Assembly: GCF_020731145.1 (NCBI RefSeq)
Contig: NZ_JAJFZN010000004.1
Coordinates: 310,001-374,000 of the forward strand
Direction: 5' to 3'
Length of the DNA stretch: 64,000 bases
Source: Sneathiella sp. HT1-7
GTDB lineage: Bacteria; Pseudomonadota; Alphaproteobacteria; Sneathiellales; Sneathiellaceae
Part shown: positions 1 through 64,000 of the stretch, piece after piece
Position numbering within the stretch: position 1 is the first letter of the stretch
Layout: each line of letters starts with the position of its first letter
Notes under the pieces: model-generated
Database searches by the model: none
What the model was told of the DNA's origin: nothing
The model's input: only the letters and a program-made list of their open reading frames with translations
Translations under genes and position numbers: made by a program

Positions 1-798
1 GCCATCGTAAGAAAAGCGCGACCGGTCCGAAAGCCACTCTTCGTTCACGTCCTCATTGAGGCGCGGTAAAAAGCGCATGACTTCCTTGCCGCGGCTATCA
101 ACCCGGATATTCGCCCCGACGGCGTCGAGCACGTCGATACTCTCGGTTTTGGAAAGCTCCCACGGGCGTGCCGTAAATGCATAGGGCTTCGATGTCAGCG
201 CCCCAACCGGGCATAAGTCAATGATATTACCGGAGAGTTCGCTATCGAGCGCTTGCTCAAGATAGGTCGCGATCTCCATATTTTCACCACGGTTAATAGC
301 GCCAAGTTCCTCAACTCCCGCAACCTCCGTCGCGAATCGCACGCAACGTGTACAGTGAATACAGCGAGTCATCGTCGTCTTGATGAGTGGCCCCATATTC
401 TTTTCTGTAACGGCGCGCTTCATTTCATGATAGCGGCTGTTGCCGGAGCCATACGCCATCGATTGATCCTGCAAATCACACTCACCGCCCTGATCGCAAA
501 TCGGGCAATCAAGCGGATGATTGATCAGCAGGAATTCCATGGCCCCCTCACGGCCTTCTTTCACCTTTTGGGTATTGGTGTGAATGACCATACCATCGCC
601 AGCGGGCATTGCGCAGGAGGCGATCAGCTTCGGAGCCTTTTCCATCTCCACCAGGCACATGCGGCAATTACCGGCGATCGACAACCGCTCATGATAGCAA
701 AAGCGCGGGATTTCCGCGCCCGCTTCCTCACAGGCCTGAAGGACCGTGGTTCCCGGATCGACTGTAACTTCTACACCATCTACTGTAAGTGTCGGCAT
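1..798 (-). CDS. nuoG: NADH-quinone oxidoreductase subunit G (partial, C-terminal part outside window)
   Basis: This is the N-terminal 266 residues of the large iron-sulfur subunit of respiratory complex I, in the peripheral arm facing the cytoplasm. It passes electrons from the NuoE/F module toward the quinone site. The [2Fe-2S] ferredoxin domain is visible with cysteines at 34, 45, 48 and 62. It is followed by a segment with [15 protein letters not shown] (His/Cys ligands of a 4Fe-4S cluster) and RCIHCTRC (another 4Fe-4S site). The ATG at 798 lies 26 bases after the nuoF stop, so the gene is in the nuo operon. The frame stays open to base 1, so the molybdopterin-like domain lies outside the window. 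Confidence 0.96.
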
Positions 799-824
799 TC
801 TTCACTCCCCACGCGGTCCAGCCC

Positions 825-2105
825 TCAGGCCGCCCGTGCAGCCTTCCGTGATTTAATACGTTCCTCAATAACCGGGCGGAAGTGCCGCACCAGTCCCTGA
901 ATTGGCCAGGCCGCCGCGTCACCAAGGGCGCAGATGGTATGACCTTCAATCCGTTTTGATACATTGATCAGCATGTCAATTTCCTCAACCTCCGCATCGC
1001 CGGAGACAAGGCGCTGCATCACCCGCCACATCCAGCCAGTGCCTTCACGACACGGCGTGCATTGGCCACAGCTTTCATGCTTATAGAAATGGGAGAGCCT
1101 CTCAATCGCCCGGATCACATCTGTCGATTTATCCATGACAATGACGGCAGCCGTACCGAGCCCGCTCTGGGCATCGCGCAAACTATCGAAATCCATCAGC
1201 ATCGTATCGCAGATATCTTTCGGCAACATAGGAACGGAAGACCCACCGGGAATAATGGCCAGCAAGTTATCCCAACCACCCCGAACACCGCCCGCATGCT
1301 TTTCGATCAGCTCTTTGAGCGGAATGCCCATTTCCTCTTCGACATTGCAGGGCTTGTTCACATGGCCAGAAATACAGAAGAGTTTGGTGCCGGTATTGTT
1401 TGGGCGGCCAAGACCGGAGAACCATCCTTCCCCGCGCCGAAGAATTTCAGGCGCAACGGCGATACTCTCAACATTGTTTACGGTCGACGGACAGCCCCAG
1501 ACACCGACATTGGCAGGAAATGGCGGTTTCAGTCGTGGCTGACCCTTGTTGCCTTCAAGGCTCTCGATCAGAGCCGTTTCCTCGCCGCAAATGTAAGCGC
1601 CGGCGCCGCGATGCAGATAAATATCGAAATCATAGCCGGAACCAGAGGCGTTCTTGCCGATCAGCCCATCGTCATAGGCTTCCTGGATGGCAATCTCCAG
1701 ATTGATCGCCTCCTGTACAAACTCCCCGCGAATATAGATATAGGCCGCAACGGCACGCATGGCGAAACCGGCGACGAGACAGCCTTCCAGCAGACGGTGC
1801 GGATCGAAGCGCATGATTTCCCGGTCTTTACAAGTACCCGGCTCTGATTCGTCGGCATTGACCACAAGATAGCTTGGACGGCCATCGGATTCCTTGGGCA
1901 TAAAAGACCATTTCAAACCCGTCGGAAAGCCCGCACCGCCGCGACCGCGAAGGCCGCTTTCCTTCATCGCATCGATAATACCGTCCTGCCCCATCTCTAT
2001 GAGTGTCTTGGTATTATCCCAGATACCGCGGCTTTTAGCGCCCGCAAGCTTCCAGTCGTGAATGCCGTACAGATTAGTGAAAATCCGATCCTGATCTTTC
2101 AGCAT
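825..2105 (-). CDS. nuoF: NADH-quinone oxidoreductase subunit NuoF (NADH- and FMN-binding)
   Basis: NuoF oxidises NADH, takes the electrons on FMN and passes them to the 4Fe-4S cluster N3 at the tip of the complex I peripheral arm. The 426-residue length is normal. Residues 51-60 hold the glycine-rich [10 protein letters not shown] loop for [23 protein letters not shown] sits around residues 170-185. The cluster motif [11 protein letters not shown] is near residue 350, with a fourth cysteine in the later TICALGD segment. Its start codon overlaps the nuoE stop by one base (TAATG), which indicates translational coupling. Confidence 0.97.
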
Positions 2106-2707
2106 TACGCGCCCTCCGTCTTTTCAAGCAATGTCGTCGGGCCACCTTCCGGTGCCGAATTGGTCCGATCAATCTGTGGACCCTTGGGCGGAACCTCACC
2201 TTTGGCTAGCTTATCCAGAACGACCTCGAAGTTTTCAGCGTTCAGATCTTCATAGAAATCATCATTGATTTGCACGACCGGTGCATTCACACAGGCACCA
2301 AGGCATTCCACTTCGAGAAGGCTGAACATCCCATCCTCTGTGGTCTCGCCATTGGTGATCCCCAGCTTGTTCTTGCAGACCGCTTCCAGATCGTCGCTTC
2401 CACGCAGCCAGCAGGGCGTCGTCCGGCAAAGCTGCAGGAAATATTTTCCGACAGGCTTGAGGTTATACATGGTGTAGAAGGTTGCCACCTCCAGCACGCG
2501 CATATATGGGACATTCAAGTAGTTCCCGACATACTCAAGCACTTCCTTGGAGAGCCAGTTCTCATTCTGGCGCTGCGCAAGATCAAGAAGCGGCATCACC
2601 GCGCTTTGCTGACGGCCTTCAGGGTATCTCGCGATGAATTTCTGGGCCTTTTCGACATTTTCAGCCGTAAATTCAAAGGCTTTTCCTGTTTCGATAACCT
2701 GACTCAC
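2105..2707 (-). CDS. nuoE: NADH-quinone oxidoreductase subunit NuoE ([2Fe-2S] thioredoxin-fold)
   Basis: This is the 24-kDa-type subunit of complex I, partner of NuoF, carrying the off-path [2Fe-2S] cluster N1a. The 200-residue product has the helical N-terminus with [18 protein letters not shown] and the family motif [16 protein letters not shown]. Its cysteine pattern is C-x4-C in RTTPCWLRG and then [10 protein letters not shown], as expected for the cluster ligands. It overlaps nuoD by four bases (ATGA) and nuoF by one base, so it is within the nuo operon. Confidence 0.96.
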
Positions 2708-3882
2708 CGGTCCACCTCACCAAAAACGATATCCAAACTGCCGAGAATTGCCGACGCATCGGCCAACATGTGCCCCTTGGTTAAAAAGTCCATGCCTTGC
2801 AAATGCGCAAAACCCGGCGCCCTGATCTTGCAACGATAGGGTTTATTTGACCCATCGGAGACCAGATATACGCCAAACTCGCCCTTTGGCGCCTCTACCG
2901 CTGTATAAGTCTCTCCAGCAGGAACTTTAACACCCTCAGTGTAATGCTTGAAATGATTGATCAAGGCTTCCATAGAGGTTTTCATTTCGCTCCGACGTGG
3001 CGGTGCAACCTTAGGATCAGTTGAAAGAACCGGTCCCGGCTTCATCTGATCAAGGCACTGCGTCATAATCCGCATGGATTGGCGCATTTCTTCCATCCGC
3101 ATCAGATAGCGATCGAAACAATCCCCATTAAGGCCAACGGGAATATCAAAATCCATCTTTGCATACACATCATATGGCTGCGCTTTTCTGAGGTCCCAGG
3201 CAAGCCCGGTAGACCGAAGCATTACACCAGAGAACCCCCAGCCCATTGCCTCTTCTTCCGAGACAATACCGATATCGACATTCCGCTGCTTGAAAATACG
3301 GTTTTCAGTGAGCAGCGCCTCGACATCGTCAAGAACAGCCGGGAAATGCTCGATAAAAGTGCGAATATCATCCTCGAGCTTTTCAGAAATATCCTGATGA
3401 ACGCCGCCAACACGGAAATATGCGGCATGCATCCGCGCGCCACTTGCCCGCTCATAAAACTCCATCAATGTTTCGCGCTCAACAAAGGCCCAGAGCATCG
3501 GCGTTGTCGCGCCAACATCCATGGCCTGCGCGCAGACATTCATGATATGATTGAGAATACGGGAAATTTCAGAAAACAGGACACGGATATACTGCCCGCG
3601 TTCCGGCACTTCACAGCCCAGCAGTTTTTCTGCCGCCAGCACAAAGGCATGCTCTTGGCTCATCGCCGCCACATAATCGAGACGGTCGAAATACGGCATC
3701 GCCTGCATATAGGTTTTATGCTCGATCAGCTTTTCAGTGCCACGATGAAGCAGACCGATATGCGGATCGATCCGCTCAACGACTTCACCGTCAAGTTCCA
3801 TCACCATGCGCAGCACACCATGGGCCGCAGGATGCTGAGGACCGAAGTTAAGCGTATAATTCTTGATCTGGACTTCCGCCAT
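2704..3882 (-). CDS. nuoD: NADH-quinone oxidoreductase subunit NuoD (49-kDa type)
   Basis: NuoD forms the quinone-binding pocket with NuoB and belongs to the NiFe-hydrogenase large-subunit superfamily. The 392-residue protein begins with the conserved [22 protein letters not shown] and contains [17 protein letters not shown], the region of the quinone-site His and Tyr. It ends in the typical D-x-VFGEVDR. The gene overlaps nuoC and nuoE by one and four bases. NuoC and NuoD are separate here, as in alphaproteobacteria and mitochondria, rather than fused as in E. coli. Confidence 0.97.
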
Positions 3883-4490
3883 CAGCCCTGTCCTTCTGCT
3901 TTTTCGTCGCCGGGCAGAACATACTCAGTTCCCTCCCAGGGGCTTTCAAAATCAAACTTGCGAAATTCCTGCGTCAGATTGACCGGTTCATAGACAACCC
4001 GTTTTTCATCTTCGCTATAGCGCAGCTCCACATAGCCCGTAAGCGGGAAATCCTTGCGTAAAGGGTGCCCCTCGAAGCCATAATCAGTCAGCATCCTGCG
4101 CAAGTCCGGATGGCCGGAGAACATAATGCCATACATATCCCAGGCCTCGCGCTCAAACCAGTTCGCTGTCGGGAACAATCCGACAACAGAAGGGACCGGC
4201 GTCCTCGCGTCAGTTTCCGCTTTGACAATAATCCGCTGATTATGACGGAGGCTGAGAAGATTATAGACGACATCGAACCGCTTCGCGCGCGTCGGATAAT
4301 CCACCCCGCAGACATCGCAGAGAATCTCGAATTTGCAATTCGGATCATTGCGCAGGAATTCGAGAAACTTATCCAGCGATTCTGCGCGCACAATAACAGT
4401 CAGCTCACCGAAGGCGACGTTAGTTGACACCACTTCGTCGGAACGTTCGGCCGCGATTAACTCGCCCAGCTCTACAAGCGCTTCATTCAT
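3882..4490 (-). CDS. nuoC: NADH-quinone oxidoreductase subunit NuoC (30-kDa type)
   Basis: NuoC is a peripheral-arm subunit that pairs with NuoD. The open frame extends upstream to 4595, into nuoB. The better start is the ATG at 4490 ([11 protein letters not shown]), because it follows a purine-rich GGAAAGGG site, leaves 20 bases after nuoB, and gives 202 residues, the usual length. Family hallmarks are [10 protein letters not shown] and the signature ERE(A)[16 protein letters not shown], followed by [12 protein letters not shown]. It is in the nuo operon and overlaps nuoD by one base. Confidence 0.95.
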
Positions 4491-4510
4491 GTAACTGACG
4501 ACCCTTTCCG

Positions 4511-5059
4511 TTAGCGCAAAAATGTTCCGGTGCGATGAATTTTCTTCTGCAGCTGAAAGACACCGTAAATCAGCGCTTCTGCCGTTGGTGGACAACCGGG
4601 AACATAGATGTCAACCGGGACAATCCGGTCGCAGCCGCGCACTACAGAATAAGAATAATGATAATATCCGCCGCCATTAGCGCAGGAGCCCATCGAAATG
4701 ACATACCGCGGCTCCGCCATCTGGTCATAAACCTTGCGAAGTGCTGGTGCCATCTTGTTAGTAAGCGTCCCCGCCACAATCATGACATCAGACTGACGAG
4801 GCGAACCACGAGGAACAACACCGAGCCGCTCCATATCGTATCGAGGCTGCCAGGCATGCATCATTTCAACAGCGCAACAGGCTAAACCGAAGGTCATTGG
4901 CCAAAGGGAGCCCGTACGGGCCCAATTGACGAGTTTGTCTACCTGAGTGACGACAAAACCCTTGTCATCCAGCTCCTGACCAACCTGACGGAAAAACGCG
5001 TCCTGATCTTGTGCGCCGGGTTGGGTGTCTGCACCGACCAGTTCAGAACCTACTCCCAT
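4511..5059 (-). CDS. nuoB: NADH-quinone oxidoreductase subunit NuoB (cluster N2)
   Basis: NuoB carries the terminal 4Fe-4S cluster N2, which reduces quinone. The ligands are visible as adjacent cysteines in [13 protein letters not shown], then [12 protein letters not shown] and [11 protein letters not shown]. An ATG at 5080 also exists, but the ATG at 5059 ([10 protein letters not shown]) is preferred: it has a GGGAG ribosome site about eight bases upstream and only a 10-base overlap with nuoA. That gives 182 residues. The C-terminus follows the family to the end ([10 protein letters not shown]). Confidence 0.95.
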
Positions 5060-5415
5060 TCCAGAGCTCCCTTTTTCCATTCATAAATAAACCCGATCGT
5101 GAGGATCCCGAGAAACACCATCATCGACCAGAACCCAAACAGCCCGACCCCACCTAGAGAAATGGACCAAGGGAAGAGAAAGGCGACCTCAAGATCGAAA
5201 ATGATGAACAAGATAGCGACCAGATAGAACCGGACGTCAAACTGATTGCGGGCGTCATCGAAAGGTTCAAAACCACATTCATATGGCGAGAGCTTTTCAG
5301 AGTCCGGATGCTGCGCTGCGACAACCATGGACGCAATCACAATGACTGCGGACAACCCGACCGCCAATCCCAGAAAGATCAGAATGGGCAAATATTCTAC
5401 AAGCAAGGCTTCCAT
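5050..5415 (-). CDS. nuoA: NADH-quinone oxidoreductase subunit NuoA (membrane)
   Basis: NuoA is a small inner-membrane subunit that links the peripheral and membrane arms of complex I. The 121 residues contain three hydrophobic segments (about 8-30, 63-83 and 88-110). The diagnostic loop [24 protein letters not shown] is also present. It is the first gene of the nuo operon, which is transcribed leftward. A perfect 8-bp inverted repeat lies about 20 bases upstream of its start (see separate entry). Confidence 0.96.
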
Positions 5416-5435
5416 ACTATCAAAACTGCCACGAT

Positions 5436-5459
5436 AAACGGGTAAAGATCAACCCGTTT
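5436..5459 (-). promoter_or_regulatory. Leader stem-loop just upstream of nuoA
   Basis: AAACGGGT and ACCCGTTT form a perfect 8-bp stem around an 8-base loop. It lies about 20 bases before the nuoA start on the transcribed strand. There is no U-tract, so it is not a terminator. It could be a leader RNA hairpin influencing nuo translation or stability, or an operator. The function is unknown. Confidence 0.4.
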
Positions 5460-5630
5460 GGCGGCAACCCCTCTTACCAATTACGTTCGGTATTATAGTG
5501 TCGGGTTATAAGGAAGAAAACCGAATTAGCAACAAAATTCGGCCATATTTTACAATGCAGGAACCCAAATGTGTGCCGCCCCGGTTGAATGACGGGATAG
5601 CTGAGAATCGTTCGCAATTTTGGGAAAAAG

Positions 5631-5707
<77 letters not shown>

Positions 5708-6107
5708 GCAGGGACGCTGTTTTCTATTGGACCTCACCCGCCATGTCAAGCCGGATAAGCAGTTTTTGAAAAGAAAATTTTGCCCCCCGCAACGGCATCG
5801 CAATTTTCAGCGTCTTTGACGTTATATGAACTTTCTTGCAACCAGTTCGATGTTCCCCAAAATCCTGATGGCGGGCACCCCGGTTTGATTCGACATCAGT
5901 TCTAGGAAGGCAAAATAAACGCAGCGCTATGACCGTTTTCTCTCAGCACCTATCTAATCTAAGAGCAAGCTTTGTTGCTTCAATATAAAAAAAGTAGTCT
6001 TCATGGCGCGCATGAGCCAAAGCTACAATCCCACCGGATTAGCTAAAGAATTGCACACTGGCCCGGGTGTCGGGCCTGCTGCAACAAATGATGCGTTTAA
6101 TGAGAAA
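5708..6107. other. Non-coding spacer between tRNA-Asp and tRNA-Val
   Basis: These 400 bases contain no convincing coding frame on either strand and no recognisable structured RNA. They hold the upstream sequence of tRNA-Asp and the downstream sequence of tRNA-Val. The only marked structure is a 6-bp GGCCCG/CGGGCC hairpin at 6060-6076 without a T-tract. Confidence 0.6.
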
Positions 6108-6184
6108 TGGTGGGTGATGAGAGATTCGAACTCCCGACCCTCTCGGTGTAAACGAGATGCTCTAACCAGCTGAGCTAATCACCC
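6108..6184 (-). tRNA. tRNA-Val (anticodon TAC)
   Basis: A complete 77-nt cloverleaf is read on the minus strand. The acceptor starts GGGTGAT and the 3' side ends in ATCACCC plus A and an encoded CCA. The D-arm is TAGCTCAGCTGGTTAGAGC. The anticodon stem TCTCG/CGAGA encloses TTTACAC with anticodon TAC. The T-arm has GAGTTCGAATCTC. Confidence 0.97.
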
Positions 6185-6232
6185 TAATTCCAAGCGAGCC
6201 CGTGTATATCAACCTACACCGGCAATTGGAAG

Positions 6233-6280
6233 TAAAAAAACGAAGCCAGATTCAAAAAATTGAATCTGGCTTCGTTTTGG
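6233..6280 (-). terminator. Intrinsic terminator downstream of the HU gene
   Basis: A perfect stem of about 17 bp (centre near 6257) has arms ACGAAGCCAGATTCAA and TTGAATCTGGCTTCGT. Read on the minus strand it is followed by seven T residues, so it ends the transcript of the HU gene that stops at 6297. The plus-strand side also has a short T run, so it may work in both directions. Confidence 0.88.
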
Positions 6281-6296
6281 TCTGTAACCACGTGTG

Positions 6297-6572
6297 TTAC
6301 TTATTGACCGAGTCCTTCAAGGCTTTACCAGCTTTGAATTTCGGCTGCTTGGAAGCCGGAATTTTGATCGTTTCGCCAGTGCGCGGGTTACGCCCTTCAG
6401 AGGCTTTGCGATCAGCAACGCTGAACGTGCCAAAGCCGACGAGGCGAACTTCATCGCCGCCACTTAAGGCGCCGGAAACCGCTTCGAGAACTGCATCAAC
6501 ACTTTTTCCTGCTTCTGCTTTCCCCAGACCTGAAATATCAGCTACTGCGGCAATGAGATCATTCTTATTCAC
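6297..6572 (-). CDS. hup: HU-family DNA-binding protein
   Basis: This is a small nucleoid-associated protein that binds and bends DNA as a dimer. The 91 residues match the family length. The signature GFGTFSVADRKASEGRNP spans about 46-63, including the R61-N62-P63 tip of the DNA-intercalating arm. It sits downstream of lon, the usual place for hupB next to clpX-lon, but is separated from it by about 150 bases. A strong terminator follows the gene. Confidence 0.96.
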   Translation of the reverse strand: MNKNDLIAAVADISGLGKAEAGKSVDAVLEAVSGALSGGDEVRLVGFGTFSVADRKASEGRNPRTGETIKIPASKQPKFKAGKALKDSVNK

Positions 6573-6723
6573 TATAAGCCCCCTTCAATTTAGACTTGAA
6601 CATATCATATCAAGAAATTCGTTTAAGACGGTCGAATACTAGTTTGTCGACCGCTCCGGGTCAAAGGGAAAAATCAAGATATCCCCAACTTTTCTGCGGT
6701 TTTGACCCGGTTTTCGATTAATG

Positions 6724-9138
6724 TCAGTGGGTTGTTACACCATCCTCAACTTTTCGCTGAGCGGCCGCACCAGCTAGTTCTTTCGCCAGCTCCTCCTCGG
6801 TCCAATTCAGTGGAACGAGAGGTTTCGTCAAGGCATGTTTCAGAACTTCCGAGACTTCTGAAACAGGGATAATTTCAAGCCCCTCTTTCACATTGTCGGG
6901 AATTTCTGCAAGATCCTTTTCATTATCCTTTGGAATCAACACCTTCTTGATTCCGCCACGAAGAGCCGCCAGAAGCTTTTCCTTCAAACCACCAATTGGC
7001 AGAACCCGACCACGCAAGGTAACCTCGCCCGTCATGGCAACATCCTTGCTCACCGGAATATCAGTCAACACTGAAATAATCGACGTGACCATGGCGACAC
7101 CGGCAGACGGCCCGTCCTTCGGCGTTGCGCCTTCGGGCACATGGACATGGATATCATGCTTGTCGAAATCGGTCGGCTTAACGCCCATTTCCATGCATCG
7201 TGATTGCACAAAACTTTTCGCAGCCTGCACAGATTCCTGCATAACATCGCCAAGTTTACCGGTGATTTGCATCCGGCCCTTGCCATAAAGCTTGACCGCT
7301 TCGATGGTCAGCAACTCACCGCCAACTTCAGTCCAGGCAAGACCCGTTGTCAGACCAACCTGATCCGTGTCCTCGATCTCACCAAAGCGATATTTGCGAA
7401 CACCGGAATAATCTTTCAGGTTATCCGACGTAATCGCAACCGACGTTACGCCATCAGTAATGATTTCCTTAATCGATTTGCGGCATAGCTTGGCGAGTTC
7501 CCGCTCTAGATTACGAACTCCGGCTTCGCGGGCGTAATAACGGATAAGATCTTGGATTGCCTCATCAGTAATCGACCATTCGTCTGATTTCAGACCATGA
7601 GCCTTCATCTGTTTCTTCACAAGATGACGCTTGGCAATCTCCACCTTTTCATCTTCTGTGTAACCGGAAAGATGGATGATTTCCATACGATCACGGAGCG
7701 GACCGGGCATGTTAAGGGAGTTCGCCGTGCAAATGAACATCACTTCCGAAAGGTCGAACTCGACTTCAAGATAATGATCGGCAAAAGTCGCGTTCTGCTC
7801 CGGATCGAGCACTTCAAGAAGAGCGGATGACGGATCACCGCGGAAGTCATTTCCGAGTTTATCAATCTCATCGAAGAGAAACAGCGGATTGCTTGATTTC
7901 GCCTTCTTCATCGACTGAATAACTTTGCCCGGCATGGAGCCGATATAGGTCCGCCGATGACCGCGAATTTCTGCTTCATCCCGCACGCCGCCCAAGGCAA
8001 CGCGCACGAAATTCCGCCCCGTAGCCTTCGCAACTGACTTACCAAGCGAAGTTTTACCAACACCCGGAGGACCAACAAGACAGAGAATAGAGCCGCGTAT
8101 TTTCTTCATCCGCTGCTGCACGGCGAGATATTCAAGGATACGTTCCTTAACTTTCTCCAAGCCGTAATGATCGTCATTGAGAATTTTTTCGGCCCGGACA
8201 AGATCCTTCTTGATACGGGTCCGCTTGTTCCACGGCAGGCTGGTGATCCAGTCGAGATAGTTGCGAACAACCGTCGCCTCGGCTGACATGGGGCTCATGT
8301 TCCGGAGTTTTTTCATCTCCTGATTACATTTTTCGAGCGCTTCCTTGGTCAGCTTTGTCTTGGCGATTTTCTCTTCAAGCTCGGTCAGTTCATCCCGGCC
8401 ATCCTCGCCTTCGCCAAGTTCCTTCTGGATCGCCTTCATCTGTTCATTGAGATAATATTCGCGCTGGGTCTTCTCCATCTGGCGTTTGACCCGGCTACGG
8501 ATTTTCTTCTCAACCTGAAGGACGCCGATTTCGTCTTCCATCAGCGCATAGACACGCTCCAACCGCTCGCTCGCACTCTCGATTTCAAGCAGTTCCTGCT
8601 TCTCGGAGATTTTGAGCGCCATATGCGACGCCATTGTATCAGCAAGCTTAGACGGCTCATCGATTTGATTGAGAGAGACAAGCACTTCGGGCGGGATCTT
8701 ACGGTTGAGCTTCACATACTGTTCGAACTGGGAAATAACGGAACGTGCCAGTGCCTCTAGCTCCGGTGTCTCCGCGTCTTTATCTTCCAAAATTTCCGCA
8801 TGAGCCTGGAAAAAATCGGGATTGCCAACGAATTCGTCAATTCGTGCCCGCTCACCGCCTTCAACCAGCACCTTCACGGTACCATCGGGCAGCTTCAAAA
8901 GCTGCAATACCGACGCGATAGTACCAACACGGTGGATATCTTCCTCGCCAGGATCATCCTGACTTGCATTTTTTTGCGCGACCAGCAGGATCTGCTTGTC
9001 ATCCTTCATCACATCTTCAAGTGCCCGAACAGACTTATCACGTCCGACGAACAGCGGGACAATCATATGCGGGAATACGACAATATCGCGCAGTGGAAGA
9101 ACCGGGAATATTTGCGTACGAGGTGTATCAATCATCAT
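6724..9138 (-). CDS. lon: ATP-dependent protease Lon (La)
   Basis: Lon is a cytoplasmic AAA+ serine protease that degrades misfolded and regulatory proteins. It has an N-terminal substrate-binding LON domain, then a coiled region (ERVYALMEDEIGVLQVEKK). The AAA+ module has Walker A GPPGVGKTS (near residue 356) and Walker B LFLFDEIDK. The C-terminal Ser-Lys protease has PKDGPSAGVAM (catalytic Ser near 677) and the Lys in GLKEKLLAA. The frame is open to 9159. I prefer the ATGATG at 9138, which has AAAAGG upstream, giving about 804 residues. It lies about 110 bases after clpX, with a hairpin in between. Confidence 0.97.
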   Translation of the reverse strand: MMIDTPRTQIFPVLPLRDIVVFPHMIVPLFVGRDKSVRALEDVMKDDKQILLVAQKNASQDDPGEEDIHRVGTIASVLQLLKLPDGTVKVLVEGGERARIDEFVGNPDFFQAHAEILEDKDAETPELEALARSVISQFEQYVKLNRKIPPEVLVSLNQIDEPSKLADTMASHMALKISEKQELLEIESASERLERVYALMEDEIGVLQVEKKIRSRVKRQMEKTQREYYLNEQMKAIQKELGEGEDGRDELTELEEKIAKTKLTKEALEKCNQEMKKLRNMSPMSAEATVVRNYLDWITSLPWNKRTRIKKDLVRAEKILNDDHYGLEKVKERILEYLAVQQRMKKIRGSILCLVGPPGVGKTSLGKSVAKATGRNFVRVALGGVRDEAEIRGHRRTYIGSMPGKVIQSMKKAKSSNPLFLFDEIDKLGNDFRGDPSSALLEVLDPEQNATFADHYLEVEFDLSEVMFICTANSLNMPGPLRDRMEIIHLSGYTEDEKVEIAKRHLVKKQMKAHGLKSDEWSITDEAIQDLIRYYAREAGVRNLERELAKLCRKSIKEIITDGVTSVAITSDNLKDYSGVRKYRFGEIEDTDQVGLTTGLAWTEVGGELLTIEAVKLYGKGRMQITGKLGDVMQESVQAAKSFVQSRCMEMGVKPTDFDKHDIHVHVPEGATPKDGPSAGVAMVTSIISVLTDIPVSKDVAMTGEVTLRGRVLPIGGLKEKLLAALRGGIKKVLIPKDNEKDLAEIPDNVKEGLEIIPVSEVSEVLKHALTKPLVPLNWTEEELAKELAGAAAQRKVEDGVTTH

Positions 9139-9212
9139 GTTGCCTTTTGGGACGGGCATTCAGACATGCCGCAGCAGCCGGGAAAAAATATGCTGGTCCT
9201 ACAAATTAAAAT

Positions 9213-9240
9213 ACAGTGGGAAGGTCACCCTTCCCACATT
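9213..9240 (-). terminator. Hairpin between clpX and lon
   Basis: A 9-bp perfect stem (GTGGGAAGG at 9216-9224, CCTTCCCAC at 9229-9237) has a 4-base loop. On the minus strand it is followed by TGTATTTTAATTT, a loose T-rich run. It could be a weak terminator or attenuator that separates clpX from lon expression. Confidence 0.55.
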
Positions 9241-9246
9241 ACCTAG

Positions 9247-10509
9247 CTAAGCGCTACTCGTTGCGTCTTGCCGGTCAGCATATATATGGAGAGGCTGGGT
9301 ACCACCGTCAACCACCTCCGCATTAATAACGATTTCCTCCACCCCTTCGAGTGCGGGGAGGTCATACATCGAATCCAGAAGAATATTCTCCATGATCGAC
9401 CGAAGGCCGCGGGCGCCAGTCTTACGAATGATCGCCTTCTTCGCAATCGCCGACAGCGCGTCTTCGGTAAAGGTCAGGTTGACATCTTCCATATCGAACA
9501 GGCGCTGATACTGCTTGACCAGAGCGTTCTTCGGAGATGTCAGAATTTCGATCAGAGCTTCCTCATCAAGATTTTCAAGCGTTGCAACAACCGGCAAACG
9601 TCCGACAAATTCAGGAATCAAACCAAACTTCAGAAGATCTTCCGGCTCGACATCCTTCAATGTTTCGCCAACATTGCGATCCTCTTCCGCCTCGACAGAA
9701 GCGCCGAATCCGATGGAGGTGTCTTTTCCACGCGAGCCAATGATCTTGTCAAGGCCGGCAAAAGCGCCACCACAGATAAACAGGATATTTGTTGTATCCA
9801 CCTGCAGGAATTCCTGCTGAGGATGCTTACGCCCGCCCTGCGGCGGAACGGAGGCAACGGTGCCTTCCATAATTTTCAGAAGCGCCTGCTGTACCCCTTC
9901 ACCGGAAACATCGCGGGTGATCGAAGGATTGTCAGATTTACGGCTGATCTTGTCGACCTCATCAATATAGACAATACCGCGCTGCGCCCGCTCTACATTG
10001 TAGTCAGCAGACTGCAACAGCTTGAGAATGATGTTCTCCACATCCTCACCGACATAACCTGCTTCGGTCAGGGTCGTAGCGTCCGCCATGGTGAAGGGAA
10101 CATCAAGAATGCGGGCCAATGTCTGAGCAAGCAGTGTCTTACCACAACCTGTCGGGCCAATCAGTAGAATGTTGGATTTTGCCAATTCCACATCGTCCGA
10201 TTTGGCGCTGTGGTGAAGCCGTTTGTAATGATTATGGACGGCAACGGACAAAACTCTTTTCGCATGGAACTGGCCGATCACGTAATCATCGAGAACGTTA
10301 CAAATTTCCATCGGCGTTGGCACGCCATCATTCGTCTTCACCAGGGTGCTTTTGTGTTCTTCGCGAATAATATCCATGCACAGCTCAACGCATTCATCGC
10401 AAATGAACACAGTCGGTCCCGCGATCAGCTTTCTCACTTCATGCTGGCTCTTGCCGCAGAAGGAGCAGTACAGGGTATTTTTCGAATCTCCACCACTTAA
10501 TTTGGTCAT
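9247..10509 (-). CDS. clpX: ATP-dependent unfoldase ClpX
   Basis: ClpX is a hexameric AAA+ unfoldase that recognises tagged or native substrates and feeds them to ClpP. The N-terminal zinc-binding domain has cysteines 15, 18, 37 and 40 (CSFC and CDEC). Walker A is [12 protein letters not shown] and Walker B is [10 protein letters not shown]. The pore and sensor regions follow with TGARGLRSI near the C-terminus. The 420-residue length is normal. It lies about 210 bases downstream of clpP in the same direction, in the common tig-clpP-clpX-lon order. Confidence 0.98.
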
Positions 10510-10717
10510 AAATACTCCAATAGTCCGTTCGACTTTTCATATTAGCCGTCGTCTCTGCGGGCGACAACAAGAATGTTCATCTCGTCGAAATCAATGGCGG
10601 CAAACCATTTTGATCACCTCGAAGATATATAATATGTAAAATTGACTCAACTTTTCGTTAACATGACGCAATTCGCGCCCGTTTTACGAAAAATAACAAT
10701 CTGATTTTGCCGCGGAG

Positions 10718-11362
10718 TTACTTGGATTTTTTGTCTTCTTCATCCGCATCCGTTGGACGCTTAAGCACGACTTCATCAACAAGACCAAATTTCTTCGCTT
10801 CTTCAGCGGTCATGAAATTGTCCCGTTCCATGGAAGCTTCAATCACATCAAGCGGTTGCCCAGTATGCTCAACATAAAGACTATTGAGCCGCGCCCGGAC
10901 TTTCAAGATTTCGCGGGCCTGGATTTCGATATCCGTCGCCTGCCCTTGTGCACCACCGGAAGGCTGATGGATCATGATCCGGGCATTCGGAAGACAATAT
11001 CTTTTTCCCTTCGCCCCGGCCGTCAACAGGAAGGAACCCATGGACGCCGCCTGACCTATACAGACCGTTGCAATTTCAGGCTTGATATATTGCATCGTGT
11101 CATAAATCGCGAGACCGGAGGTCACGACCCCACCCGGTGAGTTGATATACATGTAAATAGGTTTCTTCGGATTCTCAGCTTCCAGAAAAAGAAGCTGCGC
11201 CGTAATCAACCCAGCCATGCCGTCCTGAATCTGTCCAGTGACAAAAATAATCCGCTCTTTCAACAGGCGGGAAAAGATGTCGTACGACCGCTCTCCCCGT
11301 GCTGTTTGCTCCACAACCATCGGGACCAGATTATTCATATAGGTGTCGATGACATCAACCAT
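10718..11362 (-). CDS. clpP: ATP-dependent Clp protease proteolytic subunit ClpP
   Basis: ClpP is a serine peptidase forming a double-ring barrel. It works with ClpX (next gene) and probably with ClpA encoded elsewhere. The catalytic Ser lies in [12 protein letters not shown] and the His in [14 protein letters not shown]. The 214 residues match alphaproteobacterial ClpP. It is in the tig-clpP-clpX-lon block. The spacer before it (11363-11457) could hold its own promoter. Confidence 0.98.
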
Positions 11363-11401
11363 TCTCGAGATTCCTTAAGTTTAGCAGCTGCGCCACGTCA
11401 T

Positions 11402-11430
11402 CATATATGTATGACAAGCGCAACTGTAAA
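11402..11430 (-). promoter_or_regulatory. Candidate vegetative promoter upstream of clpP
   Basis: On the minus strand TTTACA (11430-11425) is followed after 17 bases by TATATG (11407-11402), about 40 bases before the clpP start. The match is moderate (5/6 and 4/6). No sigma-32 consensus was found here. Confidence 0.35.
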
Positions 11431-11457
11431 TCCGCATTTCAAATTTTCCGGACTATT

Positions 11458-12906
11458 TTATTCAGCCGCTTTCTTGGCTGCCGGCTTTTTCGCGGCGGTT
11501 TTCTTCGGAGTTGCCTTTTTTGGAGCTGCCTTTTTCGGCGCAGCCTTCTTGGCGGCTGGCTTCTTCTTAGACTTGGCTGCCTCTTCCTCGTCCGGATCCT
11601 TCATCAGGTCGTCAACCGAGACTTTCTTTTCCGTAATCGTCGCAAGTTCGGAAATGAAGTCGATGACTTTATCCTCAAAGATCGGGGCGCGGAGCTGTGC
11701 CTGCATTTCAGGGCGCTTCTGGAACATTTCGAAAATCATCTGTTCCTGACCGGGATAGTTACGCGCCTGCGCAACCATGGCCTGGTTGACCTCTTCCTGA
11801 GAAACCTCAATGTTGTTAATCCGACCAACTTCCGCAAGCAACAGGCCAAGACGGACACGACGTTCCGCAATGTCATTATACTCAGCGCGCAATTCCTCTT
11901 CAGACTTGTCCTGATCTTCAAGTTTCTGACCGGACTGCTCCAGCTCCTGCTCAAACTGCTGCCAGATGCTGTCGAACTCCCCCTGCATCATGCCGGGTGG
12001 TACGTCGAAATCATGAGCTTCTGCCATCGCGTCCAGCATGCTGCGCTTCAGCAACTGACGAGACATCTGAGAATACTGCTGCGAAATCTGTCCGCGTACG
12101 GCCTCTTTCAGGGCATTCAGATCATCAAGGCCAAGCTTTTTGGCAAACTCGTCATTAATCTCGACGTCGGCTGCTTCCTGCACCTCGTGAACTTTCACTT
12201 CAAACACGGCATCTTTACCGGCAAGGTGTTCTGCGCCGTAGTTTTCCGGGAAAGTGACTTTTACATCAAGGTCATCGCCGCCCTTGGCGCCGATAAGCTG
12301 TTCTTCAAAGCCTGGAATAAAGCTGTTAGAGCCAAGCTCCAGCTGATGCCGTTCGGCAGCGCCACCTTCAAAAGCTTCTCCGTCGACCTTACCAAGGAAA
12401 TCAATCAAGAGCGCGTCGCCCTCTTTCGATTTGCGGTTTTTGGAAACGGCAACAAAGTTCTTTTGTTGTCCGGCAATTTCCTTCAGCGCCTCATCAACTT
12501 TCTCGTCCTCGACATCGGCAACCGGCTTCTCAAGCTTTAGCTTGGAAAAATCCATCGGCTTGAAATCGGGCATGATCTCTACTTCGAGAGTGAACTCAAG
12601 GTCCGTACCTTCATCGAATTTCGTGATTTCAATTTTCGGCTGCTGGGCCGGGCGCAGCTCATTATCATCAAGCGCCTTCTGGCTCATTTCATTGACGGTC
12701 TGTTCGAGCACTTCGCCCATGACGGATTTGCCAAAGCGCTGACGCAAGATCGACATCGGCACTTTACCCGGGCGGAACCCCGGAAGTTTGACTTCTGCGC
12801 CAACAGTCGTCAGCCTTTCCGTCACTCTCGTATCGATTTCCGCTGCCTCAACAACAACTGTGAAATCCCGCTTTAGTCCGTCAGAGTTAGTCTGTGTAAT
12901 TTGCAT
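11458..12906 (-). CDS. tig: Trigger factor with lysine/alanine-rich C-terminal tail
   Basis: This ribosome-bound chaperone and peptidyl-prolyl isomerase receives nascent chains. It has the N-terminal ribosome-binding domain (GFRPGKVPMSILRQRFGKSV, the conserved loop near 45). An FKBP-type PPIase domain follows (KEGDALLIDFLGKVDGEAFEGG, about 170-192), and then a long helical C-domain. At 482 residues it is longer than the typical 430-450. The extra about 40 residues at the end are repeats of Lys, Ala and Pro (KKPAAKKAAPKKAAPKKATP), resembling a histone H1 tail. The ATG at 12906 fits the family start MQITQTNSDGLKRDFTVVV. Confidence 0.96.
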   Translation of the reverse strand: MQITQTNSDGLKRDFTVVVEAAEIDTRVTERLTTVGAEVKLPGFRPGKVPMSILRQRFGKSVMGEVLEQTVNEMSQKALDDNELRPAQQPKIEITKFDEGTDLEFTLEVEIMPDFKPMDFSKLKLEKPVADVEDEKVDEALKEIAGQQKNFVAVSKNRKSKEGDALLIDFLGKVDGEAFEGGAAERHQLELGSNSFIPGFEEQLIGAKGGDDLDVKVTFPENYGAEHLAGKDAVFEVKVHEVQEAADVEINDEFAKKLGLDDLNALKEAVRGQISQQYSQMSRQLLKRSMLDAMAEAHDFDVPPGMMQGEFDSIWQQFEQELEQSGQKLEDQDKSEEELRAEYNDIAERRVRLGLLLAEVGRINNIEVSQEEVNQAMVAQARNYPGQEQMIFEMFQKRPEMQAQLRAPIFEDKVIDFISELATITEKKVSVDDLMKDPDEEEAAKSKKKPAAKKAAPKKAAPKKATPKKTAAKKPAAKKAAE

Positions 12907-12999
12907 GAACGATCGTCCGTCATCATTTATTTAGCAATAAACGCATCCCGTCCCATTTCGTGACGAAAAGCGCCAGCTCGAAAGCTTCATTCAGTATAT

Positions 13000-13084
13000 T
13001 GGTGCGGGTGAAGGGAATCGAACCCCCACTTCATAAGAAACTGGTACCTAAAACCAGCGCGTCTACCAATTCCGCCACACCCGC
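13000..13084 (-). tRNA. tRNA-Leu (anticodon TAG)
   Basis: A class II tRNA of 85 nt on the minus strand has acceptor GCGGGTG pairing with CACCCGC, discriminator A and an encoded CCA. The D-arm is TGGCGGAATTGGTAGACGC. The anticodon stem CTGGT/ACCAG encloses TTTAGGT with anticodon TAG. It has a long variable arm and a GGTTCGATTCC T-arm. It lies about 90 bases upstream of tig. Confidence 0.96.
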
Positions 13085-13337
13085 ATCATTTTTTCACCCG
13101 CGGCATCCACATAGAAATGCAGACGCTCCAAACGGGAGCGGCTGTCTATAGCATATGATTTCTGGGATTGACTAGGGGAATTACCGATAAAGCGCGAGAA
13201 AAGTAAAAAGAACCGGCCTCATCGGGATTTGTTGGGTATATCTGGCAAGGATGTCGGCGAAGAGGCAACCAGAATATGTGCAGATACAACAGGTCGTTAT
13301 TTAACACGAGCCGTAATAAGCATGCTTAAAAATCGAA

Positions 13338-13583
13338 TTATTGAGCTTCCTGAAAGTCCCGCTCGAAAATCGCCAACGCAAGGACATTTGTACCGGAATG
13401 TTCCTGATAGCCGGTGCGAAGAACCGTCTTCTCATAATGTACATGTGGAATGCCCTGATCGTCATCCTCAACACGGAGGACTCTCGCCTGTTCTCGCAGG
13501 CTCAACATCATGCGGCGGTAAAAAATGTCACCCGAGGCGATCCGGTCCCGTAAACTTTGCTTCTTAAAAAACATATTTGTCAC
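13338..13583 (-). CDS. Small uncharacterised protein
   Basis: This 81-residue frame (GTG at 13583; an ATG at 13574 is equally possible, with GGGTG just upstream) has the composition of a real protein. It begins with a basic segment MFFKKQSLRDRIASGD, then has mixed charged and hydrophobic residues with no membrane span or signal. I do not recognise the family. It stands alone between tRNA-Leu and the nnrD gene. The remaining 250 bases up to tRNA-Leu show no other gene. Confidence 0.5.
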   Translation of the reverse strand: MTNMFFKKQSLRDRIASGDIFYRRMMLSLREQARVLRVEDDDQGIPHVHYEKTVLRTGYQEHSGTNVLALAIFERDFQEAQ

Positions 13584-13677
13584 CCAACAATTTTGTCTAA
13601 TTTTTCTAGTACTCTTCCCTTAATAAGGGCAAATCGTAAAAAAACTGTTGAAAAATACGTCGATTTTTACGGATTAT

Positions 13678-15159
13678 TCAGGATCCACTTATAAGACCAG
13701 CCAGAATTTCCGGAATGACACTTTCAATATCCTCGGAAATCAGGCCAGGGCCTAGCCTATCTCCCGCGGTGCCATGTATCCAAGCTGCTGTGGCCGCCGC
13801 CGAAAAAGCCGTCATTCCGCCAGAGAATAGCCCCACAATCAGACCGCCGAGCACATCACCAGATCCCGCTGTTGCAAGAAAAGGAGGCGCATTATAGTTG
13901 ATAACGGCTTTTCCATCCGCCGTTGAAATCACTGTATCCGCCCCCTTTAAGAGAACAATCGCCCCGGAGAGTGCCGCCGCCGCACGCGCGCGTTCCAGCT
14001 TGGAGCCTGCGAAAGAGAATATCCGCTCGAACTCCGCTTCATGGGGCGTCAACACAACTTCCCCCTCCTCCTTGTCTTTTGTCAAAGAAAAGAGAGTATC
14101 AGGATCATCCCGGAAGACCGTCAAGGCATCGGCATCAATCACGACATTCGCAGTGCTTTCCAGAGCGAGGCGCGTAAATTCACGCGTCCGGTCGGTGACA
14201 CCGTTACCCGGCCCGATCAGCACTGTTCCGATGCGGCGCGACCGAAGCCAGTCAGCGAACTCGTCCTCCTCCCGGATAGATGTGATCATCACAGCCTCCA
14301 GCGCAGCGGCGTAGACCATCAACGCAGAGGGTGGGCTAACAACTGTGGTTGCACCGGCACCTGCGCGCAAAGCCGCACGCGCCGCGAGCCGGGCCGCCCC
14401 GGTTGAAGATACGCCTCCGCCGATTATTGCGGCGTGCCCCCGGCTGTACTTCTGCATTTCCGGAGTGAGAAAGGGTAAGTCATCCCGCCAGAGATCAGGA
14501 CCGTTCAAATGCGTCTCCGGATCTATTTCTTCAAGGTAATCGGCAGCGATCCCGATATCGATTACCCTCAGATCGCCACAGTATGTTCGACCAGGATAAA
14601 GAAAATGACCGGGCTTCGCGCGAAAGAAAGTCACCGTCATCACGGCCGGAATAGCATTCGCGTCAACAGCGCCTGTATCCCCGTTGACGCCACTCGGCAT
14701 ATCAACGGCCACAACTGGAATTCCTGCTTTTTTTACGCGGGATAACAGCGCCGAGATATCACTATCCAGAAACCTTGAAAACCCGGCACCAAACACCGCG
14801 TCGACGACAAGATTTAAATTATCAAGTGTCACCTCATGCCAGGCCAAAACATCGCCATTCCATTTGTCGCGCATCACAGCCGCATCGCCAGTCAGGATTT
14901 GAGGATCGACTAGGGACGCGAGGGCGACCTCCCAGCCCGCATTCTGCAAATGCCGGGCAACAACATATCCATCGCCGCCATTATTGCCGGGCCCGCAGAT
15001 AACAAGGCACCGACCCATCGGCCAGTTACCAAGGATCAGGTCTGCAATGCCTTGCCCGGCCGCCTCCATCAAAGTCGTACCGGCCACACCGCCTTCCATG
15101 GCAAGACGATCCGCCTGATACATTTCCGAGACATTAAGAAGTTCCGACGGTAATGACAT
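13678..15159 (-). CDS. nnrD: Bifunctional NAD(P)H-hydrate epimerase / ADP-dependent NAD(P)H-hydrate dehydratase
   Basis: This is a metabolite-repair enzyme. The N-terminal YjeF_N domain epimerises R- and S-NAD(P)HX, and the C-terminal ribokinase-like domain dehydrates S-NAD(P)HX using ADP. The N-domain has CGPGNNGGDGYVVARHL (about residues 50-67) and VVAVDMPSGVNGDTG. The C-domain has VVLTPHEAEFERIF, VLLKGADTVI and the nucleotide-site motif ATAGSGDVLGGLIVG. The 493-residue length fits the fused form. It starts three bases after the amidase stop, so the two are probably co-transcribed. Confidence 0.94.
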   Translation of the reverse strand: MSLPSELLNVSEMYQADRLAMEGGVAGTTLMEAAGQGIADLILGNWPMGRCLVICGPGNNGGDGYVVARHLQNAGWEVALASLVDPQILTGDAAVMRDKWNGDVLAWHEVTLDNLNLVVDAVFGAGFSRFLDSDISALLSRVKKAGIPVVAVDMPSGVNGDTGAVDANAIPAVMTVTFFRAKPGHFLYPGRTYCGDLRVIDIGIAADYLEEIDPETHLNGPDLWRDDLPFLTPEMQKYSRGHAAIIGGGVSSTGAARLAARAALRAGAGATTVVSPPSALMVYAAALEAVMITSIREEDEFADWLRSRRIGTVLIGPGNGVTDRTREFTRLALESTANVVIDADALTVFRDDPDTLFSLTKDKEEGEVVLTPHEAEFERIFSFAGSKLERARAAAALSGAIVLLKGADTVISTADGKAVINYNAPPFLATAGSGDVLGGLIVGLFSGGMTAFSAAATAAWIHGTAGDRLGPGLISEDIESVIPEILAGLISGS

Positions 15160-15162
15160 GAC

Positions 15163-16578
15163 CTAGAGTAGTTTCTCAAGATCAGGGCGCGCGCCAACGA
15201 CAGGAGAGACCTGCTCGAAGGCAAAAGCGGCATTAAGGACCGAAAGATCATCCTGCATGCGTCCGACAATTTGTAATCCGATCGGCAGGCCATCGCTGGA
15301 GAATCCACAATTGACTGAACAAGCTGGCTGCTGCGTCAGGTTGAACGGATAGGAGAACGGCGTCCAATCTACCCAGGCTCCAACGGCAGCGAGTTCTTTC
15401 GGCGCGAGCTTGCCTGCCTCAAACGCCGGAATGGACAGCGACGGGGTAATCAGAAAATCATAGGTTTCGTGGAATTTCCGCATCTTTATACCAAGGTCGC
15501 CACGCGCCTGGTTCGCTTCCAGATAATCGGTGAGGGTAATTTTCGCACCCGCCTCCACCACGGTGCGTAGACCCGGATCAAGCTCATTCAGTTGCTTGTC
15601 ATCCAGATTACGGAGCGCAAAGGCCGCGCCGGACCACCAGAGCGTATTGAATATCGGTAACGGGTTTTCAAATCCCGGATCGACTTCTTCCACAATCGCA
15701 CCAAGCTCTTCAAAAAGAGTCGCAGCACTCTTGACCGCAGCAGCTACTTCCGGATGCACTTTCGCATAGCCGAGTGTCGGGCTATAGGCAATCTTCTTAC
15801 CCTTGATCGATGCCGACAAACCGGCAAGATAATCCGTATCGACCGGCGGCAGAGCCGTCCAGTCGCGCACATCCGGCTGGGTCAAAACCTGAAGCATCAT
15901 TGCCCCGTCCCGGACGTTACGAGTCATTGGGCCAACATGTGCAACTGTCCCAAAGGGAGAGAGTGGCCAGGCTGGCACCCTGCCATAGCTTGCCTTGATC
16001 CCAAATATACCGGTGAAAGATGCCGGAATACGAATTGAACCGCCACCATCCGTTCCCACATGGAAAACGCCCATTCCCGCCGCGCAGGCCGCCGATGCCC
16101 CGCCACTGGATCCGCCGGGGGTCATTTCCTTGTTCCAGGGGTTGCGCGTGATGCCGGTTCGGGGGCTGTCCGTCACCCCTTTCCAGCCAAACTCCGGCGT
16201 TGTTGTCTTGCCCAGAATTACCGCACCATTCTCTTTCAGGCGTGCAGTACAAGGCGCATCGTCATCCCAGGGGCCAGCGGCGTCTACACTTAAAGATCCA
16301 CGTAAAGTCGGCCAGCCTTCGGTCAGCAAGATATCCTTGATCGTTGTCGGCACGCCATCGATAAGCCCCATTGGCGTCCCTGCCCGCCAGCGCACTTCCG
16401 ACTCGCGTGCCCGGGCCAGCGCATAATCCTCATCCACCAGAACGAAGGCATTCAGCGCGCCGTTATACTTCTCTATCTGATTGAGCGCCGCCTGCGTCGC
16501 CTCAACCGGGGAGATCGATCCATCCCGATAACCATCAAGTAGTTCTGTCGCCGTTGCATAGGCCAAATCGTTGCTCAT
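15163..16578 (-). CDS. Amidase signature family enzyme
   Basis: This is a cytoplasmic amidase that hydrolyses carboxamides through a Ser-cisSer-Lys triad. The amidase signature is clear. The Lys lies in PTTIKDILLTEG, the cis-Ser in GGSSGGASAACAAGMG (Ser 157/158) and the nucleophile in GTDGGGSIRIPAS (near 181). The 471 residues are the normal length. It is not GatA: no gatB/gatC is nearby and its partner gene is nnrD. The substrate cannot be read from the sequence. Confidence 0.88.
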   Translation of the reverse strand: MSNDLAYATATELLDGYRDGSISPVEATQAALNQIEKYNGALNAFVLVDEDYALARARESEVRWRAGTPMGLIDGVPTTIKDILLTEGWPTLRGSLSVDAAGPWDDDAPCTARLKENGAVILGKTTTPEFGWKGVTDSPRTGITRNPWNKEMTPGGSSGGASAACAAGMGVFHVGTDGGGSIRIPASFTGIFGIKASYGRVPAWPLSPFGTVAHVGPMTRNVRDGAMMLQVLTQPDVRDWTALPPVDTDYLAGLSASIKGKKIAYSPTLGYAKVHPEVAAAVKSAATLFEELGAIVEEVDPGFENPLPIFNTLWWSGAAFALRNLDDKQLNELDPGLRTVVEAGAKITLTDYLEANQARGDLGIKMRKFHETYDFLITPSLSIPAFEAGKLAPKELAAVGAWVDWTPFSYPFNLTQQPACSVNCGFSSDGLPIGLQIVGRMQDDLSVLNAAFAFEQVSPVVGARPDLEKLL

Positions 16579-16689
16579 ACCGCCCTCGTTATATTTATTA
16601 CCACACTTTAAAAAAGATTAGGCGTTCACGAGAAATCAGGCAACCACCATTCCTTGACGCCGCGTAATTTTGCCGCCATATGATCTGGA

Positions 16690-16941
16690 ATGCCCAAACA
16701 GATTTTCCAAAATCCCAAAACCAAAATCGGACGGTTCTTCGTCGGTTGGTCACTTGTTATTGGTGGCATTCTGGGATTTCTACCTGTTCTCGGGTTTTGG
16801 ATGATCCCGCTCGGCCTTCTCGTTCTCTCTGTCGATTATGCCTTCGCCCGTCGATGGCGCCGAAAGCTGCAGGTTTGGATGGGAAAGCGGCAGAGAACCC
16901 GTTCTTCCTCGAAAAGAAACAATTCCAAAAACGGCGACTGA
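16690..16941 (+). CDS. Small membrane protein, PGPGW-type
   Basis: This is an 83-residue inner-membrane protein. After a basic N-terminus (MPKQIFQNPKTKIGRFF) come two hydrophobic stretches around IGGILGFLPVLGFWMIPLGLLVLSVD. Then comes a strongly basic tail (RRWRRKLQVWMGKRQRTR). This layout matches the short PGPGW-domain transmembrane proteins found in alphaproteobacteria. The function is unknown. Confidence 0.72.
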   Translation: MPKQIFQNPKTKIGRFFVGWSLVIGGILGFLPVLGFWMIPLGLLVLSVDYAFARRWRRKLQVWMGKRQRTRSSSKRNNSKNGD

Positions 16942-16976
16942 ATAACGCCCAGTTTAAGAACGTTCAATTTCTCATA

Positions 16977-17004
16977 TTGACATCAATTTAATCATGGATA
17001 TATT
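16977..17004 (+). promoter_or_regulatory. Promoter of the Rrf2-type regulator
   Basis: TTGACA (16977-16982) and TATATT (16999-17004) are 16 bases apart, a near-consensus vegetative promoter about 25 bases before the regulator gene. The -10 box lies inside the palindrome at 16991-17015. Confidence 0.7.
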
Positions 17005-17015
17005 TTATCTATGAT
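16991..17015 (+). promoter_or_regulatory. Palindromic operator candidate for the Rrf2-type regulator
   Basis: This is a 25-bp imperfect palindrome. ATCATGGATA is matched by TATCTATGAT, with one mismatch per 10-base arm and a 5-base centre. It covers the -10 element, which fits autorepression by the downstream Rrf2 protein. Rrf2 proteins bind AT-rich dyads of this kind. Confidence 0.65.
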
Positions 17016-17030
17016 ATACAAGGAGCCGTA

Positions 17031-17537
17031 ATGAAACTGAGTGCAGGCATAGAACAGGCGATTCACAGCGTTACCATGCTGTGCGGACTTTCCGGGGATG
17101 GCGTCCTGTCTGCCGCCGCGCTGGCGGAATTTCACGGTGTCTCCACAAGCTATCTGTTAAAGCATCTTCAGGCGCTCTCCGGCCGGGGTATCCTGAAAAC
17201 AGTGCCGGGGCCGAAGGGTGGCTATCGACTTGCCCGCACACCGGATGAAATTTCTCTTCTCGATATAGTCCTTGCCGTTGAGGGCTCCGAGCCGGCCTTT
17301 CGCTGTCAGGAAATACGTCAGCGCGGCCCCAATCCCCTGCCGAAAAGCAAATACACTAAACCCTGCGGAATCAATGCGGCGATGTTGCGCGCGGAACAGG
17401 CCTATCGCGCGGAACTTCGCAAAGTCAGCATTGCCGACCTTATTACAGACCTGACCGCAACGGATGACGGGTCGACCATGAAACGGGGCTGCCAGTTTCT
17501 TGCCCTTCATGAGCGCAATTCGACGACCAACAGCTAA
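17031..17537 (+). CDS. Rrf2 family transcriptional regulator
   Basis: This is a 168-residue winged-helix regulator. The N-terminal helix-turn-helix is LSAAALAEFHGVSTSYLLKHLQALSGRGIL. It is followed by the family wing GPKGGYRLARTPDEISLLDIVLAVEG. Two cysteines are visible in the sensing region (C87-type CQEI and PCGIN), but not the three-Cys cluster of IscR, so an IscR role is unlikely. An AAGGAG site precedes the ATG. Twenty bases downstream lies an AhpD-like gene, so this is probably a redox- or stress-responsive pair controlled through the upstream palindrome. Confidence 0.9.
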   Translation: MKLSAGIEQAIHSVTMLCGLSGDGVLSAAALAEFHGVSTSYLLKHLQALSGRGILKTVPGPKGGYRLARTPDEISLLDIVLAVEGSEPAFRCQEIRQRGPNPLPKSKYTKPCGINAAMLRAEQAYRAELRKVSIADLITDLTATDDGSTMKRGCQFLALHERNSTTNS

Positions 17538-17557
17538 ACCAAAAGAAGGAGAATGTC

Positions 17558-18022
17558 ATGCAAGCGAGATTAGATTTTACCAAAGCTTCCCCCGCCGCCC
17601 TGCAGGCAGTGCTTGGGCTTGAAAATTTTGTAGTTAATGAATCTGGCCTCGACCGGCATCTTATTCATCTCCTTAAACTACGGGCATCACAGATTAACGG
17701 CTGCGCCTACTGTGTGGATATGCATTCAAAGGAAGCAAGGCACAGCGGCCTCAGCGAGCAGTGGATTAACCTGGTCAGTGTCTGGCGTGAATCCCCCGTC
17801 TTCGATGAGCGGGAACGCGCCGTACTTGAATGGACCGAGGCCTTAACTAATGTGGCCGACAGCGGTGCGCCAAGCGAGGCCTATGAACCACTTAAAGATC
17901 ATTTCACCGAAAAGGAAATCATGGACCTGACGGTCGCGATCAGCCTAATCAACGTCTGGAACCGTCTCGCCGTCGGCTTCCGCTCCCAACATCCGATCGA
18001 TGAAGTGAGAAAAGCATCGTAA
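17558..18022 (+). CDS. AhpD-like / carboxymuconolactone decarboxylase family protein
   Basis: This 154-residue all-helical protein of the alkylhydroperoxidase AhpD superfamily carries the redox motif C-x2-C in NGCAYCVDMHSKEA, with the following His. Such proteins act as peroxidases or disulfide reductants. It has an AGGAG site and follows the Rrf2 regulator closely, and a terminator follows the gene. True carboxymuconolactone decarboxylases lack the CxxC, so a redox function is more likely. Confidence 0.88.
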   Translation: MQARLDFTKASPAALQAVLGLENFVVNESGLDRHLIHLLKLRASQINGCAYCVDMHSKEARHSGLSEQWINLVSVWRESPVFDERERAVLEWTEALTNVADSGAPSEAYEPLKDHFTEKEIMDLTVAISLINVWNRLAVGFRSQHPIDEVRKAS

Positions 18023-18033
18023 ACTAGAAATAA

Positions 18034-18067
18034 AAAAGCCCCGAAATCGTGCGACTTCGGGGCTTTG
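18034..18067 (+). terminator. Intrinsic terminator after the AhpD-like gene
   Basis: AAAGCCCCGAA and TTCGGGGCTTT form an 11-bp stem with a 10-base loop. The short T run overlaps the stem end. A-rich sequence on the other side could also serve the leftward tRNA-His transcript. Confidence 0.75.
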
Positions 18068-18072
18068 GAATT

Positions 18073-18150
18073 TGGGGCGAACGAGGGGTCTTGAACCCCC
18101 GACCTCCTGAGTCACAGTCAGGCGCTCTAACCAACTGAGCTACGTTCGCC
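18073..18150 (-). tRNA. tRNA-His (anticodon GTG)
   Basis: A complete cloverleaf on the minus strand has the anticodon stem CCTGA/TCAGG around CTGTGAC. The anticodon is GTG. The 5' end has the extra G at -1, pairing with C73, and an encoded CCA follows. This is the canonical bacterial tRNA-His form, not the G-1-less type known from some alphaproteobacteria. Confidence 0.97.
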
Positions 18151-18199
18151 GTAAGAGCGGCCCTGTTTAGCGATCCTGTCAGCGCCGGTCAAGAAAACT

Positions 18200-19369
18200 T
18201 TAGTCTCTTTTCCCAAAAAAATCCTGCAATTTTTCAATTGCCGCATCAAGCACTTCGTCCCTTTTGCAAAAGCAGAAGCGAGCAAAATTGTCACGCGCGC
18301 CCTCGGACTGGTAAAAGGCGCTGAACGGAACGGCGGCCACCCCGGCCTCGGTCGTGATCAGGCGGCAGAATTCCTCATCCGTGCCCTCAAAGCCGATGGA
18401 GCTGATATCCGCATTAATGAAATAAGTGCCATCACAGTCCGCTGTCTTAAAGCCGATGCGCTGCAAGCCATCGCGGAACCGGTCACGCTTCGCCTGCATG
18501 GAACTTTTCAACTCGTCATAGAAGACATCCTCTTTCGCAAGCCCATAGGCCACCGCCTTTTGCAGGTTCGGCGCCGTCGTGAAGGTGAGAAACTGATGCG
18601 CCTTGGCGATGCGCGCCGTCAGCTCTGCTGTGGCCGTAAGATAGCCCACCTTCCAACCGGTCAGCGAGAATGTCTTGCCCGCCGAGGCAATGCGCGCCGT
18701 CCGCTCCCCCATTCCCGGCAAGGTCAGGAGCGAGAGATGCTTCTTGTCCCCGAAGACAATATGCTCATAGACCTCATCGCAGATGGCGTAGGTGTCATGC
18801 TTGATGGCCAATTCCGCGATCAGTTCCAACTCCTCGCGCGAAAAGACCTTGCCTGTCGGGTTCATTGGGCTGTTCATCAGGATCAGCTTGGTCTTGTCAC
18901 TGAACGCGGCCCGGAGCTTGCTCTCATCAATCTCCCAGTTCGGCGGGTCGAGGCGCACAAACTTCGGAATGCCACCCGCCAGTTTGATCATGGGTAGATA
19001 GCAATCATAAAGCGGCTCAAACAAGACCACCTCATCTCCCGGATTGATCAGGCCCAGCATGCTCGCCGCGAGGGATTCTGTCGCGCCGGATGTGACCAGA
19101 ACATCTGTCTGCCAGTTAACGCTCAGGCCGTAGAAGCGGCTGTCATGTGCTGCGACAGCCTGACGAAGTTCGGGCACGCCCATCATCGGCGGATACTGGT
19201 TTGGCCCCTCTTCCCCCTCTCGGGCAGCGACGGCGCGTATGTCGGCGGGACCATCCTCATCCGGGAACCCCTGCCCGAGATTGATCGCTTCATGCTCGAT
19301 AGCAAGCTTGGACATGACTTCAAAGATGGTGGTTCCGAAGCCGGCGAGAACATTACTGGTATTTTTCAC
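18200..19369 (-). CDS. PLP-dependent aminotransferase (class I/II)
   Basis: This is a fold-type I transaminase of 389 residues. Family marks are INLGQGFPDEDGP near the N-terminus, NPMNPTGKV-type NSPMNPTGK, the Asp/Tyr of CDEVYEHIVF, and the PLP-lysine motif SAGKTFSLTGWKVGY. The QGFPD start and SAGKTFSLTGWK motif are close to the methionine/kynurenine-type aminotransferases (YbdL/KAT group), but the exact substrate is not determined. It is divergent from the next aminotransferase across about 180 bases. Confidence 0.9.
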   Translation of the reverse strand: MKNTSNVLAGFGTTIFEVMSKLAIEHEAINLGQGFPDEDGPADIRAVAAREGEEGPNQYPPMMGVPELRQAVAAHDSRFYGLSVNWQTDVLVTSGATESLAASMLGLINPGDEVVLFEPLYDCYLPMIKLAGGIPKFVRLDPPNWEIDESKLRAAFSDKTKLILMNSPMNPTGKVFSREELELIAELAIKHDTYAICDEVYEHIVFGDKKHLSLLTLPGMGERTARIASAGKTFSLTGWKVGYLTATAELTARIAKAHQFLTFTTAPNLQKAVAYGLAKEDVFYDELKSSMQAKRDRFRDGLQRIGFKTADCDGTYFINADISSIGFEGTDEEFCRLITTEAGVAAVPFSAFYQSEGARDNFARFCFCKRDEVLDAAIEKLQDFFGKRD

Positions 19370-19548
19370 GTGCGATCCCTGTCAGATTTTTAATGCGGGC
19401 ACAAATTACGCCCGGACACCTGCGAATATCAAGCGAAACCATTCCAACATTGCACAGGCACGACTATGCGGACGGATTCTTTCCTTGCCCCGGTCCCGAA
19501 AGCGCGGCATATCTTTGGGCAAAATGAGAGGAACCAAAGGGCAAGTAA

Positions 19549-20718
19549 ATGAGTATTTCAGCAAAGATGTCCCGCCTTGGAACGGAAACCGCCTTTGATG
19601 TGCTGGCCCGGGCCAATGCATTGGCGGCAGACGGTATGGATGTAATCAATCTCGGCATTGGCCAGCCGGATTTCCCAACGCCGGACAATATTGTTGAAGC
19701 GGCGATTTCCGCCCTTCGAAGCGGTGCGCACGGATATACAGCGGCGAACGGCATCCCGGAACTTCGCGACGCTGTTGCGGAAGACATCAAAAAATATCGC
19801 GATGTAGAGGTTAATCCAGATCATATTATCGTCGTGCCGGGCGGCAAGGTAACCATGGCCTTCGCAATTGAGATGTTTGGCGAAAACGGCGCGGAGATCA
19901 TGTATCCCAATCCCGGCTTTCCAATCTATGAAAGCATGATCCGTTATACCGGCGCGACGCCCGTTCCCATCCCCCTGATCGAAGAAAACGGCTTTTCCTT
20001 CGATGCAGACAAAGTCCTTGCGCAGATAACAAACCGGACGCGATTGATTATCCTGAATACGCCTGCCAACCCGACTGGCGGTATTGTCCCCGCGGCGGAG
20101 CTTGAAAAACTCGCGGCGGGACTCGAAAAATTTCCCGATGTCTACATTCTGTCAGATGAAATATACAGCCGGATGACCTATGACGGCGAAGGTCATTGCA
20201 GCATGTTGAACTTCCCGGAGTTGCGGGACAGACTGATCATTCTGGATGGCTGGTCGAAAACCTACGCCATGACAGGCTGGCGCATGGGATGGGGCCTTTG
20301 GCCGGAAAAACTTGTCCCCCACGCGCAACGCCTCTGCGTGAATTTTCATTCTTGCGTCAATGCTGCAGCGCAATTTGCCGGGATAGAGGCATTGAAAGGC
20401 GATCAAGGGCCCGTCGATATGATGATGGAGGCGTTCGATGCCCGCCGCAAACTCATTCACGAACGCCTGAATGCCGCGCCGGGAGTCAGCTGCGTAATGC
20501 CAAAGGGTGCGTTCTATGCCTTCCCGAATATTTCCGGGACGAGCCTCTCCGCCAAGGACATGCAGGACAGGCTTCTCGCTGAGAAAGGCGTGGCCGTCAT
20601 CGCCGGCACCAGTTTCGGTGCCTATGGTGAGGGATATGTGCGGTTTTCCTATGCCAACTCGATCGAGAATATCGAGCGCGCCATGGATCGTTTCGATGAA
20701 TTTCTGAAAGGGCTGTGA
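19549..20718 (+). CDS. PLP-dependent aminotransferase (aspartate aminotransferase-like)
   Basis: This is a second fold-type I transaminase of 389 residues. It has INLGIGQPDFPTPDNI, GYTAANGIPELRDAVA, LNTPANPTGGIVP, ILSDEIYSRMTY and the PLP-lysine motif GWSKTYAMTGWRMGW. The start MSISAKMSRLGTETAFDVLARA is typical of subgroup I-gamma aspartate/prephenate-type aminotransferases. A related 389-residue enzyme lies divergently upstream. slyX begins four bases downstream, so the two may be co-transcribed. Confidence 0.9.
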   Translation: MSISAKMSRLGTETAFDVLARANALAADGMDVINLGIGQPDFPTPDNIVEAAISALRSGAHGYTAANGIPELRDAVAEDIKKYRDVEVNPDHIIVVPGGKVTMAFAIEMFGENGAEIMYPNPGFPIYESMIRYTGATPVPIPLIEENGFSFDADKVLAQITNRTRLIILNTPANPTGGIVPAAELEKLAAGLEKFPDVYILSDEIYSRMTYDGEGHCSMLNFPELRDRLIILDGWSKTYAMTGWRMGWGLWPEKLVPHAQRLCVNFHSCVNAAAQFAGIEALKGDQGPVDMMMEAFDARRKLIHERLNAAPGVSCVMPKGAFYAFPNISGTSLSAKDMQDRLLAEKGVAVIAGTSFGAYGEGYVRFSYANSIENIERAMDRFDEFLKGL

Positions 20719-20722
20719 TTAA

Positions 20723-20929
20723 GTGATGGAAGACAACCGCCTCACCGACCTCGAGATCAAATTCATGGAGCAGGAACAGGCGATCAGTGAGCTGAGCGAT
20801 ATCGTCAATCGCCAGTGGCAGGAGATTGAACAGCTCAAGCGCAAATTGATACATGCGCATGATCGAATCGTCACCCTTGAAGACGCCGCGCCCGACGCCC
20901 CGGCGAATGAAAAACCACCGCATTACTAA
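20723..20929 (+). CDS. slyX: SlyX family protein
   Basis: This short coiled-coil protein of 68 residues (GTG at 20723 or ATG at 20726) has heptad-like leucine/isoleucine spacing: LTDLEIKFMEQEQAISELSD, then QEIEQLKRKL. It ends in the SlyX-typical PPHY motif. Its molecular function is unknown. It begins four bases after the aminotransferase stop. Confidence 0.9.
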   Translation: MMEDNRLTDLEIKFMEQEQAISELSDIVNRQWQEIEQLKRKLIHAHDRIVTLEDAAPDAPANEKPPHY

Positions 20930-21009
20930 AGGGGCAACGATCCGCAGAATCCTTGCATTTATACCGCTGCATATATAGAACCGCCTTTTCCGGAAACCTG
21001 GGAGCCGAA

Positions 21010-21324
21010 ATGACCGACGACACAAACAAAGCTGACAATGCCGACAAACCTGAAATAGAGGATGATCCAGTGGTGGACTATATCCTTGACGCGGTTGCAT
21101 CCGGCGGTGACATCGCGCCCCAGGAAATTGCCCAGGCCATTGCCGGTGATCGCCTGAAGTCGTCCTCACCGAAGGACGCCTGGAGAAAATATATGACTGC
21201 CGTCCGACAGCAGGCCATTCATCTCGCGCGCGACGGTCGCCTGCATATTATCCGTAAAGGCAAAATTGCCGACCCAAACGACTTCAAGGGCCTGTATAAA
21301 CTACGCAAGGTTTCCGGTGATTAA
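21010..21324 (+). CDS. DUF3253 family protein
   Basis: The frame is open from 20953, but the ATG at 21010 follows a GGGAGCC site and is the better start, giving 104 residues. After an acidic N-terminus comes the small winged-helix-like DUF3253 domain (IAPQEIAQAIAGDR, AWRKYMTAVRQQAIHLARDGRLHIIRKGK). The domain is found in many proteobacteria without known function, possibly nucleic-acid binding by fold. It is about 80 bases after slyX. Confidence 0.8.
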   Translation: MTDDTNKADNADKPEIEDDPVVDYILDAVASGGDIAPQEIAQAIAGDRLKSSSPKDAWRKYMTAVRQQAIHLARDGRLHIIRKGKIADPNDFKGLYKLRKVSGD

Positions 21325-21449
21325 TAAATAGTCATTTGCCTAATTTTTAATCGCCTAATTTTTGATCACTCTTTCGTCAAGTGACGCAGTTTTAAAAAAA
21401 ATCGCAGTTTATTGGGACTCTCCGGTGCGGCAATTTATCTTCCCAATTC

Positions 21450-21465
21450 TGGCACGCCTCATGCT
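21450..21465 (+). promoter_or_regulatory. Sigma-54 promoter of glnB
   Basis: TGGCACG-N4-ATGCT matches the RpoN consensus (TGGCACG-N4-TTGCW). GG falls at 21451-21452 and GC at 21463-21464, the required 12-base step. It lies about 65 bases before the glnB start. This fits nitrogen (NtrC) control of the glnB-glnA operon. Confidence 0.88.
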
Positions 21466-21512
21466 ATAGAATGAGTAGAGACACTCCTCGGACGATATGA
21501 CGTCCTATTTAG

Positions 21513-21866
<354 letters not shown>

Positions 21867-21934
21867 ATTTAAGCGCTCCCCGATGAACGGGCAGTGCCAA
21901 TAATCTATCCCCTTAAGCTAAACAGAGAGACGTT

Positions 21935-23341
21935 ATGATGGCTGCTGAAATTCTTAAAATGATCAAGGAAAATGAAGTCGAATATGTAGACCTTCGTTTT
22001 ACAGACCCGAAAGGTAAATGGCAGCATCTTGCCATGCATGTAGATGTCGTCGACGAAGACATGTTCGAAGATGGTGTGATGTTTGACGGCTCATCCATCA
22101 CCGGCTGGAAAGCCATTAACGAATCCGACATGACACTGATGCCCGACCCGACATCTGCAGTTATGGATCCCTTTGCTGCACGCCCCACTCTGGTCGTATT
22201 TTGTGATATTCACGATCCGCTTTCCGGCGAGGGCTACGAGCGTGACCCACGTTCCGTTGCAAAACGTGCCGAAGCCTATCTTGGCAGCACCGGGATTGGC
22301 GATACTGCCTATTTTGGTCCTGAAGCAGAATTCTTCATGTTTGATGATGTTCGCTTCGCAAACACCAGCCATCACACATTCTACAAGCTGAGCGATGTTG
22401 AAGCACCGTTCATGTCTGGTGAAGAAATCGAAGGTGGCAACAGTGGTCATCGTCCGGGTGTTAAAGGCGGCTATTTTCCTGTACAGCCTGTCGATAGTGG
22501 CGCCGATATCCGCAGTGAAATGGTTGAAGTCTGCAAGGAAATGGGCCTTTCCGTTGAAAAACACCATCATGAAGTGGCCCCGAGCCAGCATGAACTTGGC
22601 ATGAAATTCACAACGCTTGTCGCTGCGGCTGATGAAATGCAGAAGCAGAAATATGTCGTTCACAACGTCGCCCATGCCTATGGCAAGACAGTCACCTTTA
22701 TGCCTAAGCCGGTATCCGGCGACAATGGTTCGGGCATGCATACGCATATGTCGATCTGGAAAGACGGCAAGCCTACCTTCGCGGGTTCCGGCTATGCGGA
22801 CCTCTCCGAGACTGCGCTTTTCTACATTGGCGGCGTGATCAAGCATGCAAAGGCAATCAATGCCTTCACAAATGCAAGCACCAACTCCTACAAGCGCCTG
22901 ATTCCGGGCTTTGAGGCTCCGGTCCTGCTTGCATACTCTGCGCGCAACCGCTCTGCGTCTTGCCGTATTCCTTACTCTCCGAGCCCGAACGGCAAGCGTG
23001 TTGAAGTTCGCTTCCCAGATTGCACGGCGAACCCGTATCTTGCCTTTGCCGCAATGATGATGGCTGGCCTTGACGGCATTCAGAACAAGATCCACCCGGG
23101 CGATGCCATGGACAAGGATCTTTATGATCTGCCACCTGAAGAACTTAAAGATATTCCAACGGTATCAGGTTCCCTCCGCGAAGCCCTTGAAGCTCTTGAT
23201 GCGGACCGTGAATTCCTGAAAAAAGGTGGTGTTTTCACCGACGATATGCTCGACGGTTATATCGCAATGAAATGGGAAGATGTGTTCAGGTTCGAACATG
23301 CACCGCACCCGGTCGAATTCGAAATGTACTACAGCGTCTAA
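21935..23341 (+). CDS. glnA: Glutamine synthetase type I
   Basis: This dodecameric enzyme makes glutamine from glutamate, ammonia and ATP. It is 468 residues (start ATGATG at 21935/21938). Visible marks are [19 protein letters not shown], the ATP-site segment [16 protein letters not shown] and NRSASCRIP. The adenylylation site is Tyr 397 in DLYDLPPEE, so the enzyme is probably regulated by GlnE under control of P-II. A strong terminator follows. Confidence 0.98.
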
Positions 23342-23360
23342 GCGCCAAATCGATCTAAGA

Positions 23361-23392
23361 AAAAGGCTGCCGGGAAACTGGCAGCCTTTTTT
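23361..23392 (+). terminator. Intrinsic terminator after glnA
   Basis: AAAAGGCTGCC and GGCAGCCTTTT form a stem around an 8-base loop, followed by a T6 run. It also faces the end of the convergent thioesterase gene at 23425. Confidence 0.92.
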
Positions 23393-23424
23393 ATTGGCAC
23401 GGTAACTATGTCAATCGAGAATGA

Positions 23425-23799
23425 CTACCCGTCAACCAGCCTTGGTTTTCCGTTGTCATCGATAGCTACGAATATATAGGTGCCCTCGGTCACCTTAATC
23501 TCTTTAGGGTCCAGTTTACGTGTGACAATAGTTGTCAGCTTCACCGCAACGGACGTCCGTCCTACCCGCTCAATCTCGCCATAGATGCTGACAACATCAC
23601 CGACCTTGATAGGCTGATGGAACGTCATCGCCTCGACAGCAACAGTAACTGTGCGCCCATTTGCCCGCCGCGCGGCGAGAATGCCACCCGCCATATCCAT
23701 TTGCGACAATACCCACCCACCAAAAATATCGCCATTGTTGTTGCAATCGCTGGGCATTGGTGCTGTACGGATAACGGGGTCACGGAATTCGGTAGTCAT
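23425..23799 (-). CDS. Acyl-CoA thioesterase (YciA-like hotdog)
   Basis: This 124-residue hotdog-fold thioesterase hydrolyses acyl-CoA. The YciA/BACH pattern is present: MPSDCNNNGDIFGGWVLSQMDMAGGILA, where N/D and GGW line the active site, and VEAMTFHQPIKVGD later. It is a single gene, convergent with glnA. Substrate chain length cannot be told from sequence. Confidence 0.9.
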   Translation of the reverse strand: MTTEFRDPVIRTAPMPSDCNNNGDIFGGWVLSQMDMAGGILAARRANGRTVTVAVEAMTFHQPIKVGDVVSIYGEIERVGRTSVAVKLTTIVTRKLDPKEIKVTEGTYIFVAIDDNGKPRLVDG

Positions 23800-23916
23800 G
23801 ATCTTTAGGCTTCCTTATCACTGTAAATTAAGAGTATAACCTATACAGATTCAGCCCGCGGGGCGAACATATTTTAATCACCGCAACCAGTCAAAAACAG
23901 TCAGTGAATTGCCTTA

Positions 23917-25878
23917 ATGTCCGATCTTTTTCAGCAACCTAAATCCGAAAGTGCAGATTATTCCGCTAAAGATATCGAGGTCCTTGAAGGCCTTGAACCT
24001 GTTCGGCTACGTCCGGGCATGTATATCGGCGGCACGGACGAGCGCGCACGCCATCATCTCGCGGCCGAGGTTCTGGATAATTCAATGGATGAGGCCGTCG
24101 CGGGTCATGCAACCCGTATCGAGGTCGAGCTCTTTGCTGACGGTTCGCTTGGCATTCGCGATAATGGCCGGGGCATACCGATTGATCGGCATCCAAAATT
24201 CAAGGATAAGTCCGCGCTGGAAGTCATTCTGACGACCCTCCATTCAGGCGGTAAATTCTCCAATAAAGTCTATCACACCGCCGGTGGCTTGCATGGTGTT
24301 GGTATTTCCGTTGTGAACGCTCTCTCTGACCGCATGACGGTGGAAGTTGCCCGCGATAAGGAACTCTGGCGGCAGGAATTCTCAAAAGGCCTTCCAGTTT
24401 CTGCTCTTGAGAAAGTTGGCGCCGCTCCAAACCGGAGGGGCACCTCCGTCCAGTTTCACCCCGACCCGGAGATATTCGAAGCCGGCACGGCCCTTCGCCC
24501 GGCGAAGCTTTATAAGCTGGTTCGCTCGAAGGCCTATCTGTTTCGCGGCGTTGAAATTCGCTGGAAATGCGCCGAGGAACTGATCAAGGATGAGACACCG
24601 GCCGAGGCAACCCTGCACTTTCCGGGAGGTTTGCGCGATTTTCTGAATGCCTCCCTCGACGGTATCAAATCCGTAACGCCGGAACCTTTCGCTGGACGCG
24701 TGGAGTTGGACAATGATCGGGGCCGCGTTGAATGGGCGATTGCCTGGCCACTAACGAACATGACCTTTCTGAATTCCTATTGTAATACTGTGCCGACACC
24801 GGAAGGCGGCACTCATGAACTCGGTTTTCGCGGAGCACTTCTGCGGGGACTCAAGGCCTATGGGGAGCTGATCAACAACAAGAAAGCGGCGCAGGTCACG
24901 GCGGAAGATATTCTCTCCGGTGCGGCGGCTGTGCTCTCCGTCTTTATTCCAGACCCGCAGTTTCAGGGACAGACGAAGGAAAAACTGACCACCACGGAGG
25001 CAAGCCGCCTCGTTGACCTCGCCATCAAGGATCACTTCGATAACTGGCTGGCGGCCGCGCCGGACCAGGCGAACAATCTGCTCGCCTGGGTGATCGAGAA
25101 ATCCGAAGAACGACTCCGTCGGCGGCAGGAAAAGGAAACAAGCCGAAAGACCGCGACCAGCCGCCTGCGCCTGCCCGGCAAGCTCGCTGATTGCAGCAAG
25201 AGTGGCCGCGACGGCACGGAAATTTTCATCGTTGAGGGCGATAGCGCTGGTGGTTCCGCCAAGCAGGGACGTGACCGTAAGACACAGGCTATTCTGCCGC
25301 TCCGCGGCAAAATCCTAAATGTTGCCTCTGCCACCAATGACAAGATCAAAGCCAATCTGGAATTACGGGACCTGGAGCAGGCGCTCGGCTGCGGCCTCCG
25401 CGACAAATACAGAAGCGAAGACCTGCGCTATGACAAAGTCATTATCATGACCGATGCCGATGTTGACGGGGCCCATATCGCCTCCCTCCTTATGACATTC
25501 TTCTATCGCGAAATGCGCCAACTCATTACTGATGGGCATCTCTACCTGGCGCAACCGCCGCTCTACCGTCTCTCACAGGGCGGAAAAACCTTTTACGCAA
25601 TGGATGACACCCATAAAGACAAACTGATGGAAACGGAATTCAATGGCCGCGGCAAAGTTGACATTAGCCGATTTAAGGGCCTTGGCGAGATGCCCCCCGC
25701 GCAGTTAAAGGAGACAACCATGAACCCGGCAAATCGGGTCCTTCTCAAAGTCGACGTCCCGATGGAGGAATTTGGCGAAACTGCGGATCGGGTCGAAAGC
25801 CTGATGGGCAAGCGGCCGGAACTCCGATTCTCATTCATTCAGGAAAACGCCCGTTATGTCGAGGATCTGGACGTCTAG
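23917..25878 (+). CDS. parE: DNA topoisomerase IV subunit B
   Basis: This is the ATPase subunit of topoisomerase IV, which decatenates daughter chromosomes. The 653-residue protein has the GHKL ATPase marks EVLDNSMDEAV, IRDNGRGIP and TAGGLHGVGISVVNALSD. The TOPRIM region has FIVEGDSAGGSAKQGRDR, the DADVDGAHI acidic cluster, and RFKGLGEMPPAQL. It is ParE rather than GyrB because it is short and lacks the GyrB insert. parC is not in the window. Confidence 0.95.
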   Translation: MSDLFQQPKSESADYSAKDIEVLEGLEPVRLRPGMYIGGTDERARHHLAAEVLDNSMDEAVAGHATRIEVELFADGSLGIRDNGRGIPIDRHPKFKDKSALEVILTTLHSGGKFSNKVYHTAGGLHGVGISVVNALSDRMTVEVARDKELWRQEFSKGLPVSALEKVGAAPNRRGTSVQFHPDPEIFEAGTALRPAKLYKLVRSKAYLFRGVEIRWKCAEELIKDETPAEATLHFPGGLRDFLNASLDGIKSVTPEPFAGRVELDNDRGRVEWAIAWPLTNMTFLNSYCNTVPTPEGGTHELGFRGALLRGLKAYGELINNKKAAQVTAEDILSGAAAVLSVFIPDPQFQGQTKEKLTTTEASRLVDLAIKDHFDNWLAAAPDQANNLLAWVIEKSEERLRRRQEKETSRKTATSRLRLPGKLADCSKSGRDGTEIFIVEGDSAGGSAKQGRDRKTQAILPLRGKILNVASATNDKIKANLELRDLEQALGCGLRDKYRSEDLRYDKVIIMTDADVDGAHIASLLMTFFYREMRQLITDGHLYLAQPPLYRLSQGGKTFYAMDDTHKDKLMETEFNGRGKVDISRFKGLGEMPPAQLKETTMNPANRVLLKVDVPMEEFGETADRVESLMGKRPELRFSFIQENARYVEDLDV

Positions 25879-25886
25879 ATGACGGA

Positions 25887-26594
25887 TTACGTTCGCGCGA
25901 GCCAATGTCGCATATATTTGCTGGTAATCTCCGGCTCCTCCATCGTCGGCAAATGACCACAATTCGGAATTTCTACATATTGCGCATTCGGGATTTCAAC
26001 GGCCATTTCCCGCTGGATTTTCGCCGGGATTAACTTGTCATCCGCACCGGCCAACACCAAAGTCGGGCAGGTAATAGTCTTCAGCATATCGGTCAGCACA
26101 GCACGGTCAAGCAGAGCGCGTTCCTGCCGAAGGAAGGCCTCCTTTCCCACATCTTCTGCCATCTTGAAAATACGATTGATAAGGTCTTCATCCTTTAGGC
26201 GCGATTCATGTATCAAAATGGGTAGCAAGCTGCGGGTCACGCCTTTAAACGCTGATCCCTGCTCTACCAGCTTCATGAAATCAATCCTCTTCTGACGATC
26301 CTCGGGTGTATCGGCAACAGCGCGCGAATCCATAACGGCCAGATGCGTCACCCGCTCCGGCGCCTGACGCATAATTTCCAATACGATATATCCACCCATC
26401 GACAGCCCAGCGAGCGCAAATCTTTCGGGAGCATTTGCCAATATACGCTCGGCAATCGCCGGCATATTATCGTCTTGCGTATGATCTCCAACGGTAATAT
26501 CTGCGATATCAGAGAGGTCAACTATTTGATCACGCCACAAATCGGCAGTGCACAACAAACCCGGAACAAGAACAAGTGAATGTTTTTCTGTCAT
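25887..26594 (-). CDS. Alpha/beta hydrolase
   Basis: This is a 235-residue alpha/beta hydrolase-fold protein. The nucleophile elbow is GLSMGGYIVLEIM, preceded by the oxyanion segment VLVPGLLC. The acid is probably in GADDKLIP and the catalytic His in PNCGHLPTMEEP. No signal peptide or lid domain points to a substrate. The gene is convergent with parE, with only 8 bases between the stops. Confidence 0.88.
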   Translation of the reverse strand: MTEKHSLVLVPGLLCTADLWRDQIVDLSDIADITVGDHTQDDNMPAIAERILANAPERFALAGLSMGGYIVLEIMRQAPERVTHLAVMDSRAVADTPEDRQKRIDFMKLVEQGSAFKGVTRSLLPILIHESRLKDEDLINRIFKMAEDVGKEAFLRQERALLDRAVLTDMLKTITCPTLVLAGADDKLIPAKIQREMAVEIPNAQYVEIPNCGHLPTMEEPEITSKYMRHWLART

Positions 26595-26759
26595 TTTTAT
26601 GTGCTTTGTTATATTTTGTTTGAAGATTTTGGTTCTTGGCTTAGTCTTTCTTTTACAGATTGGATTTCGGCTTGAGAACCGTTAACTTTAAATTACAGCA
26701 AAATTAGTGTAATACTCTTGCCGTAACCCCGGTTTTACTGGGCAAATTGCAGGAAACAT

Positions 26760-26787
26760 TTGACAGAATGTGCTAATTCACTAGATT
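26760..26787 (+). promoter_or_regulatory. Candidate promoter of the DEAD-box helicase
   Basis: TTGACA (26760-26765) and TAGATT (26782-26787) are 16 bases apart, about 55 bases before the helicase ATG. The rest of this 246-base spacer is AT-rich, without other clear features. Confidence 0.45.
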
Positions 26788-26840
26788 GCGCACAGTTTTA
26801 AGATGATTTTATTTTTTTTACGAACGGTAGTTCTCTTTAT

Positions 26841-28283
26841 ATGAAATTTGCAGATCTCGGCCTTAGCCCCGAAGTGTTAAAAGCGGTTGAGGAAACCGGT
26901 TATGAAAGCCCGACGCCTATTCAGGAAAAAGCCATTCCCTATGTATTGATGGGGCGTGATGTTCTGGGCACGGCACAAACGGGTACTGGCAAGACCGCGA
27001 GTTTCACCCTACCGATGATTGATATCCTCGCTTCCGGTCAGGCGAAAGCGCGAATGCCGCGTTCCCTGATCCTGGAACCCACGCGCGAACTGGCCGCACA
27101 GGTTGCGGATAACTTTGAAACTTACGGCAAATACAGCAAGCTCTCCATGGCACTTCTGATCGGCGGCATGTCGTTCGCGGATCAAGACGCCAAACTCGAC
27201 AAAGGCGTTGATGTCTTGATTGCAACGCCGGGTCGCCTCCTCGATCATGTGGAACGCGGGAAAGTTCTTCTGAACGGCGTAAAAACACTGGTGATCGACG
27301 AAGCCGACCGGATGATGGATATGGGCTTTATTCCGGACGTCGAACGGATTGTCTCTCTCCTACCACCACTTCGTCAGACTCTCTTTTTCTCGGCGACCAT
27401 GTCGAAGGACATGCGAAAACTCGCCGACAAATTCCTTCTGAACCCGAAAGAAGTAGCTGTATCTCTACCAACGTCAACCGCAGCAACGGTGACGCAAGGG
27501 CTGGTTATAGTCAAACGGGCTGAAAAACGCCCTGCACTTCGCAAACTGCTTGAGAAAGAAGAAGTGAAGACAGCTTTTATCTTCTGCAATCGCAAGAAAG
27601 ATGTTGATATCCTTCTGGGTTCACTCATGAAGCATGGCTTTAATGCCGGCGCTTTACATGGCGATATGAGCCAGAGTCATCGCATGGAAACTCTTGATAA
27701 ATTCAAGGCCGGCGAGATTAAATTGCTCGTATGTTCCGACGTTGCCGCCCGCGGTATCGACGTCAGCTCGGTCAGTCATGTGTTTAACTTTGATGTGCCG
27801 ACTCATGCAGAAGACTATATTCACCGGATTGGCCGGACGGGTCGTGCCGGACAAGAAGGCCACGCCTACACAATCGTCACGAAAAGCGAAACAAAATATC
27901 TGGATGGAATCCAAAAACTGGTTGGCCGGGATATTCCAATTCTGTCAATTGATGGTATGGATCAAATCGCGGAAGAAGGCGCCGTAATCGCGGAACGTGA
28001 AAAAGGATCGGGCCGTGATGCAAAAAAAGGCCGTCGGCGCGCAAATGACGATGCTCCTCCGGCCAAGTCTTCCCGCAAAAGCGCCCCTCGTGATGACGAC
28101 AAGGCACCCTCTAAAAAATCAGAGGCACGCAACGCCGACGCTACGGAAGAGAAAACTAAAGACAAGAAGCCGCCCCGCCGGTCACGGCAGGCGAATGACG
28201 ACCAGGATCCGCCTGTCGTCGGGCTCGGGGATAATATTCCGGCATTCTTTAAAATTCCGCTGCGGAAGACCGCGCAGAAATAA
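26841..28283 (+). CDS. DEAD-box ATP-dependent RNA helicase
   Basis: This is a cytoplasmic RNA helicase, RhlE/DeaD-like, probably acting in ribosome assembly or mRNA turnover. It has the Q motif (PTPIQ, 24-28), motif I AQTGTGKT (45-52), PTRELA, TPGRLLDH, DEAD with MDMGF, SAT, and then the second domain with VCSDVAARGID and HRIGRTGRAG. After about residue 385 comes a low-complexity tail rich in Lys, Arg, Asp and Ala (SSRKSAPRDDDKAPSKKSEA), likely an RNA-binding extension. The length is 480 residues. A terminator follows. Confidence 0.95.
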   Translation: MKFADLGLSPEVLKAVEETGYESPTPIQEKAIPYVLMGRDVLGTAQTGTGKTASFTLPMIDILASGQAKARMPRSLILEPTRELAAQVADNFETYGKYSKLSMALLIGGMSFADQDAKLDKGVDVLIATPGRLLDHVERGKVLLNGVKTLVIDEADRMMDMGFIPDVERIVSLLPPLRQTLFFSATMSKDMRKLADKFLLNPKEVAVSLPTSTAATVTQGLVIVKRAEKRPALRKLLEKEEVKTAFIFCNRKKDVDILLGSLMKHGFNAGALHGDMSQSHRMETLDKFKAGEIKLLVCSDVAARGIDVSSVSHVFNFDVPTHAEDYIHRIGRTGRAGQEGHAYTIVTKSETKYLDGIQKLVGRDIPILSIDGMDQIAEEGAVIAEREKGSGRDAKKGRRRANDDAPPAKSSRKSAPRDDDKAPSKKSEARNADATEEKTKDKKPPRRSRQANDDQDPPVVGLGDNIPAFFKIPLRKTAQK

Positions 28284-28298
28284 CTTACCCCTCACAAC

Positions 28299-28327
28299 AG
28301 GCTTCCTGAATATGGAAGCCTTTTTTG
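28299..28327 (+). terminator. Intrinsic terminator after the RNA helicase
   Basis: AGGCTTCC and GGAAGCCT form an 8-bp stem with a 7-base loop, followed by a T5-6 run. Confidence 0.88.
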
Positions 28328-28417
28328 TTTCCATCTATCCGTGGAGTTTGTAGTATTCTAAAAATACTACATGCCAGAACATGTGCAGTTGCGACGCTGC
28401 GGGAAAGGTGACGTTTC

Positions 28418-28660
28418 TTGAAAACAATATTTATCATGGTGAAATGCGACCTCGGAAAAGCATATGATGTCGCCGCAAAAGCCATCGAAAATGTGGAGCA
28501 TGTCTCGGAAGTCTACTCCATTTCGGGCCAATATGACTTGATGATGAAATGCTATCTTGATGATGATCAGGACATCGGGCATTTCGTCAATGAGCAGATT
28601 CAGACCCTTCCTGGCATAAAAGATACTTTCACCATGATCACATTCAAGGCGTTCAGCTAA
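28418..28660 (+). CDS. Stand-alone Lrp/AsnC effector (RAM) domain protein
   Basis: These 80 residues form just the alpha/beta RAM domain of Lrp/AsnC regulators (TIFIMVKCDLGKAYDVAAKA, VSEVYSISGQYDLMMKCYLD). There is no helix-turn-helix. The start ATG at 28418 leaves no room for a missing N-terminal domain. Such SraM-type proteins bind amino acids and can oligomerise with full-length Lrp proteins. It sits just upstream of an amino-acid-type ABC transporter operon, which may be a functional link (inference). Confidence 0.82.
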   Translation: MKTIFIMVKCDLGKAYDVAAKAIENVEHVSEVYSISGQYDLMMKCYLDDDQDIGHFVNEQIQTLPGIKDTFTMITFKAFS

Positions 28661-28794
28661 CCACCGCATAACACCTAAGGTACGGTGCCAGAAAACATTT
28701 CCTTTGCGCCCGCTATAAAATTACTTAATCTAAGGATCGCTTTAGGGAGTGGAACGGGATACCCGTTTCTGAGACAAAACAGGGAGACTTCATT

Positions 28795-29970
28795 GTGAAC
28801 AAGAAATTTATCAGCTTGGTTTCTGCCGCTGCCATGCTGGCAGCGCCAGCCATGGCCAACGCCGCAGACGCCGTAAAAATCGGCTTTGTGACCACCTTGA
28901 CCACCGGTGCCGGCGCTATCGGTAAGGATATGCGCGAGGCTGTGGATCTCGCCGTCATTCATCTTGGCGGCAAAATGGCCGGTCGAGACATTGAGATCAT
29001 TTATGAGGATGATGGCTTCAAGCCGGAAATCGGAAAGCAAAAGACCGATAAACTTGTCAAGAAAGACAAGGTCGACTTTATAGCTGGCTACATCTGGAGC
29101 CATGTTCTAATGGCGTCCTACAAGAGTGCCGTCAACAGTGGGACCTTCCTGATCAGTTCCAACGCAGGACCAAGCGCACTCGCTGGCAAGCTCTGCCACG
29201 AAAACTTCTTCTCAACGTCCTGGCAAAATGACCAGACTCCCATGGCTATGGGCGAAGTCCTGAACCAGCGCGGCATCAAGAAACTCTATATTATGGCGCC
29301 GAACTACGCTGCGGGCAAAAATATGGTGACCGGCGTTGAACGCACCTTCAAGGGGGAGATCGTCGGCAAGGATATGACGAAATTCCCGGCGCAGCTCGAC
29401 TTCTCTGCAGAACTCGCCAAGGTCCGCGCCGCCAAACCAGATGCGCTTTTTGTTTTCTATCCGGGCAAGCATGGCGCCCAGTTCATGGCACAGTATGCGC
29501 AGGCTGACCTTGCATCCTCCGTCCCGCTCTATACCACCTTCACCATCGACTCCATCAGTTTGCCCCGAGTGGGTGAACAAGCCGAAGGCAGCTTGATGAC
29601 GATGTTCTGGTCACCAGACCTGGACACGCCAGGTAACAAACGGTTTGTCGGCGACTTTACGGCCAAATACGGCCACTACCCGAGCCACTACGCCGCGCAA
29701 TCCTATGACTCGATCATGCTGATCAATAGCGCGGTTGAAAAGGTCAAGGGCGATTTGAGCGACCGTGATGCCGTTCGAGCCGCTATGAAAGCCGCTGATT
29801 TTGAAAGTGTTCGTGGCAAGCTGAAGTTCGGAAACAATAACCACCCGATCCAGAATTTCTACCTGCGGCAGGTCGTCAAGGATGACAAAGGACAGTACAC
29901 CACAAAGATTGTCTCCACCGTCTATGAAGATCATCAGGATACATATGCCAAAGAATGCAAAATGAAGTAA
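28795..29970 (+). CDS. Branched-chain amino acid-type ABC transporter, substrate-binding protein
   Basis: This periplasmic binding protein of the Peripla_BP_6 type is 391 residues, with a GTG start at 28795 behind a GGGAG site. A signal peptide is clear (basic MNKKF, hydrophobic stretch, predicted cleavage after ANA near residue 23). The ligand-domain marks DDGFKPEIGKQKTDKLVKKD and SSNAGPSALAG are visible. It is the first gene of a five-gene importer operon with livH-M-G-F. Family members bind branched-chain amino acids, amides, urea or aromatic acids; the ligand here is unknown. Confidence 0.92.
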   Translation: MNKKFISLVSAAAMLAAPAMANAADAVKIGFVTTLTTGAGAIGKDMREAVDLAVIHLGGKMAGRDIEIIYEDDGFKPEIGKQKTDKLVKKDKVDFIAGYIWSHVLMASYKSAVNSGTFLISSNAGPSALAGKLCHENFFSTSWQNDQTPMAMGEVLNQRGIKKLYIMAPNYAAGKNMVTGVERTFKGEIVGKDMTKFPAQLDFSAELAKVRAAKPDALFVFYPGKHGAQFMAQYAQADLASSVPLYTTFTIDSISLPRVGEQAEGSLMTMFWSPDLDTPGNKRFVGDFTAKYGHYPSHYAAQSYDSIMLINSAVEKVKGDLSDRDAVRAAMKAADFESVRGKLKFGNNNHPIQNFYLRQVVKDDKGQYTTKIVSTVYEDHQDTYAKECKMK

Positions 29971-30069
29971 TTCTTCTTGCATTTCACAAGACTGGAAAAG
30001 GTGCGTAAGTCGGACAAGGCTACGCACTTTTTTCACATCCAACATGAGATTTCACGGTAAGGCGTATCG

Positions 30070-30999
30070 ATGAACTGGTTATTACTGCTGGAACAGATAC
30101 TAAACGGATTCCAGCTTGGCCTGCTTCTCTTTTTGCTGGCGGCGGGGCTGACACTCGTCTTCGGTATCATGGATATGGTGAACCTTGCCCATGGCTCGCT
30201 TTATATGATGGGGGCGTATTTTTGTGCAACCTTCACAGGTTGGACCGGGTCCTTCCTGATCGGCGCCCTGCTCACCCTGCCTGCTGTCTTTCTTCTTGGC
30301 GTGGTCGTCGAAATGGTCGCTCTTCGAACGCTATATGCCCGGGATCATCTGGATCAGGTGATGGCGACCTTCGGCTTGATCTTGTTCTTCAATGAGGCGA
30401 CGCGCTTAATCTGGGGTCCGATCGGACTGGTTATTCCCCTACCGGAATTTCTGAATCAGACGGTGGAAATTATACCCGGCGCCCCCTACCCCGCCTTCCG
30501 CCTTGCGATTATTCTCGTCGGATTTCTTGTTGCCGGACTGTTATATCTCATCGTCTCACGAACAAAACTCGGTATGCTGATCCGCGCAGGCGCGAGCAAT
30601 CGGGACATGATCGGCGCCCTGGGAATTAATATCCGACTTCTCTTCACCCTTGTCTTCGGCCTCGGTGCCGCACTTGCGGGCCTCGCAGGACTAATGGCCG
30701 GACCTATTCTCTCGGTTGAGATCGGCATGGGAGAAAGCATCCTGATCCTGACACTCGTTGTCATCGTGATTGGGGGCATCGGCTCCATCAAGGGCGCCTT
30801 TATCGCGGCCATCCTGATTGGGTTGATCGATACGGTCGGCCGGTCTTTCCTGCCCGAATTACTGGATTTGGTACTCCCCTCCCAGACGGCAGCGACTGCG
30901 GCTCCTGCAATCTCCTCAATGATGATTTATCTATTGATGGCGCTAGTCCTCGCGATCAAACCGCAGGGGCTGTTCCCGCCAAAAGGAGTTGGTAGATGA
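30070..30999 (+). CDS. livH: Branched-chain amino acid-type ABC transporter permease (LivH)
   Basis: This inner-membrane permease of 309 residues has about eight hydrophobic helices. Signatures are TLVFGIMDMVNLAHGSLYMMGAY in the N-terminus and GASNRDMIGALGINI with a GGIGSIKGAF loop toward the end. It pairs with the LivM protein encoded next, which overlaps by four bases. It is about 100 bases downstream of the binding-protein gene. Confidence 0.94.
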   Translation: MNWLLLLEQILNGFQLGLLLFLLAAGLTLVFGIMDMVNLAHGSLYMMGAYFCATFTGWTGSFLIGALLTLPAVFLLGVVVEMVALRTLYARDHLDQVMATFGLILFFNEATRLIWGPIGLVIPLPEFLNQTVEIIPGAPYPAFRLAIILVGFLVAGLLYLIVSRTKLGMLIRAGASNRDMIGALGINIRLLFTLVFGLGAALAGLAGLMAGPILSVEIGMGESILILTLVVIVIGGIGSIKGAFIAAILIGLIDTVGRSFLPELLDLVLPSQTAATAAPAISSMMIYLLMALVLAIKPQGLFPPKGVGR

Positions 31000-31988
31000 G
31001 TTTAACTCCCCGCCAGATGATAAATGCCGCCCTGCTTGTTATCCTCGCCCTCCTGCCCTTTCTGACCGATTGGGCCGGTGACAGTTTTTACACAGGATTG
31101 GTTGCCCGTATCCTCATCCTCGCAATTGCGGCTCTCAGCCTCAACCTGTTGATCGGCTATGGTGGTATGGTGAGCTTTGGTCACGCCGCCTTTATCGGTG
31201 TTGGCGCCTATGTGGTCGGCATTGGCGCCTTTCACGCATTCGAGGATGGCATCGACTGGATGCTAAACGGATATATACAATTAATCTTAGCGATTTTTGG
31301 CACAGCATTCATTGCGCTCATTATCGGCGCAATCAGTCTCCGTACCCGAGGTGTCTATTTCATTATGATAACGATGGCCTTTTCGCAGATGCTCTATTTT
31401 ACAGCTGTTGGCGTAGAAACCTATGGAGCAGATGACGGACTGTCCATCTATTCGCGCAGTGACATGCTGGGCCTGATCGATCTGAACGACGAAAAAAGCC
31501 TCTATTACCTGATTTTTTTCTCCCTGCTGGTGGTGCTATATTTGATGCACCGGCTGGTCGGCTCTGCGTTTGGCAATGTTATCCGCGGGAGTAAATCGAA
31601 CGAGGCCCGCATGCGCGCCATCGGATTTTCACCCTATAAATACCGCCTGACGGCTTTCGTCATTGCGGGTGCGATTGCCGGATACGCCGGCTTCCTTATG
31701 GCGAACCTCAATGATTTCGTCAGCCCGGACGTGATGCATTGGACGCGCTCTGGCGATCTGATCATCATGATCCTCCTTGGCGGCATGGCGAGCCTGTTTG
31801 GCCCTCTCTATGGCGCCCTCGCCTTCCTGATGCTGGAAGAACTACTCTCTTCCATCCCGCTTACAATTGGCGGGCTCCGCGTTGGTGAATACTGGCAGCT
31901 GTTGTTCGGTCCCCTTCTTATCCTGGTCGTGCTTTATGCGCGAAACGGGGTGGATAGTTTCCTCCCCGGTGCGAGGAAGAGCCCATGA
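30996..31988 (+). CDS. livM: Branched-chain amino acid-type ABC transporter permease (LivM)
   Basis: This is the second membrane subunit, 330 residues. The segment LNLLIGYGGMVSFGHAAFIGVGAYV is typical of LivM, as is the later SKSNEARMRAIGFSPYKYRL coupling loop and GGMASLFGPLYGAL. It overlaps livH and livG by four bases on each side, which indicates a tightly coupled operon. Confidence 0.94.
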   Translation: MSLTPRQMINAALLVILALLPFLTDWAGDSFYTGLVARILILAIAALSLNLLIGYGGMVSFGHAAFIGVGAYVVGIGAFHAFEDGIDWMLNGYIQLILAIFGTAFIALIIGAISLRTRGVYFIMITMAFSQMLYFTAVGVETYGADDGLSIYSRSDMLGLIDLNDEKSLYYLIFFSLLVVLYLMHRLVGSAFGNVIRGSKSNEARMRAIGFSPYKYRLTAFVIAGAIAGYAGFLMANLNDFVSPDVMHWTRSGDLIIMILLGGMASLFGPLYGALAFLMLEELLSSIPLTIGGLRVGEYWQLLFGPLLILVVLYARNGVDSFLPGARKSP

Positions 31989-32737
31989 CCACACAGGATC
32001 TTTTAGTTATCGATAACCTGATAAAGCACTATGATGGCCTTCTCGCCACCGACGATCTATCCTTGACCGTACGGAAGGGGGAATTACACGCCATTATCGG
32101 CCCGAACGGCGCCGGAAAAACAACTTTGATCAAGCAGCTCACGGGAGAAATTCCATCGGATGGCGGCCTAGTATCCTTTGCGGGGAAAAATATCAAGCGC
32201 CTGTCAGAGCCCGCTCGCTCCCACATTGGCATCGCCCGATCGTTCCAGATTACATCGCTTTTTCAGGACTTTACTGTTCTGGAAAATGTATGTCTTGCCG
32301 TACAGGCCCACAACGGACATTCGTTTCGATTCTGGAAGAAAATTAACGATGACACAACGCTGACCGACCCAGCCCGCGCGATCCTGCGGCAGATGGGTCT
32401 TGAAGAGCGTGCGGATACTGCCACTGCCGCGCTCAGTCACGGGGAGCAACGGCAGCTTGAAATTGCCGTTGCGCTTGCCACAAAGCCCAGACTCCTCCTC
32501 CTAGATGAACCCATGGCTGGCATGTCCCGGGAGGATAGCGAAAAACTAGTCGAGCAACTCAATGAGTTGAAGCAGCACTATACAATCCTTTTGATCGAAC
32601 ATGATATGGATGCCGTCTTCAGTCTGGCTGACCGGATCAGCGTGCTTGTCTATGGTCGCGCTGTCGCCACTGGAACGCCCGATGAAATCCGCAATAATGA
32701 GGAGGTTCGTCAGGCCTATCTCGGGGAGGAAGCTTGA
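31985..32737 (+). CDS. livG: Branched-chain amino acid-type ABC transporter ATPase (LivG)
   Basis: This cytoplasmic ABC ATPase is 250 residues. It has Walker A GPNGAGKTTL, ABC signature ALSHGEQRQLEIAVAL, Walker B LLLLDEPMAGM, D-loop and the switch His in LIEHDMDAVF. The ARSFQITSLFQDFTVLENVCLA segment is typical of LivG. It overlaps livM and livF by four bases. Confidence 0.95.
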   Translation: MTTQDLLVIDNLIKHYDGLLATDDLSLTVRKGELHAIIGPNGAGKTTLIKQLTGEIPSDGGLVSFAGKNIKRLSEPARSHIGIARSFQITSLFQDFTVLENVCLAVQAHNGHSFRFWKKINDDTTLTDPARAILRQMGLEERADTATAALSHGEQRQLEIAVALATKPRLLLLDEPMAGMSREDSEKLVEQLNELKQHYTILLIEHDMDAVFSLADRISVLVYGRAVATGTPDEIRNNEEVRQAYLGEEA

Positions 32738-33441
32738 CCATGCTGGAAGTTGACGCGATCAACAGCTTTTACGGCCAGAGTCAGGTTCTGTTCGACATGT
32801 CCCTGACTGTGAACGACGGTGAGGTTGTTACTCTCATGGGCAGAAATGGCATGGGCAAAACAACCACCATACGCTCTATCATGGGCCTTACCCCGGCTCG
32901 GCGCGGCACCATTCGGTTCAAGAATAAAGAAATCACCGCCCAATCGCCTTACCGGATTGCCCGCCTCGGTATTGGTCTGGTGCCGGAAGGGCGGCTGATC
33001 TCCCCAAATCTGAGTGTAGAAGAAAACCTGATTGCAACGGCAAATTCTGGACCCGCGGGCACGGGCCGCTGGGATATTGCAGCTGTCTGGAACATGTTTC
33101 CCAAGCTACGCGAACGAAAAAACAGCATGGGAAACCAAATTTCCGGCGGGGAACAGCAAATGCTCGCCATTGCCCGTGCGCTGATGACAAATCCGGAGCT
33201 TCTCTTGTTGGATGAGGCAACCGAAGGACTCGCCCCCCTCATCCGGCAGGAAATCTGGTATTGCCTGCGCAACCTGAAAGAGGAAGGCCAATCCATACTG
33301 GTGATCGATAAAAATATGCAGGCACTCACTGATATCGCGGATCGGCACTATATTATTGAGAAAGGATCTGTTGTTTGGGAGGGAACGTCTCGCATGCTAC
33401 TCAAGGATGATGCAGTCAAACATCAGTATCTAGGCATATAA
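32734..33441 (+). CDS. livF: Branched-chain amino acid-type ABC transporter ATPase (LivF)
   Basis: This is the second ATPase subunit, 235 residues. It has Walker A GRNGMGKTT, signature ISGGEQQMLAIARALM, Walker B LLLLDEATEGLAP and IDKNMQALTDIAD at the switch position. That position is Lys-Asn rather than the usual Glu-His (VEQN in most LivF). LivF proteins commonly vary there. It is the last gene of the importer operon; no clear terminator was found after it. Confidence 0.94.
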   Translation: MTMLEVDAINSFYGQSQVLFDMSLTVNDGEVVTLMGRNGMGKTTTIRSIMGLTPARRGTIRFKNKEITAQSPYRIARLGIGLVPEGRLISPNLSVEENLIATANSGPAGTGRWDIAAVWNMFPKLRERKNSMGNQISGGEQQMLAIARALMTNPELLLLDEATEGLAPLIRQEIWYCLRNLKEEGQSILVIDKNMQALTDIADRHYIIEKGSVVWEGTSRMLLKDDAVKHQYLGI

Positions 33442-33620
33442 AGGCACTCAAAAATAGTAATACCCTACAACGAATACTCTTCGAAAAAAATATCCATTCG
33501 GTTAATTAATTGTATTTACAATTACAAACATTTTTTTTAATTATACGTCACTATAGACTTAGAGTACTAATAGTTTGCCATTGATAAAAAACACGGCAAA
33601 TAAATCGGAGGCTTGATGCT

Positions 33621-34655
33621 TTGGCTATGACAGAAAATTATCAAAACACTCGTGTCATAGCTAAAAAGACATTGGCTCTGATAGAAGACCGTGGCATCCG
33701 GCCAACCCCCCACAACTACGCAATCTGGTTTGAGTATTTGCAGGAATCAAACCCGGATTTGACCCGAGCCGTTAATGAACTAATGGCGAAGAACGGCAAA
33801 TACTCGGAGAAAATGGGTGTTGAGCTTTTCAACCGGTTCTTTACGCGTGATCGCGAAGGCCGGATAATCCAGGAAACAAACCGACTCGTCCAAAAATCAA
33901 TGGACAATGTTATGGGCGATTTGAAAAGAACGACGGCGGATTTTTCCTCATATGGCGAACAGTTAAGTAATTTTGCCATCAAAGCAGAGAAAATGAGCGG
34001 ACCGGATTTGCAGAGTATGATTGGTGACATTGTCGACCAGACAAACTCCATGTCCGATAACAGTTCGCAACTCCAGAATGGCCTCGATACTGCCTCACGC
34101 GAAATTGCTGATTTAAAACGTCGGCTCCAACATGTACAGAAAGAAGCTTATACCGATTCCCTCACAGGCATCCCGAACCGCAAGAGTTTCGATACGGTTC
34201 TCTCAAAAGAAATAGCAACGGCAAGAGAAAATCAATCCGGCTTGTGCCTTGTGATGGCCGACATCGACCATTTCAAACAATTCAACGACCTCCATGGCCA
34301 CACATTCGGAGATCAGGTTATCAAACTTGTCGCCGCTACCCTCGCAAGGGGGATTGAGAAAAATGCTGTTGCCGCCAGGTACGGCGGAGAAGAATTCAGC
34401 GTCATTCTCCCGACTACCGATCTTGCAGATGCTGTTAATCTTGCCAATGATTTACGCGCGGCGATTGCGGCGAAAAGGTTGATAGAAAGAACCACAAAGA
34501 AAGACGTCGGCAAGATCACCATGTCCTTCGGTGTTACGACTTACGCTCATCCGGAAGGTTCCACAGCCTTTATCAATCGCGCGGATCAGGCGCTTTATTC
34601 CGCAAAAAAGGCAGGGCGGAACTGCGTGAAGCATCTCCAACCCCGCGGCGTCTGA
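33621..34655 (+). CDS. Diguanylate cyclase (GGDEF domain)
   Basis: This enzyme makes the second messenger c-di-GMP. The start could be TTG at 33621, which has the CGGAGG site at a proper 9-base distance, or ATG at 33627. The N-terminal about 170 residues form a helical region with no recognised sensor domain, and there is no membrane segment. The C-terminal cyclase has YTDSLTGIPNRKSFD, DIDHFKQFND and the active-site GGEEF (near residue 255). The usual RxxD inhibitory site five residues before it is absent (KNAV), so product inhibition is probably lost. Confidence 0.92.
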   Translation: MAMTENYQNTRVIAKKTLALIEDRGIRPTPHNYAIWFEYLQESNPDLTRAVNELMAKNGKYSEKMGVELFNRFFTRDREGRIIQETNRLVQKSMDNVMGDLKRTTADFSSYGEQLSNFAIKAEKMSGPDLQSMIGDIVDQTNSMSDNSSQLQNGLDTASREIADLKRRLQHVQKEAYTDSLTGIPNRKSFDTVLSKEIATARENQSGLCLVMADIDHFKQFNDLHGHTFGDQVIKLVAATLARGIEKNAVAARYGGEEFSVILPTTDLADAVNLANDLRAAIAAKRLIERTTKKDVGKITMSFGVTTYAHPEGSTAFINRADQALYSAKKAGRNCVKHLQPRGV

Positions 34656-34713
34656 AAGATTTGCCCTAAAATCCAACAATCCGCAGATGATCATGCGGTA
34701 TCATAAATCTTTC
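34654..34713 (+). repeat. Nested inverted repeats after the diguanylate cyclase gene
   Basis: An outer perfect 9-bp stem (GAAAGATTT at 34654-34662, AAATCTTTC at 34705-34713) encloses an inner CCGCA/TGCGG stem (34681-34685, 34694-34698). It overlaps the cyclase stop codon. There is no T-tract, so it may be a 3' stabilising structure or operator rather than a terminator. Confidence 0.4.
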
Positions 34714-34821
34714 GATCAACCTGATATGTTGTTCTCATAGAAAAACCTGTTCTCCCGAGTGCTATTCGACTAATCTTGTCCGATAAACACACTCATAAAA
34801 AATAACAATGCGCGGGGACCT

Positions 34822-35604
34822 ATGACATACGCGACAATCAAATTCGACATTAAAGACGGTGTTGCCGCAATAACGCTGAACCGTCCCGATAAACTAAATT
34901 CATTCAGTGACGAAATGCATGAGGAACTCCGCTCTATCATGCCACAGCTGGAGAGTGATGACGTTCGCGCAGTCTTGATTACCGGTGAAGGCAGAGCCTT
35001 TGGCGCTGGAGCAGATCTCTCTTCAAGCAGCGCCTCAGGTGGTGGTCTTGATGCCGGGGAAACACTCGAGAAAAATTATAACCCCCTGATCCTGTTTGTC
35101 CGGAACCTGAACAAGCCGGTTGTGGCAGCCGTCAACGGTATTGCCGCCGGGGCGAGCATGAGCCTCGCGCTTTCCTGCGATATTGTCCTCGCCGCAAAAT
35201 CCGCTTATTTCCTTCAGGCCTTCTGCCATATCGGGCTAGTGCCTGACGCTGGCAGCACTTATTTCCTGCCCCGTCTTGTCGGATCGGGTAAGGCCATGGG
35301 CCTGGCCATGCTGGGCGACAAACTTCCCGCCGATGAGGCAGAGAAAATGGGCTTGATCTGGAAAACCTATGAGGATGATGAATTAATGCCCGCGGCAAAG
35401 ACGTTAGCAGCTAAGCTAGCCGCTGGTCCAACGATGGGCTACGCCTATATCAAGCAGGCAATGAACGCCAGTCTTGTCAATAATCTGGAAGCACAGTTGA
35501 AAGTCGAGCGTGACCTTCAACAGAAAGCAAGTGGCACGGAAGACTTTTACGAAGGTGTTTCCGCTTTCCTCGGCAAACGGAAAGCCAACTTCAAAGGCAA
35601 ATAA
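34822..35604 (+). CDS. paaG: Enoyl-CoA hydratase/isomerase, probable PaaG (epoxy-phenylacetyl-CoA isomerase)
   Basis: This crotonase-family enzyme is 260 residues. The oxyanion-hole segments are GRAFGAGADLSS and VNGIAAGASMSLALSCDIVLA. The acid residue of the PaaG type is in GLVPDAGSTYFLPR. PaaG isomerises the ring 1,2-epoxide of phenylacetyl-CoA to the oxepin. The assignment rests on similarity plus the immediate neighbours paaI, a thiolase and paaK; from sequence alone a general enoyl-CoA hydratase is possible. Confidence 0.82.
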   Translation: MTYATIKFDIKDGVAAITLNRPDKLNSFSDEMHEELRSIMPQLESDDVRAVLITGEGRAFGAGADLSSSSASGGGLDAGETLEKNYNPLILFVRNLNKPVVAAVNGIAAGASMSLALSCDIVLAAKSAYFLQAFCHIGLVPDAGSTYFLPRLVGSGKAMGLAMLGDKLPADEAEKMGLIWKTYEDDELMPAAKTLAAKLAAGPTMGYAYIKQAMNASLVNNLEAQLKVERDLQQKASGTEDFYEGVSAFLGKRKANFKGK

Positions 35605-35605
35605 A

Positions 35606-36070
35606 ATGTCCGGAAACGACGGGCTAAGCGCCGAGGATATAGCCAGAACAGTTGGCGAAACCATGTATCGCAAAGATACAGCCGCGCAGCATATTGGAAT
35701 TACGCTGAAAGAAATCGCACCCGGTCGGGCCGTGATGACAATGCGGGTATCGGAATATATGCTGAACGGCCACCATATCTGTCACGGCGGATATATTTTT
35801 ACGCTGGCCGATACCGCCTTCGCTTATGCCTGCAACAGCTATAACCAGAATACCGTCGCGCAGGCTGCCCAAATCAATTTCATCCAGCCGACACCTCTGA
35901 ATACGCTTTTAACGGCGACGGCGACCGAAATTGCACGGACCGGTCGAACCGGGCTATATGATATTACTGTTCACGATGAAAACAGAGAAACCGTTGCCTT
36001 TTTTCGTGGCAACTCCCACACCATAAAGGGACAGATGATCCCGGGCCTCAATGAAAGAGAAAAAGAATGA
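35606..36070 (+). CDS. paaI: Hydroxyphenylacetyl-CoA thioesterase PaaI
   Basis: This hotdog thioesterase releases CoA from ring-hydroxylated dead-end intermediates of phenylacetate breakdown. An ATG at 35510 exists inside paaG, but the ATG at 35606, one base after the paaG stop with AAAGG upstream, gives the normal 154 residues. The PaaI motif HHICHGGYIFTLADTAFAYACN is clear, with active-site Asp in LAD. It overlaps the thiolase gene by four bases. Confidence 0.9.
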   Translation: MSGNDGLSAEDIARTVGETMYRKDTAAQHIGITLKEIAPGRAVMTMRVSEYMLNGHHICHGGYIFTLADTAFAYACNSYNQNTVAQAAQINFIQPTPLNTLLTATATEIARTGRTGLYDITVHDENRETVAFFRGNSHTIKGQMIPGLNEREKE

Positions 36071-37269
36071 AAAATGCCTATATTTGTGATGCTGTCAGAA
36101 CCCCGATTGGCCGTTATGGCGGTAGCTTGTCTGCTGTTCGCACCGACGACTTGGGTGCCATTCCAATCAAGGCTCTGATGGAACGCAATCCCTCCGTCAA
36201 TTGGGAAAAGGTTGATGACGTGATGTATGGCAACGCCAACCAGGCCGGAGAAGACAACCGCAATGTCGCCCGGATGAGCGCCCTGCTCGCCGGACTACCT
36301 GAAAGCGTCGGTGGCGCCACAATCAACCGTCTTTGCGGTTCTGGCATGGACGCCACAGCATCGATTGCGCGCCAGATCATGACGGGAGAGGCAAATCTTG
36401 GTATTTCCGGCGGTGTTGAAAGCATGAGCCGCGCGCCCTTCGTGATGGGCAAGGCAACAACGCCTTTCTCCCGCAATGCAGAAATTTTCGACACCACCAT
36501 TGGCTGGCGTTTCGTCAACAAGAAGATGAAGGATCAGTATGGTATCGATTCCATGCCGGAAACGGCGGAAAATGTAGCCGAGGATTATCAGATCCGGCGC
36601 GAAGATCAGGACCTCTTTGCCCTTCGCAGTCAGGAAAAGGCAGCCGCCGCGCAGGCAAACGGATCATACAACGACGAAATTATCCCCGTCACCATCCCAC
36701 AGCGCAAGGGTGACCCGATTATTGTCGATAAAGACGAACATCCCCGTGCGACCAGCATTGACAAGCTCTCCGCGCTAAAGGCCCCGTTCCGGGCGGGCGG
36801 TTCTGTTACTGCGGGCAATGCCTCCGGCGTGAATGACGGTGCCTGCGCCATCCTGCTCGCTTCCGATGAAGCCATTGAGGAATATGGTCTAACTGCCAAG
36901 GCCCGCATTCTGGGTGCCGCCACTGCGGGCGTTCCACCGCGGATCATGGGGATCGGCCCTGCCCCGGCTAGCCAGAAATTGCTGTCTCGCCTTGGGCTCA
37001 CCATTGAAGATATGGATGTGATAGAACTGAACGAGGCTTTCGCTGCACAGGGCCTTGCCGTCATGCGGGAACTTGGCCTGAAAGACGATGACCCGCGTGT
37101 CAATCCACTCGGCGGCGCCATCGCACTTGGCCATCCACTCGGCATGTCCGGCGCCCGTCTGCTAACGACTGCAATGTATCAGTTACACCGCACAGGCGGA
37201 CGCTATGCCCTCTGCACGATGTGTATCGGTGTTGGTCAGGGGATCGCGACAGTTATCGAAAGAGTATAA
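36067..37269 (+). CDS. paaJ: 3-oxoadipyl-CoA/3-oxo-5,6-dehydrosuberyl-CoA thiolase
   Basis: This is a thiolase of 400 residues. The acylated Cys is in NRLCGSGMDA (near residue 90), the catalytic His in ALGHPLGMSGARL and the second Cys in CTMCIGVGQG. AVRTPIGRYGGSLSAVRTDDLGAIP at the start is the PcaF/PaaJ type. It overlaps paaI by four bases and is followed by paaK, so a phenylacetate role is likely. The same enzyme could serve the beta-ketoadipate pathway. Confidence 0.9.
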   Translation: MKNAYICDAVRTPIGRYGGSLSAVRTDDLGAIPIKALMERNPSVNWEKVDDVMYGNANQAGEDNRNVARMSALLAGLPESVGGATINRLCGSGMDATASIARQIMTGEANLGISGGVESMSRAPFVMGKATTPFSRNAEIFDTTIGWRFVNKKMKDQYGIDSMPETAENVAEDYQIRREDQDLFALRSQEKAAAAQANGSYNDEIIPVTIPQRKGDPIIVDKDEHPRATSIDKLSALKAPFRAGGSVTAGNASGVNDGACAILLASDEAIEEYGLTAKARILGAATAGVPPRIMGIGPAPASQKLLSRLGLTIEDMDVIELNEAFAAQGLAVMRELGLKDDDPRVNPLGGAIALGHPLGMSGARLLTTAMYQLHRTGGRYALCTMCIGVGQGIATVIERV

Positions 37270-37285
37270 CGCATAAGGGGGAGAC

Positions 37286-38584
37286 ATGCGCCTTAAGCCA
37301 CCGTCCAGAGACGAGCTCGATCCGATCGAGGTTGCGAGCCGGGATGAGATCTCGGCCCTGCAGCTGGATCGCCTCAAATGGAGTTTGGCGCATGCCTACC
37401 AGAATGTTCCGCTCTTTCGGGAGCGGTTCGACGCGGCGGGCGTACATCCCGATAACCTAAAGTCTCTGGACGATCTCGCGAAATTTCCTTTCTGCAAAAA
37501 GCAAGATCTGCGGGACAACTATCCTTTCGGCATGTTTGCCGTGCCTAAATCCAATATTGTCCGGCTGCATGCCTCCTCCGGCACAACAGGCCGGGCGACG
37601 GTCGTCGGCTATACACAAGGCGATATTGATAACTGGTCGACCCTTGTCGCCCGTTCTATCCGTGCCAGCGGCGGACGGAAAGAACATTTGGTTCATGTGA
37701 CATATGGCTATGGACTTTTTACCGGTGGCCTCGGTGCACATTATGGGGCCGAGCGACTGGGCTGCACCGTTGTTCCCATGTCGGGCGGACAGACAGAACG
37801 ACAAGTCCAGATCATCAATGATTTCGGCGCGGATATCATCATGGTTACGCCCTCCTATATGATGGCCATTGCCGAGGAGTTTGAACGGCAGGGCCTCGAC
37901 CCGCGCAAATCACCGCTAAAGGCCGGCATATTTGGCGCCGAACCCTGGAGTGAGGCCATGCGCCGCGAAATAGAAGACCGCTTCGATATCGACGCGCTCG
38001 ATATCTATGGGTTGTCAGAGGTGATGGGCCCTGGTGTTGCCAGCGAATGCATCGAGACCAAGGACGGCCCGGTTATCTGGGAAGATCATTTCTATCCCGA
38101 GATCATTGATCCAGAGACAGGAGAAGTTCTTCCTGACGGCGAAAAAGGGGAGCTTGTCTTCACAACCCTAACGAAGGAGGCCTTTCCCGTTGTCCGATAT
38201 CGCACCGGGGATCTCACGCGTCTAATGCCTGGCACGGCCCGATCAATGCGGCGCATGGAAAAAATAACCGGGCGCACGGATGATATGCTGATCATCCGGG
38301 GGGTTAATCTCTTCCCCTCCCAAATCGAAGAACTGGTGGTTCAGACCGAGGGACTCTCCGCTCACTACGTTCTGGAGGTACATCGCGAAGGGGTTCTCGA
38401 TAGCCTTACTATTCGCGTTGAACACGCTCTTTCGGGGACTGCAAACGCTGATACAGCAGGAAAGCTTCGTGACCGGATCAAGGGCGTTCTGGGGGTCAGT
38501 TCCGTTATTGATATATGTGAACCCGGCTCGGTCGAACGTTCCCTCGGCAAGGCGAAACGGGTCATCGACCATCGAAAGACATAA
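37286..38584 (+). CDS. paaK: Phenylacetate-CoA ligase
   Basis: This ATP-dependent ligase makes phenylacetyl-CoA, the first step of the phenylacetate pathway. The 432-residue protein has the AMP-binding loop LHASSGTTGRATVVGYT and DIYGLSEVMGPGVA. It also has YRTGDLTRLMPG and ITGRTDDMLIIRGVNLFPSQIE. It is 16 bases after paaJ. The ring-oxidising paaABCDE and paaZ genes are not in this window. Confidence 0.93.
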   Translation: MRLKPPSRDELDPIEVASRDEISALQLDRLKWSLAHAYQNVPLFRERFDAAGVHPDNLKSLDDLAKFPFCKKQDLRDNYPFGMFAVPKSNIVRLHASSGTTGRATVVGYTQGDIDNWSTLVARSIRASGGRKEHLVHVTYGYGLFTGGLGAHYGAERLGCTVVPMSGGQTERQVQIINDFGADIIMVTPSYMMAIAEEFERQGLDPRKSPLKAGIFGAEPWSEAMRREIEDRFDIDALDIYGLSEVMGPGVASECIETKDGPVIWEDHFYPEIIDPETGEVLPDGEKGELVFTTLTKEAFPVVRYRTGDLTRLMPGTARSMRRMEKITGRTDDMLIIRGVNLFPSQIEELVVQTEGLSAHYVLEVHREGVLDSLTIRVEHALSGTANADTAGKLRDRIKGVLGVSSVIDICEPGSVERSLGKAKRVIDHRKT

Positions 38585-38593
38585 AGGCGGCAA

Positions 38594-39295
38594 ATGACCA
38601 GTGGTTTTCAGGGTTTCCCGAAGGATTTTCTGCGCTTTTACGCAGAGCTCATCGAGAATAACAATCGCGACTGGTTCGGGAAAAACAAACAGCGCTATAA
38701 GGATGTCGTTGTCTATCCGATGTGTGATTTCATCGAGGCAATGGCGCCACGTCTGGAAGCCATCGCGCCGAAATATATAGCCGACCCGAGACCCAATGGC
38801 GGCTCCATGTTCCGGATTTATCGCGACGTGCGATTTTCTCGCGACCCAAAGCCTTATAAGGAGCATGCGGCCTGCCAGTTCAGGCATCAAGCCGGAAGGG
38901 ACGCACATGCGCCGGGCTACTATGTCCATCTCGCCCTCGACGGAGTACGCTTTGGAGGCGGCATATATCTGCCCCCTTCCCCTATTCTCAACAAAATACG
39001 CCATGCCATCGATAAGAAGGATATAGAGTGGACCGCCATCAAGTCCGACCCCGACTTCAAGGCAACTTTCATTGAAGGAATTCGGGGCGACGGTCTGAAA
39101 CGCGCGCCCAAAGGCTATCCTATCGATCATCTACAGATTGAGGATTTACGGCGTAAGACCCTATTTGTGATGAAACCCCTTGCGAATATTCAGGCCATCA
39201 CAAAGCCGGATTTTGTCGATGAAGTTGAGGATGCATTTCAAAAGGCAACGCCCTTCATGCGATTCTTGACCAACGCAGTTGAACTTCCTTTCTAA
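38594..39295 (+). CDS. DUF2461 family protein
   Basis: This 233-residue cytoplasmic protein of the DUF2461 (TIGR02453) family has FPKDFLRFYAELIENNNRDWFGKNKQRY at the start. The RIYRDVRFSRDPKPYKEHA motif follows. The family occurs in bacteria and fungi with no known function. The gene starts nine bases after paaK, but DUF2461 genes are common in unrelated contexts, so linkage to phenylacetate may only be positional. Confidence 0.9.
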   Translation: MTSGFQGFPKDFLRFYAELIENNNRDWFGKNKQRYKDVVVYPMCDFIEAMAPRLEAIAPKYIADPRPNGGSMFRIYRDVRFSRDPKPYKEHAACQFRHQAGRDAHAPGYYVHLALDGVRFGGGIYLPPSPILNKIRHAIDKKDIEWTAIKSDPDFKATFIEGIRGDGLKRAPKGYPIDHLQIEDLRRKTLFVMKPLANIQAITKPDFVDEVEDAFQKATPFMRFLTNAVELPF

Positions 39296-39393
39296 AAACG
39301 ATTTCCGTGCGGCTATCGTTAACTTTCTTTTAAGACAATTTTTCTAAAATTAACGGCAAGTTGAACAAACGGCACCGATTAAGGATGACGGCC

Positions 39394-39618
39394 ATGATGA
39401 ATATCATTGAATTGCACCCCGATACGACAATCGATCTTTATAGTACGGCGCACGACCTGATTGCCCATCAGGGAGAGAACGCCGTTGACATGCTAACCGC
39501 GGAGGCAGATGCCCTGCGCCGGAATGATCAGGCCGAGGAAGACCTCTATGCCTGCATCGAGTTGATGCGTGTCGTAAATGAGCTTATCGACATGGAAGTT
39601 GCCGGTCCGATACATTAA
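39394..39618 (+). CDS. Small uncharacterised helical protein
   Basis: The frame begins at a TTG at 39361, but the ATG at 39394 has AAGGA upstream at good spacing, giving 75 residues. It is acidic and predicted helical (LIAHQGENAVDMLTAEADALRRNDQAEEDLYACIELMR). It has no signal or membrane span, and no family was recognised. A good terminator follows directly, which supports it being expressed. Confidence 0.6.
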   Translation: MMNIIELHPDTTIDLYSTAHDLIAHQGENAVDMLTAEADALRRNDQAEEDLYACIELMRVVNELIDMEVAGPIH

Positions 39619-39636
39619 TCAAACACGACAAGACGT

Positions 39637-39670
39637 TAAAAAAGGCGGCACTTAAAATGCCGCCTTTTTT
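39637..39670 (+). terminator. Intrinsic terminator after the small helical protein gene
   Basis: An A-rich run, then AAAGGCGGCA and TGCCGCCTTT form a 10-12 bp stem with a 7-base loop and a T6 run. The A-rich left side means it can also terminate the convergent leftward alcohol dehydrogenase transcript. Confidence 0.9.
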
Positions 39671-39690
39671 GTTCTGACTATATCAGACAC

Positions 39691-40740
39691 TCAGCTTTGC
39701 AGCACCACTCGGCCGACGACCTTACCGGCACGCAGATCCTCAAGTGTGTTATATGCTTCTTTCATTGGACGTGGTGTAATCATAAGCTCGCTAAGCTTGC
39801 CCGCCTTCGCGAGTTCCATCAATTCCCGCATTTCCCGCAAGTTGCCGACATAGCTGCCTTCCACCGAGATGGCCTTGATTGGGAACATTGGAATTGGCAT
39901 GCTAAACCCGCCACCAAAGAGGCCAACGATAACAAGCTTCCCGCCCTTGGCGAGCACTTTTGCGCCGAAGGCCGCGCTGCTTTCTGCACCGACAAAATCG
40001 ATGGTTGCATTCACACCGCCGCCAGTCATCCCCATAAAGCTTTTAAAGGCCGCGGGATCAGACGGATCAATCGCTTCAACGGCACCGGCTTTCAGGCCGG
40101 CCTCCCGCTTTGCCGGATCAATATCCGCGACGTAAATATCCGCATCGGTCACGGATTTGGCAATCGCCATCGCCGCAAGGCCAACGCCCCCCGCCCCGAT
40201 GATGAGCAGCTTGCCCCCATCCGTGCGGGATTTCACCTTGTTAAGCGCACTATATCCAGTCAGTCCGGAACACGTGTAAGTGCAGGCTAACTCCTTCGGG
40301 AGCGAGCCATAATCAAGAAGATAGCGAGAATGAGGTACAATCAGGGTATCAGAATATCCACCAGCGACATCTATGCCAAGTTGACGTGGACGATTGCAAA
40401 GCTGCTCCTCCCCTGAGGCGCAGATAGCACATTCGCCACACCCAATCCAGGGATAGACAACGCGCTTGTCACCGACCTTAACATCGGTCACATTTTCACC
40501 AACTGCGGTCACCGTTCCGACGATTTCATGACCGAGCGTGAACGGAAGTTCCCGTCCGCCCTTGATATTGAGCTGCTTGCCGTGGCCGAGATCGAAATGG
40601 CCTTCCCAGATGTGAATGTCACTATGACAAACTCCACAGGCCGTGACATCCATCAATACTTCATCGCCGCTTACACTTGGCGCCTCGCTGGTATTTTCCA
40701 CCAACGGGGCTCCATATTCCTCAAATTGATAGCTTTTCAT
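39691..40740 (-). CDS. Zinc-dependent alcohol dehydrogenase
   Basis: This medium-chain NAD(P)-dependent alcohol dehydrogenase is 349 residues. Catalytic zinc ligands are Cys 38 (TACGVCHSDIH) and His/Glu in TLGHEIVG. The structural zinc lobe is GCGECAICASGEEQLC. The Rossmann motif is GAGGVGLAAMAIA. It sits 32 bases downstream of an aldehyde dehydrogenase in the same direction, so the pair can oxidise an alcohol to its acid. Confidence 0.92.
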   Translation of the reverse strand: MKSYQFEEYGAPLVENTSEAPSVSGDEVLMDVTACGVCHSDIHIWEGHFDLGHGKQLNIKGGRELPFTLGHEIVGTVTAVGENVTDVKVGDKRVVYPWIGCGECAICASGEEQLCNRPRQLGIDVAGGYSDTLIVPHSRYLLDYGSLPKELACTYTCSGLTGYSALNKVKSRTDGGKLLIIGAGGVGLAAMAIAKSVTDADIYVADIDPAKREAGLKAGAVEAIDPSDPAAFKSFMGMTGGGVNATIDFVGAESSAAFGAKVLAKGGKLVIVGLFGGGFSMPIPMFPIKAISVEGSYVGNLREMRELMELAKAGKLSELMITPRPMKEAYNTLEDLRAGKVVGRVVLQS

Positions 40741-40772
40741 TTTTTCCTCCCAGATTTCTTGTTTTTCAGCGA

Positions 40773-42278
40773 TCAGGCAATATTGATCCAGGTTGTTTTC
40801 AGCTGTGTATATTTTTCAAGAGCATGGAGGGAACGGTCGCGCCCATTACCGGACTGCTTATAACCACCAAACGGCGTGGACATATCGACATCATCATATG
40901 TGTTGACCCAGACAGTACCGGCACGCAGGGACTGTGCAAGTTGATGCGCCTTGGAAATATCCCGTGTCCAGACGGACGCGGCCAGGCCATAGATCGTATC
41001 GTTGGCGATGTTAATTCCCTCTTCCATATCTTTAAAGGTAATGGCACTGACAACCGGACCGAAGATTTCTTCCTGCGCGATGGTCATATCATTGGAAACA
41101 CCATCGAAAATCGTTGGCTCGATATAGAAACCGCCGGTTTCCTGACGGACCTGCTTACCACCGTAATGCAGTTTCGCGCCTTCTTCCTGACCTTTGTTGA
41201 TATACCCCATCACGCGATCTGTCTGGGATTTGTCCACCATAGCGCCGATAACTGTCTTTGCATCCAAAGGATCACCGGGCTGCAATGTTTTCGCGACATT
41301 TGCGATCTTTTCAACCAATTCGTCCTTGACGCTGTCCTGAACGACAATACGGGAAGCGGCGGTGCAAACTTCACCCTGATTGAAGAAGACACCCATGGCA
41401 ATTTTCTTCGCCGCGAGATCAAGGTCAGCGTCCGCCATCACGATGCTTGGGCTTTTGCCGCCGCATTCAAGACCAACTGCTTTAAGGTTGCTTTCTCCCG
41501 AATAGCGCATGAATAGCTTACCGACCTCGGTCGAGCCAGTGAACGCCAGAGCATCCACATCCATATGACGGCCGAGCGCCTGACCCGCGGTTTCACCAAA
41601 GCCGGGAAGGACGTTGAAGACCCCTGCTGGAATTCCTGCCTCAATCGCAAGTTCCGCGACGCGAAGCGCAGTAAGCGGTGACTGCTCAGCTGGTTTCATG
41701 ACAACGCTATTACCCGCCGCAAGCGCCGGTGCAAATTTCCACGCACCCATCAAAAGCGGGAAATTCCAGGGAACAACGCAGGCAACAACACCAATAGGCT
41801 CGCGTGTAATCAACGCAAGGGAGCGGCGGCGATCTGTCGGGGCGATTTCGTCATAAACCTTGTCGATTGCCTCTGCGTACCAGGAAATACTGCCTGCCGA
41901 ACCTGGAATATCAACGGCACCCGCCCATTTTACGGGTTTGCCCATATCAAGGCACTCCAACAGCGCCAGTTCGTCCTTGTTCTTCATGATCAGACCGGCA
42001 AATTTCTGTAAAACGGCTTTTCGTTTGGCCGGTGCCGCGCGGGACCATGCGCCGGAGTTAAAGGCCGCCCGGGCCGCACTTACGGCGCGATTGACATCTT
42101 CAACATCACAGGCAGCAACCTGCGTAAGGACACGGCCGTCAACGGGGCTGACGCAATCAAACGTTTTACCGGAGGCGGCATCAACATATTCGCCATTGAT
42201 AAAGGCCTTGTTGCGAATTGAAATCTGGCTTTCGAGTTTCTGCCAATCTTCACGTGTAGGAGCTGGTGCTGCGGACAT
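40773..42278 (-). CDS. NAD(P)+-dependent aldehyde dehydrogenase
   Basis: This is an aldehyde dehydrogenase superfamily member of 501 residues. Catalytic Cys 305 is in FNQGEVCTAASR and the general-base Glu in GLECGGKSPSIV. The cofactor loop is FTGSTEVGK and the C-terminal oligomerisation motif is YGGYKQSGNGRD-like. The N-terminus and SAGSISWYAEAIDKVYDE resemble PuuC/aminobutyraldehyde-type enzymes, but the substrate is undecided. It is transcribed away from a LysR regulator that probably controls it. Confidence 0.92.
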   Translation of the reverse strand: MSAAPAPTREDWQKLESQISIRNKAFINGEYVDAASGKTFDCVSPVDGRVLTQVAACDVEDVNRAVSAARAAFNSGAWSRAAPAKRKAVLQKFAGLIMKNKDELALLECLDMGKPVKWAGAVDIPGSAGSISWYAEAIDKVYDEIAPTDRRRSLALITREPIGVVACVVPWNFPLLMGAWKFAPALAAGNSVVMKPAEQSPLTALRVAELAIEAGIPAGVFNVLPGFGETAGQALGRHMDVDALAFTGSTEVGKLFMRYSGESNLKAVGLECGGKSPSIVMADADLDLAAKKIAMGVFFNQGEVCTAASRIVVQDSVKDELVEKIANVAKTLQPGDPLDAKTVIGAMVDKSQTDRVMGYINKGQEEGAKLHYGGKQVRQETGGFYIEPTIFDGVSNDMTIAQEEIFGPVVSAITFKDMEEGINIANDTIYGLAASVWTRDISKAHQLAQSLRAGTVWVNTYDDVDMSTPFGGYKQSGNGRDRSLHALEKYTQLKTTWINIA

Positions 42279-42383
42279 GCTATTTCCTCTTTTATCTTAT
42301 TGATGTCAGACATGATTTAATTTTGGCACGAGCATAAACAATGCCCTGCCATCGTGAAAGAGTTAGTTTGCGTGACATATAAA

Positions 42384-42399
42384 TTTTTACTTGTAAATT
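42384..42399. promoter_or_regulatory. Dyad in the aldh-lysR intergenic region
   Basis: TTTAC-TT-GTAAA at 42386-42397 is a perfect short inverted repeat in the AT-rich divergent spacer (42279-42485). It is a candidate LysR box of the T-N11-A kind. Confidence 0.35.
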
Positions 42400-42485
42400 T
42401 TTTGCTGAAACGCTCCTGACTTTTACTGCATTGTAATATATAACTCTTTTTTACTAAATCCAATTATTATCAATAGGATAAGTTT

Positions 42486-43406
42486 ATGGTGCCGGGAAAT
42501 TTAAATCTGACCCAGCTTCAGACATTTCTCTGGGTCGCCTCTCTACACAGTTTCCGGAAAACCGCGGAAAAAATGAACACCACGCAACCAGCGATTTCCG
42601 CCCGAATTGCGCGACTTGAAGAGACGTTAGGTGTTCGGTTATTCGAACGTGAAACTGGCGTTATCCGTATGACAGCCAAAGGCCTCGAGCTTTTCCCCTA
42701 TGCGGAAAAGCTTCTCATGACATCTGCGCAACTCGTTGATCGCATTGGTCAGGAAGAAAATCTTACCGGCATTTTACGCCTGGGAGTTTCAGAGACGATT
42801 GTACATACATGGCTTCCTGATTTTATTGCCAGCCTGCATCAGAAATTTCCGGCGATAGAGGTGGAAATAATGGTTGATACAACACCCAACCTTCGACAGG
42901 AACTCATCGACAGATCACTCGACTTTGCTTTTCTAATGGGCCCGATCTCCGACTTTAAAATAGAAAACCATGATCTTATCGAGTTCGAGGTTATATGGGC
43001 TGCCGCACCTTCCCTCAAAATTGACCAAAATATTCCGCTCCCCCTTGACGAACTGGCCAACAATCCTCTCATTACCTATTCCCGAAATACACGCCCTTTT
43101 GCGGATCTTGCCCGGCAACTTAGGAAAAACACGGACTTACCTGCGCGTATATTCCCCTGCAGCTCCCTTGCTGCCATCCTGAAAATGGCACTGGATGGTC
43201 TTGGGGTGGCGTCTCTCCCCCGCAGGTTGATTGAAAAAGAGCTCGAAAAGGGCACTTTAATTGAAATTGACTGTGACTGGCGTCCACCAAACCTGAAATT
43301 CACCGCCTCCTATCCTATGGAACCCTATAACCCGGTAACGGAAAAATTCATCCAACACGCGCTTGAAGTTACCGAGGAATACAAAAAAAAGACCGGAATT
43401 GAATAA
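42486..43406 (+). CDS. LysR family transcriptional regulator
   Basis: This is a 306-residue LysR regulator. The winged helix-turn-helix is LNLTQLQTFLWVASLHSFRKTAEKMNTTQPAISARIARLEETLGVRLF. It is followed by the two-lobed effector domain (GILRLGVSETIVHTWLPDF). It is divergent from the aldehyde/alcohol dehydrogenase pair, the usual arrangement for autoregulation and control of the neighbouring operon. Confidence 0.94.
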   Translation: MVPGNLNLTQLQTFLWVASLHSFRKTAEKMNTTQPAISARIARLEETLGVRLFERETGVIRMTAKGLELFPYAEKLLMTSAQLVDRIGQEENLTGILRLGVSETIVHTWLPDFIASLHQKFPAIEVEIMVDTTPNLRQELIDRSLDFAFLMGPISDFKIENHDLIEFEVIWAAAPSLKIDQNIPLPLDELANNPLITYSRNTRPFADLARQLRKNTDLPARIFPCSSLAAILKMALDGLGVASLPRRLIEKELEKGTLIEIDCDWRPPNLKFTASYPMEPYNPVTEKFIQHALEVTEEYKKKTGIE

Positions 43407-43639
43407 TAAGTCGCGATAAGAATCGATATTTATACCCTCTGCCCTCAATTTCCTAAGTATTGGTCTCATGGTGGAAAATTTGGCAAAAAAAGGCGTATTT
43501 ACGCTATTATTTAGATTAGCAAACGTATAATATTACAGAATAATGACGAAACCGGGTTGTCGATCGGGATCGCCATTATCACATAATAACCCTCCTGAGG
43601 CGGCGGGTTTGAGCATTTGAGTAAAATATAGAGAGAACG

Positions 43640-43840
43640 ATGAGTACTTACGTTTTTTCCGTTTATCATGCTGAAGCGCGGGATGCGCTGAAAAACAATC
43701 AGGAACATCCACATATTTCGATGCGCTGGGCCACGCCCTGTCGTTTCGCCATCGAGGCCGAAAATCCTCGGGAAGCGGAAAACTGCATCACAAAGAAATA
43801 TCCGCATGATAAGGGGTTTGTGACCAGACGTTTGAACTGA
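43640..43840 (+). CDS. Small uncharacterised protein
   Basis: This 66-residue frame with GAGA upstream of its ATG has an ordinary amino acid composition (YHAEARDALKNNQEHP, ENPREAENCITKKYPHDKGF). It has no membrane span or signal, and no family was recognised. It stands alone between the LysR gene and an enoyl-CoA hydratase. A real small gene is likely but not certain. The 230 bases before it show no other gene. Confidence 0.5.
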   Translation: MSTYVFSVYHAEARDALKNNQEHPHISMRWATPCRFAIEAENPREAENCITKKYPHDKGFVTRRLN

Positions 43841-43943
43841 CAGGCGCGTCTGTTCAAAAAAACTTCAACTGGACGGCTTGTTTACCGTACCATACTGATG
43901 TCGCGCGCACCCTGCCGCGATTGAACTATGGCAACGGATAAAA

Positions 43944-44717
43944 ATGACAAAAGAACAAAAAATAATTACCGAGATAAACGGCCCCGTAACCACCATCATT
44001 ATCAACCGGCCTGAGGTGAGAAACGCCCTGGATCAGGAAACGTCTGACCTGTTGGCGCAGGCCTTTCGCGACTTCGACGCAGATGACTCCCAACGGGTTG
44101 GAGTAGTGACGGGCGCAGGCGGCGCCTTTTGTGCCGGTGCGGATTTGAAGGAAACGGCAACACGGGTGGATTACAAGGCCTGGGCTGGTCATCCGGAAGG
44201 TCCCTTTCACGCCCCGCTATCCAAGCCTCTGATTGCTGCTGTGGCGGGCCACGCCTGCGCTGGTGGTATGGGTCTCGCCCTTTACTGCGATATCCGCATT
44301 GCAGAAGAAACCGCTATTTTCGGAATTTTCTGCCGCCGTTGGGGTGTCCCGATGAGCGATGGGACCACGGTTCGGCTCCCGCGCGTTATCGGAATGGGGC
44401 CAGCACTCGACATGATGCTGACCGGCCGACCTGTCCCCGCAAATGAGGCTCTTTCGATGGGGCTGGCAACACGGGTGGTTCCAACGGGCACCGGGCGCGC
44501 AGCGGCGGAAAAACTGGCGCTCCAGATCGCGGAATTCCCGCAAATCGCCATGCTCTCAGACCGCGAAAGCGTTTATATGCAGGAAGGAAAAACAGATGCG
44601 GAGGCCATTCATTTCGAAATGGTCGCTGCGGAGGAAGCAAAACAGAAAGAAGCGCAAGTCGGTGCCGCACGCTTTGCCGCGGGTGAAGGCCGACATGGTG
44701 ACTTCAACAAGCCTTAA
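43944..44717 (+). CDS. Enoyl-CoA hydratase/isomerase family protein
   Basis: This crotonase-fold protein is 257 residues. The oxyanion segments are GGAFCAGADLKETA and VAGHACAGGMGLALYCDIRIA. The second acid segment is CRRWGVPMSDGTTVRLPR. In this last motif the Glu of true hydratases is replaced by Ser/Asp, so the reaction may differ (isomerase or other crotonase). It ends in a 4-base convergent overlap with the Lrp-type gene. Confidence 0.88.
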   Translation: MTKEQKIITEINGPVTTIIINRPEVRNALDQETSDLLAQAFRDFDADDSQRVGVVTGAGGAFCAGADLKETATRVDYKAWAGHPEGPFHAPLSKPLIAAVAGHACAGGMGLALYCDIRIAEETAIFGIFCRRWGVPMSDGTTVRLPRVIGMGPALDMMLTGRPVPANEALSMGLATRVVPTGTGRAAAEKLALQIAEFPQIAMLSDRESVYMQEGKTDAEAIHFEMVAAEEAKQKEAQVGAARFAAGEGRHGDFNKP

Positions 44718-45169
44718 GTGACCGGATAACCTTTCCAGGACTTGATCGCCCTAAGCGCAAAAGTTGACCGCATACTCGCCACATGAGGCAGCTTTGCCAG
44801 ACAGTTGCGATGAATGCGGTCATAATCCGGCACGTTCCGAGCGGCCACCCGGATTATGTAATCTGCCCCTCCCGTTGTCAGATGACATTCGAGAATTTCG
44901 TCATAGGTCATGACAGCCTTTTCGAAGAGATTAAGCGTTTCCTGGCTTTGGGACGTCAGGGAGATTTCAACAAAAACGTCAACTTCAAGCCCGAGCGCGT
45001 GTTTATCGAGCCGCGCAGCATATCCATCGATAACCCCCGCAGCTTCCAGCATCTTGATGCGGCGATGACAGGCGGAAAGCGAAAGATTGACCTGTCCGGC
45101 TATCTCGGAAATCGGCTTGTCAGAGTCGATCTGCAGTTCAGATAATATTTTACGATCAAAGTGATCTAT
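44714..45169 (-). CDS. Lrp/AsnC family regulator with apparent ATA start
   Basis: The plain ATG-initiated frame begins at 45052 and lacks a DNA-binding domain. However, the frame continues upstream and encodes a full Lrp helix-turn-helix (DHFDRKILSELQ, ISEIAGQVNLSLSACHRRIKMLEAAG). No ATG, GTG or TTG is in frame between the upstream stop and this domain. The codon at 45169-45167 is ATA, with AGGA nine bases before it. This gives 151 residues, the normal Lrp length, including the RAM domain. It is divergent from ald and probably its regulator (AldR-like). Alternatives are a start-codon mutation making it a pseudogene, or a sequence error. Confidence 0.8.
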   Translation of the reverse strand: MDHFDRKILSELQIDSDKPISEIAGQVNLSLSACHRRIKMLEAAGVIDGYAARLDKHALGLEVDVFVEISLTSQSQETLNLFEKAVMTYDEILECHLTTGGADYIIRVAARNVPDYDRIHRNCLAKLPHVASMRSTFALRAIKSWKGYPVT

Positions 45170-45312
45170 TGAATAATTTCCTGAAATTCGCGTTGAAACC
45201 CGGATTTTACACCAGAAAAAGGCATTAAGGAAATAAATTTCGGAAAAAATATCAGCGAGAAAAAGCTATACTTTCCGTATCAATTTATTCTTCTAATTAG
45301 GGAGCGAAAGGC

Positions 45313-46431
45313 ATGATCGTTGGAACGCCAAAAGAAATTAAAAACCATGAGTATCGCGTCGGGCTGACGCCGGAAAGTGCCGGAGAGCTCGTCGCGCATG
45401 GACATGAAGTGCTAGTTGAGACCGACGCCGGCAAAGGCATTGGTGCCCTCAATGACGCCTATGAAACAGTTGGCGCGAAGATCGTCGACACAGCAGAAGA
45501 AATATTCGCCCGTGCGGATATGGTCGTTAAAGTAAAAGAACCACAACCGGCTGAACGCGCCATGCTGCGCGAAGGCCAGATCCTTTATACCTACCTCCAC
45601 CTCGCTCCCGATCCGGAACAAACCCATGACCTGGTTAAATCCGGTGCCGTCTGCATCGCTTATGAAACAGTAACAGACAACAATGGCGGCCTCCCTCTCC
45701 TGAAACCCATGAGCCAGGTTGCAGGCCGCATGTCCGTGCAGGCGGGCGCCACAGCACTTGAAAAAGCCCATGGTGGGCGCGGTGTTTTGCTCGGCGGTGT
45801 GCCGGGCGTTGCACCGGGTAAAGTTGTCATCATCGGTGGCGGCGTTGTCGGCTTTAACGCGGCGCAGATGGCCATTGGCCTTCATGCGGATGTCACCATC
45901 CTCGATCGCAATCCGTTGACCCTAGAGCGACTGGAAAACCACTTTGAATCCTCCGCCAAGGTTATCTACTCCACCAACGCCCTGCTTGAACGACTGGTGA
46001 TGGAGGCTGATCTTGTCATCGGCGCGGTACTTATTCCGGGCGCGGCGGCACCAAAACTGGTGACCAAGGAGATGCTGAAGACCATGCAGGACGGATCGGT
46101 CATTGTCGATGTCGCGATCGATCAGGGCGGCTGTTTTGAAACCTCCAAAGCAACCACCCACGCGGATCCGACCTATGTGATCGACGGTGTTGTTCATTAT
46201 TGCGTCGCCAATATGCCAGGCGGCGTTGCCCGCACCTCAACCTACGCACTCAACAATGTCACCCTGCCCCATGCTCTCAAAATTGCGGACAAAGGCTGGA
46301 AACAAGCACTGAAAAGCGATCCACATCTCGCGAATGGCCTCAATGTATGGAACGGCAAGATCACTTGCGAACCCGTCGCGCATGACCTCGGTCTAGACTA
46401 TACGCCAGTTGACGTCGCGCTTCAGAGCTGA
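45313..46431 (+). CDS. ald: Alanine dehydrogenase
   Basis: This NAD-dependent enzyme interconverts alanine with pyruvate and ammonia. Its 372 residues begin with [25 protein letters not shown], including substrate-binding Arg 15. The sequence continues with Lys 74 in [10 protein letters not shown], catalytic His 96 in YTYLHLAPD, and the Rossmann motif [18 protein letters not shown]. The start has GGAGCG upstream. The Lrp-type gene on the other strand probably controls it through the AT-rich 140-base spacer. Confidence 0.97.
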
Positions 46432-46507
46432 AAGGCAGGATTGCAATTAGGCGCCCAAAAAAAGCTGCCGGAGAACGTCTGTCATTTGATGATGATAAGG
46501 GGATGCG

Positions 46508-47323
46508 CTATAGGCCGTCGGGTTTGCCACTCACCGGCACATCCCCTTGATTAGTTCTTGCTATGGGAACGATAACTAGGCCCTTTTCGGCCAAGCCATG
46601 AAACGCCCGAATGCCATAGCAGCGGGCGAGATTGTCTGCCGTCAAGACGTCTTTGGCGGCGCCCTCCGCCGCAATGACAGTATCGTGCAACAACACAAGC
46701 CTGTCGCAATAACGCGCGGCGAGCGTCAGGTCATGCATCACAACAACGACACTCTTACCCGAATGTGCGAGATGTGAGAGTCGGTCCATCACATCGATAG
46801 CATGGCCAGGGTCTAGCCCGCTGATCGGCTCATCTGCCAGCAGAACATCGGGCTCACCTGCCATCGCCCGCGCGAGAAGTACGCGGGACCGCTCCCCTCC
46901 GGATAATTGCTCGACCGGACGGTGACGGAATTCAAGGATATCACAAGCCTCCATTGCCCGCGTGACCGCCTGCCGATCAACATCAGTCAGGGCACGCCAT
47001 CGCCCTTGATGCGGGAGGCGTCCGAGTGCGACCAGCGCTTGCACCGTTACATCCCAGTGAATTTCCCCTGATTGCGGAAGATAGGACAGTGACCGGGCAA
47101 GTATTTCAGGGTCGACCTGATGGCGTGGGCGGCCATCAATATAAATGTCCCCCTTGTCCGGATCCAGCAGTCCGGCAATACAGCGAAGAAGCGTTGTCTT
47201 TCCCGAACCGTTCGGACCAATCAGTCCCACAATTTCTCCGTTACTGATGTTTAGTGTAATCTCCTCAAGAACTTTACGCTGGCCGAAGGATTTGGAGAGC
47301 GACCGTATCGATACTGGCGTCAT
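46508..47323 (-). CDS. btuD: Cobalamin ABC transporter ATPase (BtuD-like)
   Basis: This is an FecCD/BtuCD-type ATPase, 271 residues. It has Walker A GPNGSGKTTLL, signature QLSGGERSRVLLARAM, Walker B VLLADEPISGLDP and switch His in VVMHDLTLAARY. It overlaps the permease gene by four bases and is the last gene of the operon that begins with a riboswitch-controlled BtuB. Cobalamin is therefore the likely cargo rather than heme or siderophore. Confidence 0.93.
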   Translation of the reverse strand: MTPVSIRSLSKSFGQRKVLEEITLNISNGEIVGLIGPNGSGKTTLLRCIAGLLDPDKGDIYIDGRPRHQVDPEILARSLSYLPQSGEIHWDVTVQALVALGRLPHQGRWRALTDVDRQAVTRAMEACDILEFRHRPVEQLSGGERSRVLLARAMAGEPDVLLADEPISGLDPGHAIDVMDRLSHLAHSGKSVVVVMHDLTLAARYCDRLVLLHDTVIAAEGAAKDVLTADNLARCYGIRAFHGLAEKGLVIVPIARTNQGDVPVSGKPDGL

Positions 47324-48333
47324 GAAAGCTCCTTCCTCTGACGCAGAACAAGATATAGGAAGAACGGCGCGCCGATCAGGGCTGTCAGAACACCAATTTT
47401 GAGCTCACGACCGGGGGATAGCAGCCGTACGGCCACATCCGCAGTCAGGGTCAAGGCAGCTCCGCCAAAGGCGCTTGCAGGCAAAAGACGGCTGGGACGG
47501 TTTCCCGTCAAACGGCGAAGTAAATGCGGAACAACCAGCCCGACAAATCCGATGGCACCGGCCACTGATGTTGCCGCGCCAACAGATAGTGCCGTGCCAA
47601 AAATAAGCCGTCGCCGAACTTTACCTAGATTAAAACCCATCGTCTGCGCCGCGTCCTCCCCCAGTGTTAAAGCATCAAGCGGTCGCGCGATCGTCATCAA
47701 GACAAGGCAGCCTAGAAAGATAAATGGTGCCGACAGCCAGACATGCTCAAAACTCCGATCGGCGAGCGACCCCATCAGCCAGAACATGATCTCCAGCGCG
47801 GCGAAGGGGTTCTCCGCCATATTCAAAGCAAGGGACGTAAGGGCTGCGGCAAAGCTAGTCACCGCGACACCCGCCAGTATAAACGTTAGCGGGCTATTTG
47901 ATCGACCCGCAAGGAGGTGTACAACCAAAACGCCTAACCCTGCGCCCAGCATCCCCCCCAGCGGCAGGGCGAGCGCAAATAACCCGGCAAGACCGAAATA
48001 AAAGGCAATCACCGCCCCGAGGGACGCAGAAGCCGACACACCGATAATGCCCGGCTCCGCCAGCGGGTTGCGCAAGTATCCCTGAAGCGCGGCTCCCGTC
48101 AAGCCCAGCGTCGCCCCAACCATCAGACCCAATATGGCGCGAGGAAGTCTTATCTCGAAGAATATCAGCGACGCCGTCACGGCCTCACCTGAGAAGATTG
48201 CGCGTAGAAGTTCAAATGGATTTATCGATGCCGGCCCCACCAGCAGTGATGCCAAGAAGGCAACAATGACCGCTATCGCCAATACGAAAAACAAAATTGG
48301 TATTCTGATTAAATATTGCTCTTTTCGCATCAC
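47320..48333 (-). CDS. btuC: Cobalamin ABC transporter permease (BtuC-like)
   Basis: This FecCD-family inner-membrane permease is 337 residues with about ten hydrophobic helices. It has RLPRAILGLMVGATLGLTGAALQGYLRNPLAEPGIIGVSASASLGA, the family's signature region, and GFVGLVVPHLLRRLTGNRPSRLLPASA for ATPase contact. It lies between btuF and btuD in the B12 operon. Confidence 0.93.
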   Translation of the reverse strand: MMRKEQYLIRIPILFFVLAIAVIVAFLASLLVGPASINPFELLRAIFSGEAVTASLIFFEIRLPRAILGLMVGATLGLTGAALQGYLRNPLAEPGIIGVSASASLGAVIAFYFGLAGLFALALPLGGMLGAGLGVLVVHLLAGRSNSPLTFILAGVAVTSFAAALTSLALNMAENPFAALEIMFWLMGSLADRSFEHVWLSAPFIFLGCLVLMTIARPLDALTLGEDAAQTMGFNLGKVRRRLIFGTALSVGAATSVAGAIGFVGLVVPHLLRRLTGNRPSRLLPASAFGGAALTLTADVAVRLLSPGRELKIGVLTALIGAPFFLYLVLRQRKELS

Positions 48334-48340
48334 CGACGAC

Positions 48341-49216
48341 TCACTTCTGATCTACTTTTCGGTAGGACATAATCTTCGACTTGATGGCATGTAATTCGGC
48401 AATGGCATCGGCAATAACAGGTGTTCCGCATACCCACAAATTCGACGGAATACTGACCCGCAAATGATCAGCGAACATCTTCTGCAGCGCCGGGTGATGT
48501 AAATTTTCTGTCGCCATCGCCGGTTTATCCCGCTGTGCGTCTAATATCAACAAATCCGGAGCGGATGTTATCAATGTTTCAAGAGACACCTGCCCGGTCC
48601 CTCTGATGCCGAGCTCACCGCCAAGATTTCGAAACCCGGCCGTCTTCACAACCGAGCTTGCCAGTGTCCCTTCCCCCGATGTAAAACCGTTTGCCCAATA
48701 GAGCGCCGCCATCGGCGCGTCTGCCTCGTTCTCCGACATACCAGCGGATGGCAGTTTATTATCGAATTCTGCGACCAAGGCTCTGCCCCGCTCTGATGCG
48801 CCAACCGCCTCCGCAACAGTTTTAATGTTCGCTCTGATATCGTTCAAACTGGTCGCAATGGGAAGCACTATCACCCGATAGCCCAGTTTACGCAAAAGAA
48901 ACACCGTCGGGCGAGTTGTATATTCCCCGGCGAGAATGAGGTCCGGCTCAAGTTGCAATATCTCCTCAGACAATCCGTGATTTTTAGGCAAACCCGCTGC
49001 CTGCTCCGCCATCATGGATGTCTCCTGATCCGTGGCGAGATTGCTCAGCGATATGATCTGTTGCCGATCCGCCAAAAGGAGGAGAAGCTGATCAGCACAA
49101 ACATTCATAGACACTATCCGCTCTGGCTTCGCCATGCCGCTCCCTGGCAGAAATACCGCCAGGGAGAGAGCGAGAAAGGCCCGCTGTAACCAAATAAATA
49201 GACTATTTCCCGCCAT
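48341..49216 (-). CDS. btuF: Cobalamin-binding periplasmic protein (BtuF-like)
   Basis: This periplasmic binding protein of 291 residues has a signal peptide (hydrophobic AFLALSLAVFLPGSGMA, cleavage near residue 29). The helical-backbone binding fold shows RIVSMNVCADQLLLLLADR and LQLEPDLILAGEYTT. It starts two bases after the btuB stop and ends seven bases before btuC. Its position behind a B12 riboswitch and receptor argues for cobalamin over iron. Confidence 0.92.
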   Translation of the reverse strand: MAGNSLFIWLQRAFLALSLAVFLPGSGMAKPERIVSMNVCADQLLLLLADRQQIISLSNLATDQETSMMAEQAAGLPKNHGLSEEILQLEPDLILAGEYTTRPTVFLLRKLGYRVIVLPIATSLNDIRANIKTVAEAVGASERGRALVAEFDNKLPSAGMSENEADAPMAALYWANGFTSGEGTLASSVVKTAGFRNLGGELGIRGTGQVSLETLITSAPDLLILDAQRDKPAMATENLHHPALQKMFADHLRVSIPSNLWVCGTPVIADAIAELHAIKSKIMSYRKVDQK

Positions 49217-49218
49217 TA

Positions 49219-51171
49219 TCAGAAGGGGCCGAATTTAATATGGAGACCGGCGAAAAACGAAATTCCCGGAGATCCATAACCATAGACTTCCTGATAGTCT
49301 TCGTTCAGAAGATTTTCCCCGCGCATATAAACCTCCGCTCCTTCTGCAAACTCATAGGATGCCGCCAGATTGACAAGAGTATAGCTATCCAGATCAACTG
49401 TTCGCGTCGCCACGGGGAAATAGCTGTCATAGACAATATCACTCTGCTTACCGTTATATTGAAGACTCAAATTGAGGTTGGCAGGTCTCTCCATAACATC
49501 GAAACTGTAGTTTCCGATGAGGCTGGCGATATGTTTGGGCCGCCGGACAAGCGCCGTTCCTATTGCGTCCTTCCCATTTGTGTAGGTATAGGAAGCATCG
49601 AAGCGTATGTTCTCAAACGGCTCGGTCGAGGCAGTAAACTCCATACCTTGTATCCGGCTTGTGCTGGCAAGATTAACGGCTGTATTCCCGCTGCCCTGAA
49701 TAAGATTCTCAATGCGATTGTTGAAATAGGTCACATCAAGGATCAGTTTGTCTTCCAAAAATGCCTGCTCAACACCCGCGTCCCATCCGAATCCTTCCTC
49801 TGGCTTCAAGTTGGGGTTGCCGGTGAAACCGGGCGTGGAGCCGAACAACTCAAACAATGTCGGGTTTTTGACCGCCCGGCCAAAGCTGCTATGAAAACGG
49901 GTTGCGGTTTCATCAAACAGATAGGCGGCCGTCCCGCGATAGGTGATCTGATTGTCGAAGAGATCATCATTGTCATCATAACGCAGCGCGCCGGACAGAA
50001 ATAGATTTTCCCATAAGCTGACCCGGTATTCCGTTGAGTAACCGTAATTTACGATATTCACTGTATTGGGGCCGGAGAAACCGCTGTTGGTATATTGCTC
50101 CTCCTCATCGCGTTCAACCGCGAAGGTAGCAGTATGGTCGGCGTTTGCAAAACCCGGTGTCGAGAAATAATAATCCGACTGATAGCCATAGGTGATCCGC
50201 TTGCCTTCCGATGTATAGGTGGTCGCCCCCGCTCCGTTTAGATAGTTCGTTTTATCGTCCATATAGCTCATCTTGACCTGTTGGTCCCAGGCACCATCGG
50301 CGAGAGTTAGTTTTGCGCTGGTCAAGCCGTATCTTTGCAGGGACTGAGAGCTGTCTTCACCATCGATCGTGTTGACCACAGCGGCGGAGGCATCACTATC
50401 CAGATCACTGTCGACAATCATGCCCACCGCTTTAATTTCAAGGTTCTCGATGGGCTTGACGCTGATTTTGAGGCGACCGGTCGTATTATCATAACCGTCC
50501 TTCTCGGTATTGCCGTTTTTCTCATCGGCCACAGAGATGCCATGCGTAATATACCGCTCGACCGTACCGGAAATGGTGAATTTATCACTTCCATAGCCCA
50601 TATCGACCTGCCCGTCCTTCGTAGAGAAAGAGCCAAACTCCCCACGGGTGGAAAGGGTGAAACCGGGTTCGGGGTCCTTGGTGATAATATTCACCACGCC
50701 GCCAATAGCATCACTGCCGTAAATCGCGCTTTGCGGTCCACGCAGCACTTCGATCCGCGCAATCCCCGCGTTCAGGATATTCGCAAAGTTGAACTCCGAT
50801 CCCGAAGCCGGGTTATTGACTTCTATCCCATCGATCAGGACAAGCGTCTGGTTTGCTTCCGCTCCTCGAATGCGGATTTGCGTCTGGCTGCCAACCGGCC
50901 CTGTGCGATTAACGGCGATACCCGGCACATCCCGTAGAACATCTGAGACGATCCTCACTTGCCGTTTTTCCAACTCATCTGCTGTGATGACCGTGACGGC
51001 GCTACCAATTTCCATAGACGGCAGCGGCGTACGGCTTGCCGAGACGACAATTTCGGGCATGAGTTGGGTTGTGTCATCCGCCAGGACCGACATGGCGATA
51101 ATGATCGCAAGGAAACTGCCGGAGGCAAGGCGGACGGGAATAGGTTTCTTCTTTTTTAAGTAATCAAACAT
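49219..51171 (-). CDS. btuB: TonB-dependent vitamin B12 receptor
   Basis: This is an outer-membrane 22-strand beta-barrel receptor of about 650 residues. The frame is open to 51201, but the ATG at 51171 follows an AGAGGG site and is preferred. It has a basic N-terminus with a hydrophobic signal (about 13-35), TonB box PEIVVSAS and a plug domain (SDVLRDVPGIAVNRTGPVG, RIEVLRGPQSAIYGSDAIGGVVNI). The barrel ends in the C-terminal Phe of KFGPF. A cobalamin riboswitch lies upstream, and btuF-C-D follow. Confidence 0.95.
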   Translation of the reverse strand: MFDYLKKKKPIPVRLASGSFLAIIIAMSVLADDTTQLMPEIVVSASRTPLPSMEIGSAVTVITADELEKRQVRIVSDVLRDVPGIAVNRTGPVGSQTQIRIRGAEANQTLVLIDGIEVNNPASGSEFNFANILNAGIARIEVLRGPQSAIYGSDAIGGVVNIITKDPEPGFTLSTRGEFGSFSTKDGQVDMGYGSDKFTISGTVERYITHGISVADEKNGNTEKDGYDNTTGRLKISVKPIENLEIKAVGMIVDSDLDSDASAAVVNTIDGEDSSQSLQRYGLTSAKLTLADGAWDQQVKMSYMDDKTNYLNGAGATTYTSEGKRITYGYQSDYYFSTPGFANADHTATFAVERDEEEQYTNSGFSGPNTVNIVNYGYSTEYRVSLWENLFLSGALRYDDNDDLFDNQITYRGTAAYLFDETATRFHSSFGRAVKNPTLFELFGSTPGFTGNPNLKPEEGFGWDAGVEQAFLEDKLILDVTYFNNRIENLIQGSGNTAVNLASTSRIQGMEFTASTEPFENIRFDASYTYTNGKDAIGTALVRRPKHIASLIGNYSFDVMERPANLNLSLQYNGKQSDIVYDSYFPVATRTVDLDSYTLVNLAASYEFAEGAEVYMRGENLLNEDYQEVYGYGSPGISFFAGLHIKFGPF

Positions 51172-51423
51172 TGCTGATCCCTCTTGTTTCTTAAAAGACA
51201 AGTAAGGGCAAACAGCGACATTGCCGCTTGCGCCTGACGACGAAGAAACACAGTGCGATCAGATAGAAAACTTCAAGTCCGCATAAAACGGACAAATGGC
51301 TTTCAGCAATTGAGGAAAATAGAATTCAAATCCAAAACCCCGATAGCAACGCATTCCTGCGCGCCACCACAAACGGGTTTCCGTCCCACGAGCACACCCC
51401 GTACAGTGGTCGAGTAGCGCTTA

Positions 51424-51600
51424 CGACGGCAGGTCTCCTGGCTCACAGGTCATTGCGTTTCCCAGCCTTCCCAGTTTCCCAGTGGCTTTTTCGGGCACGC
51501 TCTCTGTTCACAGTTGCGGGGGCAGCCAAGGTGTAAAACAGCCTGAATTCAGTCAGGCTGGTCAGTCCCTGTTCCCTTTTTCATCCATGAATGGAACCAT
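51424..51600 (-). promoter_or_regulatory. Cobalamin (adenosylcobalamin) riboswitch
   Basis: The RNA on the minus strand has the class hallmarks in order. These are GGGAACAGGGA (near 51575), GGCTGCCCCCGCAACTGTGA (51507-51530), GCCACTGGGAA (about 51487-51477), GGGAAGGC, and the B12 box GAGCCAGGAGACCTGCC (51427-51443). It lies 250 bases upstream of btuB. Binding of cobalamin is expected to shut off the btuB-F-C-D operon. A small CTTGT/ACAAG hairpin at 51183-51202 next to the ribosome site may be the expression platform. Confidence 0.95.
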
Positions 51601-51631
51601 CGCTGAGATAGTAATTGCATCAGCGTTTTTT
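51601..51631 (+). terminator. Hairpin with T-tract between btuB riboswitch and exbB
   Basis: CGCTGA (51601-51606) and TCAGCG (51620-51625) form a 6-bp stem followed by T6 on the plus strand. It could end plus-strand transcripts or be part of the promoter/leader of the leftward btu operon. The role is uncertain. No gene is seen from here to 51889. Confidence 0.45.
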
Positions 51632-51889
51632 ATAAGTCAAGCAACAAGAAATCATTCTGGTACTGTTAGAAATGAAACGTCACATCAAGCTGGCTGCCGT
51701 CGATCACGAGACAATTTGCCGCAGCTAATGACTACTAATACTAAAACAACCCGGTTTCCCTAAATTTACAGAGGCAAATGGATGCGCTTTGCGCAAAACC
51801 AGAGGCTCGGCCCTTCAAACCGCGACTTGACAAAACATGTCTCTGTTTGCGTATTAGTTGCGAATCTTAACCCTTGGGAAGGCGTCCTC

Positions 51890-52579
51890 GTGATCGAATA
51901 TGTAATATCGCTCTATGATAAAGGCGGCCCCGTAATCGCTATTCTGGCTGTTCTTTCCGTGGTGGCATTGTCAGTAGCCCTGCAAAAGCTCTGGCTCTTT
52001 ACATCAACGGGCTTGGGTCGACATGAAAAAATCCGGGAAGCCATGCTGCTCTGGAAACGCAATCAAGGACTGCAGGCGATCGAGCTCCTTCAGGCACAAA
52101 AGAGCCCGACCGCAATGACCGTGCGCCATACGTTGCAAGGTCTCTATTATTCGCCAGATCGGCAGGCACTTGTCCGAGAGGATATTGATCGCGTCGCCGG
52201 GGAGGAACTTGCCAAGGCACGCAAGGGAATTCGATTGCTGGAAACAATCGCCCAGATCGCGCCTCTGCTGGGCCTGTTCGGGACAATTCTCGGAATGATC
52301 GAAGCTTTTCAGGCCCTGCAATCCGCAGGTGCAAATGTTGACCCTTCGGCGCTAGCCGGGGGAATATGGGTCGCGCTGCTGACAACGGCGGCGGGCCTCG
52401 CCCTCGCGATCCCGGCTTCCATGGTGGCAACCTGGTTTGATACTTTGGTCGATGCAGAGCAGCAGGCAATTGAAAGCATGGTCACATCCCTCCTGACTGG
52501 TGAAATTACCGCCGTTTCTCTTAACCAATCTACCTCCGGCCTTTCTGCGACGCTCACCGCTGATCATGCGAATTCGTAA
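51890..52579 (+). CDS. exbB: MotA/TolQ/ExbB proton channel protein
   Basis: This inner-membrane proton channel of the TonB energising complex is 229 residues. The open frame runs back to 51782, but the GTG at 51890 has AAGG seven bases upstream and matches the family N-terminus (VIEYVISLYDKGGP). It has three membrane segments, about 11-36, 123-150 and 157-183, with the conserved APLLGLFGTILGMIEAF. It overlaps exbD by 14 bases. It probably powers BtuB and the second receptor downstream. Confidence 0.92.
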   Translation: MIEYVISLYDKGGPVIAILAVLSVVALSVALQKLWLFTSTGLGRHEKIREAMLLWKRNQGLQAIELLQAQKSPTAMTVRHTLQGLYYSPDRQALVREDIDRVAGEELAKARKGIRLLETIAQIAPLLGLFGTILGMIEAFQALQSAGANVDPSALAGGIWVALLTTAAGLALAIPASMVATWFDTLVDAEQQAIESMVTSLLTGEITAVSLNQSTSGLSATLTADHANS

Positions 52580-52952
52580 CGGCAAGAAGCGCAAAAACCT
52601 AATCGGTCTTACATCGCTTATCGATGTAATATTCCTGTTACTTCTGTTTTTCATGCTGTCGTCGACCTTCACAAAATTTACCGAGTTCACACTCTCCGCC
52701 GCAACGGCTGGTCCTGCCCAGGAGAAAACAGAAAAGCCCATCATAATTTTCGCCCATCTTGACGGGCGGTTTGAAATTGAGGGGATTTCGATAAGCGCAA
52801 GCGCGCTGAAAAACCGCGTGCAAGAGCAAACCGAGGAAGGTCGCACCAGCGCCGTCCTTGCTCCGGATAAAAAAATGCCGACGCAACAGCTTGTTACGAT
52901 TCTGGAAACCCTTGAGCAAACAGATTTGCAATCTGTTTCTTTGGCGCGCTGA
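52566..52952 (+). CDS. exbD: ExbD/TolR-type biopolymer transport protein (first)
   Basis: This 128-residue partner of ExbB has a single N-terminal membrane helix carrying the conserved Asp (LTSLIDVIFLLLLFFMLSSTF), then a periplasmic domain. The ATG at 52566 is chosen because it matches the family start and overlaps exbB. A second exbD-like gene follows one base later, so the complex may be heteromeric. Confidence 0.92.
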   Translation: MRIRNGKKRKNLIGLTSLIDVIFLLLLFFMLSSTFTKFTEFTLSAATAGPAQEKTEKPIIIFAHLDGRFEIEGISISASALKNRVQEQTEEGRTSAVLAPDKKMPTQQLVTILETLEQTDLQSVSLAR

Positions 52953-52953
52953 C

Positions 52954-53370
52954 ATGAAAATAACCACGCCCAAAGAAAAGCGCGCCCTGCCCGAGAATAC
53001 GATTGCGCTCATCAATGTTGTCTTTCTAATGCTGATCTTTTTCCTGATCGTCGGGACGGTCGCCGCCCCTCTTTCCAAAGATCTTCAGCCCGCCTGGACG
53101 AGCCAGCGCCCTCTGGTCCCCCCACATCCACAGGTGATAGAAATCAACGCGATCGGGGAGATTTCCTATCAGGGAAAGACCGTCGCATTAGACCGTCTTG
53201 GTTCGACTGCCCGTCAGATTTTGACAAAAGATGGCGACGAAATTTTCATCAAGCTTGCGGCAGATCACGAATTGGAAGCAGGTCGCCTCATCGAAATTCT
53301 GGAGGTACTGAAAGCCGTGAAAGTCGGCAATATCCGCTTGGTGACCCTCGACAAGGTGGCGTCAAAATGA
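52954..53370 (+). CDS. exbD: ExbD/TolR-type biopolymer transport protein (second)
   Basis: This is the second ExbD-like protein, 138 residues. The membrane helix is NTIALINVVFLMLIFFLIVGTV, with Asn (I-N-V) at the place where the first ExbD has the conserved proton-carrying Asp. If the alignment is right, this copy lacks that residue and may be structural. The start at 52954 is right after the first exbD stop. It overlaps tonB by four bases. Confidence 0.9.
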   Translation: MKITTPKEKRALPENTIALINVVFLMLIFFLIVGTVAAPLSKDLQPAWTSQRPLVPPHPQVIEINAIGEISYQGKTVALDRLGSTARQILTKDGDEIFIKLAADHELEAGRLIEILEVLKAVKVGNIRLVTLDKVASK

Positions 53371-54218
53371 CCGCCCTTTTGCTTCGCCAACCAACTTTCT
53401 TGCTGCTCTCAACCGGATTGCATGTCATTGGTATTATGGGGTTAGTTGCCTGGCAAAGCGCACCCCCGTCGCTCGCCATGCCGAAGGGCCGGATTACGCT
53501 TACGGTCGGCCAATTACCCGCGGTGAACAGCCCACCGAATACGGAGCCTGCGCCGACGTCCGAGCCTGAGGCGGCATCCCCCAAGCCTAAAGAAGTGACG
53601 GTCTTCCCGATCCAACCAAAGGTGATTGAAGCCGTTCCCACATTACCCGTAGTCCCGAATAAAAAGGTCATCCCAATAACGCCACCGAAGGAGACAGTAC
53701 CCCTCCCCGTTCTAGTCAGCAAAAAGCGGGAACCTGTTAAACCGCTGCCCGTCCCGCCGCGACCGATACCCTTGAAACAGACAGTTAAAAACAAACAACC
53801 TGCCCCACAGAGTCCACAGAAGACAAAAGCTGTCCAGCCCGTTGAAATTCCACAGAAGGCGACAACAGGTGGTCAGAAAATTGCAGCAAGCCATCCCGGA
53901 GTAGCGGACGGCAGTTCGATCGGCAACAGCGAGACCAGTGCGTATCGCGATACCGTTCGGGCCGAACTTGCACGGAACAAATATTACCCCCGCGCTGCGA
54001 AGTTGCGGCGGCAGGAGGGTGTTGTTCATATTGAATTTACCCTGACATCAAATGGTGCGTTACAGAATCTTAAAATCTTCAAATCTTCAGGATCAAGGGC
54101 GCTGGATGAGGCAACCTTGAAAATGGTGCGAAAGGCGGCCCCGTTCGATCCCTTTCCATCAACCATCCCGGAGGCGGCTTTGGAATTCAAATTTCCGGTC
54201 AGGTATAATTTCGAATGA
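53367..54218 (+). CDS. tonB: TonB family energy-transducing protein
   Basis: This 283-residue protein has an N-terminal membrane anchor (about 10-32, FLLLSTGLHVIGIMGLVAW) and a long Pro/Lys-rich periplasmic linker (about 50-165). The C-terminal TonB domain contains KYYPRAAKLRRQEGVVHIEFTL and LDEATLKMVRKAAPFDPFP. It follows exbB-exbD-exbD in a coupled cluster and should transmit energy to TonB-dependent receptors such as BtuB and the one at 54808. Confidence 0.92.
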   Translation: MTALLLRQPTFLLLSTGLHVIGIMGLVAWQSAPPSLAMPKGRITLTVGQLPAVNSPPNTEPAPTSEPEAASPKPKEVTVFPIQPKVIEAVPTLPVVPNKKVIPITPPKETVPLPVLVSKKREPVKPLPVPPRPIPLKQTVKNKQPAPQSPQKTKAVQPVEIPQKATTGGQKIAASHPGVADGSSIGNSETSAYRDTVRAELARNKYYPRAAKLRRQEGVVHIEFTLTSNGALQNLKIFKSSGSRALDEATLKMVRKAAPFDPFPSTIPEAALEFKFPVRYNFE

Positions 54219-54287
54219 CAGGGCATATGAGGAAACGGAATTACATATGGTCTTCAACGCATCTTGCGGCGAACGCAGGTCGTGTTT

Positions 54288-54734
54288 ATGAGAACGATCA
54301 TGTTCGATAATAGATTTCGGAAAAATATAACTCTTTTGATGCTCCTCACGTTCCTTGCGAACGCGGTGATGCCAGCCCTTGCCCTTGGCGCATCAAACAT
54401 CGAACAAGCTACCGACAACCCCGAGCTATCGCAGTTGGAGAAGCTGGTTGGTGAGCGTTTCCTCATCTGTACCCCGGAAGGGATCAAATGGGTAACCTGG
54501 GCCGATCTTCAGGATGCCAACGTCCAGACTGACCCCGGATCGCACCCAAGATGTGCGCTCTGCGTCCTACCGACCTTTGGCACGACGGTCGGGAATATTT
54601 TATTCGACGGAACGCCGATACCAATCCTTCGCATAGCGAAGGCCGACCCTTTTATTTCCATCGCAAATGATGCTCATTTCGATCTGTTTCGCATTCGCGG
54701 TACTTTTTCTCGCGCGCCACCCCACAGCCTCTGA
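54288..54734 (+). CDS. DUF2946-like periplasmic/secreted protein
   Basis: This protein of about 148 residues (ATG at 54288 or 54300; the frame is open from 54264) has a signal peptide (LLMLLTFLANAVMPALALG). A short mature part contains RFLICTPEGIKWVTW and HPRCALCVLP. The C-x2-C with preceding His matches DUF2946 proteins, which often sit beside TonB-dependent metal (copper or iron) receptors. It lies between tonB and a receptor gene, which suggests a metal-uptake role (inference). Confidence 0.65.
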   Translation: MRTIMFDNRFRKNITLLMLLTFLANAVMPALALGASNIEQATDNPELSQLEKLVGERFLICTPEGIKWVTWADLQDANVQTDPGSHPRCALCVLPTFGTTVGNILFDGTPIPILRIAKADPFISIANDAHFDLFRIRGTFSRAPPHSL

Positions 54735-54807
54735 TCACAGCAAGAATTTCAAATGACATTAAGCCCGGCCAGGCGACTGGCTGCGGCGTGTGAACTTGTG
54801 AGGCAAA

Positions 54808-56868
54808 ATGAAAACAAGAACTTTAATGCTGGGCGTCAGTCTGGCTGCCCTAAGTGTATGGCCAATCAGCGCCGAGGAAAAAGCACCGCTCGAAAAGGAA
54901 ATTACGGTCACAACGACCGATGAAAGCAGCAGTTCCATTACGGTGCCAGGAAATGAAGACGCGCGGATGATCATCAATCGAACCCCCGGCGCTGTCGATC
55001 TGGTTGAAGGGACTGAGATCGAGAGCCAGCTCAATATGAGTTACGAAGATACCCTCTCGCTGGTCCCCGGCGTCAGCGCCAAGAAGCGCTATGGCGAGGA
55101 AGTGCGCCTTTCCATCCGAGGTTCTGGCGTTTCCCGAGGGTTTCACCTTCGTGGCATCAAGCTGACGCAGGATGGCATACCATTCAATCTCGCGGATGGA
55201 TCCGCGGATTTTCAGGAACTGGACCCCGAAATCACCCAGCGGATTGAAGTCTATAAAGGTGCAAATGCCCTGCAATATGGCGGGACCAGTCTCGGCGGCG
55301 CGGTTAACACCGTCACAAAAACAGGCCGCACGAATCTAGGGCTGGAATTCAACCTGATGGGCGGTTCCTACGACACCTATCGCGGCAATATTCAGGGCGG
55401 CATGGCGACTGAAAAATATGACGCATATGGGAGTGTGACGGGAACAACCAGTTCGGGGTTTCGCGATCATGAGGATCAGGAAAACCTTAAGCTGAACGGG
55501 AATGTCGGCATCAGATTGAGCGACGGTGTCGAGACGCGCTTTTACCTCAGTGCGAACAACATAAATCAGGAACTTCCCGGCAGTGTCAGCCGATATGACG
55601 CCCTGCATGATCCTGAAGCTGCAGATCCGGGCGCAATCACTGGAGACTGGCAGCGAGATATCCGTTCTGTCCGCCTTTCCAATAAGACTTCCTGGATATT
55701 CGGGGATGACGAGCAGGTCGATGTCGGCGTTTTCGTGAATTACAAGGATCTCTTCCATCCGATCACGCCCTTTGTCGGGATAATAGATCAGAAAAGTTGG
55801 GACTATGGAGCCTTCTCCGAATTTAGTGGCAGCACTGAAATCGGCGGATACAGGAACAGCTATCGCATCGGGTTAATCGGCCAGCTCGGGAATACAGACG
55901 CGGATGTCTACCAGAACATAAATGGCTCACGTGGTGCCCTCACCTCGGACATGGACCAGAGAGCCACCGATATCGTGCTTTATGGGGAGAATACGTTCTA
56001 CATTTCGCCTGAAGTTTCCGTCATTACAGGGGCCCAGCTTACCAGCGCCGGTCGCAAGGTTACGGATTATACAAATCCGGCGGAAAGCGACAGCAAGACC
56101 TATAACTCCATCAATCCCAAGATTGGGGTCATGTATGAGCCCACCGAAAATCTTCAGTTTTTTGGAAATGTCAGTCACAGCAGTGAAGCGCCGACATTCT
56201 CGGAGCTCACACAGGGTGGCACTGTTGGCTTTACCCCGGTTGAAGCGCAGAAAGCCTGGACGGCGGAAATTGGTACCCGTGGCAATATCGGCATCGTCGA
56301 ATGGGATGCCGCGCTCTATCGTGCCTGGTTGAAGGATGAAATGCTACAGTTCACCACTGGCCCTAGTATTCCCGCCAGCACCTTTAATGCGGATCGGACA
56401 ATCCATCAGGGGGTGGAGCTTGGCTTTGACGTCAATGTGGCGAATGACCTGATGACAAAGGGGGACAGTCTCGTCTGGCGTAACAGCTATACCTATTCGG
56501 ACTTTTATTTCGAAGGGGATGCCCAGTATGGCGATAACCAGATTCCCGGTATCGCGGATCATTTCTATCAGAGTGAATTAAAATATGATCACAATGGGGA
56601 ATGGTTTATTGCGCCGGGAATCGAAGTTTCCGGCAGCGCCTATGTAGACTATGAAAACACGATCGAAGCCCCAGGCTATCTGCTGGTGAATTTCTCTGCC
56701 GGTTATACGGTCAGTGACAATGTGTCTCTGTTTCTGGATGCCCGGAACCTGCTGGATCGGCGATATATCTCCACCTACAGCACCATCATAAATGGTGCCG
56801 GGAATACCAACGTGTATTACCCCGGCGAAGGCCGTCGCGCGTTTATTGGCCTCAAGGCTCAACTCTAG
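54808..56868 (+). CDS. TonB-dependent receptor (FecA-like, ligand unknown)
   Basis: This is an outer-membrane receptor of 686 residues with a signal peptide (cleaved after about residue 22, SAEEK). The plug domain has LSLVPGVSAKKRYGEEVRLSIRGSG and RIEVYKGANALQYGGTSLGGAVN. The barrel ends in FIGLKAQL. No N-terminal signalling domain (FecR-type) is present. The PepSY protein downstream and DUF2946 protein upstream suggest a metal chelate, such as a ferric siderophore, as the ligand. This is not provable from the sequence. Confidence 0.9.
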   Translation: MKTRTLMLGVSLAALSVWPISAEEKAPLEKEITVTTTDESSSSITVPGNEDARMIINRTPGAVDLVEGTEIESQLNMSYEDTLSLVPGVSAKKRYGEEVRLSIRGSGVSRGFHLRGIKLTQDGIPFNLADGSADFQELDPEITQRIEVYKGANALQYGGTSLGGAVNTVTKTGRTNLGLEFNLMGGSYDTYRGNIQGGMATEKYDAYGSVTGTTSSGFRDHEDQENLKLNGNVGIRLSDGVETRFYLSANNINQELPGSVSRYDALHDPEAADPGAITGDWQRDIRSVRLSNKTSWIFGDDEQVDVGVFVNYKDLFHPITPFVGIIDQKSWDYGAFSEFSGSTEIGGYRNSYRIGLIGQLGNTDADVYQNINGSRGALTSDMDQRATDIVLYGENTFYISPEVSVITGAQLTSAGRKVTDYTNPAESDSKTYNSINPKIGVMYEPTENLQFFGNVSHSSEAPTFSELTQGGTVGFTPVEAQKAWTAEIGTRGNIGIVEWDAALYRAWLKDEMLQFTTGPSIPASTFNADRTIHQGVELGFDVNVANDLMTKGDSLVWRNSYTYSDFYFEGDAQYGDNQIPGIADHFYQSELKYDHNGEWFIAPGIEVSGSAYVDYENTIEAPGYLLVNFSAGYTVSDNVSLFLDARNLLDRRYISTYSTIINGAGNTNVYYPGEGRRAFIGLKAQL

Positions 56869-56926
56869 ATCAGGGAACTGCCGCCCCACCTCCTTTTCCC
56901 GGATTTGGGGCGGTCGCTTTATCAAA

Positions 56927-58426
56927 ATGAAATTTCGAAATTTACTCGCGAAAAAGAACCTGTCCCTGCACCGCCTTCTGACATGGGTTGGCGGTATAGC
57001 CCTTCTCCTGTTTGTAGTCTCGGCCTTTATGCATCCTCTAATGATCTGGACAGGCCCGAGGGCCGCATCCTTTTTCCCGCCACAGGTCAAAATAAAGAGC
57101 TCCGTGGTTGAATCCATCCCCATAATCCTTAGCCAAAACAAGATCGATAACGCTGCAATCGTCAAGATTGTACAGGGAGAACCAGGCCCTCTCCTGCAGG
57201 TCTCGGCTGAAATATCCGGACCAAAGCGATATTTTAACCCGGTAACGAAAACAGAGCTGCCTGACTATGATCAAACACAGGCGATCTGGCTGGCCCGGTA
57301 CTATTCCGGCCTATCAGATACGACGATAACTAATATTACACTCCAGACTGAATTCAACACCGATTATCCCTCGGTCAACCGTCTGTTACCAGTCTATAAA
57401 ATCGAGTTCGATACCCCGGACAACAAAGCCTTGTTTGTCCATACCGAAACCGGGGCCATGGGTAGTATAACCAACAACTGGAAATCGGCACTCCAGTCGG
57501 GCTTTCAACTTCTGCACACATGGAACTGGCTTGAAAATGTCGAGACATTGCGTCTTATCGCCATGGGTATAATGCTGCTTTCAATACTTGGCCTTGTGAT
57601 TAGTGGCACGGGATTGGTGTTTCTTTTAAAACGCCGAAAAATCCCACAGAAATCCCGTAGGTTTCACCGGTATATAGCCTATGCAATCTTGCTTCCCCTG
57701 CTCGCCTCCTGCCTGAGTGGCAGCCTGCATCTTTTCTGGTCATCTTTCGAAGGCAATATTGACGACCAGCGACTCCAGAGAAACCTTGATCTTGCCCAGG
57801 CTCATTTCAATGAAAAATCGAACTGGCTCGCGCCCTACCAGGATATTTCCTTTAATGCGATGAGCCTTATTGAGGGAGCTGGCGGCGGCTATTTCTATCG
57901 ATTGGGCATTCCTCCGGCGCAGGTAGATAAGGTGATTACCCGACGCCAGAAATTTGATGGTATGCCTGTTGAAAAATCCGCCCTCTACATCGCGCTCAAC
58001 AATCAAACGGAGGCACCGCTTACCGACCGTAATATGTCTATTCACTACGCGCGGAAACTTCTGAAAAAAGATATCCAAACCTCAGCTAGTGCCTCACTCA
58101 TCACCCGTTTCGGGCCGGAGTACGATTTTCGGAACAAACGTTTACCAGTTTGGAAAATCATCTTCGCCGACGCTCCATCCGATATTCTTTATATCGACCC
58201 TATATCCGGCATCCTCGTTGATCGCATGACATCACCAGATCTCTTTGAACGATATGTCTTTTCCTGGGCCCATAAATGGGACTTCCTGGTCCCTGTCTCT
58301 GGCAGACCCGGACGCGATGCATTGGTTATGCTGTTCCTCACATCACTTCTTGTGTTGGCTGGATTGGGTATTTATATGCGGACTAAATCAACCAAAACAA
58401 AAAATGGCTCACCGAATGAACGGTAA
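56927..58426 (+). CDS. PepSY-associated transmembrane protein (possible siderophore-iron reductase)
   Basis: The frame is open from 56792, but the ATG at 56927 (MKFRNLLAKKNLSLHRLLTWV) is the family-like start. It gives 499 residues. Four hydrophobic segments are seen at about 12-45, 205-235, 248-272 and 462-484, with PepSY-like periplasmic regions between. Such proteins often accompany TonB-dependent siderophore receptors and are thought to reduce imported iron. The C-terminus overlaps a hairpin (58403-58432). Confidence 0.82.
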   Translation: MKFRNLLAKKNLSLHRLLTWVGGIALLLFVVSAFMHPLMIWTGPRAASFFPPQVKIKSSVVESIPIILSQNKIDNAAIVKIVQGEPGPLLQVSAEISGPKRYFNPVTKTELPDYDQTQAIWLARYYSGLSDTTITNITLQTEFNTDYPSVNRLLPVYKIEFDTPDNKALFVHTETGAMGSITNNWKSALQSGFQLLHTWNWLENVETLRLIAMGIMLLSILGLVISGTGLVFLLKRRKIPQKSRRFHRYIAYAILLPLLASCLSGSLHLFWSSFEGNIDDQRLQRNLDLAQAHFNEKSNWLAPYQDISFNAMSLIEGAGGGYFYRLGIPPAQVDKVITRRQKFDGMPVEKSALYIALNNQTEAPLTDRNMSIHYARKLLKKDIQTSASASLITRFGPEYDFRNKRLPVWKIIFADAPSDILYIDPISGILVDRMTSPDLFERYVFSWAHKWDFLVPVSGRPGRDALVMLFLTSLLVLAGLGIYMRTKSTKTKNGSPNER

Positions 58427-58437
58427 GCCATTGAAAT
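58403..58437 (-). terminator. Minus-strand terminator, probably of the former tRNA-Arg gene
   Basis: AATGGCTCACCG and CGGTAAGCCATT pair (12 bp with one mismatch) around AATGAA. Read on the minus strand it is followed by TTTTTTGTTTT, so it terminates leftward transcripts. It sits just after the CCA end of the tRNA-Arg fragment, where a tRNA terminator would be. It overlaps the end of the PepSY gene on the other strand. Confidence 0.75.
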
Positions 58438-58440
58438 AAT

Positions 58441-58485
58441 TGGCGACCCCGGCACGATCCGAACGTGCGACCTATTGATTAGAAG
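58441..58485 (-). mobile_element. tRNA-Arg (TCT) 3' fragment: attachment site of an integrated element
   Basis: The sequence matches the 3' half of tRNA-Arg. It includes anticodon loop CTTCTAA (anticodon TCT), the 3' anticodon arm, variable loop, T-arm stem GCACG/CGTGC and acceptor strand CGGGGTC plus G and CCA at 58441. The 5' half (D-arm and acceptor) is missing: upstream sequence does not form a tRNA. The T-loop reads TTCGGAT, losing the invariant A58. This is what remains at one end of an element that integrated at a tRNA gene. The tyrosine integrase starts 160 bases away. Confidence 0.82.
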
Positions 58486-58652
58486 TCTATAGGACCTACA
58501 TTCTTCAAATTTCTACAGACTTCTTTTCAGTTACATTTATTGTTTAAATATAAAATCTTAATAGAATTATAGAACAAAAACTTTCACCTCTCTTCTTTCA
58601 TTTTCTACGAATTTCGCTTACCCTAAGCTTACCTATAGTAATTCGAGATAAT

Positions 58653-59804
58653 ATGGCTAAGATCCGGCTGACAAAAAATTTAGTCGACAGGCTTCAAGCA
58701 GAAGATGCAGAATGTATTTTCTGGGATGAAACATTGCCGGGTTTTGGCATCAGAGTGAAGCCCTCTGGCGTAAAGAGTTATGTTGTCCAATATCGCAACC
58801 GTCAAACAGGCCGATCAAGACGGAAGACTCTAGGCAAACACGGTCCTCATATGTCATTGCATCAGGCCCGTGAACTTGCACAAGGTTACTTATCCGATGT
58901 AGTTCGAGGCAGAGACCCTGTCGCAGAGTTCAATGCAATACGTTCATCACCCTCCGTTCGGGAACTTGCAGATAATTATATGAAGCTACACGCCATCCCT
59001 AAAAAACGCCCTAAGAGTGCTGCAACCGATCAACGAATGTTAGATAGATTTATCCTACCAAACCTTGGTGGCCATAAGGTATTCGAGATTGGGTATAACG
59101 ATATACAGACGCTCCATAATTCTCTTAAGTCGACACCATTTCAAGCCAATAGAGTACTCTCACTTCTTTCAAAAATGTTCGAACTATCTATTAAGTGGCG
59201 ATGGCGGCGTGATAACCCTGCCAAGGGTGTTGAAAAGTTTCATGAGGAGAAAAGACATCGTTGGCTTGCTGACGAAGAACTCAAGAGACTGACAAAAGCG
59301 CTAGATGAACATCCAAATCAAATAGCGGCCAATGCCATCCGACTTCAACTTTTGACTGGCGCAAGAATTGGCGAAGTTTTATCGGCAAAATGGGCTGATT
59401 TTAATCTTGAACGTGGCGTCTGGATCAAACCCTCCCATCATACCAAGCAGAAGAGAACAGAGCACCTGCCTCTCTCAGGAGCAGCCAAAGAATTACTAAT
59501 CGTTCATCAAAAATCAATTGGCAGTGATTCAGTTTATATATTTCCCGGGCGACAACCCAACAAGCCAACTGTAGATTTAAAAAGATTCTGGCGCTCAATA
59601 GTAACAACTGCGGAAATTGACAACTACCGCATTCATGACAACCGTCATACCCATGCTTCGCAACTCGTTTCAAGTGGCCTGAGCCTCGCGATAGTGGGGC
59701 GCTTACTCGGTCACACTAGCCCAATGACTACTCAACGTTACGCTCACCTTGCTGATGATCCGCTTCGGGAAGCGGCAGAAATCATGGCGAAAAAGATGAA
59801 TTAA
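58653..59804 (+). CDS. Tyrosine-type site-specific recombinase (integrase)
   Basis: This is a phage/island integrase of 383 residues. It has the N-terminal arm-type DNA-binding domain (IFWDETLPGFGIRVKPSG), a core-binding SAM-like domain, and the catalytic domain with the first Arg in LTGARIGEVLSA, HDNRHTHA (H-x-x-R), and LGHTSPMTTQRYAHL (His and nucleophilic Tyr near 366). The gene lies beside the tRNA-Arg fragment. It is thus probably the integrase of the element whose cargo begins at about 59900. It appears intact. Confidence 0.94.
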   Translation: MAKIRLTKNLVDRLQAEDAECIFWDETLPGFGIRVKPSGVKSYVVQYRNRQTGRSRRKTLGKHGPHMSLHQARELAQGYLSDVVRGRDPVAEFNAIRSSPSVRELADNYMKLHAIPKKRPKSAATDQRMLDRFILPNLGGHKVFEIGYNDIQTLHNSLKSTPFQANRVLSLLSKMFELSIKWRWRRDNPAKGVEKFHEEKRHRWLADEELKRLTKALDEHPNQIAANAIRLQLLTGARIGEVLSAKWADFNLERGVWIKPSHHTKQKRTEHLPLSGAAKELLIVHQKSIGSDSVYIFPGRQPNKPTVDLKRFWRSIVTTAEIDNYRIHDNRHTHASQLVSSGLSLAIVGRLLGHTSPMTTQRYAHLADDPLREAAEIMAKKMN

Positions 59805-59899
59805 TTTCATAATTAGCGAGCACACTCGTTAAATATTAATCAAGAATCCTTTGCATTCAAAAAGATTATAATATTTGAAATAAGTTACGCTATAACCAA

Positions 59900-61129
59900 T
59901 TATCTTTTACTTGGCCCAGCAACAATTCCCTGATCATGAAGAGTTCCGATCTGGTTAGACGAAAGGGCTAACACTTCCGCTAATACTTCATCCGTATTCT
60001 CGCCAATCAAAGGCGCTCTTGAAGGGGCTACCCGTTCGCTAAAGGAGAAAGTACCAGCTGCCCCGGGAGTCGGATAGGTGCTGCCACTAGGATGAAACAC
60101 TTCGGAGAAAATTGGATTTCCACTTACGAACCCCTGCTCCGTTTCGATCGCATCTGACAGTGTTTTATATGCAGACCAGCATACAGCAGTTTTGCCAAAT
60201 AGAACTTCCAGCTCCTTATAGGTTCTTGCACAAACTTCCGCTTGGATAACCTCACACAGACGAGCTCTGTGTTTGTATCGCTCGCCTTCATGCAAGAAGG
60301 ATACACCTAGCTCACTTTCAAGGGACGTTACTACAGCTTCTATACCTAGTGAACGGACCAGCTCCATCCATTGCCGTTTGGTAATGGAAACGATGATAAT
60401 GCTTTGTCCATCCCTGGTTCTAAAATCCCTCCCCAAAGAGCCATAGAGATCGTTCTGGATCCTTGGTCTGTCCCCATTTCCAATCATTGTTTCGGCAATT
60501 TGACCAACATGCCCGAGCGAGGCTGCCGCGATATCGCTCAATGGTATCTTCACTTCTTCACCTCTCCCCGTCAACTGTCGGTTCCTCTCCGCCGCCATTA
60601 GCGCAAAGGCCGCATATGATCCGGTCAGCAAATCCCAGGCAGGAAGCACATGATTGACGGGTTCGTCTGCTTCTATAGAGTTCGGGCCTGTCATAAGCGG
60701 GATTCCTGTTACCGCATTTATCGTATAATCCACGGCATTTCTGCCGTCTGCCCAGCCCATAACCCTCACCGTAATAAGGTCTTCTCTACGGGAAACCAGT
60801 TTTTCATGGGCTAAAAATCCCGTGTCTGAATAATTCGTTACAAACATTCCGGCCTGCGACCCCGGCGCAGTCACTATTTCCTGTGCCAGCTCTCTACCCG
60901 CCTCAGTGGTCAGGTTAATTGCCACGGATTTCTTACCCTTATTCAATCCTTCCCAATAGTAACTCGCGCCATTGTCAGCTACTGGCCATCTTGTATAATC
61001 CGGCCCACCACCAATCATATCAAAGCGAATGACTTCCGCCCCTAACTGCGCCAAATAGAGGCAACAAGAAGGAGCCGCTATGAAAGAGGCCCCCTCAACG
61101 ACACGCATTCCTTCCAATATCTTATACAT
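59900..61129 (-). CDS. CaiB/BaiF family CoA-transferase (class III)
   Basis: This is a class III CoA-transferase of 409 residues. The nucleophilic Asp is Asp 166 in PAWDLLTGSYAAFALM. The N-terminal GMRVVEGASFIAAPSCCLYLAQLGAEVIR is the nucleotide/CoA-binding part. It is the last gene of a minus-strand catabolic set with an acyl-CoA dehydrogenase, an aldehyde dehydrogenase and a second protein that looks like a CoA-transferase. The acid it activates is unknown. Confidence 0.9.
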   Translation of the reverse strand: MYKILEGMRVVEGASFIAAPSCCLYLAQLGAEVIRFDMIGGGPDYTRWPVADNGASYYWEGLNKGKKSVAINLTTEAGRELAQEIVTAPGSQAGMFVTNYSDTGFLAHEKLVSRREDLITVRVMGWADGRNAVDYTINAVTGIPLMTGPNSIEADEPVNHVLPAWDLLTGSYAAFALMAAERNRQLTGRGEEVKIPLSDIAAASLGHVGQIAETMIGNGDRPRIQNDLYGSLGRDFRTRDGQSIIIVSITKRQWMELVRSLGIEAVVTSLESELGVSFLHEGERYKHRARLCEVIQAEVCARTYKELEVLFGKTAVCWSAYKTLSDAIETEQGFVSGNPIFSEVFHPSGSTYPTPGAAGTFSFSERVAPSRAPLIGENTDEVLAEVLALSSNQIGTLHDQGIVAGPSKR

Positions 61130-61149
61130 GATACAAATACATAGCCTGC

Positions 61150-62322
61150 CTAGTAGGAGCGCGGCATGCCTAATACATGCTCGGATAAATACGAAAGAAT
61201 TAGGTTTGTTGAAATTGGTGCAATCTGATAGAGGCGCGTTTCACGAAACTTTCGCTCGATATCGTACTCCTCAGCAAATCCGAACCCACCATGAGTTTGT
61301 AGGCATGCCTCTGCTGCTGCCCAAGACGCCTCAGCTGCAAGCAGCTTCGCGGTGTTCGCTTCCTCACCGCATTTCTCTTTAGCATCAAAAAGAGACGCGG
61401 CACGTTGTACCAGAAGCTCAGCAGCTTTCATCTGAGCATATGCTTTTGCTATTGGAAATTGAATGCCTTGATTTTGACCGATAGGTCTACCAAATACTAC
61501 CCGTTCTCTGGCATAGGCCGTTGCTTTTTGAATAAACCATTTTGCATCACCGATGCACTCAGAAGCGATGAGAATACGTTCCGCATTCATGCCTGACAAA
61601 ATATATTCGAAACCTTTGCCTTCCTCGCCTATTAAATTGGCTTTTGGGATAGGCACGTTGTCAAAAAACACTTCTGTAGTTGAGTGATTGATCATTGTTG
61701 GCAGCGGCCTAATAGTCATACCATTTTTCAGGGCCTCCTTCATATCGACAAGGAAAACTGACAATCCCTCTTTCCGCTGCAGAACGTTCTCTTTTGGTGT
61801 CGTCCTGGCAAGCAACAACATCAAGTCTGAATACTCTGCACGCGAGGTCCAAACTTTTTGTCCCGAAACAATATATTGACCGTTCTCGTATCTCGCGAAA
61901 GTCCTAATATCAGTGGTATCAGTTCCACTCGTAGGCTCCGTTACTCCGAATGCCTGCAATCGTAATTTTCCAGAAGAAATACCGGGTAGATAGGCTCTCT
62001 TCTGTTCTTCACTGCCATGCCGAAGCAGAGCGCCCATAATATACATTTGAGCGTGACAAGCTCCTGCATTACATCCCGCACGTTGAATTTCTTCTAAAAC
62101 AGCTATTGCCGCAACCAGAGGAAGTCCTGCCCCACCATATTCTTCTGGAATAAGGATGGATAAGTATCCAGCCTCATTCAAAGTTTCGACGAATTCCGTT
62201 GGATACTTGTTGGTTCGATCAAGCTCGCGCCAATATTCGCCCGGAAATTCTTCACATAATTTTGGGATAGCTTTTCGTATTTCTGCGATTTCGTCGCAAA
62301 ATGTCTCAGCGTCGGTTTTCAT
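61150..62322 (-). CDS. Acyl-CoA dehydrogenase
   Basis: This FAD flavoprotein is 390 residues. Marks are LRLQAFGVTEPTSGTDTTDIRTFA, GQKVWTSRAEYSDLMLLLAR and the C-terminal family motif QTHGGFGFAEEYDIERKFRETR. The enzyme oxidises an acyl-CoA to an enoyl-CoA and hands electrons to ETF. It is 20 bases upstream of the CoA-transferase in the same direction, so the two are likely co-transcribed. Confidence 0.92.
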   Translation of the reverse strand: MKTDAETFCDEIAEIRKAIPKLCEEFPGEYWRELDRTNKYPTEFVETLNEAGYLSILIPEEYGGAGLPLVAAIAVLEEIQRAGCNAGACHAQMYIMGALLRHGSEEQKRAYLPGISSGKLRLQAFGVTEPTSGTDTTDIRTFARYENGQYIVSGQKVWTSRAEYSDLMLLLARTTPKENVLQRKEGLSVFLVDMKEALKNGMTIRPLPTMINHSTTEVFFDNVPIPKANLIGEEGKGFEYILSGMNAERILIASECIGDAKWFIQKATAYARERVVFGRPIGQNQGIQFPIAKAYAQMKAAELLVQRAASLFDAKEKCGEEANTAKLLAAEASWAAAEACLQTHGGFGFAEEYDIERKFRETRLYQIAPISTNLILSYLSEHVLGMPRSY

Positions 62323-62396
62323 GAATCCGATTCCTGTGTCAAAATAGTAATTTTGGTAAAGTTGTCGCTATGTTAGACTTTTAGCAGCTAAAGTTA

Positions 62397-63899
62397 CTAA
62401 ACAGCCATCAACACAGACTTCGTTTCGGTATAAAGATCCAATACTGCTCTGCCCATTTCGCGTCCGAAACCGGAGAGTTTATTGCCCCCAAACGGCAAAT
62501 TTGGATCAAGCAAGTTATGGCAATTAACCCATACTGTTCCAGCCTGTAGATCGGGAATAACGCGATGGATTTTTTTATGGTCGTTGGACCATATGCTTGA
62601 TGCTAATCCATAGGGTGAATCGTTTGCCAGAGATACCGCCTCCTCAACCTCATCAAATGGCATCGCGACGAGAACGGGGCCAAAGATTTCTTCTTGAACA
62701 ACGTCACTTGCTTGGGGCATGCCAGTCAAAATTGTTGGTTGCAGGAAATATCCCGGAGAGTCTGGGCACGAGCCACCAGTCAGCACAGCCGCACCTTGCT
62801 TTTTACCTTTCTCAATATAATTGCAAACGGACTGTCGTTGCCGTTGAGAAACGAGTGGGCCCATTTGCGTTGTGGGATCCAGCCCAGGACCGATCTTCAT
62901 ATTGGCCGCACGCGCAGCCACACCTTCAATAACCTGATCAAAAACAGAGCGTTGGACATATAATCGAGAACCTGCTGTGCATGCTTGCCCCTGGTTAAAG
63001 AAAATTGCCGAAGTGGCCCCAGCGATTGCCGCATCAAGATCAGCATCATCAAAAACGAGCACTGGTGACTTGCCACCAAGCTCCAGCGATACCCGCGTGA
63101 TGTTTTTCATTGCCGCAATGCCAACCGCCCTGCCGACCTCTGTCGAACCGGTGAATGCAATCTTATCGATGTCAGGATGCGAAGAGATGGCCGCCCCTAC
63201 CACTGATCCGCTTCCTGTAATGATATTGACGACACCCTCAGGAAAGCCTGCTTCCAATATTAATTCCCCTAAACGAAGTGCTGTTAGAGGTGTTTCGCTA
63301 GCTGGTTTAAGAACTATCGTACATCCAGTTGCGAGTGCTGGTCCGATTTTCCAAACAGCCATGTTAAGTGGAAAATTCCATGGAATAATTGCACCAACTA
63401 CCCCTACTGGTTCCTGCGCAGTATAAGCAAAATAGCCGCCTCCATCTCGTGGACGCGGAAAAGAAACATCAACAGTCCTGCCTTCCATTTTCGTTGCCCA
63501 GCCAGCAATGTAACGTAAATAGTCAATTGAACTACGAACATCTACTCGATTGGCCATCATCACTGGTTTTCCGTTATCAAGAGATTCCAACTCAGCAAAC
63601 TCATCGATGTTGGATTCTAACAGATCCGCTAGTTTCAGCAGTGCTCGCTGTCGGTGCGACGGCCGCATCTGAGACCACTTCGGATTTCTAAACGCCATCC
63701 TCGCCGCAGCGACTGCCTTGTCGACATCTTCCATATTAGCACTAGGTACATAGGTAAATGCTTCAGCCGTCGCAGGATTAATAACGTCCTGTGTATTACC
63801 AGAGACAGACGTCACCCACTCTCCACCAATAAGCATTGTGCCCGCCATTCTTTTGATGGTCGTAACGGTTGCCTCAGAAATGCCCTCAAACGGTTTCAT
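62397..63899 (-). CDS. NAD(P)+-dependent aldehyde dehydrogenase
   Basis: This is a second aldehyde dehydrogenase of 500 residues. Catalytic Cys 307 is in FNQGQACTAGSR, the Glu in SLELGGKSPVLV, and the cofactor loop is FTGSTEVGRAVG. It is not a duplicate of the one at 40773: its N-terminus and central motifs differ. It lies 75 bases upstream of the acyl-CoA dehydrogenase. The upstream neighbour ends four bases before its start. Confidence 0.92.
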   Translation of the reverse strand: MKPFEGISEATVTTIKRMAGTMLIGGEWVTSVSGNTQDVINPATAEAFTYVPSANMEDVDKAVAAARMAFRNPKWSQMRPSHRQRALLKLADLLESNIDEFAELESLDNGKPVMMANRVDVRSSIDYLRYIAGWATKMEGRTVDVSFPRPRDGGGYFAYTAQEPVGVVGAIIPWNFPLNMAVWKIGPALATGCTIVLKPASETPLTALRLGELILEAGFPEGVVNIITGSGSVVGAAISSHPDIDKIAFTGSTEVGRAVGIAAMKNITRVSLELGGKSPVLVFDDADLDAAIAGATSAIFFNQGQACTAGSRLYVQRSVFDQVIEGVAARAANMKIGPGLDPTTQMGPLVSQRQRQSVCNYIEKGKKQGAAVLTGGSCPDSPGYFLQPTILTGMPQASDVVQEEIFGPVLVAMPFDEVEEAVSLANDSPYGLASSIWSNDHKKIHRVIPDLQAGTVWVNCHNLLDPNLPFGGNKLSGFGREMGRAVLDLYTETKSVLMAV

Positions 63900-63903
63900 A
63901 TTG

Positions 63904-64000
63904 TTAAATCTCCTTCAATTTCGCACTTAGAACGACTTTTGCGTCCAGCAATTCGGTAATTTCATTTTGAGAGAATCCCCATTTCTCAAGCACGGGTACT
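63904..64000 (-). CDS. Partial C-terminus, probable CaiB/BaiF CoA-transferase
   Basis: Only the last 32 codons are in the window; the stop is at 63904-63906. The translation VLEKWGFSQNEITELLDAKVVLS is like the C-terminal end of class III CoA-transferases, which end in a G-[FY]-S-x-E-I-x-x-L pattern. The rest lies beyond the right edge. It would be a second CoA-transferase beside the aldehyde dehydrogenase. Confidence 0.5.
   Translation of the reverse strand, partial: VPVLEKWGFSQNEITELLDAKVVLSAKLKEI

Follow-up and report, generated by a model that had tools for sequence, protein, structure and literature searches.

The tRNA-Arg(TCT) 3' half found in the window, i.e., the whole 64,000-nucleotide stretch analysed here (C6:310001-374000 of the 3.83-Mb genome of Sneathiella sp. 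HT1-7, G000), was confirmed as the displaced fragment of a tyrosine-integrase island. Judging from the sequence, this 35.6-kb integrative island very probably entered by means of its own integrase, with tRNA-Arg(TCT) as target and its anticodon stem-loop as crossover site, the attP of the island supplying both the 3' half of the tRNA gene and a terminator. The features at its left end are the following (window coordinates):

58403 to 58432, minus strand: terminator hairpin T1 of the left end, repeated without change at C6:403974-404003
58441 to 58487, minus strand: displaced tRNA-Arg(TCT) 3' half, 47 nt with CCA (anticodon-loop complement at 58479-58485)
58616 to 58633, plus strand: tandem GCTTACC pair spaced by 11 bp, probably arm sites for Int, found again at C6:403946-403963
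58653 to 59804, plus strand: tyrosine integrase gene (int), 383 aa (PF00589, 3.5e-26; Arm-DNA-bind_3, 1.6e-13)
59900 to 61129, minus strand: CoA-transferase family III, cargo
61150 to 62322, minus strand: acyl-CoA dehydrogenase, cargo
62397 to 63899, minus strand: aldehyde dehydrogenase, cargo; the island goes on past the window

When the 158 nt at 58403-58560 were searched against the 3.83-Mb genome, one other match was obtained (C6:403974-404061, E 1.1e-31), where ARAGORN finds an intact tRNA-Arg(TCT) on the minus strand (C6:404012-404088), 35.6 kb rightward of the fragment. This is the same-strand partner for which the original prediction had proposed to scan rightward, and the element does run beyond the window end, its other end lying by the intact tRNA. 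The intact gene and the 3' fragment are at opposite island ends in the same orientation, with the fragment downstream of the tRNA. Because the fragment matches this tRNA, the island could be delimited to about 35.6 kb (C6:368488-404058), the left 5.5 kb being inside the window and the right end corresponding to window coordinate 94058. The end repeat comprises 92 bp, 85 of them identical, and reaches from a few bases before T1 to a few bases past the anticodon loop, just beyond which the common sequence stops, in line with the proposed break at that loop. The 45-base 3' half with CCA foreseen at 58441-58485 is present, but its true end is 58487 (47 nt), 58485 being the edge of the anticodon loop. 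Over 47 nt, the fragment differs from the intact tRNA by three mismatches; its T-loop reads TTCGGAT versus TTCGAGT, i.e., the A58 to G change already noted and a second change at position 59. T1 itself is identical in both repeat copies, the differences, including base 73 and T-loop bases 58-59, being located outside it. An assembly duplication as source of the repeat was ruled out, since both copies lie within a single 543-kb contig.

As predicted, the integrase gene is intact, at a distance close to the 160 bases announced: its open 383-aa frame begins 165 nt past the fragment, and the conserved columns are present in an alignment of seven integrases. The element thus contains a phage-type tyrosine integrase with an open frame, as expected of a tRNA-targeting genomic island. 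The left GCTTACC pair is situated 20-37 nt before the int start codon and the right-end pair (C6:403946-403963) between T1 and the cargo, and both are probable arm sites of Int. No sigma-70-like promoter was found for int.

A common plan, i.e., fragment, arms, int, cargo, arms, downstream hairpin (weak in two of the six islands) and intact tRNA, is shared with three further islands of this genome and two congener islands. Arm-like pairs occur at both ends of the G009 island (int 52% identical) and of the tRNA-Lys(CTT) island on contig C5 of G000 (int 51%), whose Lys fragment lies within C5:484183-484276, about 9.2 kb from the intact tRNA-Lys. In the two tRNA-Met(CAT) islands of G000, on C6 and C8 (int 39-40%), GCTTCC pairs are found by int and by the intact tRNA, and the G013 island (int 31%), whose ends are on two contigs, shows, as read by eye, GTTGC pairs with 11-bp spacing at either end. 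A tRNA-Met(CAT) with a common 5' flank is found at four contig ends (C4, C8, C11, C6), and two of these ends also hold islands; these loci are probably repeated copies where the assembly breaks. The end repeat could instead have arisen by duplication or rearrangement, or through a second tyrosine recombinase (C6:400170-401240), which lies with an AlpA-like gene 2.8 kb from the intact tRNA. However, both ends carry arm-like pairs that match the pairs of islands whose int genes are related, and relatives of the window integrase recur beside tRNA fragments, so that such an origin appears highly improbable.

The gene to the right of tRNA-Arg, which from inspection by eye we take to be NDUFS4-like, was found in 22 of the 24 genomes of the genus, this one among them, and at each of the 22 loci it is adjoined by tRNA-Arg(TCT). 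Five of these loci (G001, G012, G015, G017 and G019) are empty sites with alanine dehydrogenase (ald) beside the tRNA, three (G000, G009 and G013) show both island ends, G021 and G022 have layouts of their own, and the 12 others were left out of the classing. In G001, G012, G015 and G017, a gap of 38-55 bp lies between the end of the ald frame and the tRNA. On contig C69 of G019, the nearest relative by the NDUFS4-like gene (94%), ald, a hairpin and the tRNA are followed by a 55-nt overlap with a contig starting at the tRNA, and this genome would therefore provide the fifth empty site across overlapping contig ends. In G022, about 3 kb separate ald from the tRNA, and in G021, ald is followed by a hairpin, a 29-aa int remnant, about 3 kb, and then T1 and the tRNA. 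Hence, the expectation of a relative with an empty site was borne out at 5 of the 22 congeneric loci, but not for this island alone: no relative lacking only it, i.e., keeping the PepSY-like gene, T1 and tRNA, was retrieved from the 24 genus genomes with 57600-58490 as query. For this reason, the last insertion is not separable from earlier changes at the site.

Such earlier changes are visible to the left of the fragment, where the window carries:

45313 to 46431, plus strand: alanine dehydrogenase (ald; TIGR00518, 2.3e-151), which abuts tRNA-Arg in the empty sites of congeners
46508 to 58426: block of B12/TonB-type uptake genes, 12 kb separating ald from the fragment, with BtuB- and BtuF-like members according to NCBIfam

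Further genes of this block are presumably PepSY, ExbB/ExbD/TonB and BtuC/BtuD, names which were read from the translations. Since ald abuts the tRNA in the empty sites but lies 12 kb further left here, the left flank of the fragment, judged on gene order, is not native to the site and has moved in; the original prediction had treated it as the native flank, which no longer holds. Because this flank is non-native, the fragment may be a 3' half supplied by an earlier occupant. B12 uptake genes are located at differing places in congeners, near tRNA-Lys(CTT) in G015. About as probable as not is an arrangement of two islands in tandem, in which the 12-kb block would be an older island that has lost its int and outer fragment, the present fragment being its 3' half. 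The block parts ald from the tRNA here and not in the empty sites, relatives of its BtuB (67-87% identical) are located elsewhere in G019, G015 and G013, and a degraded int persists at the ald side in G021, all of which argue for it; on the other hand, the surroundings of ald in the window yielded neither an int nor a tRNA fragment, and the block could have arrived by another route.

The minus-strand T-tract hairpin announced beside the fragment was borne out by folding and by a terminator scan. T1 at 58403-58432 forms 12 pairs followed by a T-run (–19.4 kcal/mol, z –6.5, as stable in none of 200 shuffles) and is the one site of a scan of 58380-58700, versus 0.2 expected. Its interpretation as the old tRNA terminator still in place had to be given up, because T1 flanks both island ends, the hairpins of the empty sites differ from it, and G021 has an ald-side hairpin in addition to T1. 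Instead, T1 is a duplicated and probably element-borne terminator. With up to three mismatches, T1 occurs at five places in 4 of the 24 genus genomes, which rules out a genus-wide repeat. Four of these places are beside a tRNA gene or fragment; for the fifth, in G020, the 3-kb locus gave no tRNA with ARAGORN. A T1-like hairpin stands beside an intact tRNA-Lys(CTT), not tRNA-Arg, in G002 (G002:C181:17057-17145).

Hairpins at the tRNA and fragment sides were scored against 100 single-base shuffles each. Downstream of the intact tRNA, they are strong in four of six islands (Arg island of G000, z –4.6; G013, –4.2; Lys, –3.9; Met on C6, –3.7) and weak in the two others (G009, z 0.1; Met on C8, –0.5), so that a strong element-borne terminator is not universal. 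On the fragment side, z reaches –3.9 for the Arg island of G000 and for G009, –3.5 for Lys, –3.5 and –3.7 for the Met islands and –0.5 for G013. In the empty sites, hairpins were obtained in G001 (z –4.2), G015 (–3.1), G017 (–4.0) and G019 (z –2.1 at –23.5 kcal/mol), and none in G012 (z 1.0). The end hairpins look similar in G009 and are identical in the Arg island of G000, a likeness which alone cannot tell an element-borne from a host-borne terminator. The tRNA-Met on C4, which lacks arm pairs, has a GGGTCCC hairpin as found beside both Met fragments, and the island-side copies differ downstream; this pattern supports a downstream region brought by the element rather than left behind.

Alternatively, T1 and the fragment 3' half could be the host's own and precede the island; plain mutation or rearrangement would have altered the terminator in this lineage, from which the element would then have acquired its copy of T1. 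The identity of T1 at both ends agrees with such a history, as does the fragment's G73, kept as in the empty-site species. It is nevertheless rather unlikely, given that the five empty sites, including that of the nearest relative, lack T1, and that in G021 T1 is by the tRNA with the ald-side hairpin and int remnant on the far side. Regarding base 73, G73 is present in the five empty sites and A73 in the intact copy of the three two-ended islands, while among the fragments those of G000 and G013 have G73 and that of G009 has A73; this pattern is suggestive only, because both bases occur in the remaining, unclassed loci. As for the preferred element-borne T1, its presence in the same form at both Arg ends would fit a site that an element of this type had remodelled before.

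According to the proposed mechanism, the order in attP would be arm sites, terminator, tRNA 3' half, crossover, arm sites and int. Int, presumably bound to the GCTTACC pairs, would recombine attP with attB in the anticodon stem-loop, the exchange probably taking place within the 7-nt loop. The 3' half and terminator of the element would then join the 5' half of the host to give a complete tRNA gene with its stop signal, and the previous 3' half would be pushed with its own terminator to the int end, where the T1 beside the fragment would have come from an earlier occupant. As the far arm would bring both tRNA 3' half and terminator, the gene would be remade and its transcript could stop before the cargo. 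Meanwhile, int would come to lie on the fragment side and be read into the island, with an arm-like pair ahead of its start codon, and Int may repress its own promoter, as could be suspected from IntS of KplE1. Our strong preference for this entry route is due to the same-strand partner, the 92-bp repeat, the empty sites, the arm-like pairs at both ends and the recurring plan; counted against it are the integrase loci with an intact tRNA or with neither tRNA nor fragment described hereafter.

A profile built from the seven aligned integrases was run against named genomes and gave at least 592 stretches. The best 80 of at least 438 relatives were taken together with 22 earlier loci, i.e., 102 loci, or 101 after one duplicate was dropped; these loci are related, so the counts are not independent, and they concern this integrase family alone. 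In this set (best 80 of at least 438, plus 22), a minus-strand tRNA 3' fragment with CCA lies at most 500 nt upstream of int at 61 of 101 loci, an intact plus-strand tRNA stands beside int at 6 and neither is found at 34. The window's own locus was added by hand to the 61, because the strict pattern does not match its decayed T-loop. The "neither" class includes L046, with 103 nt upstream only, and L060, with a minus-strand tRNA-Leu by ARAGORN at –143, and 22 of its 34 members (best 80 of at least 438, plus 22) fall within one clade of 23. At the 102 loci (same best 80 of at least 438, plus 22), the strict fragment pattern was matched 61 times upstream on the minus strand, once downstream on the minus strand, and never on the plus strand, upstream or downstream. 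Similarly, among the 100 loci with enough sequence (from the best 80 of at least 438, plus 22), a 7-mer recurs upstream of int at 11 bp in 55 and at 10 bp in 16, versus none and 2, respectively, downstream. On a quick tree with several long branches, the fragment label needs 16 changes, the mean after shuffling being 31.7, whereas the integrases of the six intact-side loci do not group (6 changes, no fewer than shuffled). The closest integrases among the matches listed are 63-68% identical and belong to Rhodobacteraceae-type genomes; one of them, from Roseovarius, likewise adjoins a tRNA fragment, the anticodon loop of which was read from the sequence as TCT.

The left half of the cargo is catabolic, with two CoA-transferases, acyl-CoA and aldehyde dehydrogenases, an SDR, a TetR, an aldo/keto reductase, an AMP-ligase, a TRAP transporter and a thiolase. 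The right half holds an MFS protein, an amidohydrolase, an isochorismatase, a pirin, an alpha/beta hydrolase, a two-component pair, an AAA_13 protein, an HTH_17 gene with the second tyrosine recombinase and, side by side, a QatC-like and a 259-aa protein. Among 30 of the 32 element ORFs of at least 70 aa, no relaxase or conjugation gene, which would denote an integrative conjugative or mobilizable element, was matched by Pfam (cut-offs 1e-3, 1e-10 and 1e-8), nor were the phage structural or lysis genes of a prophage. Just inside the right end (C6:401255-403862), the QatC-like protein has 617 aa, longer than the QatC profile, and its neighbour gave no Pfam, PADLOC or NCBIfam match; as the QatC match is under the NCBIfam cut-off (218 of 280 bits), the pair is possibly a variant defence system. 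The AAA_13 protein (C6:396140-399397) matches the PADLOC candidate defence family PDC-S06 (2.3e-168). At C6:384038-384915, a short ORF matches the start only of the Dsr1 profile and ends where a truncated rve transposase begins, which looks like a broken defence gene. A zinc-type alcohol/quinone dehydrogenase at C6:395284-396270 is probably broken as well, because it is split over two adjacent ORFs (ADH_N, then ADH_zinc_N). The AlpA-like HTH_17 gene overlaps the second recombinase (C6:399922-401240). Of 289 genomes from the class, 10 (this one among them) hold a relative of the second recombinase at 1e-60. A fixed pairing of this recombinase with the QatC-like gene was rejected, QatC being present in none of 11 other loci (flanks up to 1.5 kb).

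This kind of island is known and ordinary, and the present one is very well delimited. According to the accessible part of the Islander study, 2083 of 3919 islands have anticodon-centred sites and 125 tandem arrays of two or more are known; as here, these islands combine an integrase gene, a regenerated tRNA and a displaced 3' fragment in the same orientation, whereas the repeat described here also spans the terminator and int is at the fragment end (PMC4383910). In that part of the text, the words terminator, proximal and distal are absent and the int end is not counted (PMC4383910). Mycobacteriophage Int-Y systems (Boilgate, tRNA-Lys) similarly have a core of 30-45 bp over the tRNA 3' half, tolerated mismatches and putative flanking arm sites, as far as the accessible text goes, but they are phages and the word terminator does not appear in it (PMC10865867). 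For KplE1 at argW, the portion available describes an int read away from att, with an IntS promoter which overlaps att and arm sites and self-represses; there, int is by attL at the argW tRNA, and not at the fragment end as here (PMC2951348). The survey reported in the same portion covers 1273 integrase-tRNA pairs and required a called tRNA gene next to int, and integrases beside fragments should therefore fall outside it (PMC2951348). No paper on this layout, i.e., att with terminator and int at the tRNA-distal end, was found in the open-access literature that was searched.

The layout recurs over much of the integrase family, and its interesting part is the combination of int on the fragment side with an element-borne terminator. 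With roughly even confidence, we propose that a large, mostly alphaproteobacterial family may use an attP with fragment-side int and a far-arm tRNA repair cassette (3' half plus terminator). One island after another would then replace the terminator of tRNA genes and their 3' half together with base 73, leading to island-derived tRNA 3' ends, and surveys based on integrases beside called tRNA genes would miss most of them. Exact ends are given here for an island with catabolic and defence-type genes, and a search rule for similar islands can be derived: directly ahead of int, one looks for arm-like repeats with 11-bp spacing and, beyond them, for the 3' half of a tRNA on the minus strand. If, as is suggested here, an incoming island exchanges both the terminator and a portion of its target tRNA gene, the expression and charging of the tRNA could be affected.
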